From NCBI RefSeq assembly GCF_000006405.1, contig NW_003210480.1, positions 16,079 to 80,078 on the forward strand: a stretch of 64,000 bases of DNA, in the 5' to 3' direction. Position numbers and translations under genes: made by a program. The notes beneath the pieces were generated by a model, which did no database searches, was not told the DNA's origin, and saw only the letters and a program-made list of their open reading frames with translations. Positions 1-64,000 of this stretch are shown one piece after another. The stretch is from Perkinsus marinus ATCC 50983. Lineage: Eukaryota > Perkinsozoa > Perkinsida > Perkinsidae. Numbering within the stretch: position 1 is the first letter of the stretch; each line of letters starts with the position of its first letter.

Positions 1-310
1 TTGAGCTCAGAGGAAGGGGTATCGATCGATATATGGGCTCACGTTGCTGCCTTGCTTAACGTGGAAGTGGCTAATGGAGCACTGGAGGAAGTTGATAACT
101 ATAATCAATTGTAAGGGGATAGTTTGTTCATAGGGAGGCTTCATGAGTTTCGGAGGCATTTCACTCTGTTGTGGTACGGCCAGGAAATTAATGGTTTATG
201 AGTTTATTCGTATTTGATTCATTGACGACTTTACGTATGTGCTAGTCTAGCTCAGCTGAGGCGAATTGTCGGCGGTGATCTCGCACACTTCAAAGGTTTG
301 TAAATTCTTT

Positions 311-440
311 GGAGTTTCACCACCCTAGTGATATGAAGAACATTAGTGAAAAACATATTTCACGACTACTGTATATCATCGCGAATATCGCGTTCTACAC
401 CGAGTTTTACGCCACTTCGCGTAAAACGGGTTGTGAAACT
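311..440. mobile_element. MITE family A, copy 1
   Basis: This ~130-bp element is bounded by inverted ends reading GGAGTTTCACC and its complement. Inside are the words CTAGTGATATG, TTTCACGACTACTG and CGCGAATATCGCG, which recur in every copy of the family in this window. I see no coding capacity. It is a non-autonomous DNA element whose superfamily is not clear, because target-site duplications are inconsistent between copies. Confidence 0.75.
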
Positions 441-825
441 TGTTTGTGTTCAGATATCGTGTGAAGGAATGGTGGGAATGTGTGAACAACGATATTGCTG
501 AAACCGGGAAGATCCTCATTCGAGTTGCCCACCCAGAGATGACACTGTTACTTGACGATCTCGTAAACAACTCGTGAAATTTTTGCTGTTTGCATCATCT
601 TTCAGGTGACGAAAGATTTTCCTAGGTCATGATGTTTTTATCATTATGTGTAGATGTGTTTCTGATCTCTATTGGATTTGTGTACGCGAGTTTTAGTGTG
701 GCGTGCATTCGTTTGTTGGGATTTTTTGTAATTAGCGATATCAAGTTCATCGTTTGCAGTGTTGGAGGAATATATGTTCGCCTTCCTCAACTGAGCTCGG
801 AAGGGTTCTTGTTCATTATAGGTTT

Positions 826-934
826 TATGTGAAGTGGCGTAATACTCTGTGGAGGACGCGATATTGACGCTATGCAGTAGTCGTGAAATCCATTTTTCAC
901 TAGTGTTTTTTTCATATCACTAGGGTGAAACTCC
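826..934. mobile_element. MITE family A, truncated copy
   Basis: Opposite orientation to the first copy. It keeps the AAGTGGCGTAATACTC and ACTAGTG words and the GGGTGAAACTCC end, but has lost its other terminus. Confidence 0.65.
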
Positions 935-985
935 ATTGTATATCGGCTGTTAACAATAGATATATAAATTAGTAAGTTATATAAT

Positions 986-1111
986 GGAGTTTAATCCGTT
1001 TTACGTGGAGTGGCGTAAAACTTGGTGAAAAGCGCGATATTCGCGGTGATATGCTGTGGTCGTGAAATATGGTTTTTACTAGTGTTTTTCATATCACTAG
1101 GGTAAAATTCC
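986..1111. mobile_element. MITE family A, full copy
   Basis: Full-length copy with mutated ends (GGAGTTTAATCC and GGTAAAATTCC). It is flanked by TATA-rich sequence on both sides. Confidence 0.65.
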
Positions 1112-1150
1112 AATATATGTCGTAGATATATTACACATTATTCTTTTATT

Positions 1151-1228
1151 GGAGTTTCACCAGTGAAATGAAAAACGCTAGTAAAAACACATCTCACATT
1201 TCACTCCGCGTAAAACGGGTGAAACTTC
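1151..1228. mobile_element. MITE family A, internally deleted copy
   Basis: Both inverted ends are present, but the central ~50 bp, including the CGCGAATATCGCG core, is missing. The flanks read TTAT on both sides, a possible 4-bp duplication. Confidence 0.6.
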
Positions 1229-1394
1229 ATTATTAGTAAACTATGTTAAATACCTAACACCGTTTCTGCGTAGTTACGTGAAGAATCGTTACCGAATTTT
1301 TCATCACAAATTTTTCACACTTCATCTCGAGAAAATTCCATGTTCATATTCGGAAATATTTCTCAAATCTTTTTCTTTTTTGCTTTTCCTAAAT

Positions 1395-1625
1395 ATGAGT
1401 TGGCTCAGCCATTTACTGCAGTGGTGCTGCGGACCTGATGACGAGTCGAAAGAAAAAGCTTTGGAGTTTGAAATAGATCGAGACGAGGCGGATGCTGTTG
1501 TGGCAGATGAGGTCATTAACGTCTTGAATAGTGTAGATGCAACTTTTCCCAAATTTTTTTTGCGGGAATTTTGTGGAAATTTTATCGAATTGATTGTATT
1601 TTTACGAAAATATTTTCCTCGGTAA
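1395..1625 (+). CDS. Possible small acidic protein or first exon
   Basis: An ATG opens a 76-codon frame. It starts with a hydrophobic stretch and a Cys-Cys-Gly-Pro motif, followed by an acidic charged segment (residues about 16-45) that looks more protein-like than the surrounding AT-rich DNA. The last ~25 codons run into AT-rich sequence and look like read-through past a real exon end. I found no clear donor site and do not recognise a family. It could be chance. Confidence 0.2.
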   Translation: MSWLSHLLQWCCGPDDESKEKALEFEIDRDEADAVVADEVINVLNSVDATFPKFFLREFCGNFIELIVFLRKYFPR

Positions 1626-1628
1626 AAT

Positions 1629-2995
1629 CTGAGGAGAGAAAAATAACAATAAAATTATTAGTTTTGTGGAATTGGCTTTTTCTCGAATCTGAATATCTGT
1701 CGTGAAAGTAGACGTCTGCGAGTTCCGTAGTGAAATTTGCGAGATGCAATTTGGAAGGCTACGAGTTGATGGAAAAAATGGGAAAAATTCGCCCGAAATT
1801 TACCGAATTTTCTTGCAAAAAAATTACGGAGTAACGCTGTATAACGTGTTAATATCGTATTTCGATCGATGTGAAGGCGTCTAATTCTGAGGAAAAATTC
1901 TCAAGTTTTTTGTCCTCAGTTTTCCCCCTACTCCATGCAGAGTTCAAGTGAAATTCTCGAACAAGATTTGGAGAGCAATGACCGCGCGCCACGAAATTCC
2001 CTCGAGCATCAGCTACATAGCCCCTCGACTGCCGCCTCAACTGCACAACAAAAAAAGCAGCGCCTTGCTGGCAACGATTACACACTTACGAGGAGGTATG
2101 CTAGGGCCACTTGCAATCTTGCATTTCCTCAACGCCTGGGTGGAGGAGGCAACAGTAGGAAAATATGCACATGGTCAACTACACGTGTTTTGATAACAAT
2201 GGGGAAATTCTTGCTGGTTTGCAAAGATATCTACCCGTTCGTGGACTGCTATAATATAGTTTTGGAAACTCCTGAGCTGAGGAAAGTAACATATATATAT
2301 AATTGACATCTCAAAGTGAAACGGAATTCCTCAGGGTTTTCCATCCTGCTAAGTTATGTTTATTATCGGTCATCATTCAGGCTTGCATTAAAACTGTTAA
2401 CTCTCTGAGCCGTGTTTTCATAGGTCCTCGAGATTCGCGATTTCCGAAACGGGTTTACGGAAAAGATCGCTGTCCGAGCCGGCGACGTACGTGCACGCAA
2501 TTGAGAGCCAGCATAGTTAAAGTGAATTATATTAAAGATATCTTTGGGGTGCTCACGCAAGATACAAAATAGGCTAAGATTTGTACTGGTGTCGGTTGGC
2601 GAGGTCCCCGGCACGAATCCCACAACTGTTGTTTATTCTAGATGTTACTGTGTCCATAAAATTCTCTATAAATCGCTCTGTGGGTTTGAGTTGTTATCAG
2701 TCACTCAGGATTCTGCTTTTTTGCCGTGCAGTTGAGATGGAAATATTCAGCTGATGCTTGGGGGAATTTCGTGGCGCGCGGTCATTGTTCTTCGAGATTT
2801 GTTCAGTTCTGATGGTACTGAGTTCATAGAGATCTTCATCGTTATTTTATGGGTTCTGGAAAATGTTGAAATCTTCGCTGTGCGTGAAGAGGCGTATCCA
2901 AGTTGGAATTTATCATGAGGGAAGTTACCTTTGTTAGAGCACATAAGTGGCACCCGTTCATGAAAAGGGCGGAAAAATTGTTGGAAAAATACATT
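1629..2995. other. Gene-free repeat-bearing stretch
   Basis: I see no supportable gene here. A degenerate copy of MITE family B lies near 2150-2300 in reverse orientation. Two ~75-bp arms at about 1941-2016 and 2744-2818 are inverted copies of each other, sharing CAATGACCGCGCGCCACGAA. Confidence 0.5.
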
Positions 2996-3068
2996 GGAGT
3001 TTCACCCGTGATGTGGAAAACACTAGTGAAAAACACATTTCACTTCGCGTAAAACGGGTGGAACTCCA
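2996..3068. mobile_element. MITE family A, short derivative
   Basis: A 73-bp internally deleted copy with intact GGAGTTTCACCC and GGGTGGAACTCC ends. Confidence 0.6.
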
Positions 3069-3370
3069 TTAAATGCTGGCAAGTGTTGATGATATCAGTA
3101 AACTAGGCGAAGAAGGTTATGAATCGATTCTTTTTCGTGCTTAGATGAGCCAGAAAAATGCATTTTTTCCCTCTGATTGTTACGGCTCGGACGACAATAT
3201 TTTTACGATGTAACAGTCATGAACAAGAGCCGGTAGGGTTATGAGATGTAATTAACAAATTATGCCGTTGACATTCTATCCACTCTCTAGATTTCGCGTA
3301 CTGTATGAGGTTGAGAATCATCGCTAGGTGTAATATTGTTGCCACTCTTGCCACCTTTAAGATTGTAGTA

Positions 3371-3856
3371 TAGATGGGCAGCGTAACGTTTTTACGGTGC
3401 TCGTAACGTAAGCAGTTTACGGTTACGGAAAGGCCTTACGACTTTACGGTTGATGTTGAACTGCTTTGTTAGAATTGTGACGGAAACATTCACTGTAAAG
3501 CACTCCTCCATAGCTCAAATAGTTGTTAAACTCATTCTTCGTGGCTCGAGTTCACCGAGCCGCTGAGAGAGTAACATTTGGTTTCGCATTTACCACTCGT
3601 CTCCTTCGCAAATTTCGTCCGTTTTACTTCCGAGCTAGCCCGGAACTGCCAAGCCGGCTTCGTCTACCGATGGGCATTCACATGAAATAGATTCAGACGA
3701 CTTGAAATACCAATCCTCGTTTTGTCCTCTGCATCTCCATAAGACCCGACGGGCCTGGCCCGTTACGGCGCCGTAATGTTACGGTACGGGATTTGAATCG
3801 TTACGTAAAAGCGAGCAGCCGTAACGGTCCGCAACGTAATTCTGCCAATCTGTAGA
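3371..3856. mobile_element. hAT-like non-autonomous element, 486 bp
   Basis: The ends are imperfect inverted repeats (TAGATGGGCAGCGTAACG on the left, and the complement of CGTAATTCTGCCAATCTGTAGA on the right). Both subterminal regions are packed with the word TTACG or CGTAA. The flanks TTGTAGTA (3363-3370) and CTGTAGTA (3857-3864) match at 7 of 8 bases, as expected for an 8-bp hAT target duplication. There is no transposase frame inside. Subterminal repeated words resemble transposase-binding clusters of hAT elements; that role is inferred. Confidence 0.65.
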
Positions 3857-4000
3857 CTGTAGTACCTAGCTCACCATAGGGCTGTATATGTGCTATGATA
3901 GCACTGCTATCATAAGAACATTCTGAGGCTATGGCATTATGACGCTTCTGTATTCTCTATAAGGGAAACACACCCCACATCGCAGTTCTCACTTGGCGAA

Positions 4001-4126
4001 AGTGGGCCAAAAGTTGGGCGAAAAGTTAATGGGTTGATGCGAAACTACGAGGAGAAGTGGGCTAAAAGTTGGGCGAAAAGTTAATGAGTTGATGCGAAAC
4101 TACGAGGAGAAGTGGGCCAAAAGTTG
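4001..4126. repeat. Tandem repeat, 55-bp unit, about 2.3 copies
   Basis: Units start at 4001, 4056 and 4111, each beginning AGTGGGC and containing AAAAGTTGGGCGAAAAGTTAA. Copies differ at only a few positions. Confidence 0.85.
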
Positions 4127-4798
4127 ATGTAGAATTCAGCGAAGTACTGGACGTGCTGGGATGCTGGGAGTGCTCGCATCGTCACGAATGAGTTCAGTCG
4201 CTTTTCTTGAGCACTGTCACCACTTTAGCTCAGGTGGAGCCCCTCGGAACTTCCGATTCGTAAGCATTAGCAACTTGGAAATATTTGTAGCTGCATTAAT
4301 CAACATCTTTCGTGACGGCTATGCGCACTATCACCAAACACAGTGTTTGGATTTATCGCTCTATCACCCCGGGTGATAGTGGGAAACCCAAACCCCAACA
4401 TCATGATTCACCCGAACTTCACAGTGACTGTAAGGTGTAGAGTTCCCGTTGGGTGGCCTACCCGATATCGCTGGTCGCGTATGCGGAACGTATGAGAGTG
4501 TTGTAAATCATGCATGACCAACGGTCGACGGTCAACTCCTCAGATGATCCGAATTCGCGATCGTAAGGAAACTTCAGCAAAGTCCAATCTTGAGGATAAA
4601 CACTCGCATGTGCTGCTTGTATCAGATCGAACAGCGAGCAAGGGACCATAGAAGTACCGTCATCGACTTTCGGAGAGCTGCTTTCTAAGTTCCGATCGTT
4701 AGATCAAGACTCACAGGCTAAAGTGAGTCTACAGGAATCCGCCATGAGTACCCTAGGTCGGGGAAGAAGTACGCAGAAACTTTCTGTGAAACTTTCGG

Positions 4799-4860
4799 TA
4801 ATCTACAGAATTGAATGCTCTCCATCAACTGTTGGTGGGGAGCATTCAATTCTGTAGATT
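4799..4860. repeat. 62-bp near-perfect hairpin with 8-bp direct repeats
   Basis: Arms 4799-4823 and 4837-4861 pair at 24 of 25 positions around a 13-base loop. The octamer ACTTTCGG stands immediately left (4791-4798) and right (4861-4868). This looks like a tiny foldback insertion with a target-site duplication; the alternative is a templated inverted duplication. Confidence 0.8.
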
Positions 4861-5459
4861 ACTTTCGGAGATACCATCGCAGCAATGACGAGTTACACGT
4901 CGGCCGAAAATTGAGTTTGTACACTCGTGCGTTGTGAGATGATACATCTTCATTCAAAATGTATCAATATTTTTGATCGAGCTCGCCGAACCTTAGTTAC
5001 AGCAAATGAGGGAGGCTATTAATAGCAGACGGAAAAACGCATCTCGAGAAGTGAGCAAGACTCTCCCAATGGGCATTGCCGAATGATGTTTGCTACTTCA
5101 GGTAGCAGCATTAGTGGCCTCAATGGTGCCATACGGCGATAACGCCTCGCAATTACGGTGAGATTAATCAACTTCAGCGATGCGGACGCCAGAAAAAATT
5201 CATTCAAGTTGCTTCCTAGAGCTTAAATTCCATCTCAAGGGTTCAACAGCGTCTAGGTGAGGAACCTCAGCGTAGGAATCTTCTAGGTCAGTAAAACTGA
5301 CGTGTATTCCTCGCATGATTAACGAAATTTACTCGTAGATCGAACAACTTGACGATGAATACGGTCCTTTGGGAACTTGGCTTGATGACTCAGTGATACT
5401 GAGCTGTAGTGCCCCTATTTGATATTCAGTTGCTGTTAGTTTAACTGTTCGACTCCAGC

Positions 5460-7475
5460 ATGACTAGGTTCACTTACGGACTGGAGACTATAGTGGAAGA
5501 GCACCGAAAGAAAATAGAAGACGTTGAACGAAGAGTGAGTTGATCTTCGGATTCGAGTCCTGTCGTTATTCACTTGCATGGGGAATCTCCGCTGGTACAA
5601 AAGCCGCTGGTCAATTCCTCCTCTTACCAGTTGAACTTCCGAGGTTCAACCTCGGAAAAAAAACTGCATATCTTTTTCTCCAATTTCAGTGGATTTAAAA
5701 TGACTTTAAATTGAAGCCGATAATCGGCTTCGATTTTAGGGATTGTCGAGAATCATTCTCGGATTTATTTCCCTCTACGAGAACTGATTCCTAATCTCGG
5801 GATTAGCTAGATCTTCCTAATCTCGGGATTAGCTAGATCTTCCTAATCTCGGGATCGGTTCGTCGAACAACTCGAAGAAGATTCATCCGTACGGGGTATG
5901 TCATACCCGGTATGACTACTGTGGGGGTGTTCATCGAGAATTCTGTTCAGCTGGAAGATGAAAGACTGCATCGACGTGCTCGAGAAGAGGAGCTCGAAAC
6001 ACTAAGAGCTACAGTGACCGCTATAGAGACAGAAAACGCCCAGCTGAAATGTCGAATTGCCAAACGGGTATGCTCTCCCCTGCTTTGGGACCCCAAGTTT
6101 GGGTGAAAACGGCCGCAGTCTCATTAGGATTCGTAGGAACCCATATACACTACCTCAGTAGTGGCAACGATCGAAGCGATGAAGAGGGATCGACTCGTCA
6201 TGGACACGCAAATAATGAAGATCGTAGAGCGAGCTCATGCTTTGGAGCGCGAGAAAGAGAAGTGGTTGGTTGAGAAGGAGCAACTCGAAAAGCGGTTGAA
6301 AGAGTCCGTTGGAAAATGTGAAAGAATGGCGGAAAACCTGGGCGCGAAGGAGATTTTGCGGCTGAAAGTCGCTCATGCTGATGAGACTGTTGCGGACTAC
6401 AAAATCCGGCTTATAGAAATCGAAGAGGAGAAAAAGGCGCTGTGCGAGGAGCACGAGAGCCTCCGAGAGGAATTGGTCCAACTCATGTCGAACTTTGCAA
6501 TTTATTCAGCTCTAAAGGAAGACGTACGTTGTACGCACTGCGAAGAATCTATGATGCATTTCGAAGATTTGCTGGCCCTATTCTATCGACGAGAGCGTGA
6601 TTTGCTGATGAGGCTTGAATCGCCAGCTCATAGCTTGGGTGTGAGCGGAAGGATTCACGATGAGCACCGGGATCTTCAGCAAGGCAACACCACTGTGGCA
6701 AGAAATACAGACGAGAACGCTATGTGCGATCAGTCTGTGCAGCACCAGTCGAGTTTTGCTTGGCAAAATCCCGCAAACGATGAGGTGTCTGGGCTGAATG
6801 AACGGGTATCAATGCTCGAAGCGGAGAATGAGGAGCTCAAGGCTGGTCGTCGATCATCAGAGAGCATAGTTGAACGACTAAAACTCGATCTAGTAGGCGC
6901 CCGAGATCTTAGCGCTGACTTGAACAACCAATTACTTGATTTTGCTCGGCCAGCATCCATCATCGAAAGCGAAAGCCCACTATCACAGGTGAGCCCTTCA
7001 GACATGTACTCGTAGTAAGGCGATATCTAGACGGCGTCTTCACCGTGCGTGAGAGAGCATGGTCGTTCGCCGACCGAGAGTGATGTACATAGTGGATTCA
7101 CTCCCCTCACGCCGAGACGTTCGCGGAGACGACGGAGTAGTTGATTCGTGGAAATGTGCCTTTCGCGGCTAATTTCATTGAAGGTTCTTCCAGCGGCATT
7201 TACGGTCTCTTGGCGCGAGCTACAGGGCACACCCCTGATCGCGACTCCGCGACTAAGAAGATCCATGAGCTTCAGCGGATTGCACAAGAACTCACTATGC
7301 ACGTGAGTGCATCAGCACTTCGAAGTGGAATTCACTTTCACTCTCACAGGTCGAAGAAAAGGAAGAGACAATTTTCCATTTGCGGAGATTGTTGTCCGAG
7401 CATAAAGACTTTCTGGTGTCCGAGACTTCCCCTACTTCGGCTATGCCCCCTAGTGAATGTTCTGATACTATATAG
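5460..7475 (+). CDS. Coiled-coil protein, six exons, 464 residues
   Basis: Exons 5460-5534, 5951-6067, 6137-6988, 7031-7136, 7184-7302 and 7350-7475 join in frame (1395 nt) from ATG to TAG. Introns are GT-AG, of 416, 69, 42, 47 and 47 nt. The first two exons and the large third exon (residues about 1-150) are highly charged Glu/Lys/Arg/Leu helix. A Cys-x2-Cys pair follows near residue 170, then a Ser/Asn-rich linker and a second coiled coil (about residues 270-320). The fourth and fifth exons encode an Arg/Ser-rich linker, and the last returns to coiled coil. This is typical of cytoskeletal or centrosomal scaffold proteins, but I recognise no specific family. The long first intron contains a 26-bp tandem repeat. 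The exact acceptor of intron 2 is the least certain join. Confidence 0.65.
5788..5855. repeat. Tandem repeat, 26-bp unit, 2.6 copies
   Basis: The unit TTCCTAATCTCGGGATTAGC plus six bases repeats at 5788, 5814 and 5840. It lies in the first intron of the coiled-coil gene and follows several short palindromes. Confidence 0.85.
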
Positions 7476-9358
7476 TATCTATCACGACTCATTCGATAGG
7501 TTTGAGTTTGTCAACTTGAGTCCGCTTATAGCGCTAACCGAACTACGAGTGTGATGCACTACAACACTCTTTTCCGGATTACTGGTATGGTTGAACGAAA
7601 TAATCGTTGGCGGACTTTTGGTACGACGCACTACAATAAATCTCTTGGGGTTGGAATGTAGAATTAACTAATAGTACATGATGATTGTTTCAAACAACCA
7701 TCATCGGCCATCCATCGACAATCATCGTTTCATTACAAACAATTTGTTTGTAATGGGAGACGACTAAGAACGGGCTCCGTGAGCACCATTCTCTCAGTGG
7801 AGGGAGACTCGGGATACGCAGAGACGCTCTCGAAAAGCGACCTGTTCTAGCGCGATAATGCTACAAAAAGATCGCCGGCAAGAATATCTTCCGTACATTT
7901 TCCAACTGCAATACCAAAGATGACCTTTCAAAAATGACCTTTGAAAGGTGACCTGCCAGAGATAATGATGGTGATTGTGACTTTCCTCACGACCAGTAAA
8001 TTGATAAACCCAGTATTAGAGACCTGAACGACATAACTCTCTCGACCGTTTATGCTTTATGTAGTAGTTCACTTCAAGCATTGGAATTGCTGGGATGTTG
8101 TCAGTGTTCGCTGGCAAAAACCAGATCTTAGTTCTCACGATGGGATGGTGAGTGTTCACCAAGTACAGATCGTCGAATACGGGCACCACCACTGTGGTGG
8201 CACCACTATGATACCCTGGCCCAGAGAATTTTGCAAGTTCAGCTCTAGTACGAGTCCTGTGTATCGCGCGCTGAGTATCATAACGGAACATCATGAGATG
8301 CCTGGCTCGCTGGAAAGACATAGCATGAGATAAATAAGAGCAACATGGAACTTGCGCGACCTTTGACTCGAACTTTCGTATTTGCGTATACTACACGGAT
8401 TGAGAAACAACAAATGATACCTCCTGCTTTATACGAATCTTCCCTACACCGTGCGCACGCCTAGCAGCATGCAACGTTCTGTGCCGTCGATAATCTTCGA
8501 GGCGGTCCCGTCCACTCTTTTTCAAGTAAGTTATGCAACGTCACTCTTTCGAATTTTCCCGCACCGTGTGGGCCGCACGGTTATGTCGTCGCGACAGTGC
8601 CGTGGGACCCATGCCCACGGAAATGTTGAGCGCATTCACTGCTGCTACTCGAGGTGACCGAGGCAGACGTCGAAACTTCGTTCGCGCACCAATTTACGCC
8701 CGCGCCCTAAAACCATCTTTGTTGGAATTTCGTCTTCGCCTAGTAAGTCTGTGACTATGAACTCAGCAAATATACCCTCCATTGCACATATCTGGATTGA
8801 GCTATACAACCTGAATGAATTTCGCTACGTGCTTTGTCTCCAGAAATAAAGTTATAGCTTATCCAGGTCACGGTTTCTGTTGATGTTATGTATCCTTATC
8901 ATAACTCAACTCACCAACTGATTGTTCATATACCACTTACTTCAACATTCACTCCTTATTCGCAATTCTGCCTCCAATATACGCTTGGTTAGTTCAACAC
9001 GTCTTGTATTACATTACTTTTCACAGGAAGTGACCTCATATTTATTATACTACAACACAGCGCCTTCTATCATTATATGACTACTAACATTCAACGGTCA
9101 AAATGATAACTTAGAGATGACACAATGGTCATCTCGAGATCAAAGGTGTTTCAACTACGAATAATTCAATATCGATACTAACAGACAAGGCCATGAAGAC
9201 CCGTCTGTGCACAGAACGTGAAGATGAGAGACGATGTTTGTCCTCCGTAAACTTCACATGAATAGAAAATCGACCAGGAATGAAAAGTAGCTGCATCTTT
9301 TTATTGCAGTAAAATGCTAAATGATGAAACTACTTCGAGTAGCTGCATCATTTAATAA
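7476..9358. other. Intergenic stretch with weak exon-like signals
   Basis: I see no confident gene. A plus-strand ATG at 8469 opens 19 codons that end at a strong GTAAGT donor (8526), but the only nearby acceptor (8597) gives a short frame ending at 8657. A reverse-strand frame at 8016-8321 is open but unrecognised. Short palindromes occur at 7678-7702 and 7731-7755. Confidence 0.4.
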
Positions 9359-12300
9359 TCATAACCGGCTGCCATCGAGATTAGTCGTCGCAAGCAATGT
9401 CACTTGCGAAAGAGCCAAACTGCGACTCACTTGGCTGAAAAAATCACCAAAATCACATCTATCAACGGAAGCTCGAATCTCTCTTACCGCCGTGTCGACA
9501 CTTTCGATGTGCCTCGAACGTTTTCCTGTATATAGATTTATCGAAACTGAGATAATCTCGTCATCCGAGGAGACGTCCGATTTCTCAGCAGCAGAATTGA
9601 AACATTCGGGAATAACGGTGGGGAGGAGTGTGATATTGTCGATGATGAAATCCACTCCTGGAAACGGACCTAGGATGAGCGTCACCACGACGACAAGGAA
9701 AGAATTTTGTTCCACGACTTACCTTGCAACGTGTCATTTGGATTGACCACAACTGTGCGCCATCCAACCTGCTTGGCCGCCTCCAAATTTGCAGGGGAGT
9801 CGTCCACCAAAATGCAAGTCGATGGGTCAGTAACGTCAGCGATCTCCATAGCAATGCCTGAGAAAAACAGCAATGTCAACTTCATCAGCTTTTCGGTAGT
9901 GTCCCCTATTGTTTAATTCGATATCAATAGAAACACTTCAGCATGCACAATTCTATTCAAGCCTACTACTATCAAGCCTATGTCTAAAGTTCAGTGCCTG
10001 GTGCACTCATATCACCTCTCGGGATCTCTCACTCTCTTCCCAAGGTTCACGAGATCCGAGCGTTTGGTAGATGTGCATATTAATAAGAATATCACTTCTA
10101 GTGCATCTGCTTGAGACTGTCCAGCTAATTGGCGAAGGAAGTCAGCATACTACGTGAAGCCGCACTGATACTCTTTTCACTACTCCTATTATCATCACAG
10201 GAATAAGAGCGAGGATACTCAAGCATCGAGTCGGTATTATCGACTTGCGATTATCTCTCAAGACTTCTGTTCCCTATCGAAAGGCTTACGATAACAAGTG
10301 GCATTCCTTTTCGTCTCGAAGTTGCACATTGCAGTATCAATAACATTCGGGAGGAGATCATCGATGCCCAGATATTCGAGACATCGTGAACAGTGTTGCA
10401 TTGGCCCGACTGTGAGAACCCATGTGGAGACATCTGAACAACGCGCTAGTGTGAGTACCGAAGCTAGTCACGTTAGAAAAGTAATATAAATTCTATAGTA
10501 TTCGAGAGGCATAACTAAATCAGTGAAAAGTGAATACAAATTATTTCATACGGGGAACTCTATCGCCACGCGATTTCTGCAGGAAACTTTCGATTTGCTG
10601 GTAGTACTATGAATGTACATATTTTCCAACTGAATATACATAATAACCAAGTGTTACAGGATTTACTATAATGATGCTACGAGATAGTGTAATCTGTATT
10701 GTGCATCCACACACAACACTAGCAATGTTATCTTCACACTTGCACGCATACACAACCTCTCTTCTCTACTTTTCGTTGCCCTTTTTTACATTGGAATTTT
10801 TAACAGATATAGGACAGCCTCAAAAGCTATGAAATAAAATTAAGCTATTTAGCAGGTGTTTCCCAAGGTCTCGGGTGAATATCAATCCTACGCCTATCAA
10901 TGGGAGGCTACGAAAGAGTAGATTGGAGAGTTCACGCAGAGTAGGAGCTGATTATACTACACTCACTAATATACTACAAATAGGGGGCTGAAATTACAGA
11001 GGGACACCTTTACGGAAGATCCTCTTTCTGTTGATGTATTAGCATGAGATTAAGCGCGTCGAAGTCGTAGATATAATTCCCCAGTAAAAGTTAGTATTAT
11101 TTCGAGGCGCGATTTTAACACGTGTATGCTAAGAATTTGTGGATAAAATTTCTTATCACTTCTCATTAACTACGAAGAGTTAGGCCCTCAAACTTGGAGG
11201 CTACATCACGTGGAGTATAAGAGCATACCTCCCTGAGCCGTAAGATGGTACTCGTTGAGGTTAAAAAATATAGATATGCTAAGAATTTGTGGAAGGGCGT
11301 ACTAGTATTAATTCACAAATCGCCGCCTTTCGTCAGCGAGCTTGCGCAACATTTCCCAGACAAGACGCTGCTGGACGCCAACTCTTCATACGATGAGCAC
11401 AAGGGTGAGTTGGTTCACTCAATACACTGCCTTGGATTTTACTTCGACACCCAAATTGTATAAAAAAATTCCGCATTAGAACACAGATCAATTGCAACGC
11501 ACTTACCAATGCGATCGATCATTTGTCTAACCGCCGTGTCCGGAGGGATGAGGTCTCGGAGCTCATTGATGGCATGCGTTTCGTTGAAGTATCGCGCAAT
11601 CTGATTGCGAAAATCAGTGTGGGGGGAGGGGGGAATATGCACATGGTCAGCAACATTTGTTGGTGACCATATGAAAATTCTGGGACGTAATCTTGAAAAA
11701 CTCTCATTGGTTTCTCTACATTTCTACCCGAATTCATATATAAACCTCTATAAGTAGTGAGGAAACTCCTGAACTCGGCTGAGAAAAGCAAACATATATT
11801 CCTTCAACACTGACGAAAATTCAGCGGAGCGTAAGTTCCCTGCCTGTCATTTACTTCCGCATGATCATATCTGGCGATATATCCTTCCTCAATGAGTCCC
11901 TTGATGCACGTGCCGTGTTTAGAATAGAGAGAATAGCCCTCAGAGGAGTCCAGACCGAAGCTGAATGAGTAACCGAAAGGTCGCCAGTTCGAATCCCAGT
12001 GACGGCACCTTACTTTTTCTGAATATATTTTCCTATATTTTGTGTCAGCAAACGAGCCACCTATCGCTGGTCCCTCCAATATAAAGTATCGTCGCAATCG
12101 AGAAACAATATCGGCCTGATCGGAAAACGCTGCGGCTAACAAAAACGTCGGAAAAATTGAAAATTACGGACGACTCGTACTGCTATTTTGCACTCATATG
12201 AATTTTGAAATTCCATTTCGATTCTGAAATCACATTATTCTCAGAGTTTTAAAAATGAATTCAGCAGGTTAGCCTCGGAAGGAATATATAGTTGGTTTCT

Positions 12301-12412
12301 TCAGCTCAGCTCAGGCGCATCGAAAATTTCTTCCTTTGATAAACATACTACTCCAATTTCAGCCTGCTCCTCGTAAAGAGAATCCAAATTAATAACGATG
12401 CGACATGGTCTC
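9359..12412 (-). CDS. HAD pyrimidine 5'-nucleotidase-like protein (SDT1/PHM8 type)
   Basis: Recognised exons, in transcript order, are: ~12412-12350 with the motif I region; ~12135-12052; an exon ending at 11855 with KHGTCIKGLIEEGY; 11600-11507 with PPDTAVRQMIDRI; 10433-10290 with EYLGIDDLLPNVIDTAMCNF; 9857-9723 with CILVDDSPANLEAAKQVGWR; and 9669-9359 with the tail GVDFIIDNITLLPTVIPE. Phases agree across the last four joins. The order follows HAD subfamily IA nucleotidases that dephosphorylate pyrimidine nucleotides. Odd points: the nucleophile position of motif I reads NLDS (Asn where the family has Asp), motif II reads LTVG instead of FTNA, and the motif III Lys-Pro is not visible. It may therefore be inactive, or I may have a wrong exon. 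The 5' end is unresolved. Introns of 254, 1073, 53 and 432 nt contain repeats. Confidence 0.7.
11615..11812 (-). mobile_element. MITE family B (hAT-like) inside an intron
   Basis: The 198-bp element has inverted ends CAGTGTGGGG and the complement of CAACACTG. Flanks GCGAAAAT (11607-11614) and ACGAAAAT (11813-11820) match at 7 of 8 bases. It lies within intron 11601-11854 of the nucleotidase-like gene. Removing the element and one flank copy leaves a 48-nt intron, the size usual in this window. Confidence 0.8.
11985..12022 (+). repeat. tRNA-like segment, possible SINE fragment
   Basis: AAAGGTCGCCAGTTCGAATC carries a near-canonical tRNA B box, followed by GGCACC. A similar stretch stands at 15351-15380. 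I cannot fold a full cloverleaf, so I treat both as tRNA-derived repeat fragments. This one lies in an intron of the opposite-strand nucleotidase-like gene. Confidence 0.35.
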
Positions 12413-13756
12413 CTGCACTTCGGAGAACCCAATGACGTTTCAGCAATCCTACTCACATGCGCTGTAAAGACCGGGTTTTTCACTTTGCATTTCACGAATT
12501 TCGCGAGCTTACGCGTTTTACACTAAATGGCGATTTCCACTAGCGTCTTTTCGTCAATCAATCAATCTGCACTTTACGCGTAGTTTTTTTTTCTACGCAT
12601 TCACCAGCCTGTGGGGGGAAACATTCCTTTAATGGAGAGTCTCAAGAGGTGTGGTCGTCGAAAAGATACTGTGGGGCTCGCATAGCCCTACCCACTAAAA
12701 ACCCACCAGAGTCCGACGGACCCAAAATGCAAAACGCCGGATGAAGCCAGCTCCTACTAGCCATCCCTCACACAGGAGATTCGCGTACTACTCTACGCAT
12801 AAAGCTGTAGTACATGTTTTTATGCATGCATCTCCAGTGAATCAACAGACCGTTTCTCGACAATTATCTCCCCGTGTAAAGAATTGTGTTACTATTGTCC
12901 CGATTGTTACATCTATTTTTGAAGCTATAGATGAATAGCGTCCTGTCCCTGAGGTGTCCTCTCCTACTCGTGAATATGTTGCGTATTGCTGAAACATATT
13001 TTTCCTCCACCATTTCCAGTTCTATCTACTGCGTTGGTTACACTCGAATTGCTAGGAAGTAGTAAAACGTTAAAACCATGAAAAACCAAACTTACTCTTG
13101 AAATTTATACTCCGACGATGACGACGACGACGAGCGACTAACCTTGCATGAAATAGGAGAGGAAAGAGTTCTCATACAGAATCAAACAAAGAATTCTATT
13201 CTAACCACTGTGTTGCAATATATGTCTACTTTCCTTAGCTGAGCTAAAGAGCTCCCTTATTATGGAAACTTACACATGTTGTGCAAAAATTTCCCAAAAT
13301 TTTCTCAGAATTTCCATTTTTTGTCGTATATTTCTTATTTTCCCACACTTATTTCAACCACTCGTTCGCATATTTTTCAATCCGCATGTGTGCAGCCGAT
13401 GCCATATCATCCAGAATTCATAATAACAAAACACTGACACGAAGTTTCCGAGTAAATCCCTTTAGGGGTTTTCCCTCGCGATGCAGTAGTCTTCAGCACT
13501 TGCATGAAAAATACAATTTTACTTTTAATTTTTTTTCTCGATTTTTAATACCAACATATCCTCGAATACTCCCAGTAACAGTACACATTTTCCAATATCG
13601 CATACACCCTCATCAATAAAATTGTCGAATGTTGAGCCAAATGCGGTATTCGAAAATTGAAATTTAATCAGCGTATTTTGTCATGAATTATATGTTTCAC
13701 GTTTTCACCATACTCGTACTGTACGACTTCAAAATGTACCTGGGGGGACTCATTTT

Positions 13757-13866
13757 GAATTTTACAACGGATGGCTAGGAACACATTCTTCAATCAGCTT
13801 CCCATGTAAATGTCATCATCACATTAGCAACATTTCCCCATTGTTATCAAACCCAGGTGGACGTCA
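13757..13866. repeat. Orphan copy of a RING-gene upstream region
   Basis: This segment matches 18781-18890, the bases just before the start codon of the RING gene at 18088-18777. Shared words include CGGATGGCTAGGAACACATT and CATCACATTAGCAACATTT. No RING coding sequence adjoins it. It may be the remnant of a lost tandem copy. Confidence 0.65.
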
Positions 13867-14366
13867 TTTCCCAAAACTGGATGGGTCTCTGGTCGAACAC
13901 TTCTACCAAAGACTATGCCGCGCGCAATCTAAATATTCAATTTCGTGTGGTACCCTTTACTATTTTTCATATCAATCTGAAATTCATTATCAAATTTTTT
14001 CCTTGATTCGACCGACAACGAACTCAGATCGGCGCATGACAATTTTTGGTAAATATTTGGTAAAAAAATAGTTTTTTTCCTGCCAATATTGTACAGAAAA
14101 TACTACCACTCGGATTGCTTTAAAATTATCGAAACCAGATAAGAAAATTTCATCGAAAAAGAAAGAGCCACAAAAAATTCCACTTCGGACTATTTTCCCC
14201 ACTGTTTTTCCGTTTCCGGAATAATTTGCCCACTTACCACGCTACGTTCGGTAATTGACTCCAATCTCTCTGGACCTTCGTCATCAACCCCTTCGGTGAC
14301 ACACTGGTGTCACCACTTTGGGTGCTCAGCCCAGTGCCGTTACTACTCCCACTACACGGGCCTGCG

Positions 14367-14547
14367 CAGTGTGAGAACATATGTACATGGTCAACTAGTA
14401 CATGTGTTGATGACAATATGAAAAATTCACTAAATTTTGACAAAATTCTCACTGGGAACTAGACTTCTATTCGAATGAAAACTTCTATAATTAGTGAGGA
14501 AGCTAGTGACTCAGCTGAGGAAAGCGAACATATATTCAGCAACACTC
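14367..14547 (-). mobile_element. MITE family B copy
   Basis: About 181 bp, starting CAGTGTGAGA and ending in a mutated CAACACT. It contains the family words ATGTACATGGTCAACTA and GACTCAGCTGAGGAAAGCGA. Flanks share CCTGC, giving an imperfect 8-bp duplication. Confidence 0.7.
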
Positions 14548-14779
14548 CCTGCACAAATCAACCATAATTCCTACGAATCACCAATTTTTCTTCGTTTTCA
14601 CACACATCTACTCCCAAAAGTACCCTCTTGAAATAGTGAGCGAACTCTTGAGCTCAGCTGATCTCAACCAAAATGTGAATACCGCAAAAACTACGTAAAA
14701 TGATCTCCTATTTTCATTCAAATAATTGGATTTTGGGTTGACATAAAAAGCGTCGACTCTTTATCCCGATTCACTAATT

Positions 14780-14892
14780 GGAGTTTCATCTGTTTTACGT
14801 GAAGTGGCGTAGTACTCGGTGAAAAACGCGAAATTCGCGGTGATATGCAGTAGTCGTGAAATAGGTTTTTCACATCACGGTCGTGAAACTCC
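14780..14892. mobile_element. MITE family A copy
   Basis: 113 bp between GGAGTTTCATC and CGTGAAACTCC, with the conserved AAGTGGCGTAGTACTC and GATATGCAGTAGTCGTG words. The adjoining bases on both sides are AAT or AT. Confidence 0.75.
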
Positions 14893-15386
14893 AATGTTTG
14901 CTCTTTAATACGTATATTATCCCTCGTGAATTCATAAACTAACAACAAATCTCTGGGACGTAATTGTGGAGAAACGCTCATAGGCCGATATAGTAGAATA
15001 CAACAACAACTTGGTTAATCATTAATATGTTGCACGCACAACAACAACTCAGCTATTACGCCGAAGTAACCAAAACTAATGTACAGCACTACCATACAAA
15101 ACGGCAACTTTCATAACTACGAGTTTCCACCAACAATGAAAAACGTGCAAATCTCAACTTGCCATAATAATACTTCTCCTGGTGATCACCCGTAGAGAGA
15201 AAGACTACTTATATAAGCTCAGCGATAAAGTTGAGGTCAACTCCAAAACCGGGGCTGCTACTAGCCCTCATGATGAGGAAGGGTTGAGCTGACTTAAATA
15301 CATGATAATAGAGTAACAATGAAAACAGTAACAGCGTGCGATCATATAACACAAAAGGTCGCAGGTTCTATCCCGGCACCCGACAA

Positions 15387-15857
15387 TTAATATTGCCATG
15401 TGCTAGAACCAACCACTTCACGACACAGCGGACAGTTATGGATGTGCCTCTCGGAACCATCATCCGAGTCCCTCTCAAAACAGTCGAGAAAGCACTTCTC
15501 ATGTAAGCAGTGACCACAAGGTAATTGCCGTAATAAATCTCCTTCCTTGAATTCATCGAGGCAAATCGCGCAGCACCTCCCCTTAAATTCCTTAGTCATT
15601 GTAGTCAACTTAACAGACTTAGTATTGCGCTCAGCCCACTCCTCGAAGTCCTCTCTTGCGCGGAAGTGAGCAACGCCTTTTTTGAAGGAGTATATACATG
15701 CAATTACCATCGCAACGAGGAGAATACTTCCCAATGTGTATGCGAGAATTGCGGCCAAACTGGACATTAAAGTGATCATATAAATTAACCTGTGAGTAAG
15801 CGTTCTACACACGCGTTTACTTCGAACATTTTCATTGTTTTCCGCCAAGTTTGTCAT
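15387..15857 (-). CDS. Membrane RING-H2 E3 ubiquitin ligase 1
   Basis: 156 residues from the first in-frame ATG (15857). Two hydrophobic segments near residues 23-60 form a membrane anchor, followed by a charged linker. The C-terminal RING-H2 domain has zinc ligands CAICLDEF, PCGHCLHEKC and NCPLC. RING-H2 proteins recruit an E2 enzyme and pass ubiquitin to substrates; membrane anchoring suggests work at an endomembrane or the plasma membrane (inferred). This is the last gene of the six-gene cluster. A remnant of MITE family A lies directly upstream of the start codon (15862-15880). Confidence 0.85.
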   Translation of the reverse strand: MTNLAENNENVRSKRVCRTLTHRLIYMITLMSSLAAILAYTLGSILLVAMVIACIYSFKKGVAHFRAREDFEEWAERNTKSVKLTTMTKEFKGRCCAICLDEFKEGDLLRQLPCGHCLHEKCFLDCFERDSDDGSERHIHNCPLCREVVGSSTWQY

Positions 15858-16267
15858 TTCACGGTCGTGAAACTCCACTGTATACCATAAATCACAAGTT
15901 TACCACTCTCCCTGCACGAGTAGCATCCATAGAAAATAATCGAAAAGTCGAAGTGTGAAAAATTTCATGTGCTTTATTGTGTATACCATTCGTTTTATCT
16001 CTCTATGCGGAATTGGAAAATGTGGAAAACACGCGCATTTTTCCCCACGCAATTTTTTCTTGACACGAGCAGAATGGAAAAAACGCGCGTCCAAAAATAC
16101 TACATTGCATGTTGAACAACTCAACGTTGAGAATTCCACCAAACCTGCACAGTGTCATCGCCTGAACCAATTCCAGATAAAGAACATGCTCTGAAGTATG
16201 CAGGGAAAAGTAAAACAAAAATAGTGCTGCATTTTTATGGTAGAGTTGGTCTGAATATTATAATATT

Positions 16268-16386
16268 GGAGTTTCTCCCTAGTGATATGGAAAAAATCAT
16301 ATTCCACGACTACTGCATATCACCGCGAATATCGCGTTTTACACCGAGTACTACGCCACTTCACGTAAAACGGGTTGTGAAACTCC
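16268..16386. mobile_element. MITE family A copy
   Basis: 119 bp between GGAGTTTCTCCC and TGTGAAACTCC, with the GCGAATATCGCG core intact. It lies between the first two RING genes. Confidence 0.75.
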
Positions 16387-16584
16387 AGTGTTATATAAAC
16401 ACATAGTCAACTGTAGTTATTACAGTACGAAAAGTTGCAAGAAAATCTCGGAAAATGCGATTCCTCCACAAATCCGAATGTAAACTCCTGAGATCAGCTG
16501 AAGAAAACTAACATACACTCCAACACTTGTACATATAAATGAGCAAAGCTGAGAAGAATAGTCGTGAATATGAAAATCCACATT

Positions 16585-16709
16585 GAAGTTTCACCCTAGT
16601 GATATGAAAAACACTAGTGTAAGACTCATTTCACTACTACTGCATATCACCGCGAATATCAGTTTTTCACCCAGTTTTACGCCACTTCGCGTAAAACGGG
16701 TGAAACTGC
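16585..16709. mobile_element. MITE family A copy
   Basis: 125 bp, with ends GAAGTTTCACCC and GGGTGAAACTGC. The same orientation as the copy 200 bp to its left. Confidence 0.75.
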
Positions 16710-16984
16710 ATATTTGTAATACTACAAAAATAAACGAAACTCCAATAATAGTTGCCGCGAAAAGTCTATAAAACGTCATGAAACTTCTGCCACTACATAA
16801 AGAAAGGTTAAAGATAATGATGATGATGGACAAACTTCGATAGAGAAAAATAATCGGTTACCATGCAGAAAATTAGAGTCATTCCACTTAAGCCAAGGCT
16901 CTCTGGCCTGGTATACGAAATGATACACTTTTACCACTTTTGCACGCATGCGTTAAATCTTCGCCGTGCGCAGACCGCCTCTCC

Positions 16985-17413
16985 TCAGTGAGGGAACTCT
17001 ACTCGGCAAACCGGGCAGCTACTCTGTGAGCATTCGAAGCCGGAGCCCGAAGCATGAAGCCACGAATCCATACAGTTATCATGAAATAAATGTTTACACG
17101 ATAATAATACAGCGACAAGCTGGCCTGAATGAAAATCGTCCAAACAAATAGGACATATATCGACTGCACTAGTTTCAGTAGGGGGAAAAGGGCAACGTCC
17201 ATATATATTCTTATAACATACGGTTGCCTTCTTCGTATTCTTCCTGTTGCTGACCAAAATGATCATAAGCACGATAACGAGTAAACAAACACCGCAGAGA
17301 CCCAAGGCCACCAGTAACCAGTAAGATGCGGGGCCCAGGAAGAGAACCGCGATAGAGGCTCCTGTGGTGAGCAAAACCACCATGCATACGGCCAGAAAGA
17401 ACTTCGACGTCAT
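16985..17413 (-). CDS. Membrane RING-H2 E3 ubiquitin ligase 2
   Basis: 142 residues from ATG 17413. Two long hydrophobic segments fill residues about 4-55, then a short basic stretch. The C-terminal RING-H2 finger reads CPICLDDF, SCKHLFHDNC and SCPVC, matching the C3-H-H-C3 ligand order. It is shorter than the other members and lacks their conserved LGP tail after the last Cys pair. An upstream exon cannot be excluded, because the frame stays open for seven more codons. Confidence 0.8.
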   Translation of the reverse strand: MTSKFFLAVCMVVLLTTGASIAVLFLGPASYWLLVALGLCGVCLLVIVLMIILVSNRKNTKKATVCYKNIYGRCPFPPTETSAVDICPICLDDFHSGQLVAVLLSCKHLFHDNCMDSWLHASGSGFECSQSSCPVCRVEFPH

Positions 17414-17910
17414 CAAGGGCGACGACACGTACACGGTTAAATAACCACTACGTGAATAACAAGTTCAACCAGGGAAATAACACAAGAATGTTTTTCGTTA
17501 AGAAAAAAAATATTGGTAAAAAACCCACCTTTTAACGCACGTGTGAAGCCTCGCACTGCATTTGAATCTGAAAAAATAAGTGAAAATAATTTTTCCCCAA
17601 CAGATCGAAAATCATAACCTGGCCTGTGAAAACTCCATAAGAAGAATCCATGTAACCACCAATGACACAAATTCTCAATCAACAACAAGAGACGGTAATA
17701 AGCACATACACTGTAAGGATCGGAGAAACTTCACTTCATAGAACCCCATATTGGTCACAGACAAAGCGATAATCTTCTTATCAACAAGCACGAGAGTAGT
17801 AGCAATGTTATATGAGTCATACTAACTCGATTAGTAGGAACCAGAAGGCTTGAGAGAAACGTGAAGGAAAGACAATAGTAAATCGTCACCACTCGGTGAT
17901 AGCAACCGCA

Positions 17911-18098
17911 TAGTGTCACCAAATATGCAACAGTGTCACCAAATATGCAACAGTGTCACCAAATAAGAAATGAGGACATTTGATTATTTGCGAATAAATA
18001 ATCGAATAATGTGTCATACACAATGGTGGCATCAAAACCCAGTAGTGTCACCAAATACCGACTGGTGTCACTAAACACACGGTAGTGTCACCAAATAC
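17911..18098. repeat. GTGTCACC-rich short repeats
   Basis: Three adjacent 20-bp units (17911, 17931, 17951) of the form CAGTGTCACCAAATATGCAA, plus three further GTGTCACC or GTGTCACT words near 18036-18090. They lie at and beyond the 3' end of the third RING gene. Confidence 0.7.
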
Positions 18099-18777
18099 TC
18101 ATGAGCTGTGCATTCCTCCTCGGATCCTTTGGGACGTCCTCCTCCTCATTTCGTGGTCCCACTTGTGTACGACACATCGGGCATTTCCTCGCACTAGGCC
18201 CACTCGCCACTTTGAAGCACTCTCGAAAACATTCTTCATGGAAACGATGACCACAGGGTAGTTCGAGAATCTTGTTTCCAGGGTCGTACTCGGCCAGACA
18301 GATAGAACAACAACCATGACTACTCTGAGCGTTTGCTTCTAAATCATCGCTAGTAACTTCATATCGATTAGTTTTCTTAGACAACCACTCCTTGAGCTCA
18401 TCGTTACGATCAGGTCCTTTGTGCCACTCCAACATCAACTCATAGCGAGTAAATGCCAAAATAGAGCACGGCACTGCCACGCCTAGTATAGAAGCATATA
18501 CCGCGATTAATAACCACAGCAATGCACCATGGCAAAATAAGCCCAGTATGACGCCCAATACAATGACGATGACCAACCAGGCTAGCCACAGTTTGAGAGA
18601 TCCTCCTCGACTGAAACTGCGGGCCAACAGTTTGCGCCAGCCAGTGTGCCGTTCGGGTGGTGGGGGTTCTGGGTCCATGCAGAACGGTAGTAAAGACAGA
18701 TCTGAATGAGCTTGCTTTCTGATACTAGTCTTGAAATCATCCACGAACCTATAATGTTCTCGGGCGGGGGAATTCAT
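18088..18777 (-). CDS. Membrane RING-H2 E3 ubiquitin ligase 3
   Basis: 229 residues, the largest of the cluster. A proline-rich N-terminal tail with PEPPPPERH is followed by two hydrophobic segments (about residues 62-108), a charged linker with the aromatic EWLSKK motif shared by its paralogues, and a RING-H2 finger with CCSICLAEYD, PCGHRFHEEC and KCPMC. The tail after the finger begins TQVGP, matching the LGP tail of the neighbouring copies. ATG 18777 is the first ATG; an open stretch upstream has none. An orphan copy of its 5' flank lies 5 kb away. Confidence 0.88.
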   Translation of the reverse strand: MNSPAREHYRFVDDFKTSIRKQAHSDLSLLPFCMDPEPPPPERHTGWRKLLARSFSRGGSLKLWLAWLVIVIVLGVILGLFCHGALLWLLIAVYASILGVAVPCSILAFTRYELMLEWHKGPDRNDELKEWLSKKTNRYEVTSDDLEANAQSSHGCCSICLAEYDPGNKILELPCGHRFHEECFRECFKVASGPSARKCPMCRTQVGPRNEEEDVPKDPRRNAQLMSIW

Positions 18778-18919
18778 CACGAATTTTCCACGGATGGCTA
18801 GGAACACATTCTTCAATCAGTTTCCCATGTAAATCTCGTCATCACATTAGCAACATTTTCTTCGGTGTTATCAAAACCTAGGTGGGGCGTAATATGTCAA
18901 AGCTAAAAGGGTCCCTGAT

Positions 18920-19068
18920 ACTAGTGTGAGCGAATATGCACTTGGTCAACTCCATGCGTTGTCGGCAATATTGAAATTCTAAGGAAATTTTGAGGGAATT
19001 CTTGTTATTTTCTGTACACTTTTACCCAAATTTTCATAACTAGTGAGCAATTTTCCGAGCTCAGCTGC
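18920..19068 (-). mobile_element. MITE family B, partial copy
   Basis: Contains AGTGTGAGCGAATATGCACT, the oligo-purine middle and CCGAGCTCAGCTG, but the right terminus is lost. It lies between RING genes 3 and 4. Confidence 0.55.
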
Positions 19069-19409
19069 GTAATCAAATAATCCAACCCTAATAACAGACA
19101 CATTTGGCAACTTATTGAAATTGATATGCGCTTCCAAACTAGTCTAAAGTTACGAGCACTACGATCACCTTCCGAATGCCGCGAATCTGAGCGGCCGTAC
19201 GAACTGAAAATACAAGTGTGTAATAATAGCCGCGTAGTAAAGCAATGAGAAAACTAAGAAAATATATCATTACGATGACAATAGTGATAATAGTAGTAGT
19301 GGCGATCGTGCAAGGGGTGCCCTCACAAATTGCAGTAGATTGGGAAAAAAACTATCGGTCTTAGAAAAACAAGTTTATCACATACAGTGGTATCGTTTCA
19401 TCACACACA

Positions 19410-20060
19410 TCAAGAGTCCACCACTTGATCAGATCCGTCCCTCTCCACGACACGAAGGACCTCATGTGAGTCGACCTCATACGAACCATCAATACGTCTA
19501 GTAGGCAACATAGGGCCCAGACAAGCCCGACATAGCGGACATCGATGCTGAACCGCTTTACGCCCTCTTGGTAGGCCATGAAAGCACTCACCGAAGCACC
19601 CTATATGAAAAGCATGCTCACATGGTAAACTCCTTATTTCATCATCAACCTCATATTCACTGAGACAAATCGCACAACTAGCCTCCCATCCCAATTCCAA
19701 CGCTCCCAGTCGCTTTTCCTCCGTAAACCGATACACTGTGGTGAACTCGTCGACCCAGGCAACCCATTCAGCTTCAAAACTGTCTTCAACTGCATCATTG
19801 GCGCGTTCTCTGATGCGATCGCCCTCACTTGCTTTGGCATATCCCAGTATGGCCAGCGCAGGAACGACGATGATTACAAGACTGTAGCCGGCTGTGAGGC
19901 CTAGCATCACCGCTGGTTTGTCAGAGAGAATACTCCAAATTATCAATACCGTTATGACGATACTGCACAGAGTTCCCCACCAAATCCATGCACAACGGTA
20001 CCGTCGCTGGAAACCAGGGTGGTTCACCAAACCCCGGCAACATGAAGAAAATAAGGCCAT
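19410..20060 (-). CDS. Membrane RING-H2 E3 ubiquitin ligase 4
   Basis: 216 residues from ATG 20060. The N-terminus contains two Cys and a basic patch, then two transmembrane segments (about residues 25-75), a charged linker with EWVAWVDEF, and a RING-H2 finger with CAICLSEYE, PCEHAFHIGC and RCPLC. The tail begins LGPMLPTRR, nearly the same as genes 5 and 6, supporting descent by tandem duplication. Single exon by reading frame. Confidence 0.88.
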   Translation of the reverse strand: MALFSSCCRGLVNHPGFQRRYRCAWIWWGTLCSIVITVLIIWSILSDKPAVMLGLTAGYSLVIIVVPALAILGYAKASEGDRIRERANDAVEDSFEAEWVAWVDEFTTVYRFTEEKRLGALELGWEASCAICLSEYEVDDEIRSLPCEHAFHIGCFGECFHGLPRGRKAVQHRCPLCRACLGPMLPTRRIDGSYEVDSHEVLRVVERDGSDQVVDS

Positions 20061-20741
20061 CAATGAACCAAAACTACTACACCATGCTCAAGGCGGACCT
20101 ACTTTGAATCTTCCCTAGGCAACCTCAAGATACCATCCAACACAACATTGAGTGCATTACGAACAGCGACACCCGCCAGAAGCGACTCCACGGTGCTATA
20201 CAAATCTAGGGTAGAATCAATGCCCGGCGATCTCCAACAATAGTCTTCTTACGACCAACCGAGACAGTAGAAACACCCAACAGTGGAGACATCTGAGATA
20301 CTCCACCAAATGACCTCGAAAAATCTATTTTTCCACGGCCAGAAAAGAACTCAGCCGAACCTGGCTCGTTCAAGCACCGCTAGAGCAGCTTCGGCGCAGA
20401 ACTGTCGATAAGTTATGAATCACTAGCACTGGGCAACAGAATATAGAGAATTACAACACCATCGTGAATCTAACTATTACTACTATGACGTCCCAAGGGA
20501 GATTCTATTGACACTAATATACAGCATGCCAGTCTACTAACAAGTGCAACGGCTTTCTCACCGTACCACAAAATTGCAAAGGAGAAGAACAGCAGCAACA
20601 AATTGGTCCCCCCAGAGAACTACAAATCACCACGATGGAACTGGTAAACACTACGCTGGGAAGAGCTAACGGCTCACCCCTCCCCCTGGTGTTTGTTGAA
20701 CATCACTGTACTACATCAGTGATCGAAAATTATCATCAACT

Positions 20742-21413
20742 CTAAACACTAACAGTAGTACTAGCCTCCGATACGCTGGACGTACGGTTAATAATAATAT
20801 CATCAGAAATGCCACCAGTAAGGTTACGTTTGGGTAAACTAGGACCCAATTGAGTGCGGCACAGTGGGCACTGGTGGAACTCTAAGGCTGGATTGCAAGG
20901 CAGGCGATCGAAGCACGAGTCGAAGCACTGGACGTGGAATTTATGACCACATGGAAGCACTCTGACGTCATCACTAACAGCGAAGTCCTCAAGGCAAATA
21001 ACACACCCACTGTTGTCGCCTTTCTCCATACAGTCCTCGATATCAGCGTCACTCAGCTTCTCAATTTTCGTCTCAGAGGAGACCCACAGGGACCACTCGT
21101 CGAAAAAGGCCTTCTCGCACTTCTCACGCCTCTTGTCTGCCGAGTGACTCTTCTCCAGCACATAGGCGACCACAACGATGAGCACTGGTGGCAAAATAGT
21201 TACAAAGCAACCGTAGCAAATGAGCACTGCTGCTCTAACCATTGCCGCCACACCAGGTCCCACCGGCCATAACACACACATCAATATGAACGTTACTATC
21301 AGCAGTAAGTAGACCCCCCATGAGAAGAGATAGCGCTTCCGGGAAAATGAGGGTTCTACGAAATGATACACTTTAGAACAGCATAACTTACGTGATTGGC
21401 TGTTTGTTGACAT
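20742..21413 (-). CDS. Membrane RING-H2 E3 ubiquitin ligase 5
   Basis: 223 residues from ATG 21413. The layout is a short polar head, two hydrophobic spans (about residues 28-90), a linker with FFDEWSLWV, and a RING-H2 finger with CVICLEDF, PCGHKFHVQC and QCPLC. A tail LGPSLPKRN follows, then a Ser/Thr-rich end. It shares head motif FSRKRY with gene 6 (FSRKYL), which marks these two as close relatives. Confidence 0.9.
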   Translation of the reverse strand: MSTNSQSRKLCCSKVYHFVEPSFSRKRYLFSWGVYLLLIVTFILMCVLWPVGPGVAAMVRAAVLICYGCFVTILPPVLIVVVAYVLEKSHSADKRREKCEKAFFDEWSLWVSSETKIEKLSDADIEDCMEKGDNSGCVICLEDFAVSDDVRVLPCGHKFHVQCFDSCFDRLPCNPALEFHQCPLCRTQLGPSLPKRNLTGGISDDIIINRTSSVSEASTTVSV

Positions 21414-21775
21414 GATGAAAATTTAACTACGTAGAAAAAAACATCACTAAAATATCCCCCTGACACAAGACGTCACACGACGAGGCCGAAGAAACCATAA
21501 ACGATACAATAGCTCTATCGGAGAGGCCACATGTGCAAACATAATAACGACAAATATACAAGGGAACGTTTTAATATAGTAAACTAACCCACTGCACGAG
21601 AGCGTCGTAGGAGAATGACAGATACAACGAGGGGACGGTAGAGTAGCGATAACACAAAGGATTCACCGAGCCCCGCAGATATCTACGAGTGGGAACCTCG
21701 ATAAAACAACATGTTTGTCGCAAACAAACATCCGCGAACAGAAACGTGATTACAAGTTGATCAGTCGTAGAATCC

Positions 21776-22297
21776 TCACAACACAGAAATCTCATCCGAT
21801 TCAGAACTGACCAGCATAGGCCCCAAATCTCGACGACACAAAGGACACTTGTGGCATCGTCCCATAGGAGGGAGGCTAGTGACAAAACAACCATCAAAGC
21901 ATCGTACGTGGAACAAGTGCTTGCATGGTAGACCTCGAACTTGCTGAGCCGGGAGGAAGTCGGAGAGACAGATAGCACAGCTTCCCTCATCCACACTGGT
22001 AACGTAAGTGTTGGTCTCCAACCACTTCGACCATGCGTGACCAAACTCGCTGGGATCAGCCATACCAAGTTTCCTTCGCTGCTGCCTGCCCTTGCGACGA
22101 GCGTACCAACATATGATGATAGGTGGTAGAAGCAGTAGGGCGAAGACGTAGACGAAGGAGATGAGGAGCCTCATGCTACTCCCAGAATACGGGAAGAAGA
22201 AGATCCCCGCGGTAAACAAGAGGACAACTATTACCCAACCGACCCAAATTGGGAGATACTTCCGGGAGAAGGCAGGATGGCGAAATCGGGAGAGCAT
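21776..22297 (-). CDS. Membrane RING-H2 E3 ubiquitin ligase 6
   Basis: 173 residues from ATG 22297. The head RHPAFSRKYLP leads straight into two transmembrane spans (about residues 17-65), a basic loop, a linker with AWSKWLETN, and a RING-H2 finger with CAICLSDFL, PCKHLFHVRC and KCPLC, then the LGPML tail. It is the first gene of the cluster in transcript order. It is divergent from the small membrane-protein gene that starts at 22581; the 283 bp between them must hold both promoters. Confidence 0.9.
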   Translation of the reverse strand: MLSRFRHPAFSRKYLPIWVGWVIVVLLFTAGIFFFPYSGSSMRLLISFVYVFALLLLPPIIICWYARRKGRQQRRKLGMADPSEFGHAWSKWLETNTYVTSVDEGSCAICLSDFLPAQQVRGLPCKHLFHVRCFDGCFVTSLPPMGRCHKCPLCRRDLGPMLVSSESDEISVL

Positions 22298-22580
22298 CTT
22301 AGAGAATCTTAAGGAATCTTAGGGCGAAACCGCAGAAACTGCACTCTGAAGAATTGCCATGAATTGCTTTCCTAAATTCCTCTCCCCGACGTATCTCTCC
22401 ATTTGAAAGTGTTCTTCCTCCGCCCTACAACATTGATGGTTTTCGAACGTAGTTTCACGAGAGCTGTTGAAATTTTCAAATCACTAATCTTGCATAATCT
22501 TGCAGTCTTGCTTTTTCTCAACGCAAAAGCGCAAAATTGTTTCTTCCTCCACTCTGATCGCAAACACAGTTCAATCCACT

Positions 22581-23278
22581 ATGTTTCATCTGACGCTCAT
22601 TTTCACTACTTTTGGTACTCTTGCTGCCATAAAACGCAGCAACGGAGCTCAACAGCATCTTGTGAGTCCAACCGCAACTAACCCCTCCTATCTTTCCTCT
22701 TTTTCAGATGGCCGCTACTGACTCTCTGCTGGAAGCCATCGAAAAGACCGAGGATGCTATCGACGACCAAATGCTGGTACACCCTCTTCTACATCTCCGT
22801 TTCGACGAGACTTGTACCATTCAGGCGGTCCTTGAGGGCTCTGTCAATGGGAACCGCCCCGTGCCCATCGATTTCGCCCAGCACATGTCTTCCCTCCTCA
22901 GCCAGCCCTCGTCCTCAGAGACAGAGGCTCCACAGCAAGAAAGGTAGGTTCAGCACTTCCACAGCGACCCTATTAGCATCGCTCATCAGGGTCAGTGGCT
23001 CAGGAGTGGCTCTGGATGTCACCAACATCATTCTTCTCCTCGGGATGCTCCTAATGGGAGTCGCCCTAGGCGTCGCTGCTGTGAGCACTAAATGATAGAT
23101 TTCATTCATAGCTGTTACTCGTCAGGTAGCTTATCGCGAGAAGGTAATCACATGCCTGGAAGCTTTACCATTGGGCAAGAGGACCAGAAAGTTCTACATG
23201 TCTCGTCGCGAGGTGACCCAAATGTCAAACAGGTCATTTTCAAGGTCATTTTCAGACATTCCGGAAAGCAGCCGTTAA
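22581..23278 (+). CDS. Small single-pass membrane protein, four exons
   Basis: Exons 22581-22661, 22708-22943, 22990-23080 and 23126-23278 join in frame into about 186 residues. All three introns are GT-AG, of 46, 46 and 45 nt. The first exon encodes a hydrophobic leader-like start (FHLTLIFTTFGTLAA). The second encodes an acidic soluble part. The third encodes a strong transmembrane span (IILLLGMLLMGVALGVAAV), and the fourth a basic, Ser/Arg-rich tail with RSFSRSFSD. I recognise no family. The regular intron sizes and preserved phase make the model convincing although the function is unknown. Confidence 0.7.
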
Positions 23279-24155
23279 CCCTCCCTTCCTCCATGCCGCA
23301 CCAATGACGGAGTCTCCAGTAGAAAGCGCCTGAACTCGGCGACATCCTTCATGCAAACATGATAATGATGATGTTATTGAAGACTCATGAAATCATGAGC
23401 CTCGACTACCATCAACGCATCGAGTTATTAGTATACTATGCTTTTGCTCTACCGATATTAACCCGTATTCTACACGAAGGAGTTTTTAAGTGATTACCAC
23501 ATCTCAAATAGATCACTGAGAATTCCCTACTTTTTCCTACTCCTTGGGAAGCCCAGTCGGGAACCGTATCAGGACCATCGAGTCCCCCCTCAACATTCTT
23601 GATGGCTGAGCGTCACATTGATATCATCCCTCAGAGAACACAACTGAAATGCCACTCCTTATTCTCTCGGATTCATCAAAGCACAGAATCGTTGAGGCAA
23701 CACGATGATGATACTCGATTATGCTATTGTCATATTTCCGTATGGTTTTGCTATTGTCGTATTTCCGTATGGTTTTGCTGTTGTCGTATTTCCGTATGGT
23801 TTTGCTATTGTCGTATTTCCGTATGGTTTTGCTATTGTCGTATTTCCGTATGGTTTTGTTATTGTCGTATTTCCGTATGGTTTTGCGTGTTTGTCCCGAG
23901 ATTGGCCTACTTAGACACCGGTCAATCTCACACGTCAATCGCGACCTGGCCTTTCATCGTTAGTTCTCTACAGTCCCCTCAACAGACAATATACATTCAA
24001 GTTCAACAAGGTGTATTACTGTATTGCGATCTGCTACGTTCGTTCACCATTGAAATTCCCAGGTCCTTACTGGGTGTTTTATTCACTTCATAAACTATGT
24101 ATACCACTTTTCCACCAACACAACAGCACCACACCTTTCTAATTACTCTTCAACA
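23279..24155. other. Intergenic stretch with minisatellite
   Basis: Between convergent genes. Apart from the 27-bp array at 23725-23886 I see no element and no gene. Confidence 0.6.
23725..23886. repeat. Minisatellite, 27-bp unit, six copies
   Basis: Six nearly identical units of TATTGTCGTATTTCCGTATG plus GTTTTGC. Because 27 is a multiple of three, several frames stay open across the array on both strands, creating spurious repetitive proteins. Confidence 0.95.
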
Positions 24156-25040
24156 TCATGCTCCACTAAGTCGACTCAACAACTCCCTCACTCTCTCCTC
24201 CACTTCAACTAACTTCCCCCCAAACTTAAAAGTAGCTTCCAACCTCCTCCACCCCTCCTTCAGCACCTCCTGCGGCACTTCACTACACACCTGCACCAAC
24301 AGCGACCGCAGCCCTTCCTCCCTCGGGGCGAACTCCATCCCCTTCAGCGCACAGCGAAGGATTTCCTGCACTTCCGAAACCGTCACCGTTTCCAGAAAAT
24401 CACCACCAACCGCAACGCCCAATGCATATCCGAGTAATTCCGTCGCTCTAATCTCGCAGGCCTTCCGAAACATCGCCAAGAAAATCATCTTCAGCTCCTC
24501 CCTAGTTGGTCCCTTTTCCCCACCGCTCCTCGCCACACTCACTTTCGCATAACACTGCGCTATCTCACCCAAAGAGCCTTCTTCCAATACCATCATCATT
24601 CGCTCAACCACACCAACAACCGCGGAATTCCTCGACGCCATCATAACGTTACCACTCCTCCGCCATCTCAACAGCTCCTTCTCAGTTCTCGCCCTCTCAG
24701 CAGCATGCTCCAGCTGCGCCCGATTCGACTTCTCCAACAGGCCACAAACCTTCACATACTCCTCATACAGCTCTCCATAACTCTTCCGCAGTTCCTCCAT
24801 TTCTTTCTTCAACTCACATGCCTCACTGCTGGGCTTAGTCGCTGTTACAATGGGCAAGAGCACCACGCCCCCCTCCTCCCCTACACTACCGGAGGGGGGA
24901 CCTTTCTTAGGAGTAGGGGCCTGCTCGCCGTCCAGGATTTTTTGCGCCATTTTTCGAATTTTCGGCGGAACTCCGAGAGCGTTAACAACATGGCATCTCA
25001 TCCACGATCGAACCGACGGCACCTGAGAAACGATTAACAT
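24156..25040 (-). CDS. Unrecognised helical/coiled-coil protein, 294 residues
   Basis: Start chosen at ATG 25040, because the open frame further upstream (to 25289) is AT-rich and includes a fragment of MITE family B. A basic N-terminal part with Pro-rich spacer (QAPTPKKGPPSG) is followed by a coiled coil (about residues 80-135, with KKEMEELRKSYGELYEEYVK) and an alpha-helical C-terminal domain rich in Glu, Leu and Arg. No motif of a known family. It follows the larger gene at 25519-27531 in the same orientation and has similar helical composition, so the two may be related in function or origin. Confidence 0.6.
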   Translation of the reverse strand: MLIVSQVPSVRSWMRCHVVNALGVPPKIRKMAQKILDGEQAPTPKKGPPSGSVGEEGGVVLLPIVTATKPSSEACELKKEMEELRKSYGELYEEYVKVCGLLEKSNRAQLEHAAERARTEKELLRWRRSGNVMMASRNSAVVGVVERMMMVLEEGSLGEIAQCYAKVSVARSGGEKGPTREELKMIFLAMFRKACEIRATELLGYALGVAVGGDFLETVTVSEVQEILRCALKGMEFAPREEGLRSLLVQVCSEVPQEVLKEGWRRLEATFKFGGKLVEVEERVRELLSRLSGA

Positions 25041-25330
25041 AGTAGACAATTTACCAAAACTAGATGCAAAATATAGACACTGTTGATTACGTGTTGGCGA
25101 AAATATATAAATTTCGCCAAAATTTCGGCAAAATTTTGCTGATTTCTGAAAATTCGAGAATAAACTACGGAGCTTAACTGAGGGAAGCGATCCCAACCCG
25201 AATATAAAATTGTTGGAAATTAACATACGTAAAATATGAAACCTAAACGCTATCGACGGGTCCTCGTAATAGCTCTCAAAAAATAACAACTTTCCGTACT
25301 AGTAGTAGTGTTTTTACTATTGTTCTCACT

Positions 25331-25465
25331 GGAGTTTCACGACCCGTTTTACGTGAAGTGGCGTAATACTCGGTGAAAAACGCGATATCCGCGGTGATAT
25401 GCAGTAGTCGTGAAATATGTTTTTCACTAGTGTTTTTCACCATATCACTAGGGTGGTGAAACTCT
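25331..25465. mobile_element. MITE family A copy
   Basis: A 135-bp full copy with ends GGAGTTTCACGACCCG and GGGTGGTGAAACTCT. It is the best-preserved copy, lying between two co-oriented genes. Confidence 0.8.
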
Positions 25466-25518
25466 CATGCTTCCAACTTCGGGAGATCGCAAGTTGACCA
25501 ATAAAGTATTATTAATAA

Positions 25519-27531
25519 CTACTTATTACAAGTAATGCAACTTTTAAGAAAAAAAAATTTTGTTGATTTCACAAAATTTCCCCCCAATTCCCGTATAAAT
25601 TCCTGAGCCAATAAAAGCAAATCCCCATTTTCCTCCAACACTTCATTCCTTACTTCATCGATAATACTCGAGCCAACTCTAACCATCATCTCAACTCCTG
25701 CTTTCTCTGCTACCAGGCCTTGCCAAACTCCCGAGGCCGACCCCATACATGCAATTTCCGTTATCACCGGTGCCGCAATAGCCGCTGGGAATCCCACCAG
25801 AGACGGTAATAGGCGTTTTATCATCAACCCCGCAGCCAACGGACCAGTCGATTTCACTAACTCCATAGCTACCGAGCACGCCGCCCGAGGCAACGCCATA
25901 CGCGGTCCTCGATAAGATGGTTCTGATAGCAAATCCAGTACCACGAAGGGATAGGGTATTTGCCTCGTATCGCGGAGTTCACCCTGTTTTTTCGCAACAA
26001 TTTCAACGTAGCTTATAAGAGCAGTTCTTCGCTCTTTAAGAATGTCTGCTAATCTCCCAAGTCCCATAACGTGGTCATCTCCTCGTTTTACACAAGATGT
26101 AACATGAATAACCTTTTTCACCGCAGCCTTGCAACTACTCTTCATTTCCTCATCTTCACAACTCACCAAGGGATCGGAAATCGACGGTTTTTTTCTACCA
26201 CACCCCAACGTTTTTGTAACCCGTTTTTTCCAACGTTTTTCCCCAAAAGATTCTTCCTTCCCCTTCAGTTCAGTCGGCGCGAACCACGGCAAAAAACGTT
26301 CTAATTCTTTTTCAACCACTTTAGGATATCCAGCCACCGGCGCCTCAATGATGACGCCTTTTTCTGGCAAGGGTATCGCACTCAACAACTCCGCGATTTC
26401 AGCAATTTCATGGCGCAGTGACGCTGATCGTGCCACTGTAAGAATCGCTTTCAAAACTCCCAACACACCCACAGCGTCAACAACCTCCTCAATTTTTTTC
26501 TCTTTTTTCCCACGTTCCTTCTCCCCTGCCAATTCCTTCACTACTTCAATAATTTCCTCTTCCGAACCATGCTGAATTTTTTCCCAAAAATTATCATTTT
26601 TTTTCTCCTCAATTTCCGGAGAATACCTCCGAGTTTCCAAAGACTCCCCTTCCCCCCTCGACACATGCAGCTCACTCAATCTATGTCCTTCACTCAGTAT
26701 CGGTAGTAACGCATGCCCAGCGAACGGTAACTCCACTGAGACCACCACAGGTGCGGCAGTCACAACCTTGAACGCCTTTTCCCATAGCCTCTCGAGATCC
26801 GCCGCGCCCTCAATAGCATTTTTCACTTTTTCCATCAGTTTTTCCACTTCCTCACTCCCCTGAAAAACTCCCGTCTGTGCTATCGCCGTCAACACCGCCT
26901 TCACAACCTCATGAGAGTCACTCGTAGTCTGCGTCAAACGCAACAACCGCAATACAATTTTCTCCCGATTCCCATCACTACCATCCTTCTCAAGTTCACA
27001 TCCCAATTGGTCAATTATCTTCATAACATCCTCCTCCTCTTCTCCACTACTTCTTTCTCTCGATAATATAGTACTCAACAAGGGCTCAGATACAGGTGAC
27101 GCTTTTATCGGCGAACAAGTTTGCGTATTCGAAGCCTGTTGTTGCGTCCAATCAGTAGACAGTGATTGTCTCATTTCACTGTCACACGTCCCTTCCTGTC
27201 GCGCCTCCTCCCTCCCTACGCTTCCTTCATTATTAAACGCCGTCTCCTCAAACTCCGCCGTGCCAAACTCAACAGTTGCGTTCTCCGATCCACCCAGCGC
27301 TTGACTCTGCATAAATCGATCATCGTCTGAGCTGCTCCCTATCCTCGCTTCAGAAGGGTCCTCCTTCTCCTGAGCCTCTCCCCCATCAAAATCAAAGTCC
27401 AGCCAAGGCGCGCTCAGAAGTGAGCGAGGTGCGGTATGCTCCTGACCAGACGGTGTTGGGGAAACTCTAGTGGGTGTCTCCGATCGACACAAAGACGCCG
27501 GACTGACATATTTCGGCGGATGATTTTTCAT
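25519..27531 (-). CDS. Unrecognised large helical protein, 670 residues
   Basis: The first ATG of the frame is 27531. Residues 1-160 are Ser/Glu/Asp-rich and probably disordered (DFDFDGGEAQEKED). From about residue 170 onward the sequence is a run of amphipathic helices, with spans such as VVKAVLTAIAQTGVFQGSEE and GVLGVLKAILTVARSASLRH that look like ARM/HEAT-style solenoid repeats. A basic segment (KRWKKRVTKTLGCGRKKP) lies in the middle. I do not recognise a family. The last ~15 codons (KFFFLKSC) are AT-rich and may be read-through of a real end. Coding is supported by the long uninterrupted frame. Confidence 0.65.
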   Translation of the reverse strand: MKNHPPKYVSPASLCRSETPTRVSPTPSGQEHTAPRSLLSAPWLDFDFDGGEAQEKEDPSEARIGSSSDDDRFMQSQALGGSENATVEFGTAEFEETAFNNEGSVGREEARQEGTCDSEMRQSLSTDWTQQQASNTQTCSPIKASPVSEPLLSTILSRERSSGEEEEDVMKIIDQLGCELEKDGSDGNREKIVLRLLRLTQTTSDSHEVVKAVLTAIAQTGVFQGSEEVEKLMEKVKNAIEGAADLERLWEKAFKVVTAAPVVVSVELPFAGHALLPILSEGHRLSELHVSRGEGESLETRRYSPEIEEKKNDNFWEKIQHGSEEEIIEVVKELAGEKERGKKEKKIEEVVDAVGVLGVLKAILTVARSASLRHEIAEIAELLSAIPLPEKGVIIEAPVAGYPKVVEKELERFLPWFAPTELKGKEESFGEKRWKKRVTKTLGCGRKKPSISDPLVSCEDEEMKSSCKAAVKKVIHVTSCVKRGDDHVMGLGRLADILKERRTALISYVEIVAKKQGELRDTRQIPYPFVVLDLLSEPSYRGPRMALPRAACSVAMELVKSTGPLAAGLMIKRLLPSLVGFPAAIAAPVITEIACMGSASGVWQGLVAEKAGVEMMVRVGSSIIDEVRNEVLEENGDLLLLAQEFIRELGGNFVKSTKFFFLKSCITCNK

Positions 27532-27702
27532 ACCAAAATTTCCACACTTCACCGACAATTAACTCCACTGAGCACAACATCACCACCATACGAATAGGAA
27601 ACGTTAATGACTCTCGCGAGAAGTCGATAAGCTCTCCAGCTTAGAACACCTAACAACAGCGGAGCGAAGCGTTTCACGAGTAGCGTATTTCAGAGCCATT
27701 GC

Positions 27703-29450
27703 CTACTTCTCAAGACCATCTTCCTGTATAAATGTCCTCATTGCTCTCACAGCAGTGACAGCTCCCTCAATCGCGAGATTCGCCGCGCTCTCGAATGATT
27801 CGATATTTATCTTCCCTTCAAGGCAGAGGTAATTCAACTGACAACAGCATACTCAGGGGAAACTGACTCCACAATGCGCACGCCCTAGTAGTACCTCCTT
27901 CCGACGTTGATACACCGCAACCGTTACAACCGCGCCGCCGCAGCCCTCAGACTCCGCATGGTTAAGATCGACGATTGGCTTCTGATTATTCACCAGCCCC
28001 ACAGTACCTGAACAACCTCGTAGTTAACTTAGGCAGGACGATTATAGATGGGCGAAAAATTCCGCAGAACATTGACTAGCCGCCTGACATATTTCCACGA
28101 GGAAGAACTCCCAACAGGAGCAACTAACTCTTAGTAATCCCAAAGAGCCTGATCTCTTATACGCAGAAACTCGTGAAACTTCACAGCCATCATAATTTCG
28201 TGGCGCGTGACGCTCCTCACATATATACCCTTCAAAAGCTATTCACGTGCTCTATCCAACGGCGTAGGAACAATAATAATATTCACAGTTCCTCATCATC
28301 CCACTACTACAAGCAGAGAACATGTCCTTTATAGGAATACCAGCATCTACCAAGGCCGCCGCTGCAGCATTGACGCAAGCGGCAAGTGCCGAACCGTCCT
28401 CCTGTAGGATAGTCAAATGAACATCTATACAGGATTTGGGGAACCTGATGGAGCTGATCTCATGCGAACAATAGGTCCCACTCGACACAATGAGTGCCGC
28501 CGATTAGCGTTGAGGTATATGTTTCAGGCAAACAATATTACCCACGTGTATACTATACAATCCATCAGTGAAACGTTTATCAACAGCAACCAGTCGAACA
28601 GATAAGAAAACGTGGAGACCACGAGCCTCATCGTGAAAATCTCAAATTCACTTCTCCATACAGGATATCCAAGAAATAGAGAGAATTCTGGCTCAAACTC
28701 ACTTCTCCCAGAATCCACTGTTTCCCCGATCTAGGTATTACATTTCAGTTAGGACTGCATCCTGTATGATACGTTGGAGCCACAACTGTCTCTCCGTGCT
28801 GTTACGATCGCCTGTGGTTCGACGCTTTCGGTCGATAGTAGCAAAAGAAGAGGTACGATATACAACCTATAGAGACCCTCCTGAATACTTCAGAGAAGAA
28901 CACGTTAATTACATTGACAATAGCCTCTCCTTGTCGAGCCATAGTTCCTGCTGCGCGACCGACTGAAGCAGCTTGCAGAGGACGGGGTCCGAATACGTGA
29001 GCTACAACTTTGGTGAGACCCTGAGAGGCGCCAGAATACGAGTCTCAACCGATTTTTAATTCGTCGACAATTGACAATGGTGTGGTAGCATAAAACTGGT
29101 AACGCGCGAACTATTCTGGGAGGTTCGATGCAAGTTACCGCAACAACTAAGCGCACAACTAAACTTTCATCACGATATATCAGCACTCGACCTCCCGTTA
29201 CTGTTGGTAAATAGAGACGAACATTATTCAAGAGCTCTCGAGAGAGACGATCGAATGTAGAATCGATCGTAGTCGTCATTTCAGCAAGGCATATAGTCTA
29301 CTCAGAATCGTCCTTTCACCTGTTGTAAGTAGCACTGCCGTCAGCGCTGGGAGCATCACCGATCTTTAACGTGAGGTGGCGTAGCTCATTCGGTCGACGG
29401 CCGTCCAGTCGGAAGCCTTCATAAGTGAGGAACTCCTGTCTGCGAGACAT
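27703..29450 (-). CDS. Exosome RNase PH-like subunit (RRP41/EXOSC4 type)
   Basis: Exon 1 from ATG 29450 carries EGFRLDGRRPNELR and ADGSA. The next recognised part has GLTKVVAHVFGP and ends at 28913. Then 28866-28742 (FATIDRKRR...GDRNSTERQ) and 28444 to ~28290 (CIDVHLTILQEDGSALAACV, NAAAAALVDAGIPIKD). A later exon has KPIVDLNHAE, and the last has ESFESAANLAIEGAVTAVRA, ending at TAG 27703. These are the conserved blocks of RRP41, a ring subunit of the RNA exosome that processes and degrades RNA in nucleus and cytoplasm. Clean introns are 28867-28912 (46 nt) and 28445-28741 (297 nt). Three joins (after ADGSA, after ACSSG, and before the last exon) are not resolved, and one is out by a base with canonical sites. 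Confidence 0.85.
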
Positions 29451-29680
29451 GAATAACAAACGCTGAGCAAGGAAAGGAATGGATGCTCCTAATTTAGACG
29501 TCGTTTGTGATATTCGAATGAAATGAGTATCCCATCAATACTCATCTTTCGATTGCCGACACTTTCGGATTGGAGTGGTATGATACTACCGCAGTTGGGG
29601 CTGCGGGCAGAGTTTGGTCGAGCAGAGGGGCGGCTATGCCATCGCAAAAAAATGCCCTAGTACAATCAACTTCTCCGATC

Positions 29681-30475
29681 ATGTCTTGACACAATCAATT
29701 TCTCCTTCTGGGGCCGCTATGCCATCCAAACACATGTCTTGACACAATCAATTTCTCCTTCTGGGGCCGCTATGCCATCCAAACACATGTCTTGACACAA
29801 TCAATTTCTCCTTCTGGGGCCGCTATGCCATCCAAACACATGTCTTGACACAATCAATTTCTCCTTCTGGGGCCGCTATGCCATCCAAACACATGTCTTG
29901 ACACAATCAATTTCTCCTTCTGGGGCCGCTATGCCATCCAAACACATGTCTTGACACAATCAATTTCTCCTTCTGGGGCCGCTATGCCATCCAAACACAT
30001 GTCTTGACACAATCAATTTCTCCTTCTGGGGCCGCTATGCCATCCAAACACATGTCTTGACACAATCAATTTCTCCTTCTGGGGCCGCTATGCCATCCAA
30101 ACACATGTCTTGACACAATCAATTTCTCCTTCTGGGGCCGCTATGCCATCCAAACACATGTCTTGACACAATCAATTTCTCCTTCTGGGGCCGCTATGCC
30201 ATCCAAACACATGTCTTGACACAATCAATTTCTCCTTCTGGGGCCGCTATGCCATCCAAACACATGTCTTGACACAATCAATTTCTCCTTCTGGGGCCGC
30301 TATGCCATCCAAACACATGTCTTGACACAATCAATTTCTCCTTCTGGGGCCGCTATGCCATCCAAACACATGTCTTGACACAATCAATTTCTCCTTCTGG
30401 GGCCGCTATGCCATCCAAACACATGTCTTGACACAATCAATTTCTCCTTCTGGGGCCGCTATGCCATCCAAACGT
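29681..30475. repeat. Minisatellite, 53-bp unit, 15 copies
   Basis: Fifteen 53-bp units run head to tail, each containing CTTGACACAATCAATTTCTC and GGGGCCGCTATGCCATCCAA. The units look essentially identical, with degenerate partial units at both ends (29640-29680 and 30476-30500). There are no spacers distinct from repeats, so it is not CRISPR. Such homogeneity indicates recent amplification. It lies upstream of the RRP41-like gene. Confidence 0.97.
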
Positions 30476-30633
30476 ATATCTTGACACAATCACTTCACGG
30501 TGAGGACTGAGCTATCCTATCAAGACGTCGGACATTACTGCCCGTAAGCCCAATCCCCCTCCCAGGCGTATCAAACTATCATTCAAGCAACCCCTCTCTA
30601 GTGCTACTGCACATGGACTGATAGGCTTGGTAC

Positions 30634-30819
30634 CAGCGTTGGAATGCGTGTTCACTTTCCTGAGCTAAGCTCGTGAGTTTCCTCACTAATGATAGAAGTT
30701 TATATACTAATCCGGGTGGAAATGTACAGGAATTAACAATAATTTCCCAAAATTTCCTCAGAATTTTCATATGGTCACCAACATATGTGGTCGACCATGT
30801 GCATATTTCCCTACATTGG
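30634..30819 (+). mobile_element. MITE family B copy
   Basis: A 186-bp full copy from CAGCGTTGGAA to CCCTACATTGG, with GTCACCAACATATGTGGTCG near its right end. Flanks CTTGGTAC and GATGGTAC agree at 6 of 8 bases. Confidence 0.75.
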
Positions 30820-31411
30820 ATGGTACGGCGTGAAGAGGCTTCCTTCCCATCACCAGTACATCCTCACCAGCGTAGCCAATACTAACGTCATTAATACCAG
30901 TCAGTATGTTTTAGAATGACCAACTATCTCATTGAAAGTGAGGGTAATTCATCGAAAACAGTCGGTAAAGCATCAGGAGAAATCTCAATTTCAGAAAAGT
31001 TGGTAGACTGTGGAGAACTCGGGTAAAACATTGTATCGACCAAAATGCACTGGTCACAGCTTTACTACATCCAAGAAGGCTACCGAGGTTTGGAAAATTG
31101 CATATATATTTCCGTATAAATATTATATTAAGAACACCCCCAGTAGCAGTCTCACAAAGAGGTATGATAAGGGTATTATAGTATTACCTCTTAGCATTTG
31201 ACGGCTATCCTAACAGCTACCTCGGCCACAAGAATTCCTGACCTAGGAAAAATTCTGAGCGAATGTTCGTCTCAACCGTAGACGAGTTGGGATAGGCGTG
31301 GTATGGTTGATATCGCACGCATGCGCAAACGGTGTGGAATTTTCAAAACAAAGGCGAGCGCTTTTGGTTTTCCATTACCCCAACTTCCTGTCTCCAACTT
31401 TAACCTCAAGA

Positions 31412-31573
31412 CTGTGTTGAGGTTTATATCTGCTTTCCTCAACTGAGCTCAAAAGTCTCCTCAGGAGATTACAGACGAATACAGAAACCAATGAGAAACT
31501 CCCAAAATTTCCGCAGAATTTTGATATTGTCACCAACACACGTAGATGACCATGTACATATTTTCCCACACTG
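31412..31573 (+). mobile_element. MITE family B copy with target duplication
   Basis: 162 bp, from CTGTGTTGAGG to TTTCCCACACTG. Flanks CCTCAAGA (31404-31411) and CTTCAAGA (31574-31581) match at 7 of 8 bases, the clearest hAT-type footprint together with the copy at 11615. Confidence 0.8.
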
Positions 31574-31675
31574 CTTCAAGATGTGAATATCCCCGCAAGG
31601 GGCGTGTGCTATGCAGATTATACCAACTCAAGTATTTTGTTCTCCATCTGTTCTCGCAGAGGCCATTTCTGTTCA

Positions 31676-32036
31676 ATGTTGCCCAACGCGGCACCATCAG
31701 CATTCCTCATTCCCACCGCTAACACAACGACAGTCCAAGCTCACGGGCTTTTAGGTCACCTCATACCATCTTTTCGCCACATCATCAGCAGCTCCCTTCA
31801 GGTTGGATATTATTCACTCTCCTGTTATTAATCGGTGTTGGAGTTCTCTATTGGCACAGCAGAAGTGCCGACCGTAAGGCCCGGAAAAGCTCTCGCCTTC
31901 CTGCCCGACGGCCCACCAGAGTAAGCTCCTCTTACAAAGGGAAATCAAGCTGTCGTTTTAGGCTAGCCTTAGTCGTAGTTTGAGGCGGGAGGTTGAGCGG
32001 GCTTCGGTCACGCGTAAGTTGAGGAAGAGGGGTTGA
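31676..32036 (+). CDS. Small single-pass membrane protein with basic tail, three exons
   Basis: Exons 31676-31754, 31802-31920 and 31962-32036 join in frame into 90 residues; introns are GT-AG, of 47 and 41 nt. A short Thr-rich head (FLIPTANTTTVQ) precedes one transmembrane span (WILFTLLLLIGVGVLYW) and a strongly basic tail (about 20 Arg/Lys in the last 50 residues). The in-frame reading extends upstream of ATG 31676, so an extra 5' exon is possible. No family recognised. The layout resembles that of the gene at 22581-23278. Confidence 0.6.
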
Positions 32037-32189
32037 AAAAAATTCTTTTTACACCGTAACACTGGCATGAAAATTTATTTCAGTGTCACATCGATCGATT
32101 CATTTCATGATGAAATGAATAGGCTTATCACTACAAGTGCGAAATATTTCTTATATTCAGCGGCGGGGAGGCCTCCACTACCACCAGTG

Positions 32190-32642
32190 ATGGTCTCGGG
32201 CGATGCCGTCCCCGCGCCTTCCTCTGGAAGGAGACCCTCGAGCTACGCTGAAAGGAAGAGGAGTACGCTCTCAGCAGAACGGGTGGGATTGTGTATACTC
32301 ATTATGTGTCTGGGATGACATGTATGGTAGGTGGCTGAAGTTACTGATGCCTTGCTGGGAAATAGGACAGGTATTATCATGGTGCTGATTCCCAGTCTAA
32401 ATGGTGTAGCGGTAGGGTTTCGTTGTATCATTCATTAGGTGTAGGGTTCAATTCTCCGGCATGTCTTTTCTTAGGTTCTGATTATTCCTCCACGGCCTCC
32501 AACTGGGATGCTCAAAGTGGTGAGTTGAACCAACCCCATACCACTCCTTCCGCACTTTCGCCTTCAATACTCAACCCGTATGCTCTTCACGTTTCAGATG
32601 CCTCCTGGAGAGGCGTCACTGAGGAGAAAGTGGCCGTGGTAA
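32190..32642 (+). CDS. Possible small membrane protein, four exons
   Basis: Exons 32190-32305, 32366-32411, 32475-32519 and 32598-32642 join in frame into about 83 residues. Introns are GT-AG, of 60, 63 and 78 nt. A Ser/Arg-rich head (AERKRSTLSAER) is followed by a hydrophobic stretch across two exons (GLCILIMTGIIMVLIPSL) and a short basic end. The frame is also open upstream of ATG 32190. The model rests only on splice signals and hydrophobicity, so it is weaker than its neighbour at 31676. It may be one transcript with that neighbour. Confidence 0.4.
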
Positions 32643-33908
32643 TATCATCCACCCGGCTCTTGTGCGTGTGATCCCACCGTTAATGTAGATTCCTAAGCGA
32701 GCGGATAGCGAAGCCTCGACAGCTGTTGGGAGGTAGGGGGAGTTTAGAAGGACCTTCCTATTCAGTGTAAGTGACTTCAGTTCAATCCCTGCGGCCAGCA
32801 AACGGCTCCACCCGATATTCGCGAGGAAGTTCTCGCAAGAACAAACCCCTGCTAGTGGTTCGAATGACCGGGATTGGACCAAGGATGAGAAAAGTGTGTT
32901 AGTACGAATTTCGGATGTCTAGATTTCTGCTATTTTTCAGGAGAAAACTCCTCATCGTGAGTGAGAGAGGTCGGTGTTGGAAAACATAATTATCAGTTGT
33001 TTTTATAACCACAAGTGATCTGCGTTGCCGCGTTTTGCATGTTTATTGTGGAAGATGTGAATCCTGAGTGTGTATGGTATTGAGTTGGAGGGAGTGGTAG
33101 AGATTGATCATTAAATTGACATTATCGTCAAACCTGGTGGAATAAGACATCCTCAGAGTTCGGAAAGTGCTCCAGTGTGGTACCATAATTCTACTACATT
33201 ACTATCTGACGGGAAACCAAGCCCAGCGAGCATAGTTTCTGTGTAAACGAAGAGTACTACTTCATCAACTACCTGTCGATTCGCAACTTCACAGCTCTCA
33301 AAAACGATGTTGAACAGAATATGATGAACTGTGTTAAATGATTATGTAAAACTCCCTCGAGTCGATCAAGTAGTGAATAAAGTCACTTATGGAATGCCGA
33401 TGAACTCCCATGGCGAAGTGACGAGGTCGGTCGGTATTCAGTGTCGTTGGCATACGTGTCGGTGTATTTTAGGGAGTTCACACACGACTTGGGTTAGGAG
33501 TGTACAAAACCCACCGAGAATCTTACCGAAATTCCCCTCGAAGTTTCCTTACAGTCGTGAATATTTTCCCAATTTTGGTCTCACCACTTTTAGGCACCGC
33601 ACTGCAATGGACGGCAGAGGTCGATAACGAGGTGGTTGGGTTGCCATGAGGCTCCCTGAATGCTCAGTGTTGGAGTAGGAATATTTGATTGCTTTCCTCA
33701 GCTACTGAGCTCCAGGAGTTTCCCCATCAAACAAGTCAACTACTAATCCGGGTGGAAGTGTACAGAAATCAACGAGAATTTCCTAAAGATTTCCGTATTG
33801 TCACCAGCACCTGTAGTTGACCATGCAAACACTGTTTCGGCCATATTGACGTTTTGCGTTGCCCAGTGGAAGGGATTCATCCTCTCAAGTTTCACCGACA
33901 TTTTTTAG
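32643..33908. other. Intergenic stretch, one MITE
   Basis: I see no supportable gene. A family B MITE lies at about 33665-33835, just before the diverged family A gene. Confidence 0.5.
33665..33835 (+). mobile_element. MITE family B copy
   Basis: Starts CAGTGTTGGAGTAGG and contains CTTTCCTCAGCTACTGAGCT and GTAGTTGACCATGCA. It ends AACACTG with no clear target duplication. Confidence 0.65.
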
Positions 33909-34919
33909 ATGATCACCCAAGTCGCTACTTCCAGCGATCGGACGATATTAACTTTACGTTCAATCGAGTGCTTAGAGGCTCCCCTCGAACTACTCCGTTC
34001 CGTGTGGACTTATGCCCGCCCGGTTTTGACCAGTTCTCTGGTTGAACGGGTTTTCCACTGTTCTGGTCGAGACCCCGAGGAAATGCTCGTTTTCAAGAAG
34101 ACTAGTGGTTCCGGCCTACTCTTTCTGGTTCGACTCTCTAACGGTTGGGGTGTCGGGGAGATTGGGGACAATCGTCGTTGTGACGGTCAACTTCTACGTA
34201 TCATAGGCGATGTTGATCTTGGTAGAGCCCCTTCGGCCTGCCTCGACCCTCGTGATGACAGTATTATTTCCCTATCTCAACAAGGACGTGTATTCAGATG
34301 TTCACACTGGTCCACTGCGACTCCCCAGAGACCAGCGCTGTGGCAACCTGTACGTGGGGGCAGACGAATATCGAATTACATGCATGATATCATCTGTGCT
34401 CCTGATGGGGCCCTCTGGGGCCTGTCAAAACCACACAGGTCAACTCTGCCCGGTCTCTTCGGCGTCTCAAGGACCTCCCTGGAGAACCGGTCCAGACGAG
34501 GGTCCATCACTACACAAGAAGAGCACCTAGTCCACTGCCTTGCGTGTGCGTACTCCACTGGAGTTGTCTTTGCATTACGACCAGTATTGGTTAACGACAA
34601 GTGCATTAAAGAGCAGCTTGTTGAAGTTGAGCCAGTTGGTGTTAACGAGATCGAGTTCGAGCCGGTGTTCACTTTCGAGCCTCTTTGGAATCCATGGTTC
34701 GACGTAGGGTCCTCTCGGGCCTTCATTACTGGTCGCTCAGAGTGTATGATTCCGATACTATTCATTTTCGATTTGCACGCATGCACAATTATTTCCCGGT
34801 TGTCTCTTCCCACTGCTTGCCCACCGATTACGCGTATATACACTGCGGATTCGGAGGCCCTTTGGGGTGTATCCGTCCGAGCACGTGAGGTCAGAAAAAT
34901 ACGCTTATTGAGCAACTGA
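33909..34919 (+). CDS. Family A protein, diverged member, 336 residues
   Basis: A single-exon frame from ATG 33909. It aligns by eye to the four other family A members: a helical head (residues about 20-50, PLELLRSVWTYARPVL), then SGSGLLFLVRL, a Trp-containing RCSHW motif where the others have RFSNW or RFTDW, and a C-terminal EALWGVSVRA where the others have GCLWFVRK. The repeated beta-rich segments with Gly and Trp suggest a beta-propeller. The head resembles an F-box helix pair, but this is a guess. It is on the opposite strand to the rest of the family and lies outside the duplicated units, so it is an older paralogue. Confidence 0.65.
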   Translation: MITQVATSSDRTILTLRSIECLEAPLELLRSVWTYARPVLTSSLVERVFHCSGRDPEEMLVFKKTSGSGLLFLVRLSNGWGVGEIGDNRRCDGQLLRIIGDVDLGRAPSACLDPRDDSIISLSQQGRVFRCSHWSTATPQRPALWQPVRGGRRISNYMHDIICAPDGALWGLSKPHRSTLPGLFGVSRTSLENRSRRGSITTQEEHLVHCLACAYSTGVVFALRPVLVNDKCIKEQLVEVEPVGVNEIEFEPVFTFEPLWNPWFDVGSSRAFITGRSECMIPILFIFDLHACTIISRLSLPTACPPITRIYTADSEALWGVSVRAREVRKIRLLSN

Positions 34920-35024
34920 GCTTATGTGTACTTTCCGTTAATGACAACAATGAAATCAATTTTCTGTTCAGATTTTCTGTAGAATTATGGTGCATTAGTG
35001 TTGGTTAATCGGAAACTATTCAAT

Positions 35025-35142
35025 GGTGTTTCACCCTAGTGATATGAAAAACACTATTGAAAAATATATTTCACGACTACTGCATATTACCGCGAATATC
35101 GCGTTTTTCACCGAGTAATACGCCACAAACGGGTGAAACTCC
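35025..35142. mobile_element. MITE family A copy at the left edge of unit 1
   Basis: A 118-bp copy with the TTCACGACTACTGCATATTA and GCGAATATCGCG words. The duplication shared with unit 3 begins within this MITE, at about 35072, because the unit 3 copy is cut at the same internal word. Confidence 0.8.
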
Positions 35143-35408
35143 ACCTTTGGGACTCTGAAACTACACCGCTTCCCAATCCACTAGATCGGATCTATTCCAC
35201 GAATTGTCACTTCAAGTTCATATACTGCCACATATTCCAACTTCCGCTGATCGAATTTTTGCCTCTCCCGTTTAACATTTTTCATTTCAAATTCATTCCT
35301 TTCCGAGTTGATTTCGCGATAACCAGAAAGGGAAACGACAATACAGTATATGGAAATGGGTACGGAAAAATATCGTCGTTCACCAGAAATTGGAACGGCA
35401 GTATATGA

Positions 35409-35437
35409 ATTCGAGGTGACCAATGGTCACCTCGAAT
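35409..35437. repeat. 29-bp perfect palindrome specific to unit 1
   Basis: Arms ATTCGAGGTGACC and its complement around the loop AAT. Unit 3 (near 55495) lacks ~35 bp here and has no palindrome. Confidence 0.9.
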
Positions 35438-35833
35438 CTAAGAATCGTCATTGACCATTCTCGGAATGGATCGGGAAATGGTGTATTTAGAATCGACTCT
35501 CAAAAGTTGTGTGCGTGGGTTCGAAGTCCAACGCCGAAAACCGGCTCAGTCAGATTAGCACCGATGTGTCTTACTCCGAAGGGATGAAGTCAGGCAAGTT
35601 CATTGAGCACACAGAGTAGCACTCAGGCAGGGGATAGGGCAAACCTAGGATACTTTCTAATAGAAAGTTTCTATCCTCTCGGCAGGACGGCTACGCTCCT
35701 AGTACGACCACGAAAAACTGGTCTTTCCTACAAGGTGTCGACCACAAGCATCATCTCCGCAACTCGAAAAGTCCATGCCGTTGAAATTGATGATGGCGCC
35801 CACTCAATCGCCAACCCCTAGCCGTGTCATTCA

Positions 35834-35878
35834 CAGTAACTAGGTGTACTATCACGGTGGTAGTACACCTAGTTACTG
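35834..35878. repeat. 45-bp perfect palindrome specific to unit 1
   Basis: Arms of 17 bp beginning CAGTAACTAGG, with an 11-base loop. Unit 3 (near 55868) has the left arm only and runs straight on into ATATCACCAGC. Confidence 0.92.
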
Positions 35879-35989
35879 GTGATACTATCACCAGCTACCC
35901 ACATATACAGTTCAACAGCCACAAGGCCCAATCAGCAGTTATCAGTCACATAAAAACGCTCGTTCTAGGCTACTGCCTCTACTGTGTCG

Positions 35990-36169
35990 ATTACGTTGCT
36001 GTTATATATGTTGGCTTTCCTCAGCTGATCCTAAGAGTTTCCTCGTCAATTATGAAAGTTCTTATACGACCTGGGATTAAAACGTTTAGGAACTAACCAG
36101 AAATTCCCTTAGATCTTTCATATTGCCACCAACATATTTGGTTGACCATGGGTGTATTTTCCCACACTG
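35990..36169 (+). mobile_element. MITE family B copy in unit 1
   Basis: A 180-bp copy with GCTTTCCTCAGCTGATCC and a TTTTCCCACACTG end. The orthologous copy in unit 3 lies at about 55985-56162, so the insertion predates the duplication. Confidence 0.75.
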
Positions 36170-36217
36170 GTTGTCACTTGTACGAACTCAACTCTCTCGT
36201 AATAGAACATTGACTCT

Positions 36218-38538
36218 TCACGGGATCACCAGACCAGGAGGTCCGAACATGCGTTCAACCCATTGCTTCGTTTTAGTCAAATAGAACTCAGGATCAGAAG
36301 CATAGTTCAAGTAGGCCCTAGCAGGCCATGTCAATGACGCCACTGTAGACTTGCCGTACAGGGCGGGCTCTATGTTGGTTCCCTCGTGCCACTCGTTGAA
36401 AGACGTTATAGAAACCTGAGGAAAACACTGGTCGCGACTTTGTACATGCGCCATACCATTTTTGGTCGAAGTCTGGCAGCCTCGGAGAACATATGGTCGA
36501 AGTATTGACCATCACGACGATCGCGAGTGTTGGCGAAGTTCCAAGGCCGCACCTCTACGTCAATATACCCTGGCCCTACCTGAACCATTGATTTCCCTAG
36601 AGAGTGGTATATAACTAAATCACTTTATTTCGCCACGCTAAAATGAAGGGAGTTTGCTCACGCTCGGTATAAAGTAAATGCCAGCCTCTTGCGCGACTCG
36701 GCCCATGTAGTGCCAGTTGGAAGGAGTACTGCCGTACACGAAACCAGCTGCTGCGAAATAGGTATAGAACCCATCTGCGAGAGAGTTCATGCATAACACA
36801 ATATCGCAACAGTAACTCATGAGCTCATCAGTAAAGTAAAAACTCTGCAAAATTTGTAAATGTTTATATGGCTTCGTGAGCCTCTCTACTCACCGAATCC
36901 TGATTTGGTATAAGTCGAGTGGGCCGCCTCGACCCATAGAAAGATCGCTGTGCAGTCCAAACCGGTTTTACCGCGGACCGACAGGTCCCCACTCGGGGTC
37001 AACAACCTAGCCCATTCCTCTGGAGAATTGTGGTAGCTATCGTAGATGTATCTAGGCTAGAACTCAACAATCATTATATCGGCTATTGCAACTCACACGA
37101 GAGGAAGAAGCGTTCCGTCACGAACATTGGCGACTCTGTGAAGCGCTGGGTGCTTCCCGTAGTGTGTGTGAATGTATTCAAAGTCTTTACGTACCGTAGA
37201 CGGGTTACGGCCTACACTTGCAGTGTCGAGATATACGCTCGCCTTTCCTCAGCTGAGCCCAGGAATTTCCTCACTAATTGTAGGAGTTCATATACGAATT
37301 CAGGCAGAAGCGTACAGAAATTAACAATAATTTTTCACATTGTCACCAACATATGTAGTTGAACCCAGTGTTGGAGTATATGTTCGCTTTCCTCAGCTGG
37401 GCTTGAGAGTTTCCTCATTAATTATAGAAGTCCACATACGAATTCGGGTAGAAGTGTACAAAAACCTCCAAGAAATTTCCAAAATTTCCTCCTAATTTTC
37501 ATTTTTTACCAACACGTCATACGAAGCCGTCAGTGTATCACACCTTCGTATGGCTCCAAGTGAATAGCAACTCTCATGCCGTGAGCCCACGCGATATCGA
37601 GTAGTAATGCTCGCAATATGTCGACGGTTTGGTTTAGATCGTCAAGCGCTGGGTCGTGGAGACCAGGGGGATACCTCGGGTTCGGTTTGATACTAGGATT
37701 TCGCAAGAGTGTGGTACCAGCTCACAACAGCTACACCCAGGCCAGCCCTCTTCATCATGTCCATATGAGTGGCGATGGTTTGAGGGTCCAGCGAGGAGTA
37801 GGGTCCGAGCTGAGGCCAATACGATGACCCTATGTCATCATTCTCGGGGATATGCTCGTCTTCAGCGTATCTACGATGAGACTGTTCCTCGTCGTAGAGT
37901 ATATGTTTGATTGACGTTCTCAGCTCAGTTCAGGAGTTTCTCCAAGGCACTATGGAAATTCGCGCGTGACTAAGAAGAATGCTTTACAGAGACTAACAGG
38001 AATCTCCCAAAATTTTCATGAAGACCTGGACACGCGTAGTTGACCACATGGATGTTTTCCCAACGCTGAGTAAGAAACCGTTTACTAGGGTTTCTGACTA
38101 TTTCGTGTCTCACTTTTTGGCAATTTCTTGGTCCCAATGAGACAACCGCTGATGATTCCAATGAGACCAGTTCCCATCCCTATCCTTGTTGCGATACCAC
38201 ATGTAATAGAATACATGAGCATTGCAACGCCACCCACAGGAGCTATCACTAAGTGTTGGTTCGCTAGTCACGACTGCGGACTGGGAAGACTTGGTCGTCG
38301 TTACTTTCTCGCGAGTACTCAGAGTTGTCGGACTTGCGTTCACCTTTACAGTGTCGTCAGTGGCTATGAAAACGCTGTTGAGATTTCTTATTGGTCTGCT
38401 TTTGAGAGGACCTCTTAGGTGATGTTCATTGTGTGAATCAGAAGAGTTGATTAGAATAAGGAGAAGGACAATCACATATGTGAACGAAACGATGCCGATG
38501 AGAATGGGAGTAGCTGATCGCCATTTTGAGAGACGCAT
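36218..38538 (-). CDS. GH99 endo-alpha-1,2-mannosidase (MANEA-like), unit 1
   Basis: Eight exons (38538-38114, 37918-37718, 37674-37544, 37211-37097, 37051-36894, 36774-36662, 36579-36457, 36415-36218) join with consistent phases into 1464 nt, 487 residues. An N-terminal transmembrane span (residues about 8-32) and a Ser/Thr-rich stem mark a type II membrane protein, as in Golgi mannosidase. Family blocks in order: WYRNKD...HWNHQRL, GPYSSLDPQTI, VSWYPPG, HLEPYE, YIYDSYHN, GFYTYFAAAGF, PSVGPGYIDVEVRPWN and SITSFNEWHEGTNIEPA. The family trims glucosylated mannose from N-glycans. Introns of 41-45 nt coexist with long ones that hold MITEs; the acceptor of exon 2 lies inside one. The catalytic block HLEPYE is intact. 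Confidence 0.92.
37221..37515 (+). mobile_element. Two adjacent family B MITEs in a GH99 intron
   Basis: Copies at about 37221-37365 and 37366-37515 abut, the second starting CAGTGTTGGAGTATATG exactly where the first ends. Both lie wholly within intron 37212-37543 of the unit 1 GH99 gene. Unit 3 has the same pair at about 57222-57515. Confidence 0.75.
37893..38070 (+). mobile_element. Family B MITE supplying a GH99 splice acceptor
   Basis: The element lies in the first GH99 intron and extends into exon 2. Its conserved CTGAGCTGAG-type end forms the acceptor (exon starts at 37918), and its terminal ~30 bases are read as codons. Confidence 0.6.
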
Positions 38539-38686
38539 ATGAAATAACTTATTGAGATCCGCCCATTCGGACTTTGTCGTTGGACGAGGAAGTACCGATT
38601 AATCTCGTACAACAAAAGTTGTCAATTCTTAGCAGAAATTTCTATCATGGTACAGATACTGGCCAAATATCACTATAGAGAGCAAA

Positions 38687-39651
38687 TCATGCGAATACAG
38701 GATCAAGACATACAACAGAATGGTTTTTCCTCACGAACCATAAGCAGCCCTCGTTACTAACAAAAAATCGGCAGAAATTAATACGTGGAAGTGGCACACG
38801 AATAAAAACAATATTCTGACGGAGGTCTATGATGGACACAGTAAGCGTCTTCGTTCCGTGGTGATAGCCAATTATGAAGCACTGATCTCTCTCATTATCA
38901 ACGTCAAGGTCACGACCATATACATCCAACTTGACAACTTCGCTTAAGACGTTCCTGGGAATAGAAATGGCGCTTACAACAGAGTCATTCGTGTCTCGCT
39001 GGAGTAGGAGGATTTGAGACTTCTTTTCGCTTTCGTACACACACAGGCCTTCTGCTGGACGCTGACTGCAGTCAATAACAGTGCTCGGTAATCCATCTTG
39101 ATCGATACGAATCACGGATTCACCTTGCCATGAGAGGCCATAGAAACAACCATCATGAGAAGAGAAGACGGGTTTGAAGAGACAATCAGCAGTGGTCCTT
39201 CCAGAAGTCCATGAGGGCAGCAACAGCCCGCTCCGTGACTCGTCCCGTTCCCAGTTCGAGAACCGGCACATGCGTCCAGTGTTTTGTTCGATGCTGATTA
39301 GTTGTCGACTTTTGCTATCATACGCCAGACAGAGCAGAGTACCCACATTGAGGGTTTCGTGTTCATTAAGATTGTTGTTTGAGGTGAGTTCGAGGACGAC
39401 ACATTCATAGAGGCTAATGTCTCGCAATGTGAGCAGACCAGAACCATCTGCTAGTCGGCAACAGGATGAGGGGGAGATGTCGGTCGCGACGATTCTAGGG
39501 CGGTAAAAGCCTCCAGTCGAGGCAACAGCAATTCCCAAATGTCTAAGAGGCATCAGTTGGGCAAGAATCCTCCATAGCGCGTAACGAGTGCCTGGATAGT
39601 CAGTGCCGATCGCTGCCTCTTGCTGTGAAATGCGGGAGACACTCTGTTCAT
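38687..39651 (-). pseudogene. Family A gene, unit 1, broken N-terminus
   Basis: Compared with the intact copies at 40507-41469 and 58693-59658, the frame from the homologous ATG (39651) meets a TGA after about 33 codons and has a single-base deletion some 60 bases later. From the motif RIVATDISPSSCC onward the reading frame is intact and highly similar (SGLLTLRD, RFSNWERDE, GCFYGLSWQGES, DVDNERDQCFIIGYHHG, GCLWFVRKNHS). A protein could only begin at an unrelated upstream or internal start. It lies 148 bp upstream of the GH99 start codon on the same strand, as in unit 3. Confidence 0.75.
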
Positions 39652-40224
39652 GAGCCAACTACACGAGTGAAAAATTCAGCATCTATTTCATGGCTATTTC
39701 TGGTACATCTCTGAATGGGTTCTCTCGAAATGCATATCTACTCAAGTGATTCTGTCTGAAGCAAGCTCAACGTCGTAGATTTTCTGGTCACTTCATACCC
39801 TTTTAAAGTGACAGGCCGAAAACCCAAGTACTTGACGAGAAACTTTGATCTTCCGAATTCGGCTGAGGAAAAGATACGCTCCCTAATGAACTTGGGTTAC
39901 TCTAGCCCAACTTGATAGAAATGATTTGGTAACGACTTTACTTGAGTTAGATAGTCATAAAACATAGCGTTGTTTTTCTTATGATCTTAGCAGGATACTC
40001 AGCGCAACAAGCTGCAAACATAAGAAAATACAAAACTACTTATATCCTTGCAAGTGTCTATACACGTCTACTGAGAACTACGAAGAGATTAGATGACGAC
40101 ATGTTTGTGGGAGCATACAATAGCCACCCACTGTGCGATGTGAGAGACAGAAAATCAGAAAATAGCACAAAATCTAATTCTTCGAGGCGATGTCTTCGAT
40201 CCATATCCCAACAATACGATAAAA

Positions 40225-40353
40225 GTGGTGCTCATGTTGTTCATTGGTCGAATCGGAAAAGTTGATTAGTGTAAGGAGAAGGACAATCACATATGTGAGC
40301 GAAAGGATGCCGATGAGAATGGGAGTAGCTGATCGCCACTTTAAGAGACGCAT
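40225..40353 (-). pseudogene. Stub of GH99 exon 1, unit 2
   Basis: From ATG 40353 it encodes the same start as the complete gene (RLLKWRSATPILIGI and the transmembrane span), then breaks after about 43 codons, where the sequence switches to the unit 1 end. All catalytic exons are missing. Confidence 0.85.
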
Positions 40354-40506
40354 ATGAAATAATGGTTCATATGCATTGAGATCCGCCCATTCGGACTTTG
40401 TCGTTGGACGAGAAAGTACGAATTCATCTCGTACAACAAAAGTTGTCAATTCTTAAAAGTCCTATCATGATCCATGTACTGGCCAAATATCACTATAGAG
40501 AGCAAA

Positions 40507-41469
40507 TCATGCGAATACAGGATCAAGACATACAACAGAATGGTTTTTCCGCACGAACCATAAGCAGCCCTTGTTACTAACAAAAAATATGCAGAAATTA
40601 ATACGTGGAAGTGGCACACGAATAGAAACAATATTCTGACGGAGGTCTATGATGGACACAGTAAGCGTCTTCGATCCGCGGTGATAGCCAATTATGAAGC
40701 ACTGATCTCTCTCGTTATCAACGTCAAGGTCACGACCATATACATCCAACTTGACAACTTCGCTTAGGACGTTCCTAGGGCTAGAAATGGCGTTTAGAAC
40801 AGAGTCATTCGTCTCCCGCTGGAGTAGGAGGATTTGAGACTTCTTTTCGCTTTCGTACACACACAGTCCTTCTGCTGGACGCTGACTGCAGTCAATAACA
40901 GTGCTCGCTGATCCATTTTGATCGATACGAATCACGGATTCACCTTGCGATGAGAGGCCATAGAAACAACCATCATAAGAAGAGAAGACGGGTTTGAAGA
41001 GAAAAGCAGTGGTCCTTCCAGGAGTCCATGAGGGCAGCAACCCCCCGTTCCGTGGCCCGTCGCGTGACCAGTTCGATAACCGCCACATGCCCCCAGTGCT
41101 CGGTTCGATGCCGATTAGTTGTCGACTTTTGCTATCACATGCCAGACGAAACAGAGTACCCACTCTGAGGGTTCTGTGTGCATTAAGATTGTTGTTTGAG
41201 GTGAGTTCGAGGAGGACACATTCATAGAAGCTAATGGCTCGCAATATGAGCAGACCAGAACCATCTGCTAGTCGGCAACAGGACCAGGGGAGAATGTCGG
41301 TGGCGACGATTCTAGGGACGGTAAAAGCCTCCAGTCGAGGCAACAGTAAATCCCAAATGTCCAAGAGACAATCAGTCGGCAAAAATCCTCCATAGCGCGT
41401 AACGAGTGTTTGGATAATTAGTGCTGATCGCTGCCTGTTGCCGTGAAATGCGGGAGACATTCTGTTCAT
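40507..41469 (-). CDS. Family A protein, unit 2, intact, 320 residues
   Basis: An uninterrupted frame from ATG 41469. The helical head (TDCLLDIWDLLLPRLEAF) resembles the start of an F-box. It is followed by repeated beta-strand-like segments, each with a Gly-rich turn and an aromatic residue (SGLLILRAI, GMWRLSNWSRD, GCFYGLSSQGESVIRID, KSQILLLQRE, QCFIIGYHRGSKTLTVSIID, GCLWFVRK), consistent with a beta-propeller. No signal peptide or membrane span is visible. Function unknown. Its partner GH99 gene is reduced to a stub, so the two need not be kept together. Confidence 0.75.
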   Translation of the reverse strand: MNRMSPAFHGNRQRSALIIQTLVTRYGGFLPTDCLLDIWDLLLPRLEAFTVPRIVATDILPWSCCRLADGSGLLILRAISFYECVLLELTSNNNLNAHRTLRVGTLFRLACDSKSRQLIGIEPSTGGMWRLSNWSRDGPRNGGLLPSWTPGRTTAFLFKPVFSSYDGCFYGLSSQGESVIRIDQNGSASTVIDCSQRPAEGLCVYESEKKSQILLLQRETNDSVLNAISSPRNVLSEVVKLDVYGRDLDVDNERDQCFIIGYHRGSKTLTVSIIDLRQNIVSIRVPLPRINFCIFFVSNKGCLWFVRKNHSVVCLDPVFA

Positions 41470-41985
41470 GAGCCAACTACACGAGCAAAAAATTCAGCAT
41501 CTATTTCATGGCTATTTCTGGTACATCCCTGAATGGGTTCTCCCGAAATGCATATCTACTCAAGTGGTTATGTTTGAAGCGAGCTCAACCTCTTAGGTTT
41601 TCTGGTCACTTCATACCCTTTCAAAGTGACAGTTGAAGAACCCAAGTACTTGACGAGAAACTTTGATCTTCCGAATTCGGCCAAGGAAAAGATACGCTCC
41701 TCAATGAACTTGGGTTACTCTAGCCCAACTTGATAGAAATGATTTGGTAACGACTTTACTTGAGTTAGATAGAATCATCAAACATAACGTAGTTTTCTCT
41801 TATGATCTTAGCAGGATACTCAGCGCAACAGGCTGCAAACATAAGAAAATACAAAACTACTTATATCCTTGCAAGTGTCTATACACGTATACTGAGAACT
41901 ACGAAGAGATTAGATGACGACATGTTTGTGGGAGCATACAATAGCCACTCACTGTGCGATGTGAGAGACAGAAAAGGCTCTGCCC

Positions 41986-42196
41986 GAATTTAGCCAAACC
42001 CGATTTTAACCAACTAAAAACCGCGCGCCATTATAATCTATTAATATATATATTAGCATTATTTTACCCAATCGCTTGGGGAACGTTTAAGCAATAACAG
42101 GTAGCCATGGAGAACACTCAAAAACTTTTTGTTATGTAGAGTGTATGGTTCAGTGGTTAAGTTTCGTGTTTGTAAGTGCTACGGTATAGGATACGA
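41986..42196 (-). mobile_element. Left remnant of BEL/Pao element 2 (probable)
   Basis: AT-rich non-coding sequence between the end of unit 2 and the target duplication of element 1. Joining it to 49139-49522 across element 1 gives one continuous stretch that leads into the integrase frame of element 2, so I infer it is the 3' end or LTR of element 2. A tRNA-like word GGTTCAGTGGTTAAG occurs at 42150-42165 but no full tRNA fold is evident. Confidence 0.45.
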
Positions 42197-42200
42197 ACCT

Positions 42201-42356
42201 TGTGCTGATCTTCGTGGGTGGACATGTGTTATAGAACTCAAATCCCCAGAGTTGGGTGAAGATCTCAATAGTATTAATTAGTGATGACTGATTAGCAGCC
42301 GTTTCATTATCATCATGGGCGTGCGGTACGATAGATACTTGGGCGATCTGAGGACA
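42201..42356 (-). repeat. 3' LTR of element 1
   Basis: 156 bp starting TGTGCTGATC and ending GAGGACA on the plus strand, the same as the other LTR. Preceded by target copy ACCT. Confidence 0.9.
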
Positions 42357-42520
42357 CTGGGGCGCCGGTTTGTTGCTACTAGTTGCAACAGAGAGGGATA
42401 GAAATATATCAGACAAAACGGAATTGAATATATACTTATTATGTGCCGAAAGTGTGAACATCGCCCTAACACCAATCAAACGTGATGCTTATGATCGATC
42501 GGGAAATAGACAAGTGCACC

Positions 42521-45500
42521 CTATGTCACGACACTGAAAGGAAGCGTCCCTGAACTCATCATATATATATGTTCCGGAACTTCGCACCAGATGTTACACG
42601 TGTCACAGGCAATCCACAGCCCAGTAGATAGATGAAGGGGAACGACCGATCTCTGGATTTCCGGCAGATGAGTGGTCTCGTTCTCACCGAGGAAGTGTCG
42701 TGGTGGTGACAGCTGTGGAGGGTTTACCACCGAGTGGTCCTCCGGGCCAGAATTGCCACTAGCTGGGCTGCTCTTAACCTCCAACTTCTTGAAGTCCTCG
42801 AGAAGCTCCATCGAGAGATGTGCAAGCTTCACACGGGAGAGATGTACCTTGCCCATAGGCTTTCCAGATAGACTTTCGATCTCGGCGATCTGGTCAGAGC
42901 TGGTAGGAGCCTTGTAAAGTACAGGACCGACCCATCGGGGAGACAACTTGGAAAAGCCCGTACTGGCCTTAATCCAGAGTGGTGTACCAGCTTTTAGAAG
43001 GGTGCTCTGGTGCCGTCGTCGGTGTTTGCCAACAACCTTCAACTGATTCTCGTAGAGAGTGGCATCGAGGTGCCGATGAAACTCGTCCATCGCGGCGTGG
43101 AAGGCATCTCGTCGATCTTTCAGAAGGGCTTGGTATGTAGTCGCCGAATGCAAGGGAAAGTCACCACTCTCACTTTCGAGCTTGTTGACAAAGATCTGAA
43201 GCTGCTGGTTCGGACGGTAACCAGAACATTTGGGGGGCATCTGTGGATTGTAGGTGAAGGTTAAGTCATTGGGTGAATGATAGCCGAACTCTTCACATGC
43301 TGACTGGTTGAGGACGAAGGCTACCGCTGGCAGTAGTTCATACCACGGAGTAGTTGGCATCGTGGGGTTGCGGCGCTTCTCCTCAAGTTGAATAGCTCGT
43401 ATGCTCGACCACACTTCTTTATGGACGCGTTCCATGTATGCCTGACGGAACGGCGCATAGCTTATACCAGGAAGAACCTTCAATCCCACAGAATGCGCGA
43501 AGGACATGACCTCAGCGCTACAAAACGACCGATCGGCGTCGCACGTGACGAATAGCGGGAAGCCGAAGGTCCAGCAGTAGGATTGCAGTAGGCGACGAGC
43601 AGACAAGGCACTCTTGTCAGGAGATAGTCCAAAGTAGTTGAAACGCCTCGACGGGTCATAAATGTGAAGAGCATATCGGGGTTGAGGATCCTGTCCTTGG
43701 TAGGGAGCCTGTTCCTTCTGACTCACTGGGCCCAGCCAAGCGATAACAATAAAGTTGTTCGCACCGAAGTCGCGAGATAACAACTTGGGAGCGGTGTCAG
43801 GGAAACTCCCTGTGCCCTTGGCCATCTGACACGCCGGACAACTCTTGCAGAACGACCTCACATACGTGGAGAGATTCTTCCAATAGTAGCGAGAGAGCAT
43901 GTAATGGTACATGTATTTACTTGGTCTATGACAGAAGAATACATGGACCATGCTCAGTACTCGATTGCGGGCCTCGGATGGGATATATAGGGCTCCATCT
44001 GACTGTGAGGCAATGTGACCGACCTTGAGCCGCAGCACTGCCTGACCATCCTCTGACTGGACTTCGAACGTAGCCTTCAACCTCGCACGTTCGTCCTTAG
44101 GCACATCCTTGACAAGGGACTCAAGCAAAGCTTTGTCAAAGTTCGAGTCGTCCCCAGTGACGATACGTCGACAGACTGCTGTGAATGCGTCCTTCTGCTG
44201 AAGACTCACGACATAAGAATAGATGTCACTCTCAGTGTCAGCGTCAGGGCTGGCTGCAAGAAAGACTACGGCGTCTTGACCAGGGTTGTCGAATAGCTGT
44301 GCCTCGGTGCCGAGGTCAGCGTGGCTCAGCGTGCAACAGACATGGTCGACCTCCCTCGAAGCCTCGTGTTGGGACCGTACCATTTCAACCCACTGCTGTG
44401 CAGCACCACGATCAAGGAGGTGAGGGTCGATACCACGTGAGTAGGGGTCTGCCAAGTTGTGGGAACTCGGACAGTGTATGAGATGGGTATGCCCAACACC
44501 ATTAGGGCCAATAGCACATACAATTTGACGGATAAGTCGCACAATACGATTGGTGATATTCCACTCCCAGGAAGTCCATCCCTTCGGGAGCTTCTTTGCC
44601 GCCTGACCATCCTCCATTCGCATAACCTTCTCGACTCTGGCCTTGACAATAGTGGAGTCGGTGCATAGATAATAGTGCCGATGTAGCGAATGGGGAAAAT
44701 ATTGCATATGTGCGCAGAATACTTGCAGTCCCCATAAAAAGGCTGAGGATTCCTTCCTGACGATGGAGTAGGAGCTCGAGGGGAGAGGCGGAAGACGAGC
44801 TGAACACAGATACGGGTTGCCGACATCTGTGCCCGCGATCACCATTCCGTAGCCCGACATAGCCGCATCCGTATAGAGAAATACTGCCTCGCTTACGTCA
44901 ACATATCTCGGGACACTGCACGTGGTGACAGTCTCGTTGTAGAGATGGAGTAAGGAGCATGCTTGATCGCGGTCTCCAGGTGACAATCTGGAGTCCATTT
45001 GCAATCCTGCCACAAAGCAGCACCGTAAAATTTTCTTGAGCTTAAGAAGTATCCACGACGCATGGCCCAGGACGTCATAACAGGTGTGGACAGCGGATAA
45101 GAGGCCTCGTACAGTTAACGTCTCGCTAGCATACAATGACGTGTCAACAGGTCTAGGGAGGAACTCATCTTTGGCCGTCCATATAATACCCAGGCCTTCG
45201 GCAACTGTAGGGTCCCAACTTCGCTTAGTCTTCTTTTCCGAGAAGTGCTGGCCTCTGGACTTGGTCACCTGGCCATCCTCGTCGTACATGGTCTCGGCCT
45301 CACGCTGGGAATCCGCTGCCACAACATAGTCATCCATGTAACGGCCCCTGGCACTGTGATTTAAGTACGAGTGGGTACACAGGGCGATGCGCTTCTCCAT
45401 AGTGTTCTTGAGCAAATCATCACCGTCTTCTGCCGTTGTCGCCGTAGAAGATGCTACCCAGCTCGAAGATCCTCGGAGTAACCGTAGATTAGCATCCTCG

Positions 45501-48500
45501 ACCTTAAGAACGGCTCGTCGCAGGGTTCTGGCGGCCTCACTCGGTCTCTGGAGAGAGAGCTCCTTAGGATGAAGACCGTGTCGTTCTTCAGGTGTTGCCA
45601 GGCAGGCTCCGTCCAGAGCCAGCTTGATGGGATAGGCTTCAGGGTCGTCTAATCTCCCGGTTAGTCGTGCTGCCGTTCTCTCATTCGATTCGGCAATCAT
45701 GATGCTGCCAGAGAGCTGCAGCACAGCCGGAGAACCAGATATGCCCATTGCTGGACCCAGAAACTGGAAGTACCGATAAGTAGGGGCGTCTTCGTGGCCT
45801 TCAATGTTGGCTAAGACAAATGCCATGGTGAGCATTGTACGCTCTGGAACTCGGCAGTTGAGAAATGCGGCCTTTAGGTCGGCCCAAATACAGTACTTGT
45901 AAAGCCGACTATAAGCGACACACTCCCATGTACCACGATCTATGTTGACGCCTGCCTTCTGCGCTTGATTACCGACTCTCCAGTCGAAGACGGGTCTCAC
46001 CGCTGTGCATCTCCCAACCTCACCATCTGGAGTTTTCTTGCCCTTGATCACCGGGAAATGGGGAGTGAAGTAGGCTTGATCTGTAGGAGCTTCAAGCGGT
46101 TGGATATATCCGCGCGATAAGTACTCTTCAAAGGTGTTGGTGTAAGCGGATAGAAGACCTCGGCGCTTCAAGGACTTGGCGAGCTTATAGGCATGACTCT
46201 TGGCGAACGTCAGGTTCCCATCTGTAGGTGTCAGGCGATCACTGTCCTCATACCAGCTGAAGTCGTGGAGGAATCTGGTACACGAGACGCTCAACATCCC
46301 ATCCGAATCCAATTGTAGCTCATCAGCGTATGTGCCTCGGAAGCTACAGTGTGGATTGTCAAGAGCTCGTTCGAGTGGGAGAGCCTCCTTGAGGTCGAGC
46401 TTGTTGCTGAGAAGCGGCAGATTACCGGCTGCAGTAGCATATAGCTCGAAGCTATAGTCATGATCAAGACCACATTCTGTGAAGGTCGAGTCAGCCACGG
46501 CTCCCAGGAAGTTGACAGTGTCGAAGATGCAAAGTTGTGTGTCGCACTCCATGCTGGACACACAAGCGATGATGTCATCGGTGTCGGCTCTTGGGAGTTC
46601 TTGGGGGCGTGTCTCCTCTTCACGGACCAGTGCTTGCTCGGGGTCAACGCCGCTATACGCGTGTACACCAGAAGCGTCGAAGGTCATGCCGATGCGGAGA
46701 GTCTTCAGGCCCTCAACACCAAGCAGCATAGTCGGAAGCAGGGTCTCCGGGCAAAGAAATCGAAGTCTGTGGACGTCATGTGGCCTCTTGGGGGAGCTGA
46801 CTGAGACGATCGCCACTCTGTTAGTGGGCATCATCTCACCTGATACCCCCACCGCTTGTATAGCATGCTCGCCTTCTGGTTTGAGCCACTGGACACAAGA
46901 CCCAAGTGCCTCTAGGATGGCTGGCTGGGCGTAGTTGTACCCTGCTCCCGAATCCAGTACGGCTTTCACCGTTTTGGCATGGGGACTCTGACCGATGACA
47001 AGTTCCGTGCAGACCGGACCGGAGCGGTTAAAATGTAGGGTGTCGTGCTCTATCTGGCCGACGTGGAAGGTCATGCTCAACGAGGAAGGATCTTCGAGGG
47101 CAACGAGTGGTAGATCTGGGCTGAACACCACATTCGTGGCGTTGCCCTTATTGCCAGGACCTTTTTTATGCTCGCCCTTCCTGATATCCACTAGGGAGTA
47201 GGGGCACATACCAGACCGATGATCCTTGGACTCGCACCTTTCACAGCTCAGGGAACCGGCCTTCTCAAGCTTGCAGCTCGACACGGGATGTCGAAAGCTT
47301 CCACATTTACAGCGACGATTCTCCTTGTGAGGACGTTCTTCGTCGCAGGCCACAGTCTGGTGCTCGCTGCTGAAACACCGGAAACAAGTGGCCTTTACGC
47401 GAGGACGATGTTCTGAGGGACTCTCCTTCGTTACCGGTGGCTCCTTAAGAGCTACTGTTGTGGCAGCTAGGGACGGTGCTACCGCATTTACCGAGGTAGA
47501 GGAGGACGTTGATGTCGCTACCTGGAACGTCGCTGGCCACCGTGTCGGCTGCGATGGAGCATCAGTTCCCGGTTGACGGAGATGTCCCAGCGAAAGAGCC
47601 TTCTCTTTGACCCTTCTGATGGCTTCTTGAATGTCCTCATAGGAGATGGTGTCGATACATTTCTTCAGAGATGAAGACAGGATCGTTCCCACAGTTTCAT
47701 ACCACCATGCGTTATATGGGCTGTTCAAGTTGTTCCGGACAGCCGCATTGATGTGAAAGGCATGTATCTGCGCACCTGAACCGTTTCCCTCGTAAGCCAA
47801 CTCCAGTAGGGCTCGACGAATACCATCCAGATAAGTAAATATGTCAGCCTGACCTTGTTTCTCACCGAGAACCTTCTGTATGAGAGCAGTTATATGGACC
47901 GTCCTACTGTGGAACTTGTTCAAGTATGCGATTGTAGCTGACCAGAGTTCGCGGTGGTAGGTGTAAGTCCTCGTGTCTTTGCCAACTGTTGCCTCTCTGG
48001 TGGCTGCTCGTTTGATCTCTTCTGATAGATCTCCCGAGATGGCGCTGGCATGGAACGCTCTGACTGCCTCTGGATGGTCGATAGTTCGCCATTCTTGCTC
48101 TACATGCTTACTCCATTCCCTCAACAAAGTGGTCAATGCTAGACGGGAATCTTCTCCACCGATGAATGGCTGATGGCCTTTTCTGCGCCAGCTGTTGCCA
48201 AGGTCTGTTGTCCCCTTGAGGATGACTCTCAGCTCCGACTCGTTGATCCTATCCGATGGGACCACCATAGAGTTAGGCACATTGTAAGGGTAACTGTAGT
48301 CTTGAAGTGTTGGTTGTTTAGAGTCAACAGGGCGATAACCAGAGTAGGGTGGTTGATAAACCGGAGGTGGAGCTACATGTCTGAAATGTGTGTGTAGTCC
48401 GCCTGAATAGGTATCTGTATACCGGTAGGTTGCTCTCTCTGGCAAATGCTCCTCTTCTCTGTTCTGATGAAGTGACGGGGCATAGCTTAGATGTTGTTGA

Positions 48501-49003
48501 TGGAGTTGTTGAGGGACATCGGCCTCGTAAGTTTCTCTTCGGATGCCACCGGGGTAGAACACACCATAGTCAGAAGGTGAATCTGGCGGAAGGTTACCCT
48601 TGTGGTATTGATCCTCTCTAGATCTTCTTGCCGGGATGGTCTCTCTAGGGGATTGACCACTGCGGGGGGCGAGATGATCTGGTCTTAGAGAACGTTGTTG
48701 TGGAACATAGCCGGGGAACGAATAGAAGTCGCGCCAAGGAGGAGGTTGCTCTTGGCCTTGATCTCCATCGTCTTCTGGTTGGGCTCGTCCATATGGCCGA
48801 AGCTCTCGCGGTAGGTTCAGCGGTGGTGGAGAGGGAGGTCTTCCAGCTAGTCGACGCGACGCTCGGCGGGGGTCATCGGCCAAAGGTGCCTCTAGATTGG
48901 CTGGGTCTTCACTCCGGTTTCCTCCAGCTTCGGGTGCTATGGGGCCACCGTTGTCGCCTTGTTGATTTCTCGGATGATTGTGCTGATCTTCGTGGGTGGA
49001 CAT
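42521..49003 (-). CDS. Element 1 Gag-Pol polyprotein, 2160 residues
   Basis: A single frame from ATG 49003. A Pro/Arg-rich Gag head is followed by a helical Gag core, and three Cys-rich zinc knuckles near residues 541-600 (CFRCFSSEH, CKCGSFRHPVSSC, CERCESKDH). An aspartic protease DSGA lies near 676. Reverse transcriptase runs from about 1000, with catalytic YMDD near 1221. Then a BEL/Pao-type connection (RGLLSAVHTCYDVLG), RNase H (LYTDAAMSGYG, near 1373), the integrase HHCC finger (1683-1724) and DDE core. The tail ends in WIACDTCNIWCEVP, like the first half of a CW zinc finger. About 115 residues are inserted between RT motif B (MGISGSPAVLQ) and YMDD. The frame appears fully intact. Confidence 0.93.
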   Translation of the reverse strand: MSTHEDQHNHPRNQQGDNGGPIAPEAGGNRSEDPANLEAPLADDPRRASRRLAGRPPSPPPLNLPRELRPYGRAQPEDDGDQGQEQPPPWRDFYSFPGYVPQQRSLRPDHLAPRSGQSPRETIPARRSREDQYHKGNLPPDSPSDYGVFYPGGIRRETYEADVPQQLHQQHLSYAPSLHQNREEEHLPERATYRYTDTYSGGLHTHFRHVAPPPVYQPPYSGYRPVDSKQPTLQDYSYPYNVPNSMVVPSDRINESELRVILKGTTDLGNSWRRKGHQPFIGGEDSRLALTTLLREWSKHVEQEWRTIDHPEAVRAFHASAISGDLSEEIKRAATREATVGKDTRTYTYHRELWSATIAYLNKFHSRTVHITALIQKVLGEKQGQADIFTYLDGIRRALLELAYEGNGSGAQIHAFHINAAVRNNLNSPYNAWWYETVGTILSSSLKKCIDTISYEDIQEAIRRVKEKALSLGHLRQPGTDAPSQPTRWPATFQVATSTSSSTSVNAVAPSLAATTVALKEPPVTKESPSEHRPRVKATCFRCFSSEHQTVACDEERPHKENRRCKCGSFRHPVSSCKLEKAGSLSCERCESKDHRSGMCPYSLVDIRKGEHKKGPGNKGNATNVVFSPDLPLVALEDPSSLSMTFHVGQIEHDTLHFNRSGPVCTELVIGQSPHAKTVKAVLDSGAGYNYAQPAILEALGSCVQWLKPEGEHAIQAVGVSGEMMPTNRVAIVSVSSPKRPHDVHRLRFLCPETLLPTMLLGVEGLKTLRIGMTFDASGVHAYSGVDPEQALVREEETRPQELPRADTDDIIACVSSMECDTQLCIFDTVNFLGAVADSTFTECGLDHDYSFELYATAAGNLPLLSNKLDLKEALPLERALDNPHCSFRGTYADELQLDSDGMLSVSCTRFLHDFSWYEDSDRLTPTDGNLTFAKSHAYKLAKSLKRRGLLSAYTNTFEEYLSRGYIQPLEAPTDQAYFTPHFPVIKGKKTPDGEVGRCTAVRPVFDWRVGNQAQKAGVNIDRGTWECVAYSRLYKYCIWADLKAAFLNCRVPERTMLTMAFVLANIEGHEDAPTYRYFQFLGPAMGISGSPAVLQLSGSIMIAESNERTAARLTGRLDDPEAYPIKLALDGACLATPEERHGLHPKELSLQRPSEAARTLRRAVLKVEDANLRLLRGSSSWVASSTATTAEDGDDLLKNTMEKRIALCTHSYLNHSARGRYMDDYVVAADSQREAETMYDEDGQVTKSRGQHFSEKKTKRSWDPTVAEGLGIIWTAKDEFLPRPVDTSLYASETLTVRGLLSAVHTCYDVLGHASWILLKLKKILRCCFVAGLQMDSRLSPGDRDQACSLLHLYNETVTTCSVPRYVDVSEAVFLYTDAAMSGYGMVIAGTDVGNPYLCSARLPPLPSSSYSIVRKESSAFLWGLQVFCAHMQYFPHSLHRHYYLCTDSTIVKARVEKVMRMEDGQAAKKLPKGWTSWEWNITNRIVRLIRQIVCAIGPNGVGHTHLIHCPSSHNLADPYSRGIDPHLLDRGAAQQWVEMVRSQHEASREVDHVCCTLSHADLGTEAQLFDNPGQDAVVFLAASPDADTESDIYSYVVSLQQKDAFTAVCRRIVTGDDSNFDKALLESLVKDVPKDERARLKATFEVQSEDGQAVLRLKVGHIASQSDGALYIPSEARNRVLSMVHVFFCHRPSKYMYHYMLSRYYWKNLSTYVRSFCKSCPACQMAKGTGSFPDTAPKLLSRDFGANNFIVIAWLGPVSQKEQAPYQGQDPQPRYALHIYDPSRRFNYFGLSPDKSALSARRLLQSYCWTFGFPLFVTCDADRSFCSAEVMSFAHSVGLKVLPGISYAPFRQAYMERVHKEVWSSIRAIQLEEKRRNPTMPTTPWYELLPAVAFVLNQSACEEFGYHSPNDLTFTYNPQMPPKCSGYRPNQQLQIFVNKLESESGDFPLHSATTYQALLKDRRDAFHAAMDEFHRHLDATLYENQLKVVGKHRRRHQSTLLKAGTPLWIKASTGFSKLSPRWVGPVLYKAPTSSDQIAEIESLSGKPMGKVHLSRVKLAHLSMELLEDFKKLEVKSSPASGNSGPEDHSVVNPPQLSPPRHFLGENETTHLPEIQRSVVPLHLSTGLWIACDTCNIWCEVPEHIYMMSSGTLPFSVVT

Positions 49004-49134
49004 GTGTTATAGAACTCAAATCCCCAGAGTTGGGTGAAGATCTCAATAGTATTAATTAGTGATGACTGATTAGCAGCCGTTTCATTATCATCATGGGCGT
49101 GCGGTACGATAGATACTTGGGCGATCTGAGGACA
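48979..49134 (-). repeat. 5' LTR of element 1
   Basis: Identical to the 3' LTR. It contains the polyprotein ATG at 49001-49003, so the first eight or so codons are LTR sequence. Followed by target copy ACCT. Confidence 0.9.
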
Positions 49135-49522
49135 ACCTAAGCAATATACTTTTAATTATTTCAGAGCTTAAATTGGGTGTCGTGTTCCAAACCAATCCAC
49201 TGGTAGAACACAAGGTAGATATTTACTTATAAGAATAGAGTGTATAATAGAGTAGTCAGAGAGCCTCCGAGAGCTTGGAGACAGAGTGGTTACCGTGAAC
49301 ACGTACACGTACACGTTTGCGTATACACGTTTGAACTCACGTCCACAGCGTTTAGCTATAATCTATAGCTAAAAGATACTGGAGTACTTATTATATGAAA
49401 GGATACGAAAACTCAAGATAGAGCAAGGTAGCAAGAGGGAGTGGATTACCACATCCTCCCGCCCAGCAATTGCATAACTTAATAATAGGAGTACTAAGTA
49501 TAATGCAAGATAACATAAAAAA

Positions 49523-50959
49523 TTAAGGAGCAAACGCAGTTCTCATCATTATCTTCTTAGGGATAGCACCAGTTTGACTTCTAGTGACCGGTCTTCGGCC
49601 ATCACTTGCGGTCGGCGAAACAGTCACAGGAGGAGATGGTGTCGTAGTAGTGGATGTAGTGAGTGCAGGTGGAGTGATTCTCGCATCATCAGATAGAGCT
49701 TGGGGACTGTGAACTTCATCTCGCCTCATCAGTATGACCTTCTTCATGAATCCCTCGACATCATTATCCGCAATGTCCGTAAATAGCGGAGTAAAGCTGC
49801 TCCTCTGCTCATCAACAGTGGAACACAGCTTACAATTGTTGGTAGAATGCACCTCAAAACCGTTGGGAGTTTTGACTACCAGGGTATGAGCTGTAGCAAC
49901 TTGGACAATATAGGGCCCTCGATAATTATCAGACATTTTGGAGGATTTACGAGTGAACACGTAAACCTTATCACCGGGATTAAAAGAGGATGTTGACGAT
50001 AGAGGAGATCCTCGTCCTCTAAGGCGTCGGGACTCCCGATTCTTCTCGTAGGCTTCGATAACCTCTCGTAGCCTGGACTGACGCAGTAATTGACGACGAG
50101 CGGCATTAGTAACCTCAACCGGTTGATTGTCCACAGCATCAGCATTTGTGCAGCTTACCACGGCCTTGCCGGCATCACCATGTTCAGGATCAGGAAGGCC
50201 AGGAACTCGAGGTTCACGACAATGGAGAAGATAGAAGGGGGAGCAACAGGCATCCAGTCTTCGACGAGCATTCACTAAGAGTAAGGCCTTCTGCAGTATG
50301 AGGTTGAAGGCTGACAATGTAGGCTTGAGACCTCTCAGCAAGCACTTGAGCGTGTACGTCAACACTGCATGGACCCGTTCAGTGGCACCGTTCATAGCAG
50401 GGTTATTTAGACCACTAAATAGCAACCTAGTACCGTGTTGAAGGATGGTCTTGCGAAATTGACGATTGGTAAAGCCCTTATGGTTATCGGCAAGCAGGTA
50501 CACCGGCCACCCACGACGCCACAGAATAGATGATACAGAGTGGCAGGTGTCGTTCTTGTCAAAGGAGTGCACATACTCAGCATCACAAAACCCGGAGACA
50601 AGGTCGCTAATCACGATCAGCCTGACTGTAGCTAGTCGTTTATTAGGATTAGATCCATCATCATCATTCTGACAATGGTCACTGATCTTCAGAGGGCCAA
50701 GACCATCAACAGCACAATACTGCCATACGTCTAACTCCGTGATCTTCTTTGAACCTCCAGTAGGCTGATAACGTCGTTGATTTCTCAATGGCATACACGT
50801 GGTGCATGTTCGCAAGGTTCTGCTAACAGTAGCACCAATCTTACGCCAGAAGAATCGCCGAGAGATAATATTACGAGTACGGACTCGTCCAACATGACCC
50901 ATACCACAATGATACCGTAATATAATCAATCGCTGGAGAAAGTGTTCTCGAGCTGGCAC
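49523..50959 (-). CDS. Element 2 integrase segment, 478 codons
   Basis: Starts with the HHCC zinc finger (HCGMGHVGR...CTTC), then the catalytic core with Asp in AVDGLGPL, Asp in LLADNHKGF and Glu in NGATERVHAVL, and ends with a GPY-type C-terminal module (YRGPYIVQV) and a Thr/Ser-rich tail. The frame overlaps the preceding RT/RNase H frame by about 35-50 bases and is shifted by -1. The frame is open upstream of its first possible start from just after a stop near 50980, so it was probably once continuous with the upstream part. Confidence 0.88.
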   Translation of the reverse strand: MPAREHFLQRLIILRYHCGMGHVGRVRTRNIISRRFFWRKIGATVSRTLRTCTTCMPLRNQRRYQPTGGSKKITELDVWQYCAVDGLGPLKISDHCQNDDDGSNPNKRLATVRLIVISDLVSGFCDAEYVHSFDKNDTCHSVSSILWRRGWPVYLLADNHKGFTNRQFRKTILQHGTRLLFSGLNNPAMNGATERVHAVLTYTLKCLLRGLKPTLSAFNLILQKALLLVNARRRLDACCSPFYLLHCREPRVPGLPDPEHGDAGKAVVSCTNADAVDNQPVEVTNAARRQLLRQSRLREVIEAYEKNRESRRLRGRGSPLSSTSSFNPGDKVYVFTRKSSKMSDNYRGPYIVQVATAHTLVVKTPNGFEVHSTNNCKLCSTVDEQRSSFTPLFTDIADNDVEGFMKKVILMRRDEVHSPQALSDDARITPPALTTSTTTTPSPPVTVSPTASDGRRPVTRSQTGAIPKKIMMRTAFAP

Positions 50960-53900
50960 AACCAGTTGCTGGAGTAGCTCATCTGAGATGAGTCATCTCC
51001 ATCATATCTACTTTGTCGTAACAGTAGTGGCGATTCATCGGTATCATTAGACCAACCTTGAAGCCCTAGATAATCCCGATATGCCCGGGGTATTGGAGTG
51101 TTAAAGTCGGTAGGCTTACGGAGCTTGTGGATAATTTCGGCAGTCTCAGGGTCGTCATCCTGAGCCTTCTTCGTCAAAACCTCAAGTACATCACGAGAAG
51201 GCGTATACAAGCCATCCAAGGATTGCGAACGCCAGACATCGAAGACCTTGATCATTGTACCATATTGATGGAGTTGCCGAGCCCTTAGATGATCTTTACG
51301 GAGTATCTCTTCCGCCCTCGGCACTTCGGCATCGGGCCCGAGTAGCTCAAGCCCATTCAACCATACCATCATGTCATCGATATCGAGTGAGTGAGCTTCA
51401 TGCTCGGAACTATCAGAGTCGGGCACGAGTTCACAGGTAGGTTTTGATGGTGATGATGAGATATAGTCATATGGTAACCTCAACCGTATGGGCTTGAGAT
51501 GTACATCGGGGTGAGCAGAATATCCATTTGTGAAGACCGCTTGTAGGACTGCATGACGAAAGGAGCGCTGTCGATCGTAGAAGGGGGAATCAGATTGTGG
51601 TGGAGGTAGTCGACCGCGAGACGGACCATCCGCTGGATTTATCGCTCCGGGGCAGTGAGCTAACCATAAGGTAGAGCCATCCTCGTTCAGGGAGTGGGCC
51701 AGTCCGAGAATCTTATGGAGACGGGTTACTTCCCATCGTGTCCATCCACGTTTGGGAGCTTCGCGAGTCAGACGATGATAGTTGAGACGGCTATCAGTGA
51801 GAAGTACAACAATGGGGAAGGGGCGAAGTTGGGATTGTACCAACAGTACAGTGAGCAAGCCTTGTAAGATGGCGTTCAACTCAGCTCTTGGAGCCTTGAA
51901 TGTATTACTTGATACCGACTTTCCGAAAATGCCTCCACGAGCAAAAAGTCTCTCACCGTTGTGGCCAATCTCACATACACAAGCCCATGCCTTCAATGTT
52001 GCATCCACATAGACACATACAACCTTCTCGCCATTCAAAGATGGTATATGTCGGGGAATCGGGGTGAGGTTACTGATAGTCCGTAAGCATTGTGTGATAT
52101 CCATAACCATGGTAGCATCAGAGGGATAGTCATCGAACGATAGATTGTCGTCACACTGAATGTACTTATCTGCAGAGAGTAGAATGAGCTTCAAGGACAT
52201 CCATGATTCCAGAAAAATGCCGATGGGGTCGTAGAACTTGGCAATAACCGATCTCAACTGCTTACGATTCTTAGGTACTTCACACTGCAGATTGTCGATG
52301 AGCTTCTTCACAGACGCAGGGTAGATATAGTCTTCCGTAACAAAGTAAAGGTAACCGAGAACCTTCTTGGCAAGTCTGTTAAGATCAACCTTCTGGGAGG
52401 TATCACCGACCACAGTATTAACAATGCGTTTTACAGCATTATCTTGCAGCCCTTTGGACTTGAGTGTGAGCACCGTATCATGTAGTAAGCGATCTCTAGT
52501 TCCTTGATTATCAGAACCACCAACAACATCATCCATGTAGGCTCCAACGTCATCGTATTCCCTACAGTCATCATCTCTTGCAACCTGGACCCCAACTGTG
52601 GAGAGGTTCCAGTCAGAGGAGATGCCGTTCACAGAATAGACATCTTGATCATCGGGACCACCTTGTCGAGAAGATGTGTTATCAACAGGTAACCTGTTTC
52701 GAACATAAAGGCCACCTCGATCAGGGAGGACGTTGTCAACGGCATAAAGGCCACCTCGATCAGGGAGGACGTGGTCAACGGGGAAGACTTCTGGGCCGAC
52801 AAGAGAGCATTGAACCGGTCTCAGCTCACGTTCAACCATGTCTTGCAGACAAAAGGGAGCGTTGGAGAGGCCGAAGAATACTCGGGAGGCTACATATCCG
52901 TGGTTATTGTGAACGAAGCAAACAAACCTCCTCACATTAAAGTGTAACACCAGCTGCATAAACGCCTGAGTCTGATCCGTCACATAGATCCATCGATATC
53001 GACGGAAGCGGAAGAGATGTCGGAGAGTGCTACAGTGTGTCTTCGGAGTCAGCGGAGTTTTCAAATACCGGTTGATGTCCCTACAGTCCCAAACGGGACG
53101 TATAGGGCTAGAAGCTGAGCTTTTGAATACAGGGAAGTGGTAGATACAGTGACATTCGTGACGGATGAGAGTACTTATGGGTACTTCAAAGGCATATCCA
53201 TTGGCAACCATACTATGGATAAGATCGGTATAGGCATCAAGGTGACCACTCTTAGCGAGACGAGCACACTGTCGGCGATTCTTATAGAGCTCGCTGATAA
53301 CATTTGACTGAGGACGTGCCTTCGACTTCCATGGTAACGTATAGAATCCTCGCTTCTGACCGTCGGCCTTTGTGATGGCGTAGGTAATACCGTCATCTAC
53401 AGTCAAGTCGTAGTCGATGGGAGGCCAAGTTGGATCGGTCGTGAGGTCACCATCGAGCTCACTATCAGAGTCTGGCCAACATAGGTTCATCTCCAATATA
53501 TCTTCGGCCCCCAAGTCGGACCAATCGACTTGTAGAAAATCATTTTCAGCGAGATCGGGCTCCATGACGACAGTTCCTCGATCACTGAGTGCAGGTTCTT
53601 GACACGATGAAGTTGCAGCCGTCGCTTTGGTTGAAGCTACAATAGGCACCGAGTCAGCGACTCTTGGAAGCGGTTTATATTCTTGAAGAAACCGATATAG
53701 GTCTTCTTCACCCGATGATCGACAAACTCGAACTAGTTCCTTGAAAGTATTCGCTGAGAGCTTCAGTCCACCGGCTATCTGAGAATTCGATATACCTTCG
53801 AATCGCCAAAGAGTAGCTTCTGCTCGATCAGGTCCACCACATACTTCAGTAGAAAAGATTATAGGCCGTGACAACGTATCGCATACATAGAAGGTATGGG

Positions 53901-54291
53901 GCGGAAAATGCCCACCGGGGTCTTCAAGCTGCGGGATGACAAACTTGAGGCATAGGATGACCGATAGCGAAACCGGAGTTCGAGTATTGTTGGCAGCCCT
54001 TATAAAGCAGTTAACGACTGGGATCTCTTGATGAACATACCCATCGGACTTGAGCTGGTTGTAGTAAGCCTTAGAAATGCAACATTTGGCCGCACCCGTG
54101 TCAAGTAGACCTGTGACCACCCGTGTCTTCGACCTAGATGCATCAGAAAGGAGGAACGATACGTGGTGGGCACTCGCAGTCGACCGAGCGTTACCGATCT
54201 CATCACAATCATGGTGAATACCGTCAGCCTTGGTCACAGAATCGTCAATCTCCAAGCTGTAGGTTAGCTGTTGGAGGCCACCTTTATCCAC
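50926..54291 (-). CDS. Element 2 protease-RT-RNase H segment, 1121 codons
   Basis: Aspartic protease LLDTGAAKCC lies near residue 60. RT has PVWDCRDINRYL, FFGLSNAPFCLQ and catalytic YMDD (about residue 584). The connection NRKQLRSVIAKFYDPIGIF is diagnostic of BEL/Pao (Peptidase A17 region). RNase H follows with VYVDATLKAWACV, KAPRAELNAI and LLTDSRLN. It is in the same frame as the upstream Gag part, separated from it by one TGA. Between RT motif B and YMDD lie about 95 extra residues, including two 13-residue repeats. Confidence 0.9.
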   Translation of the reverse strand: MDKGGLQQLTYSLEIDDSVTKADGIHHDCDEIGNARSTASAHHVSFLLSDASRSKTRVVTGLLDTGAAKCCISKAYYNQLKSDGYVHQEIPVVNCFIRAANNTRTPVSLSVILCLKFVIPQLEDPGGHFPPHTFYVCDTLSRPIIFSTEVCGGPDRAEATLWRFEGISNSQIAGGLKLSANTFKELVRVCRSSGEEDLYRFLQEYKPLPRVADSVPIVASTKATAATSSCQEPALSDRGTVVMEPDLAENDFLQVDWSDLGAEDILEMNLCWPDSDSELDGDLTTDPTWPPIDYDLTVDDGITYAITKADGQKRGFYTLPWKSKARPQSNVISELYKNRRQCARLAKSGHLDAYTDLIHSMVANGYAFEVPISTLIRHECHCIYHFPVFKSSASSPIRPVWDCRDINRYLKTPLTPKTHCSTLRHLFRFRRYRWIYVTDQTQAFMQLVLHFNVRRFVCFVHNNHGYVASRVFFGLSNAPFCLQDMVERELRPVQCSLVGPEVFPVDHVLPDRGGLYAVDNVLPDRGGLYVRNRLPVDNTSSRQGGPDDQDVYSVNGISSDWNLSTVGVQVARDDDCREYDDVGAYMDDVVGGSDNQGTRDRLLHDTVLTLKSKGLQDNAVKRIVNTVVGDTSQKVDLNRLAKKVLGYLYFVTEDYIYPASVKKLIDNLQCEVPKNRKQLRSVIAKFYDPIGIFLESWMSLKLILLSADKYIQCDDNLSFDDYPSDATMVMDITQCLRTISNLTPIPRHIPSLNGEKVVCVYVDATLKAWACVCEIGHNGERLFARGGIFGKSVSSNTFKAPRAELNAILQGLLTVLLVQSQLRPFPIVVLLTDSRLNYHRLTREAPKRGWTRWEVTRLHKILGLAHSLNEDGSTLWLAHCPGAINPADGPSRGRLPPPQSDSPFYDRQRSFRHAVLQAVFTNGYSAHPDVHLKPIRLRLPYDYISSSPSKPTCELVPDSDSSEHEAHSLDIDDMMVWLNGLELLGPDAEVPRAEEILRKDHLRARQLHQYGTMIKVFDVWRSQSLDGLYTPSRDVLEVLTKKAQDDDPETAEIIHKLRKPTDFNTPIPRAYRDYLGLQGWSNDTDESPLLLRQSRYDGDDSSQMSYSSNWLCQLENTFSSD
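52704..52781 (-). repeat. 39-bp tandem duplication inside the RT of element 2
   Basis: Two adjacent 39-bp units (52704 and 52743) encode a 13-residue repeat ending LPDRGGLY. They sit in the expansion between RT motifs B and C, keep the frame and do not touch the catalytic motif. Confidence 0.9.
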
Positions 54292-54474
54292 AGAGACTTT
54301 ATTACCATCCTCGACAGAGCGGTTGGACTTGGTATTGGAAGCATCCGATTTCGAATTGGTAACATTTCCAAAGTCAGATTTCCATGGTAGAGGGCAGATA
54401 ACACAAGTGTGACCAATTGCACCACAGCGGGTACAAGAGACGTCTGCAGGTAGGTTACAGACCGATACGGGATG

Positions 54475-55155
54475 TCAACGTCCACAGCGTTTACAGCGCC
54501 GAGAGACATGCTCAGGCTCCTTTTGACGACAGTCCTTGGCGTGATGGTTGGCCTTACCACATCGTCGACAAGTAGGTTTAGTCGTACCAACTTGTTGTAC
54601 ATCGTAATCACCATCCTCTTCAACAATGTTCACGTCGGTCGAATGACCTCGACTGGCTTGACGAGGTTTTTGAGATTGCTGCTGTTGACGGCGTTCCCGA
54701 TCTTCAAGAGTGATGCGACATACCAAACGGCTGTAGGGGTCCAACTGGTGAGTTTTAGCAAACTGTTGTAGATGAGGCGTGATCTTAGACAGTAGGGCTT
54801 GTTTAGCAAGCTCTGGTGTCATCGGGTTACCAACCGCTGCCAAGGCACGCTGTGAACCTTCGAATCGGGCCAGAAAGTCGACGAAAGACTCGTCGCTGGA
54901 TATTGAGAGTGAGTTCCATCCCGCTAGAATATTGGACGTCTCACCATCCGAATCAATAACGGACATCAGACGTGTCCAGAAAAGGTCAACCAACATAGCG
55001 TAAGATGACCGTGTACCTTGTGGGTTCGGAAGCATCATATTCTCGAACACATCTGGCTCGATACAACGACGTAGATAGTAGTAGTAGAAGACAGCACAAC
55101 CAGCATAGCTACTGACAACCTCTTCGAGACGCCTCCTCTTCTTAGAACCCATCAC
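54475..55155 (-). CDS. Element 2 Gag part with zinc knuckle, 226 codons
   Basis: The frame is open from the junction with the MITE (first ATG at 55152). It encodes a helical Gag core and a CCHC knuckle (CRRCGKANHHAKDC) and ends at TGA 54477-54475 in the middle of a second Cys cluster. Reading on in the same frame gives the rest of the cluster, a further CCHC knuckle, and then the protease. The true 5' end is missing. Confidence 0.85.
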   Translation of the reverse strand: MMGSKKRRRLEEVVSSYAGCAVFYYYYLRRCIEPDVFENMMLPNPQGTRSSYAMLVDLFWTRLMSVIDSDGETSNILAGWNSLSISSDESFVDFLARFEGSQRALAAVGNPMTPELAKQALLSKITPHLQQFAKTHQLDPYSRLVCRITLEDRERRQQQQSQKPRQASRGHSTDVNIVEEDGDYDVQQVGTTKPTCRRCGKANHHAKDCRQKEPEHVSRRCKRCGR

Positions 55156-55223
55156 GACTACTGCATATCACAGCGAATATCGCGTTTTTCACCGAGTAAT
55201 ACGCCACAAACGGGTGAAACTCC
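55153..55223. mobile_element. MITE family A, cut copy at the left edge of unit 3
   Basis: The right ~70 bp of the MITE that is complete at 35025-35142. The break point coincides with the truncated end of element 2. Confidence 0.85.
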
Positions 55224-55984
55224 AATAAACCACCTTTGGGGCTCTGGAACTACACCATTTCCCGTTCTACTAGATCAGATCTATTCCACGAATTGTCACT
55301 TTCAAGTTCATATACTGCCACATATTCCAACTTCTAGTGATCGAATTTTTTTCCTCTCCCGTTTAACATTTTTTCATTTCAATTTCATTCTTTTCCGAGT
55401 CGATTTCGCGATTACCAAAAACGGAAACGACAATATATGGAAATGGGTATGGAAAAATATCGTCGGTGGCCAGAAATTGGAGCGGCAGTATATGAATTTG
55501 AAGTGGCAATTCTTGGAATAGATCGGGAAATGGTGTCTTTAGAATCGACTCTCGAAAGTTGTGTGTGGGTTCAAAGTTCAACGCCGAGATCCGGCTTAGT
55601 GAGATTAGCGCTGATGCATCGTACTCCAAGAGGGTTGAAACCAGGCAAGTTCATTGAGCACATAGAGTAACACTCAGGCAGAGGATAGGGCAAACCTAGG
55701 ATACTTTCTATCCTCTCGGCAGGATACGCTCCTAGTACGACCACGAAAAACTGGTCTTTCCTACAAGGTGTCGACCACAAGCATCATCTCCGCAACTCGA
55801 AGAGTCCATGCCGTAAGAATGGATGATGTCACCCATTCCATCACCAACCCCTAGCCGTGTTATTCACAGTAACTAGGTGTAATATCACCAGCTACCCACA
55901 TATACAGTTCAACAGCCACAAGGCACAATCAGCAGTTATCAGGCACATAATAACGCTCGTTGTAGGCTACCGCCTCTACTGTGT

Positions 55985-56162
55985 CGATTACATTGTTGTA
56001 ACATATGTTGGCCTTCCTCAGCTGATCCTAGTTCCCTCGTCAATTATAGGAGTTTTTATACGACCTAGGATAGAAACGTTTAGGAACCAACCAGAATTTC
56101 CTCAGAATTTTCATATTGCCACCAACATATGTGGTTGACCATGGGTGTATTTTCCCACACTG
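55985..56162 (+). mobile_element. MITE family B copy in unit 3
   Basis: The orthologue of the copy at 35990-36169, with a small deletion after CTCAGCTGATCC and an intact TTTTCCCACACTG end. Confidence 0.75.
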
Positions 56163-56210
56163 GTTGTCACTTGTTCGAACTCAACTCCCTCATAATAGAA
56201 CTGTGAATTT

Positions 56211-58539
56211 TCACGGGATCACCAGACCAGGAGGTCCGAACATGCGTTCAACCCATTGCTTCGTTTTAGTCAAATAAAACTCAGGATCAGAACCATAGTT
56301 CAAGTAGGCCCTAGCAGGCCATGTCAGTGACGCCACTGTAGACTTGCCGTACAGGGCGGGCTCTATGTTGGTTCCCTCGTGCCATTCGTTGAAGGACGTT
56401 ATAGAAACCTGACGAAAACACTGGTCACGAATACGTACATGCGCCATACCATTTTCGGTCGAAGTCTGGCAGCCTCGGAGAACATATGGTCGAAGTATTG
56501 ACCATCACGACGATCGCGAGTGTTGGCGAAGTTCCAAGGCCGCACCTCTACGTCAATATACCCTGGCCCTACCTGAGCCATTGATTTCCCCAGAGAGTGG
56601 TATATAACTAAATCACTAATTTTCGCAACGCTAAAATGAAGGGAGTTTGCTCACGCTCGGTATAAAGTAAATGCCAGCCTCTTGCGCGACTCGGCCCATG
56701 TAGAGCCAGTTGGACGGAGTACTGCCGTACACGAAGCCAGCAGCTGCGAAATAGGTATAGAACCCATCTGCGAGAGAGTTCATGCATAACACAATATTCA
56801 ACGATCGCAACAGTAACTCATGAACTCATCAGTAAAGTAAAAACTCTGAAAAATTTGTCAATGTTGATATGGCTTCGTGAGCCTCTCTACTCACCGAATC
56901 CTGATTTGGTATAAGTCGAGTGGGCCGCCTCGACCCATAGGAAGATCGCTGTGCAGTCCAAACCGGTTTTACCACGGACCGAGAGGTCCCCATTCGGGGT
57001 CAACAACCTAGCCCATTCTTCTGGAGAATTGTGGTAGCTATCGTAGATGTATCTATGCTGGAACTCAACAATCATTAGATCGGCTATTGCATCTCACACG
57101 AGAGGAAGAAGCGTTCCGTCACGAACATTGGCGACTCTATGGAGAGCTGGGTGCTCCCCGTAGTGTGTGTGAATGTATTCAAAGTCTTTACGTACCGTAG
57201 AAGGGGTACGACCTACACTCACAGTGTTGAGATATACGTTCGCCTTTCCTCAGCTGAGCCCAGGAATTTCCTCACTAATTGTAGGAGTTCATATACGAAT
57301 TCAGGCAGAAGCGTACAGAAATTAACAATAATTTTTCACATTGTCACCAACATATGTAGTTGAACCCAGTGTTGGAGTATATGTTCGCTTTCCTCAGCTG
57401 GGCTTGAGAGTTTCCTCACTAATTATAGAAGTCCGCATACGAATTCGGGTAGAAGTGTACAAAAACCTCCAAGAAATTTCCAAAATTTCCTCCTAATTTT
57501 CATTTTTTACCAACACGTCATACGAAGCCGTCAGTGTATCACACCTTCGTATGGCTCCAAGTGAATAGCAACTCTCATGCCGTGAGCCCACGCGATATCG
57601 AGTAGTAATGCTCGCAATATGTCGACGGTTTGGTTTAGATCGTCAAGCGCTGGGTCGTGGAGACCAGGGGGATACCTCGGGTTCGGTTTGATACTAGGAT
57701 TTCGCAAGAGTGTGGTACCAGCTCACAACAGCTACACCCAAGCCAGCCCTCTTCATCATGTCCATATGAGTGGCGATGGTTTGAGGGTCCAGCGAGGAGT
57801 AGGGTCCAAGCTGAGGCCAATACGATGACCCTATGTCATCATTCTCGGGGATATGCTCATCTTGAGCGTATCTACGATGGGACTGTTCCTCGTCGTAGAG
57901 TATATGTTTGATTGACGTTTTCAGCTCTGTTTAGGAGCTTCCCCAAGACAGTATGGAAATTCGCGCCCGACTAAGAAGAATGCTTTATAGAGACTAACGG
58001 GAATCTCCCAAAATTTTCATGAAGACCTGGACACACGTAGTTGACCATATGGATGCTTTCCCAATGCTGAGTAGGAAACCGTTTACTAGGGTTTCTGACT
58101 ATTTCGTGTCTCACTTTTTGGCAACTTCCTGGTCCCAATGAGACAACCGCTGATGATTCCAATGAGACCAGTTCCCATCTCTGTCCTTGTTGCGATACCA
58201 CATGTAATAAAATACATGAGCGTTGCAACGCCACCCACAGGAGCTATCACTAAATGTTGGTTCGCTCGTCACGACTGCGGACTGGGAAGGCTTGGTCGTC
58301 GTTACTTTCTCGTGAGTACTCAGAGTTGTCGGACTTGCGTTCACCTTTACAGTGACGTCAGTGGCTATGAAAACGCTGTTGAGATTCCTTATTGGTCTGC
58401 TTTTCAGAGGACCTCTTAGGTGATGTTCATTGTGTGAATCAGAAGAGTTGATTAGAATAAGGAGAAGGACAATCACATATGTGAGCGAAACGATGCCGAT
58501 GAGAATGGGAGTAGCTGATCGCCACTTTAAGAGACGCAT
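56211..58539 (-). CDS. GH99 endo-alpha-mannosidase, unit 3, possibly not functional
   Basis: From ATG 58539 it has the same eight coding blocks as the unit 1 gene, with conservative changes only: the transmembrane head, GPYSSLDPQT, the HLEPYE block, YIYDSYHN, GFYTYFAAAGF, VGPGYIDVEVRPWN and SITSFNEWHEGTNIEPA. The acceptors and donors of the later short introns are preserved. The acceptor of exon 2, however, has changed from AG to AA (near 57919), and none of the nearby AG sites restores the frame with the unchanged donor of exon 1. Without an unrecognised alternative the transcript would be frameshifted after about 141 codons. The two family B MITE insertions in its introns match those of unit 1. 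Confidence 0.75.
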
Positions 58540-58692
58540 ATGAAGCAACTGCTCATATGCATTGAGATCCGCCCACTCGGGCTTTGTCGTTGGACGAGGA
58601 AGTACGAATTCATCTCATACAACACAAGTTGTCACTTCTTAGAAGTCCTATCATGATCCATGTACTGGCCAAATATCACTATAGGGAGCAAA

Positions 58693-59658
58693 TCACGCGA
58701 ATACAGGATCAACACATACAACAGAATGGTTTTTCCTCACGAACCATAAGCAGCCCTCGTTACTAACAAAAAATCGGCAGAAATTAATACGTGGAAGTGG
58801 CACACGAATAAAAACAATATTCTGACGGAGGTCTATGATGGACACAGTAAGCGTCTTCGATCCGCGGTGATAGCCAATTATGAAGCACTGATCTCTCTCG
58901 TTATCAACGTCAAGGTCACGACCATATACATCCAACTTGACAACTTCGCTTAGGACGTTCCTGGGGTTAGAAATGGCGCTTACAACAGAGTCATTCGTGT
59001 CTCGCTGGAGTAGGAGGATTTGAGACCTCTCTTCGCCTTCGTACACACACAGTCCTTCTGCTGGACGCTGACTGCAGTCAATAACAGTGCTCGTTGATCC
59101 ATCTTGATCGATACGAATCACGGATTCACCTTGCCATGAGAGGCCATAGAAACAACCATCATGAGAAGAGAAGACGGGTTTGAAGAGACAATCAGCAGTG
59201 GTCCTTCCAGAAGTCCATGAGGGCAGCAACAGCCCGCTCCGTGACTCGTCCCGTTCCCAGTTCGAGAAGCGGCACATGCGTCCAGTGTTTTGTTCGATGC
59301 CGATTAGTTGTCGACTTTTGCTATCATACGCCAGACAAAGCAGAGTACCCACATTGAGGGTTTTGTGTTCAATAAGATTGTTGTTCGAGGTGAGTTCGAG
59401 GACGACACATTCATAGAGGCTACTGTCTCGCAATATGAGCAGACCAGAACCATCTGCTAGTCGGCAACAGGATGAGGGGAGAATGTCGGTCGCGACGATT
59501 CTAGGGGCGGTAAAGGCCTCCAGTCGAGGCAGTAGCAAATCCCAAATGTCCACGAGACAATCAGTCGGCAAGAATCCTCCATAGCGCGTAACGAGTGTTT
59601 GGATAATTAGTGCTGATCGCTGCCTGTTGCCGTGAAATGCGGGAGACATTCTGTTCAT
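58693..59658 (-). CDS. Family A protein, unit 3, intact, 321 residues
   Basis: An uninterrupted frame from ATG 59658, with the same head as unit 2 (TDCLVDIWDLLLPRLEAF) and the same propeller-like blocks (SGLLILRDS, GRMCRFSNWERDE, GCFYGLSWQGES, QCFIIGYHRGSK, GCLWFVRKNHSV). Its body is closer to the unit 1 copy, its head to the unit 2 copy. It lies about 150 bp upstream of the unit 3 GH99 start codon on the same strand. Function unknown. Confidence 0.75.
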   Translation of the reverse strand: MNRMSPAFHGNRQRSALIIQTLVTRYGGFLPTDCLVDIWDLLLPRLEAFTAPRIVATDILPSSCCRLADGSGLLILRDSSLYECVVLELTSNNNLIEHKTLNVGTLLCLAYDSKSRQLIGIEQNTGRMCRFSNWERDESRSGLLLPSWTSGRTTADCLFKPVFSSHDGCFYGLSWQGESVIRIDQDGSTSTVIDCSQRPAEGLCVYEGEERSQILLLQRDTNDSVVSAISNPRNVLSEVVKLDVYGRDLDVDNERDQCFIIGYHRGSKTLTVSIIDLRQNIVFIRVPLPRINFCRFFVSNEGCLWFVRKNHSVVCVDPVFA

Positions 59659-60254
59659 GAGCCAACTACAGGAGTGAAAAACTCAGCATCTATTTCTGGT
59701 ACACCCCTGAAGGGGTGCTCTCGAAATGCATATTTACTCAAGTCATTCTGTTCAAAGCAAGCTCAACGTCGTAGATTTTCTGGTCACTTCATACCCTTGT
59801 AAAGTGACAGGCCAAGAACCCAAGTACTTGACGAGAAACTTTGATCTTCCGAATTCGGCTAAGAAAAAGACACGCTCCTCAATGAACTTGGGTTACTCTA
59901 GCCCAACTTGATAGAAATGATTTGGTAACGACTTTACTTGAGTTAGATAGTCATAAAACATAGCGTAGTTTTCTCTTATGATCTTAGTACGATACTCAGC
60001 GCAACAGGCTGCAAACATATGAAAATACAAAACTACTTATATCCTTGCAAGTGTCTATACACGTATACTGAGAACTACGAAAAGATTAGATGACGACATG
60101 TTTGTGGGAGCATACAATAGCCACCCACTGTGCGATGTGAGAGACAGAAAATCAGAAAATAGCACAAAATCTAATTCTTCGAGGCGATGTTTTCGACTCA
60201 TATCCCAACAATACGACAACTTACTAGAGTCTTCTGGAAAGACTCACAGGTTGA

Positions 60255-61220
60255 TCAAACAAATATTGGGTCCAACGACTCGACACACCGGTCCTCAGTG
60301 ATTACCCAGAGGCCCCCATCGCTTCTAACAAATGTTCGTGATAGAGAAATTTCGGGCAAGGACACTTGCGTGCGAATAGATTTGCGATGAATATCAATAA
60401 TAGCGACTGTAAGCGTATCAGGCCCGTCATAGTAGCCGATCACAAAACACAGAGCTTGCTCATTATCAACATCCATATCGCAATTGATGAGATCCACTTT
60501 GCTAACCTCACCGAGCGACTGCCCGTCAAGTGAAATCGCCAACAAAACCGAAATACTGAGCTCGTTCGGCGTTCGATGAAGGAGCAGAATTTGTGGTTCG
60601 TGCTCTTCGTGCTCGTACATGCACAGACACTGAGTCTGATTATGCTCAAACTCGAGGAAGGTGCTTATAGTTCCATCAGAATGGATACGAATAATCGAAG
60701 CACTTCGCCACGAAAAACCATAAAAACAGTTTTCACGAGAGCAAAAAATTGATCGGCTCATATACCCGAGGAGATTTTGCCATGAAACACGAGACGGCTG
60801 CCGCTCAGCCGTAGTAGTAACGATATTGTCGCACTCCCAGTCCGTGAATCGGCATGAACGGCCCGTATTTTGCTCAACACAAACAAGGCCACCAGCAGGT
60901 ACGTCAATTGCCAGACACAGTAGAAACCCAACGTTCAAGTTGTGGTGCCTTATGGTCTCGCCAGATTGTCGCACTTCAAGAAGACCACATTGATAGCGTT
61001 TCCATCGTCGTAGTAATAACAGACCAGAACCATCACGACGCTTGTAATACGGGGATGCCTGTACGCCTATGGCTACTTTCTCTGGCTCGGTGAAACCCGT
61101 CAAGCAAGGCTTGGCGAAAGTCCAAATGTCAGACACACAGTCTACTGGTATCAGTGATAAAACACTCCTTGCAAGTGCTTCGACGACTATGACGGAACGC
61201 GCGTACTCAGCGGAATACAT
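60255..61220 (-). CDS. Family A protein, diverged member, 321 residues
   Basis: Single-exon frame from ATG 61220. It has the same plan as the unit copies but with many substitutions: head PVDCVSDIWTFAKPCL, SGLLLLRRWKRYQC, NTGRSCRFTDWECD, NCFYGFSWRSASIIRI, DVDNEQALCFVIGYYDGPD and GGLWVITEDRCVESLDPIFV. No stop or frameshift. It lies immediately beyond the end of unit 3 and is probably the neighbour from which, or next to which, the duplicated units arose. Confidence 0.75.
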   Translation of the reverse strand: MYSAEYARSVIVVEALARSVLSLIPVDCVSDIWTFAKPCLTGFTEPEKVAIGVQASPYYKRRDGSGLLLLRRWKRYQCGLLEVRQSGETIRHHNLNVGFLLCLAIDVPAGGLVCVEQNTGRSCRFTDWECDNIVTTTAERQPSRVSWQNLLGYMSRSIFCSRENCFYGFSWRSASIIRIHSDGTISTFLEFEHNQTQCLCMYEHEEHEPQILLLHRTPNELSISVLLAISLDGQSLGEVSKVDLINCDMDVDNEQALCFVIGYYDGPDTLTVAIIDIHRKSIRTQVSLPEISLSRTFVRSDGGLWVITEDRCVESLDPIFV

Positions 61221-61384
61221 GGGAGGGTGACTTCTTTAGATGATTCGGTGGAAAGGACTGTTGGAGCGCCGTTAAGGAACAAATCTCAACCTGTGTTGCA
61301 TCAGAATAAATCACCGTTGAATTGACAGCAAAACACGGAGGAGTCAAAACTGATAGCTCATCATGAATGGAATAGCCCTCAATA

Positions 61385-61508
61385 ACAACAACAACAACGA
61401 CATCAACAATCACGACAACAAGAGCAACAGCAACAGCAACAATAACAACAACAACAACAACAACAACAACAACGACAATAACGACAACAACGACAACAAC
61501 AACAACAC
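61385..61508. repeat. AAC-rich trinucleotide microsatellite
   Basis: A run of AAC triplets with occasional GAC, AGC and ATC. In one frame it would encode poly-Asn, but nothing around it supports a gene. Confidence 0.95.
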
Positions 61509-61984
61509 GAGAAAGATCTCAATGATAAGGAGGCACACTAGAGGCATTTTCGTCAGTAAGATGCTGCTAGAAGCCCTCAGCCTTCGACGCATCAAGTATC
61601 TTATTGTACTGGGGTTGGTACGGTGACAAAGCTACAGCAACAGAGTCAACCGACACTGTATCGGTCGGAATGTGCTGGATTCAGGGGATATCGATGATGA
61701 GGAATGAGAATGTTGGAGTGACTTGAAGACGCAAAAAATTGTCCTCCATAGTTGCCTTATAATTGTGATGTAGCTGTGTATCGAGCTAGTATGCTGGTCT
61801 GCTACTATTGAACTTTCATTAGATCTTTTAAGCTGTTATTGATGTTATCTTCTGCGTGAGATCAAACGGGGTTTCGTTAACTCGAAGCCTTTGAGTTGAA
61901 GGATATTGGAAAACCGTCATAGGGACAATGTCTGATGGTATTCGACAGATATAGTGACTGGTGAACTATAAAGTAAAGCTGGAA

Positions 61985-62160
61985 ATGTCAGCATATATGT
62001 TCACTTCCTCTCAGTTCGGAAGCTCCATTACTACATTGTGGATAATTCACACAAGGCTTTTGGTAGAAGTATGCGAACGCCAACAATAATTTCCCAAATT
62101 CTCTTAGAGTTTTTCCATTGTCAACAACACATGTGCTTGACCGTGTCCAGACTTCCCTAT
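61985..62160 (+). mobile_element. MITE family B copy
   Basis: A degenerate copy with ATATATGTTCACTTCCTCTC, TTGTCAACAACACATGTGCT and a mutated right end. Confidence 0.6.
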
Positions 62161-62209
62161 GCCAGACATAACGAGCACCGGGAGGCTCGCACCAAAATGT
62201 GCAATTGTT

Positions 62210-62700
62210 TATGTACCATAATAATATGGTGATTGAGAGTTTGATCGGGTCTTTCTCTGATCCTGGGGCGGTGGCCACTCGAATCGAGGTGCTGTCAACT
62301 CGTTGTCCATCAGCGGAGTATCGTGCAACGGGCACTCGACGCGCTGATGCTCGGTCCCGGTTCTCCGTTCTCAGTCGAGGACCATCGAAGCTCAGTAATG
62401 TCAGGATGTGTGCTGTCTCTCACCACTTACCGAGGATCCACAAACCTCATATCAAAGCATACTGCATGTCCCGAACTACTCATTGTTACTAACAATTTGT
62501 TAGACCACCGATGGGTTCCACGCGCAGTCGGCAAATAATTAGATCGACGCTCCATGTCCCGCGATGCATTGTCCGCTTCCAAACTGAATCCGCCACCCAT
62601 ATGATCTAATCCTTTGACTTTACCGTTTGCCCTCAGTCCGTTTGAGAGCAGTTGAATGGTGGCCGCCACTACACTCGCTAGCCCTTTTTTCACAAAATCC
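62210..62700 (-). CDS. Unrecognised protein fragment, two exons
   Basis: An exon from about 62690 to 62431 (ASVVAATIQLLSNGLRANGK, GGGFSLEADNASRDMERRSN, ending FVDP) meets a GTAAGT donor. After a 40-nt intron (62391-62430), an exon from 62390 continues in frame (RVPVARYSADGQRVDSTSIR) to about 62210, where the frame runs into a family B MITE. The 5' start is unclear: only a GTG or an upstream splice acceptor is available. No family recognised. The good donor, the typical intron length and the maintained frame are the support. Confidence 0.4.
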
Positions 62701-62894
62701 CTCTCACATCAAGTTTACTCGTCGAATCGAGAATGCGAGAATCTGAGTCTCTGAGAACTCTAAGTATCTGAGCCTACTCGTCGAAACCGTGGGCACATTC
62801 ATGGAAGACGCTTATCTCGACGCCTACACCATAGCACCTACTGTGCAAAGTCATGAACTGAGATGTCCAGTAGTATTGCAAGTCAGTCTGTGAA

Positions 62895-62970
62895 AAGTTC
62901 CTAGCCAGAATTGAACCCTCATCCGAGCGGCTGTTAAACTAGTTCCTTAACGTCTGGACCACAAACACTA
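62895..62970 (-). repeat. tRNA-like segment, possible SINE
   Basis: On the minus strand TGGTCCAGACGTTAAGG resembles a tRNA A box, and about 30 bases later GAGGGTTCAATTCTGG resembles a B box. The intervening arms do not fold cleanly into an anticodon stem, so a tRNA-derived repeat is more likely than a working tRNA gene. Confidence 0.35.
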
Positions 62971-63403
62971 CATTAACGAAGTATTTAGTAAAAATGCGGC
63001 TTAACAAAGATAAAAGAATGTAGGAATTGGGTAGAAATTGGTTGAAAAGTGGCTAACTCGTGGTGCGCGTAAATATCAATGTACGCAGAAATAAAAAATG
63101 TCCCCTGTTGTAACATACGATGGTTCGACTTCACCAGACCCGTTGGGAAACCCGACGCAGACATAGTTCCATTATATTATAATGGGGTTTATAATGCAAT
63201 ACATATTCGACTGAGGGAGAGACGGTTTCACAGCCGTTGCAGCCTAATCTGGCCGGGCGGGCGCTACCGTATGTGACTCACAGTGAAGGTGCATTGTTAT
63301 CACACTCCTCCCACCTCGGGAGCTGCCACTAACTACCAAAATGAGACGAGAGATAATATCAAAAGTTGGGCAATCCAAAATAGAAAATAGACGATCGCAG
63401 AGA
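62971..63403. other. Non-coding stretch beside retroelement 3
   Basis: No gene. It may include the 3' non-coding part or LTR of the retroelement that starts at 63404, but its partner LTR would lie outside the window, so this cannot be tested here. Confidence 0.3.
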
Positions 63404-64000
63404 TTAGTGGTATAGACACAGATTGTGGGACTCTTGGACCGAACCATCACTGAGGCGATAAGTCATCTGGTGAGGACCACAGCATTCAGCAATAACGTGA
63501 GGGCCGCTCCAGTTCACGCCTAGTGCTGGCTTCGGGCCAGACCACTTGAGCACCTTCTGACCGATTTGAAACACACGTCGACGGGAGACGATCCTCCTCG
63601 ACTTGGCCAACTTGAGCAGAGTATCAGCTTCGGCCTCATCCAGCGCTTGGTGGATCTTTTGGAGCTCAGCTTCTCTGCGAGCTGCACGCCGCTTCGCCTC
63701 AAATCGCACCGAGTCAGCATCCAATGACGCAGCAACATCCTCAAACCGACGGGCAAAGAAGGGTGAGTCCTTGAGACCGAAGTACAGCTGATGAGGAGTG
63801 TGGTCACCATAGATGGCACGGGAGTTACAACGTCGCTGAGCTACTGGAAGGAAGAATGGCCAGCGATTCACATTACCTTTGCAGAGACACTTCAACACCT
63901 GCTTAAGCACTCCGTGTTGGCGCTCCAGAGACCCATTTCTGTGAGCCGCATAAGGCGGGTTGAAGTTGATCTGGATACCCCAACTAGCAGCCCATGCCTT
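63404..64000 (-). CDS. LTR retroelement integrase, C-terminal part (runs off the window)
   Basis: The frame is open from the window edge. It begins inside the integrase core, where NPPYAAHRNGSLERQHG contains the catalytic Glu, then a helical region, and ends with a chromatin/DNA-binding-type module (FQIGQKVLKWSGPKPAL, NWSGPHVI). The style is that of Ty3/gypsy or BEL/Pao integrases; I cannot tell which without the RT. The stop codon is at 63404-63406. It is unrelated at the sequence level to elements 1 and 2 over this part. Confidence 0.85.
   Translation of the reverse strand, partial: KAWAASWGIQINFNPPYAAHRNGSLERQHGVLKQVLKCLCKGNVNRWPFFLPVAQRRCNSRAIYGDHTPHQLYFGLKDSPFFARRFEDVAASLDADSVRFEAKRRAARREAELQKIHQALDEAEADTLLKLAKSRRIVSRRRVFQIGQKVLKWSGPKPALGVNWSGPHVIAECCGPHQMTYRLSDGSVQESHNLCLYH

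What the first reader, a model, noticed from the sequence alone, without database searches (positions are those of the whole stretch)
35409..35878. Palindromes created by insertion in one of two duplicated units
At three sites unit 1 carries extra bases that unit 3 lacks, and each insertion makes a short perfect inverted repeat: 35409-35437 (13-bp arms), 35652-35668 (7-bp arms, 14-base insertion) and 35834-35878 (17-bp arms). The flanking sequences align cleanly between units. Loss of a palindrome in unit 3 is possible, but the presence of one arm there favours gain by copying the neighbouring strand in inverted order. This would be an active template-switch mutation process or a class of tiny hairpin elements.
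Basis: seen in the sequence. Interest (0 to 1): 0.78.

Follow-up and report, generated by a model that had tools for sequence, protein, structure and literature searches.

The report
Scars of jumping genes in Perkinsus
Three small palindromes in one of two duplicated DNA units look like scars left where a cut-and-paste transposon of the hAT type jumped out, and 14-base scars of the same form recur in the sampled parts of this marine parasite's genome, a natural record of how its cells heal such breaks.

Summary
Against unit 3, unit 1 has three extra stretches (35, 14 and 36 bp), the only gaps of 12 bp or more in a 5.2-kb alignment; each makes a palindrome. A third copy, on contig C294, lacks all three, so gain is favoured. 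Template switching is not the best mechanism, because the geometry is fixed. Write an 8-bp target as aXb (X = 6 bp): site 2 reads aX·rc(aXb)·Xb exactly. About 282 kb of held DNA holds 35 distinct instances of this form; every other geometry tried with X of 6-11 bp gives none, and simulated sequence gives none. Eight scars have an empty relative in held DNA; in 7 it reads the target exactly. Longer scars show two hairpins with 1-base loops around the same 6 bp. An 8-bp duplication plus flank hairpins turning on the base next to the element is published hAT chemistry. The genome has hAT transposase ORFs and hAT-like small elements with 8-bp duplications. No target with element in one copy and scar in another was found, so the donor is unproven.

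The parts
35071..40222 (+). Unit 1, the copy that carries the three palindromic insertions
   Evidence: blastn of window against itself
55152..60219 (+). Unit 3, the copy without them
35409..35437 (.). Site 1 palindrome: 14-bp arms, 1-base loop; target read as GTGACCAT (a=G, X=TGACCA, b=T), left aX at 35416-35422
35438..35451 (.). Site 1: 14 bp of unexplained origin between the palindrome and the second X
   Evidence: best other match in the window 11 bp at 52264
35452..35458 (.). Site 1: second copy of X plus b (TGACCAT)
35653..35674 (.). Site 2: exact scar CTTTCTA-ATAGAAAG-TTTCTAT; target CTTTCTAT; unit 3 reads the empty target
35834..35878 (.). Site 3 left hairpin: 22-bp arms (1 mismatch), 1-base loop G = complement of b
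35879..35892 (.). Site 3 right hairpin (GTGATA-C-TATCACC); target read as CTATCACC; here the loop is a rather than its complement
3890..3911 (.). Exact scar, target GTGCTATC
5894..5915 (.). Exact scar, target GGGTATGA; also present in C294
50978..50999 (.). Exact scar, target CTCATCTC, inside the ORF 50926-54291 (-)
62482..62503 (.). Exact scar, target ATTGTTAG
3742..3763 (.). Scar form with 1 mismatch
5633..5654 (.). Scar form with 1 mismatch
6083..6104 (.). Scar form with 1 mismatch
8186..8207 (.). Scar form with 1 mismatch
8558..8579 (.). Scar form with 1 mismatch
30634..30818 (.). Copy of the hAT-like small element family (ends CAGCGTTGGAATGCGT / CAATGTAGGGAAATAT, flanking 8-mers 6 of 8 alike)
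   Evidence: C346:46712-46896

Best explanation
The palindromic insertions are excision footprints of a cut-and-paste transposon of the hAT type. Insertion duplicates an 8-bp target aXb. On leaving, the transposase nicks each flank one base outside the element, and the freed 3' end attacks the other strand, so each flank is sealed as a hairpin whose tip is the complement of the base that bordered the element. The host opens each hairpin away from its tip, leaving overhangs that hold rc(aXb) on one side and aXb on the other; these two 8-base stretches are complementary. If they anneal, the repaired site is exactly aX·rc(aXb)·Xb, a net gain of 14 bp (site 2 and the common class). If they do not, the opened hairpins are joined end to end, with or without loss of one of them, which gives longer scars such as sites 1 and 3. 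Shown: geometry, loop-base rule, empty sites, gain polarity in a multicopy family, hAT transposase ORFs, hAT-like elements with 8-bp duplications. Inferred: that a hAT element made these scars, the repair path, and that local hopping explains the clustering.
For: Geometry: 35 distinct exact instances for X=6 with one flanking base, 0 for every other combination of X 6-11 and flank 0-3; X of 4-5 gave 0-3 per combination; simple-repeat targets left out. With X=6 and free spacers, 36 at spacers 1 and 1 and 6 in the other 24 spacer combinations; of the 36, the left loop is the complement of b in 31 and the right loop the complement of a in 32. One-base-loop palindromes with arms of 7 or more number 132 in the two contigs; the other loop lengths 0-12 have 8-29 each (summed). 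Two-hairpin scars with the same X on both sides: 9 rows at loops 1 and 1 against 1 in the other 24 combinations, 7 of 9 rows obeying both loop rules; two loci appear in both contigs, so 5 of 7 loci. Empty sites: 8 scars have an empty relative in held DNA, 7 of them with the exact target; the others have no relative held or one of equal length. Polarity: five exact 14-bp insertions in an 11-copy repeat. Target preference: T at position 2 or A at 7 in 41 of 106 against 28.8 expected, p 0.012, not corrected for the 6 tests made. Transposase: PF05699 at 14 places, two long ORFs with DUF4371 plus the hAT dimerisation domain. hAT-like elements with CAGTG-type ends: of 172 candidate end pairs, 4 (165-189 bp) have perfect 8-bp duplications and 3 have 7 of 8. 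[quoted passage not shown] hAT makes hairpins on the flank (PMC6900584); Hermes has 8-bp duplications and nTnnnnAn (PMC10368747).
Against: No target was found with the element in one copy and a scar in another; three young-looking elements of C294 have flanks 182-218 bp apart in C346 too, so are probably filled there. Short P-nucleotide scars, reported for plants, are not above the mirror control, apart from one cell of 3 against 0. No complete element with terminal repeats was delimited around the two hAT ORFs examined. The small-element family is hAT-like by ends and duplication only. Site 1 has 14 unexplained bases and site 3 a right loop of the wrong base. Of 32 long-arm (9 or more) one-base-loop palindromes, 17 have no recognised direct repeat. 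Unit 1 could be the outgroup of unit 3 and C294 near the sites, which weakens the polarity of sites 2 and 3.
Confidence: 0.86

Rival explanations
1. Short-range template switching in replication, or synthesis-dependent end joining: the polymerase copies a neighbouring stretch in inverted order and returns.
For: A four-point switch reproduces site 2 with no extra base, and site 1 with 13-14 and site 3 with 3-4 extra bases plus mismatches. Inverted copies are over-represented among indels. Template switching is documented genome-wide in great apes (PMC7954356, section 8 part 1 read).
Against: It has no reason to give X of 6 and an inverted copy of 8 every time, nor one-base loops. The great-ape events vary in length (median 12, maximum 128).
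Confidence: 0.06
2. A hAT-derived, domesticated transposase or another transposon superfamily with 8-bp duplications makes hairpin-capped breaks. In the domesticated case the breaks might be programmed rather than left by a wandering element.
For: Kat1 of Kluyveromyces is a domesticated hAT transposase that makes hairpin-capped breaks (PMC4763223, passages). Among the 7 indels of 60 bp or more in the aligned segments none is an element with a clean 8-bp duplication, while three exact scars differ between C346 copies and C294 or unit 3. Elements around the two hAT ORFs were not delimited.
Against: Each scar keeps a duplicated target, which needs a prior staggered insertion or cut. Targets differ from site to site. 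A few cut-and-paste elements that jump often would leave many scars and few insertions. Two of the 7 large indels could be insertions of decayed elements: a 325-bp one with a 7-bp repeat and a 668-bp one that holds a family element with 7 of 8 duplicated bases.
Confidence: 0.07
3. Assembly or sequencing artefact.
For: Reads were not available; hairpin chimeras exist in some libraries (recalled).
Against: Six scars have a relative of equal length in the other contig, two of them identical in form, and one scar is shared by three family copies on three contigs.
Confidence: 0.01

Closest known systems
Ac/Ds, Tam3 and other hAT excision footprints with P-nucleotides
   Same: Palindromic bases at the empty site centred on the complement of the base that bordered the element; arms up to 20 nt reported in yeast (PMC5873905 passages).
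   Different: Here one full-length form (inverted copy of the whole 8-bp target, +14 bp) dominates and the short forms are not above control, apart from one cell of 3 against 0.
Hermes (hAT) transposition chemistry
   Same: 8-bp duplication, nTnnnnAn preference and hairpins on the flanking DNA (PMC10368747, PMC6900584 passages).
   Different: The transposase of this genome is seen only as ORFs; no chemistry was tested, and the target preference is weak.
Template-switch mutations in apes and RNA genes
   Same: Inverted copies of neighbouring sequence create hairpins (PMC7954356 section 8 part 1, PMC8794818 outline and abstract).
   Different: Lengths vary in the ape events and are fixed here.

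Membership tests
hAT excision footprint | 8-bp target site duplication | tested here: met
   X of 6 plus one base each side only; 8 scars with empty sites
hAT excision footprint | Palindromes centred on the complement of the base bordering the element (one-base loop) | tested here: met
   31 and 32 of 36; 7 of 9 rows obey both rules; the right loop of site 3 does not
hAT excision footprint | Target preference nTnnnnAn | tested here: inconclusive
   41 of 106 against 28.8, p 0.012, one of six tests
hAT excision footprint | hAT transposase in the genome | tested here: met
   PF05699 at 14 places; ORFs of 842 and 703 aa with DUF4371 and the dimerisation domain
hAT excision footprint | Element and scar at the same target in different copies | tested here: inconclusive
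   None found; three element loci appear filled in both contigs
Plant-type footprint spectrum (a usual, not a defining, feature of hAT) | Short P-nucleotide scars between the duplicated targets | tested here: not met
   At or below the mirror control for inserts of 1-7 bases, except one cell of 3 against 0. The Candida paper reports that palindrome lengths vary by host
Template-switch mutation | Variable switch distances | tested here: not met
   Single geometry
Small mobile hairpin element | Same inserted sequence at different sites | tested here: not met
   Targets and inserts differ from site to site

The most novel reading that the evidence does not exclude
In this alveolate lineage hAT-type excision is so complete, and its repair so uniform, that nearly every visit ends in the same 14-bp scar: a dedicated repair route opens both hairpins beyond the target and joins them through the 8-base complementarity, instead of nicking near the tip. 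It could be a programmed, elimination-like process run by a domesticated transposase.
Probability: 0.2. Interest if true: 0.82.

Novelty: new variant of a known kind. Interest (0 to 1): 0.62.

Why it matters
A transposon scar that can be recognised by form alone, without the element and without knowing its sequence, lets past jumps be counted and dated from any assembly. Exact scars number 28 in the two contigs, which hold 234 kb of unmasked sequence (lengths and masked bases), or about one per 8 kb; if that density were typical, some 6,500 would lie in the 54.5-Mb genome (extrapolation from two homologous contigs). The scars also record in a natural genome which hairpin-opening and joining route was used, a question that others have studied by moving Ac/Ds into plants and yeasts. 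They show too that short palindromic insertions need not mean template switching.

Tried and rejected
Template switching was the working hypothesis up to and was given up when the 11-copy repeat showed insertions of one length, and a single geometry. Deletion of palindromes in unit 3 was judged less likely on the third copy and the foldback arm. A local burst of error-prone synthesis in unit 1 was considered: unit 1 has 61 private differences in 1150 columns around the sites (35071-36320) against 78 in 3872 elsewhere, unit 3 has 37 and 95, C294 34 and 88 (summed); this remains unexplained, and unit 1 could also be the outgroup in that stretch. Loss of Ku as a reason for the repair pattern was not supported: a Ku match, a DRMBL (SNM1/Artemis type) match and DNA polymerase A matches are present. 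A strict search for elements with 8-bp duplication and 13-bp ends listed only palindromic 8-mers with inverted-repeat neighbours; a relaxed one led to the CAGTG-ended family. Large indels between contigs gave no element with a clean 8-bp duplication, with two doubtful candidates. A link between the small elements and a hAT gene was not found: related sequence lies both upstream and downstream of the C254 ORF, but no element ends with a shared duplication. Rfam and tRNA scans of the window gave nothing; a PDB sequence search of the C25 ORF gave nothing. Clustering was significant for pooled scar-like features (adjacent gaps under 500 bp: 15 against 3.8, and 20 against 6.2; parts of one long scar may count twice) but for exact scars alone (gaps under 1500 bp) only in one of two contigs.

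Full report
What the window is. It lies at G000:C346:16079-80078 in a 54.46-Mb assembly of 347 contigs. A protein of unit 1 has three relatives at E of 0.001 or better: an unnamed one at 91% identity and two of Perkinsus olseni at 56% and 46%. I take the genome as a Perkinsus; the species is not certain.

The observation. Unit 1 (35071-40222) and unit 3 (55152-60219) are 92% identical. In their alignment of 5201 columns the only gaps of 12 bp or more are 35, 14 and 36 bp, all extra in unit 1. Each extra stretch makes a palindrome with a one-base loop.

Direction. Contig C294 carries a third copy, in a locus that runs from the left flank of unit 1 through one unit into the right flank of unit 3; it lacks all three insertions. 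C294 and C346 share segments of about 62 kb in all, at 92-99% identity, in the 136 and 140 kb fetched. Unit 1 has more private differences near the sites than elsewhere, so for sites 2 and 3 the third copy is not a perfect outgroup. For site 1 the uninterrupted left arm of a foldback gives a second argument for gain.

Beyond the locus. I aligned 14 C346/C294 segments and two further contig pairs (69,177 columns, some of C294 used more than once) and kept 48 of 49 indels of 8-120 bp; one duplicate, and before that indels with masked bases or within 30 bp of a segment end, were dropped. Of these 48, 11 carry an inverted repeat with arms of 7 or more involving the inserted bases, against means of 1.6 (shuffled inserts, maximum 3 in 40 runs) and 1.7 (random places, maximum 5), and 4 in a mirror-repeat control. 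Without the three given sites it is 8 of 45.

The clue. An 888-bp repeat with 11 held copies shows six insertions of exactly 14 bp; five have the exact form aX·rc(aXb)·Xb with X of 6 and the sixth departs from it by changed bases. Site 2 has the same form.

The test. Over 282,173 unmasked bases (overlapping loci counted twice, a few kb) the exact form occurs as 35 distinct instances for X = 6 with one flanking base (34 after merging reverse complements), and not at all for X = 6-11 with the other flanks of 0-3 bases; X = 4-5 gave 0-3 per combination; simple-repeat targets were left out. With up to two mismatches the contrast shrinks: 69 against 26 and 21 for two neighbouring geometries. First-order Markov versions of the two contigs gave 0 in ten runs, exact or with one mismatch, against 28 and 49. 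With free spacers between X, its complement and X, there are 36 cases at spacers 1 and 1 and 6 elsewhere in a 5 by 5 grid; the loop bases follow the rule 'complement of the outer neighbour' in 31 and 32 of 36. Eight scars have an empty relative in held DNA; the relatives lack mostly 14 bp there (11-15 over all of them), and at least one reads the 8-bp target exactly for 7 of the 8, while the eighth (C294:24701) has two changed bases. An independent 10.6 kb fetched later for another reason held one exact scar.

Two-hairpin scars. Nine rows show X, one base, its complement, then a stretch, then the complement, one base, X; seven of nine obey both loop rules (5 of 7 loci, as two loci are in both contigs), and only one row appears in the other 24 spacer combinations. 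At C294:12077-12119 the outer flanks are copied in inverted order after the left and before the right hairpin; at C346:23763-23827 likewise, with a mismatch on the left. This is what two opened, hairpin-capped flanks joined to each other would look like. Of 32 one-base-loop palindromes with arms of 9 or more, 15 have the predicted direct repeat; its length is exactly 6 in 12 and 5 in 3, never longer; three of the 15 belong to the exact class; 17 have none.

Mechanism. [quoted passage not shown] I saw passages of these papers, not the whole texts. The +14 form follows if both hairpins are opened beyond the target and the 8 complementary bases anneal; this step is my inference. Sites 1 and 3 fit longer opening with direct joining, but site 1 leaves 14 bases unexplained and the right loop of site 3 is a, not its complement.

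Agents. The hAT dimerisation domain is found at 14 places, one at the end of C294; ORFs of 842 and 703 aa on C25 and C254 carry it with DUF4371. A family of small elements with CAGTG-type ends has perfect 8-bp duplications at 4 loci (165-189 bp) and 7 of 8 at 3 (185-203 bp), out of 172 candidate end pairs; 60 merged matches, some partial, lie in the held contigs and loci. Whether these are the donors is unknown: no element/scar pair was found.

Against. Short P-nucleotide scars are not above the mirror control, apart from one cell of 3 against 0; the target preference is weak. The clustering of scar-like features could be local hopping, as recalled for Ac, or a preference for noncoding DNA. 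Density and extrapolation rest on two homologous contigs.

Print. Searches of the open library listed no title or abstract start reporting such scars in Perkinsus or a fixed +14 form; some searches listed only 20 of 25, 15 of 17 and 12 of 25 papers, most were not opened, and the library lacks most subscription journals. A yeast paper on Ds hairpins (PMC321453) was not held.

Noticed in passing
window 30634-30818, 35997-36169, 37221-37333, 37366-37515 and further matches, 60 merged in held DNA: A dense family of hAT-like small elements (ends near CAGTGTkGGAaATAT, 8-bp duplications at the best copies); 51 of the 60 merged matches lie in C346 and C294, about one per 4-5 kb of unmasked sequence.
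   Followed up: partly
window 29680-30492: A 53-bp tandem repeat array whose length differs between homologous contigs: C346 has 479 bp more than C294.
   Followed up: no
window 42200-49134: A Bel/Pao-type LTR retrotransposon with a 2160-aa ORF and two identical 157-bp terminal repeats.
   Followed up: no
window 55252-55536 in unit 3; arms 35199-35229 and 35397-35427 in unit 1: An imperfect foldback of about 285 bp present in both units; site 1 sits in its right arm.
   Followed up: partly
window 35071-36320: Unit 1 has about 2.6 times more private substitutions per column here than in the rest of the unit; the rise in unit 3 and C294 is about 1.3 times. Unexplained.
   Followed up: partly
L052 (C228:59600-59830): At the place of a roughly 95-bp insertion in the 888-bp repeat lie three one-base-loop palindromes (arms 19, 11 and 9), as if several excision events had struck one spot; L053 (C247) reads much the same.
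   Followed up: no
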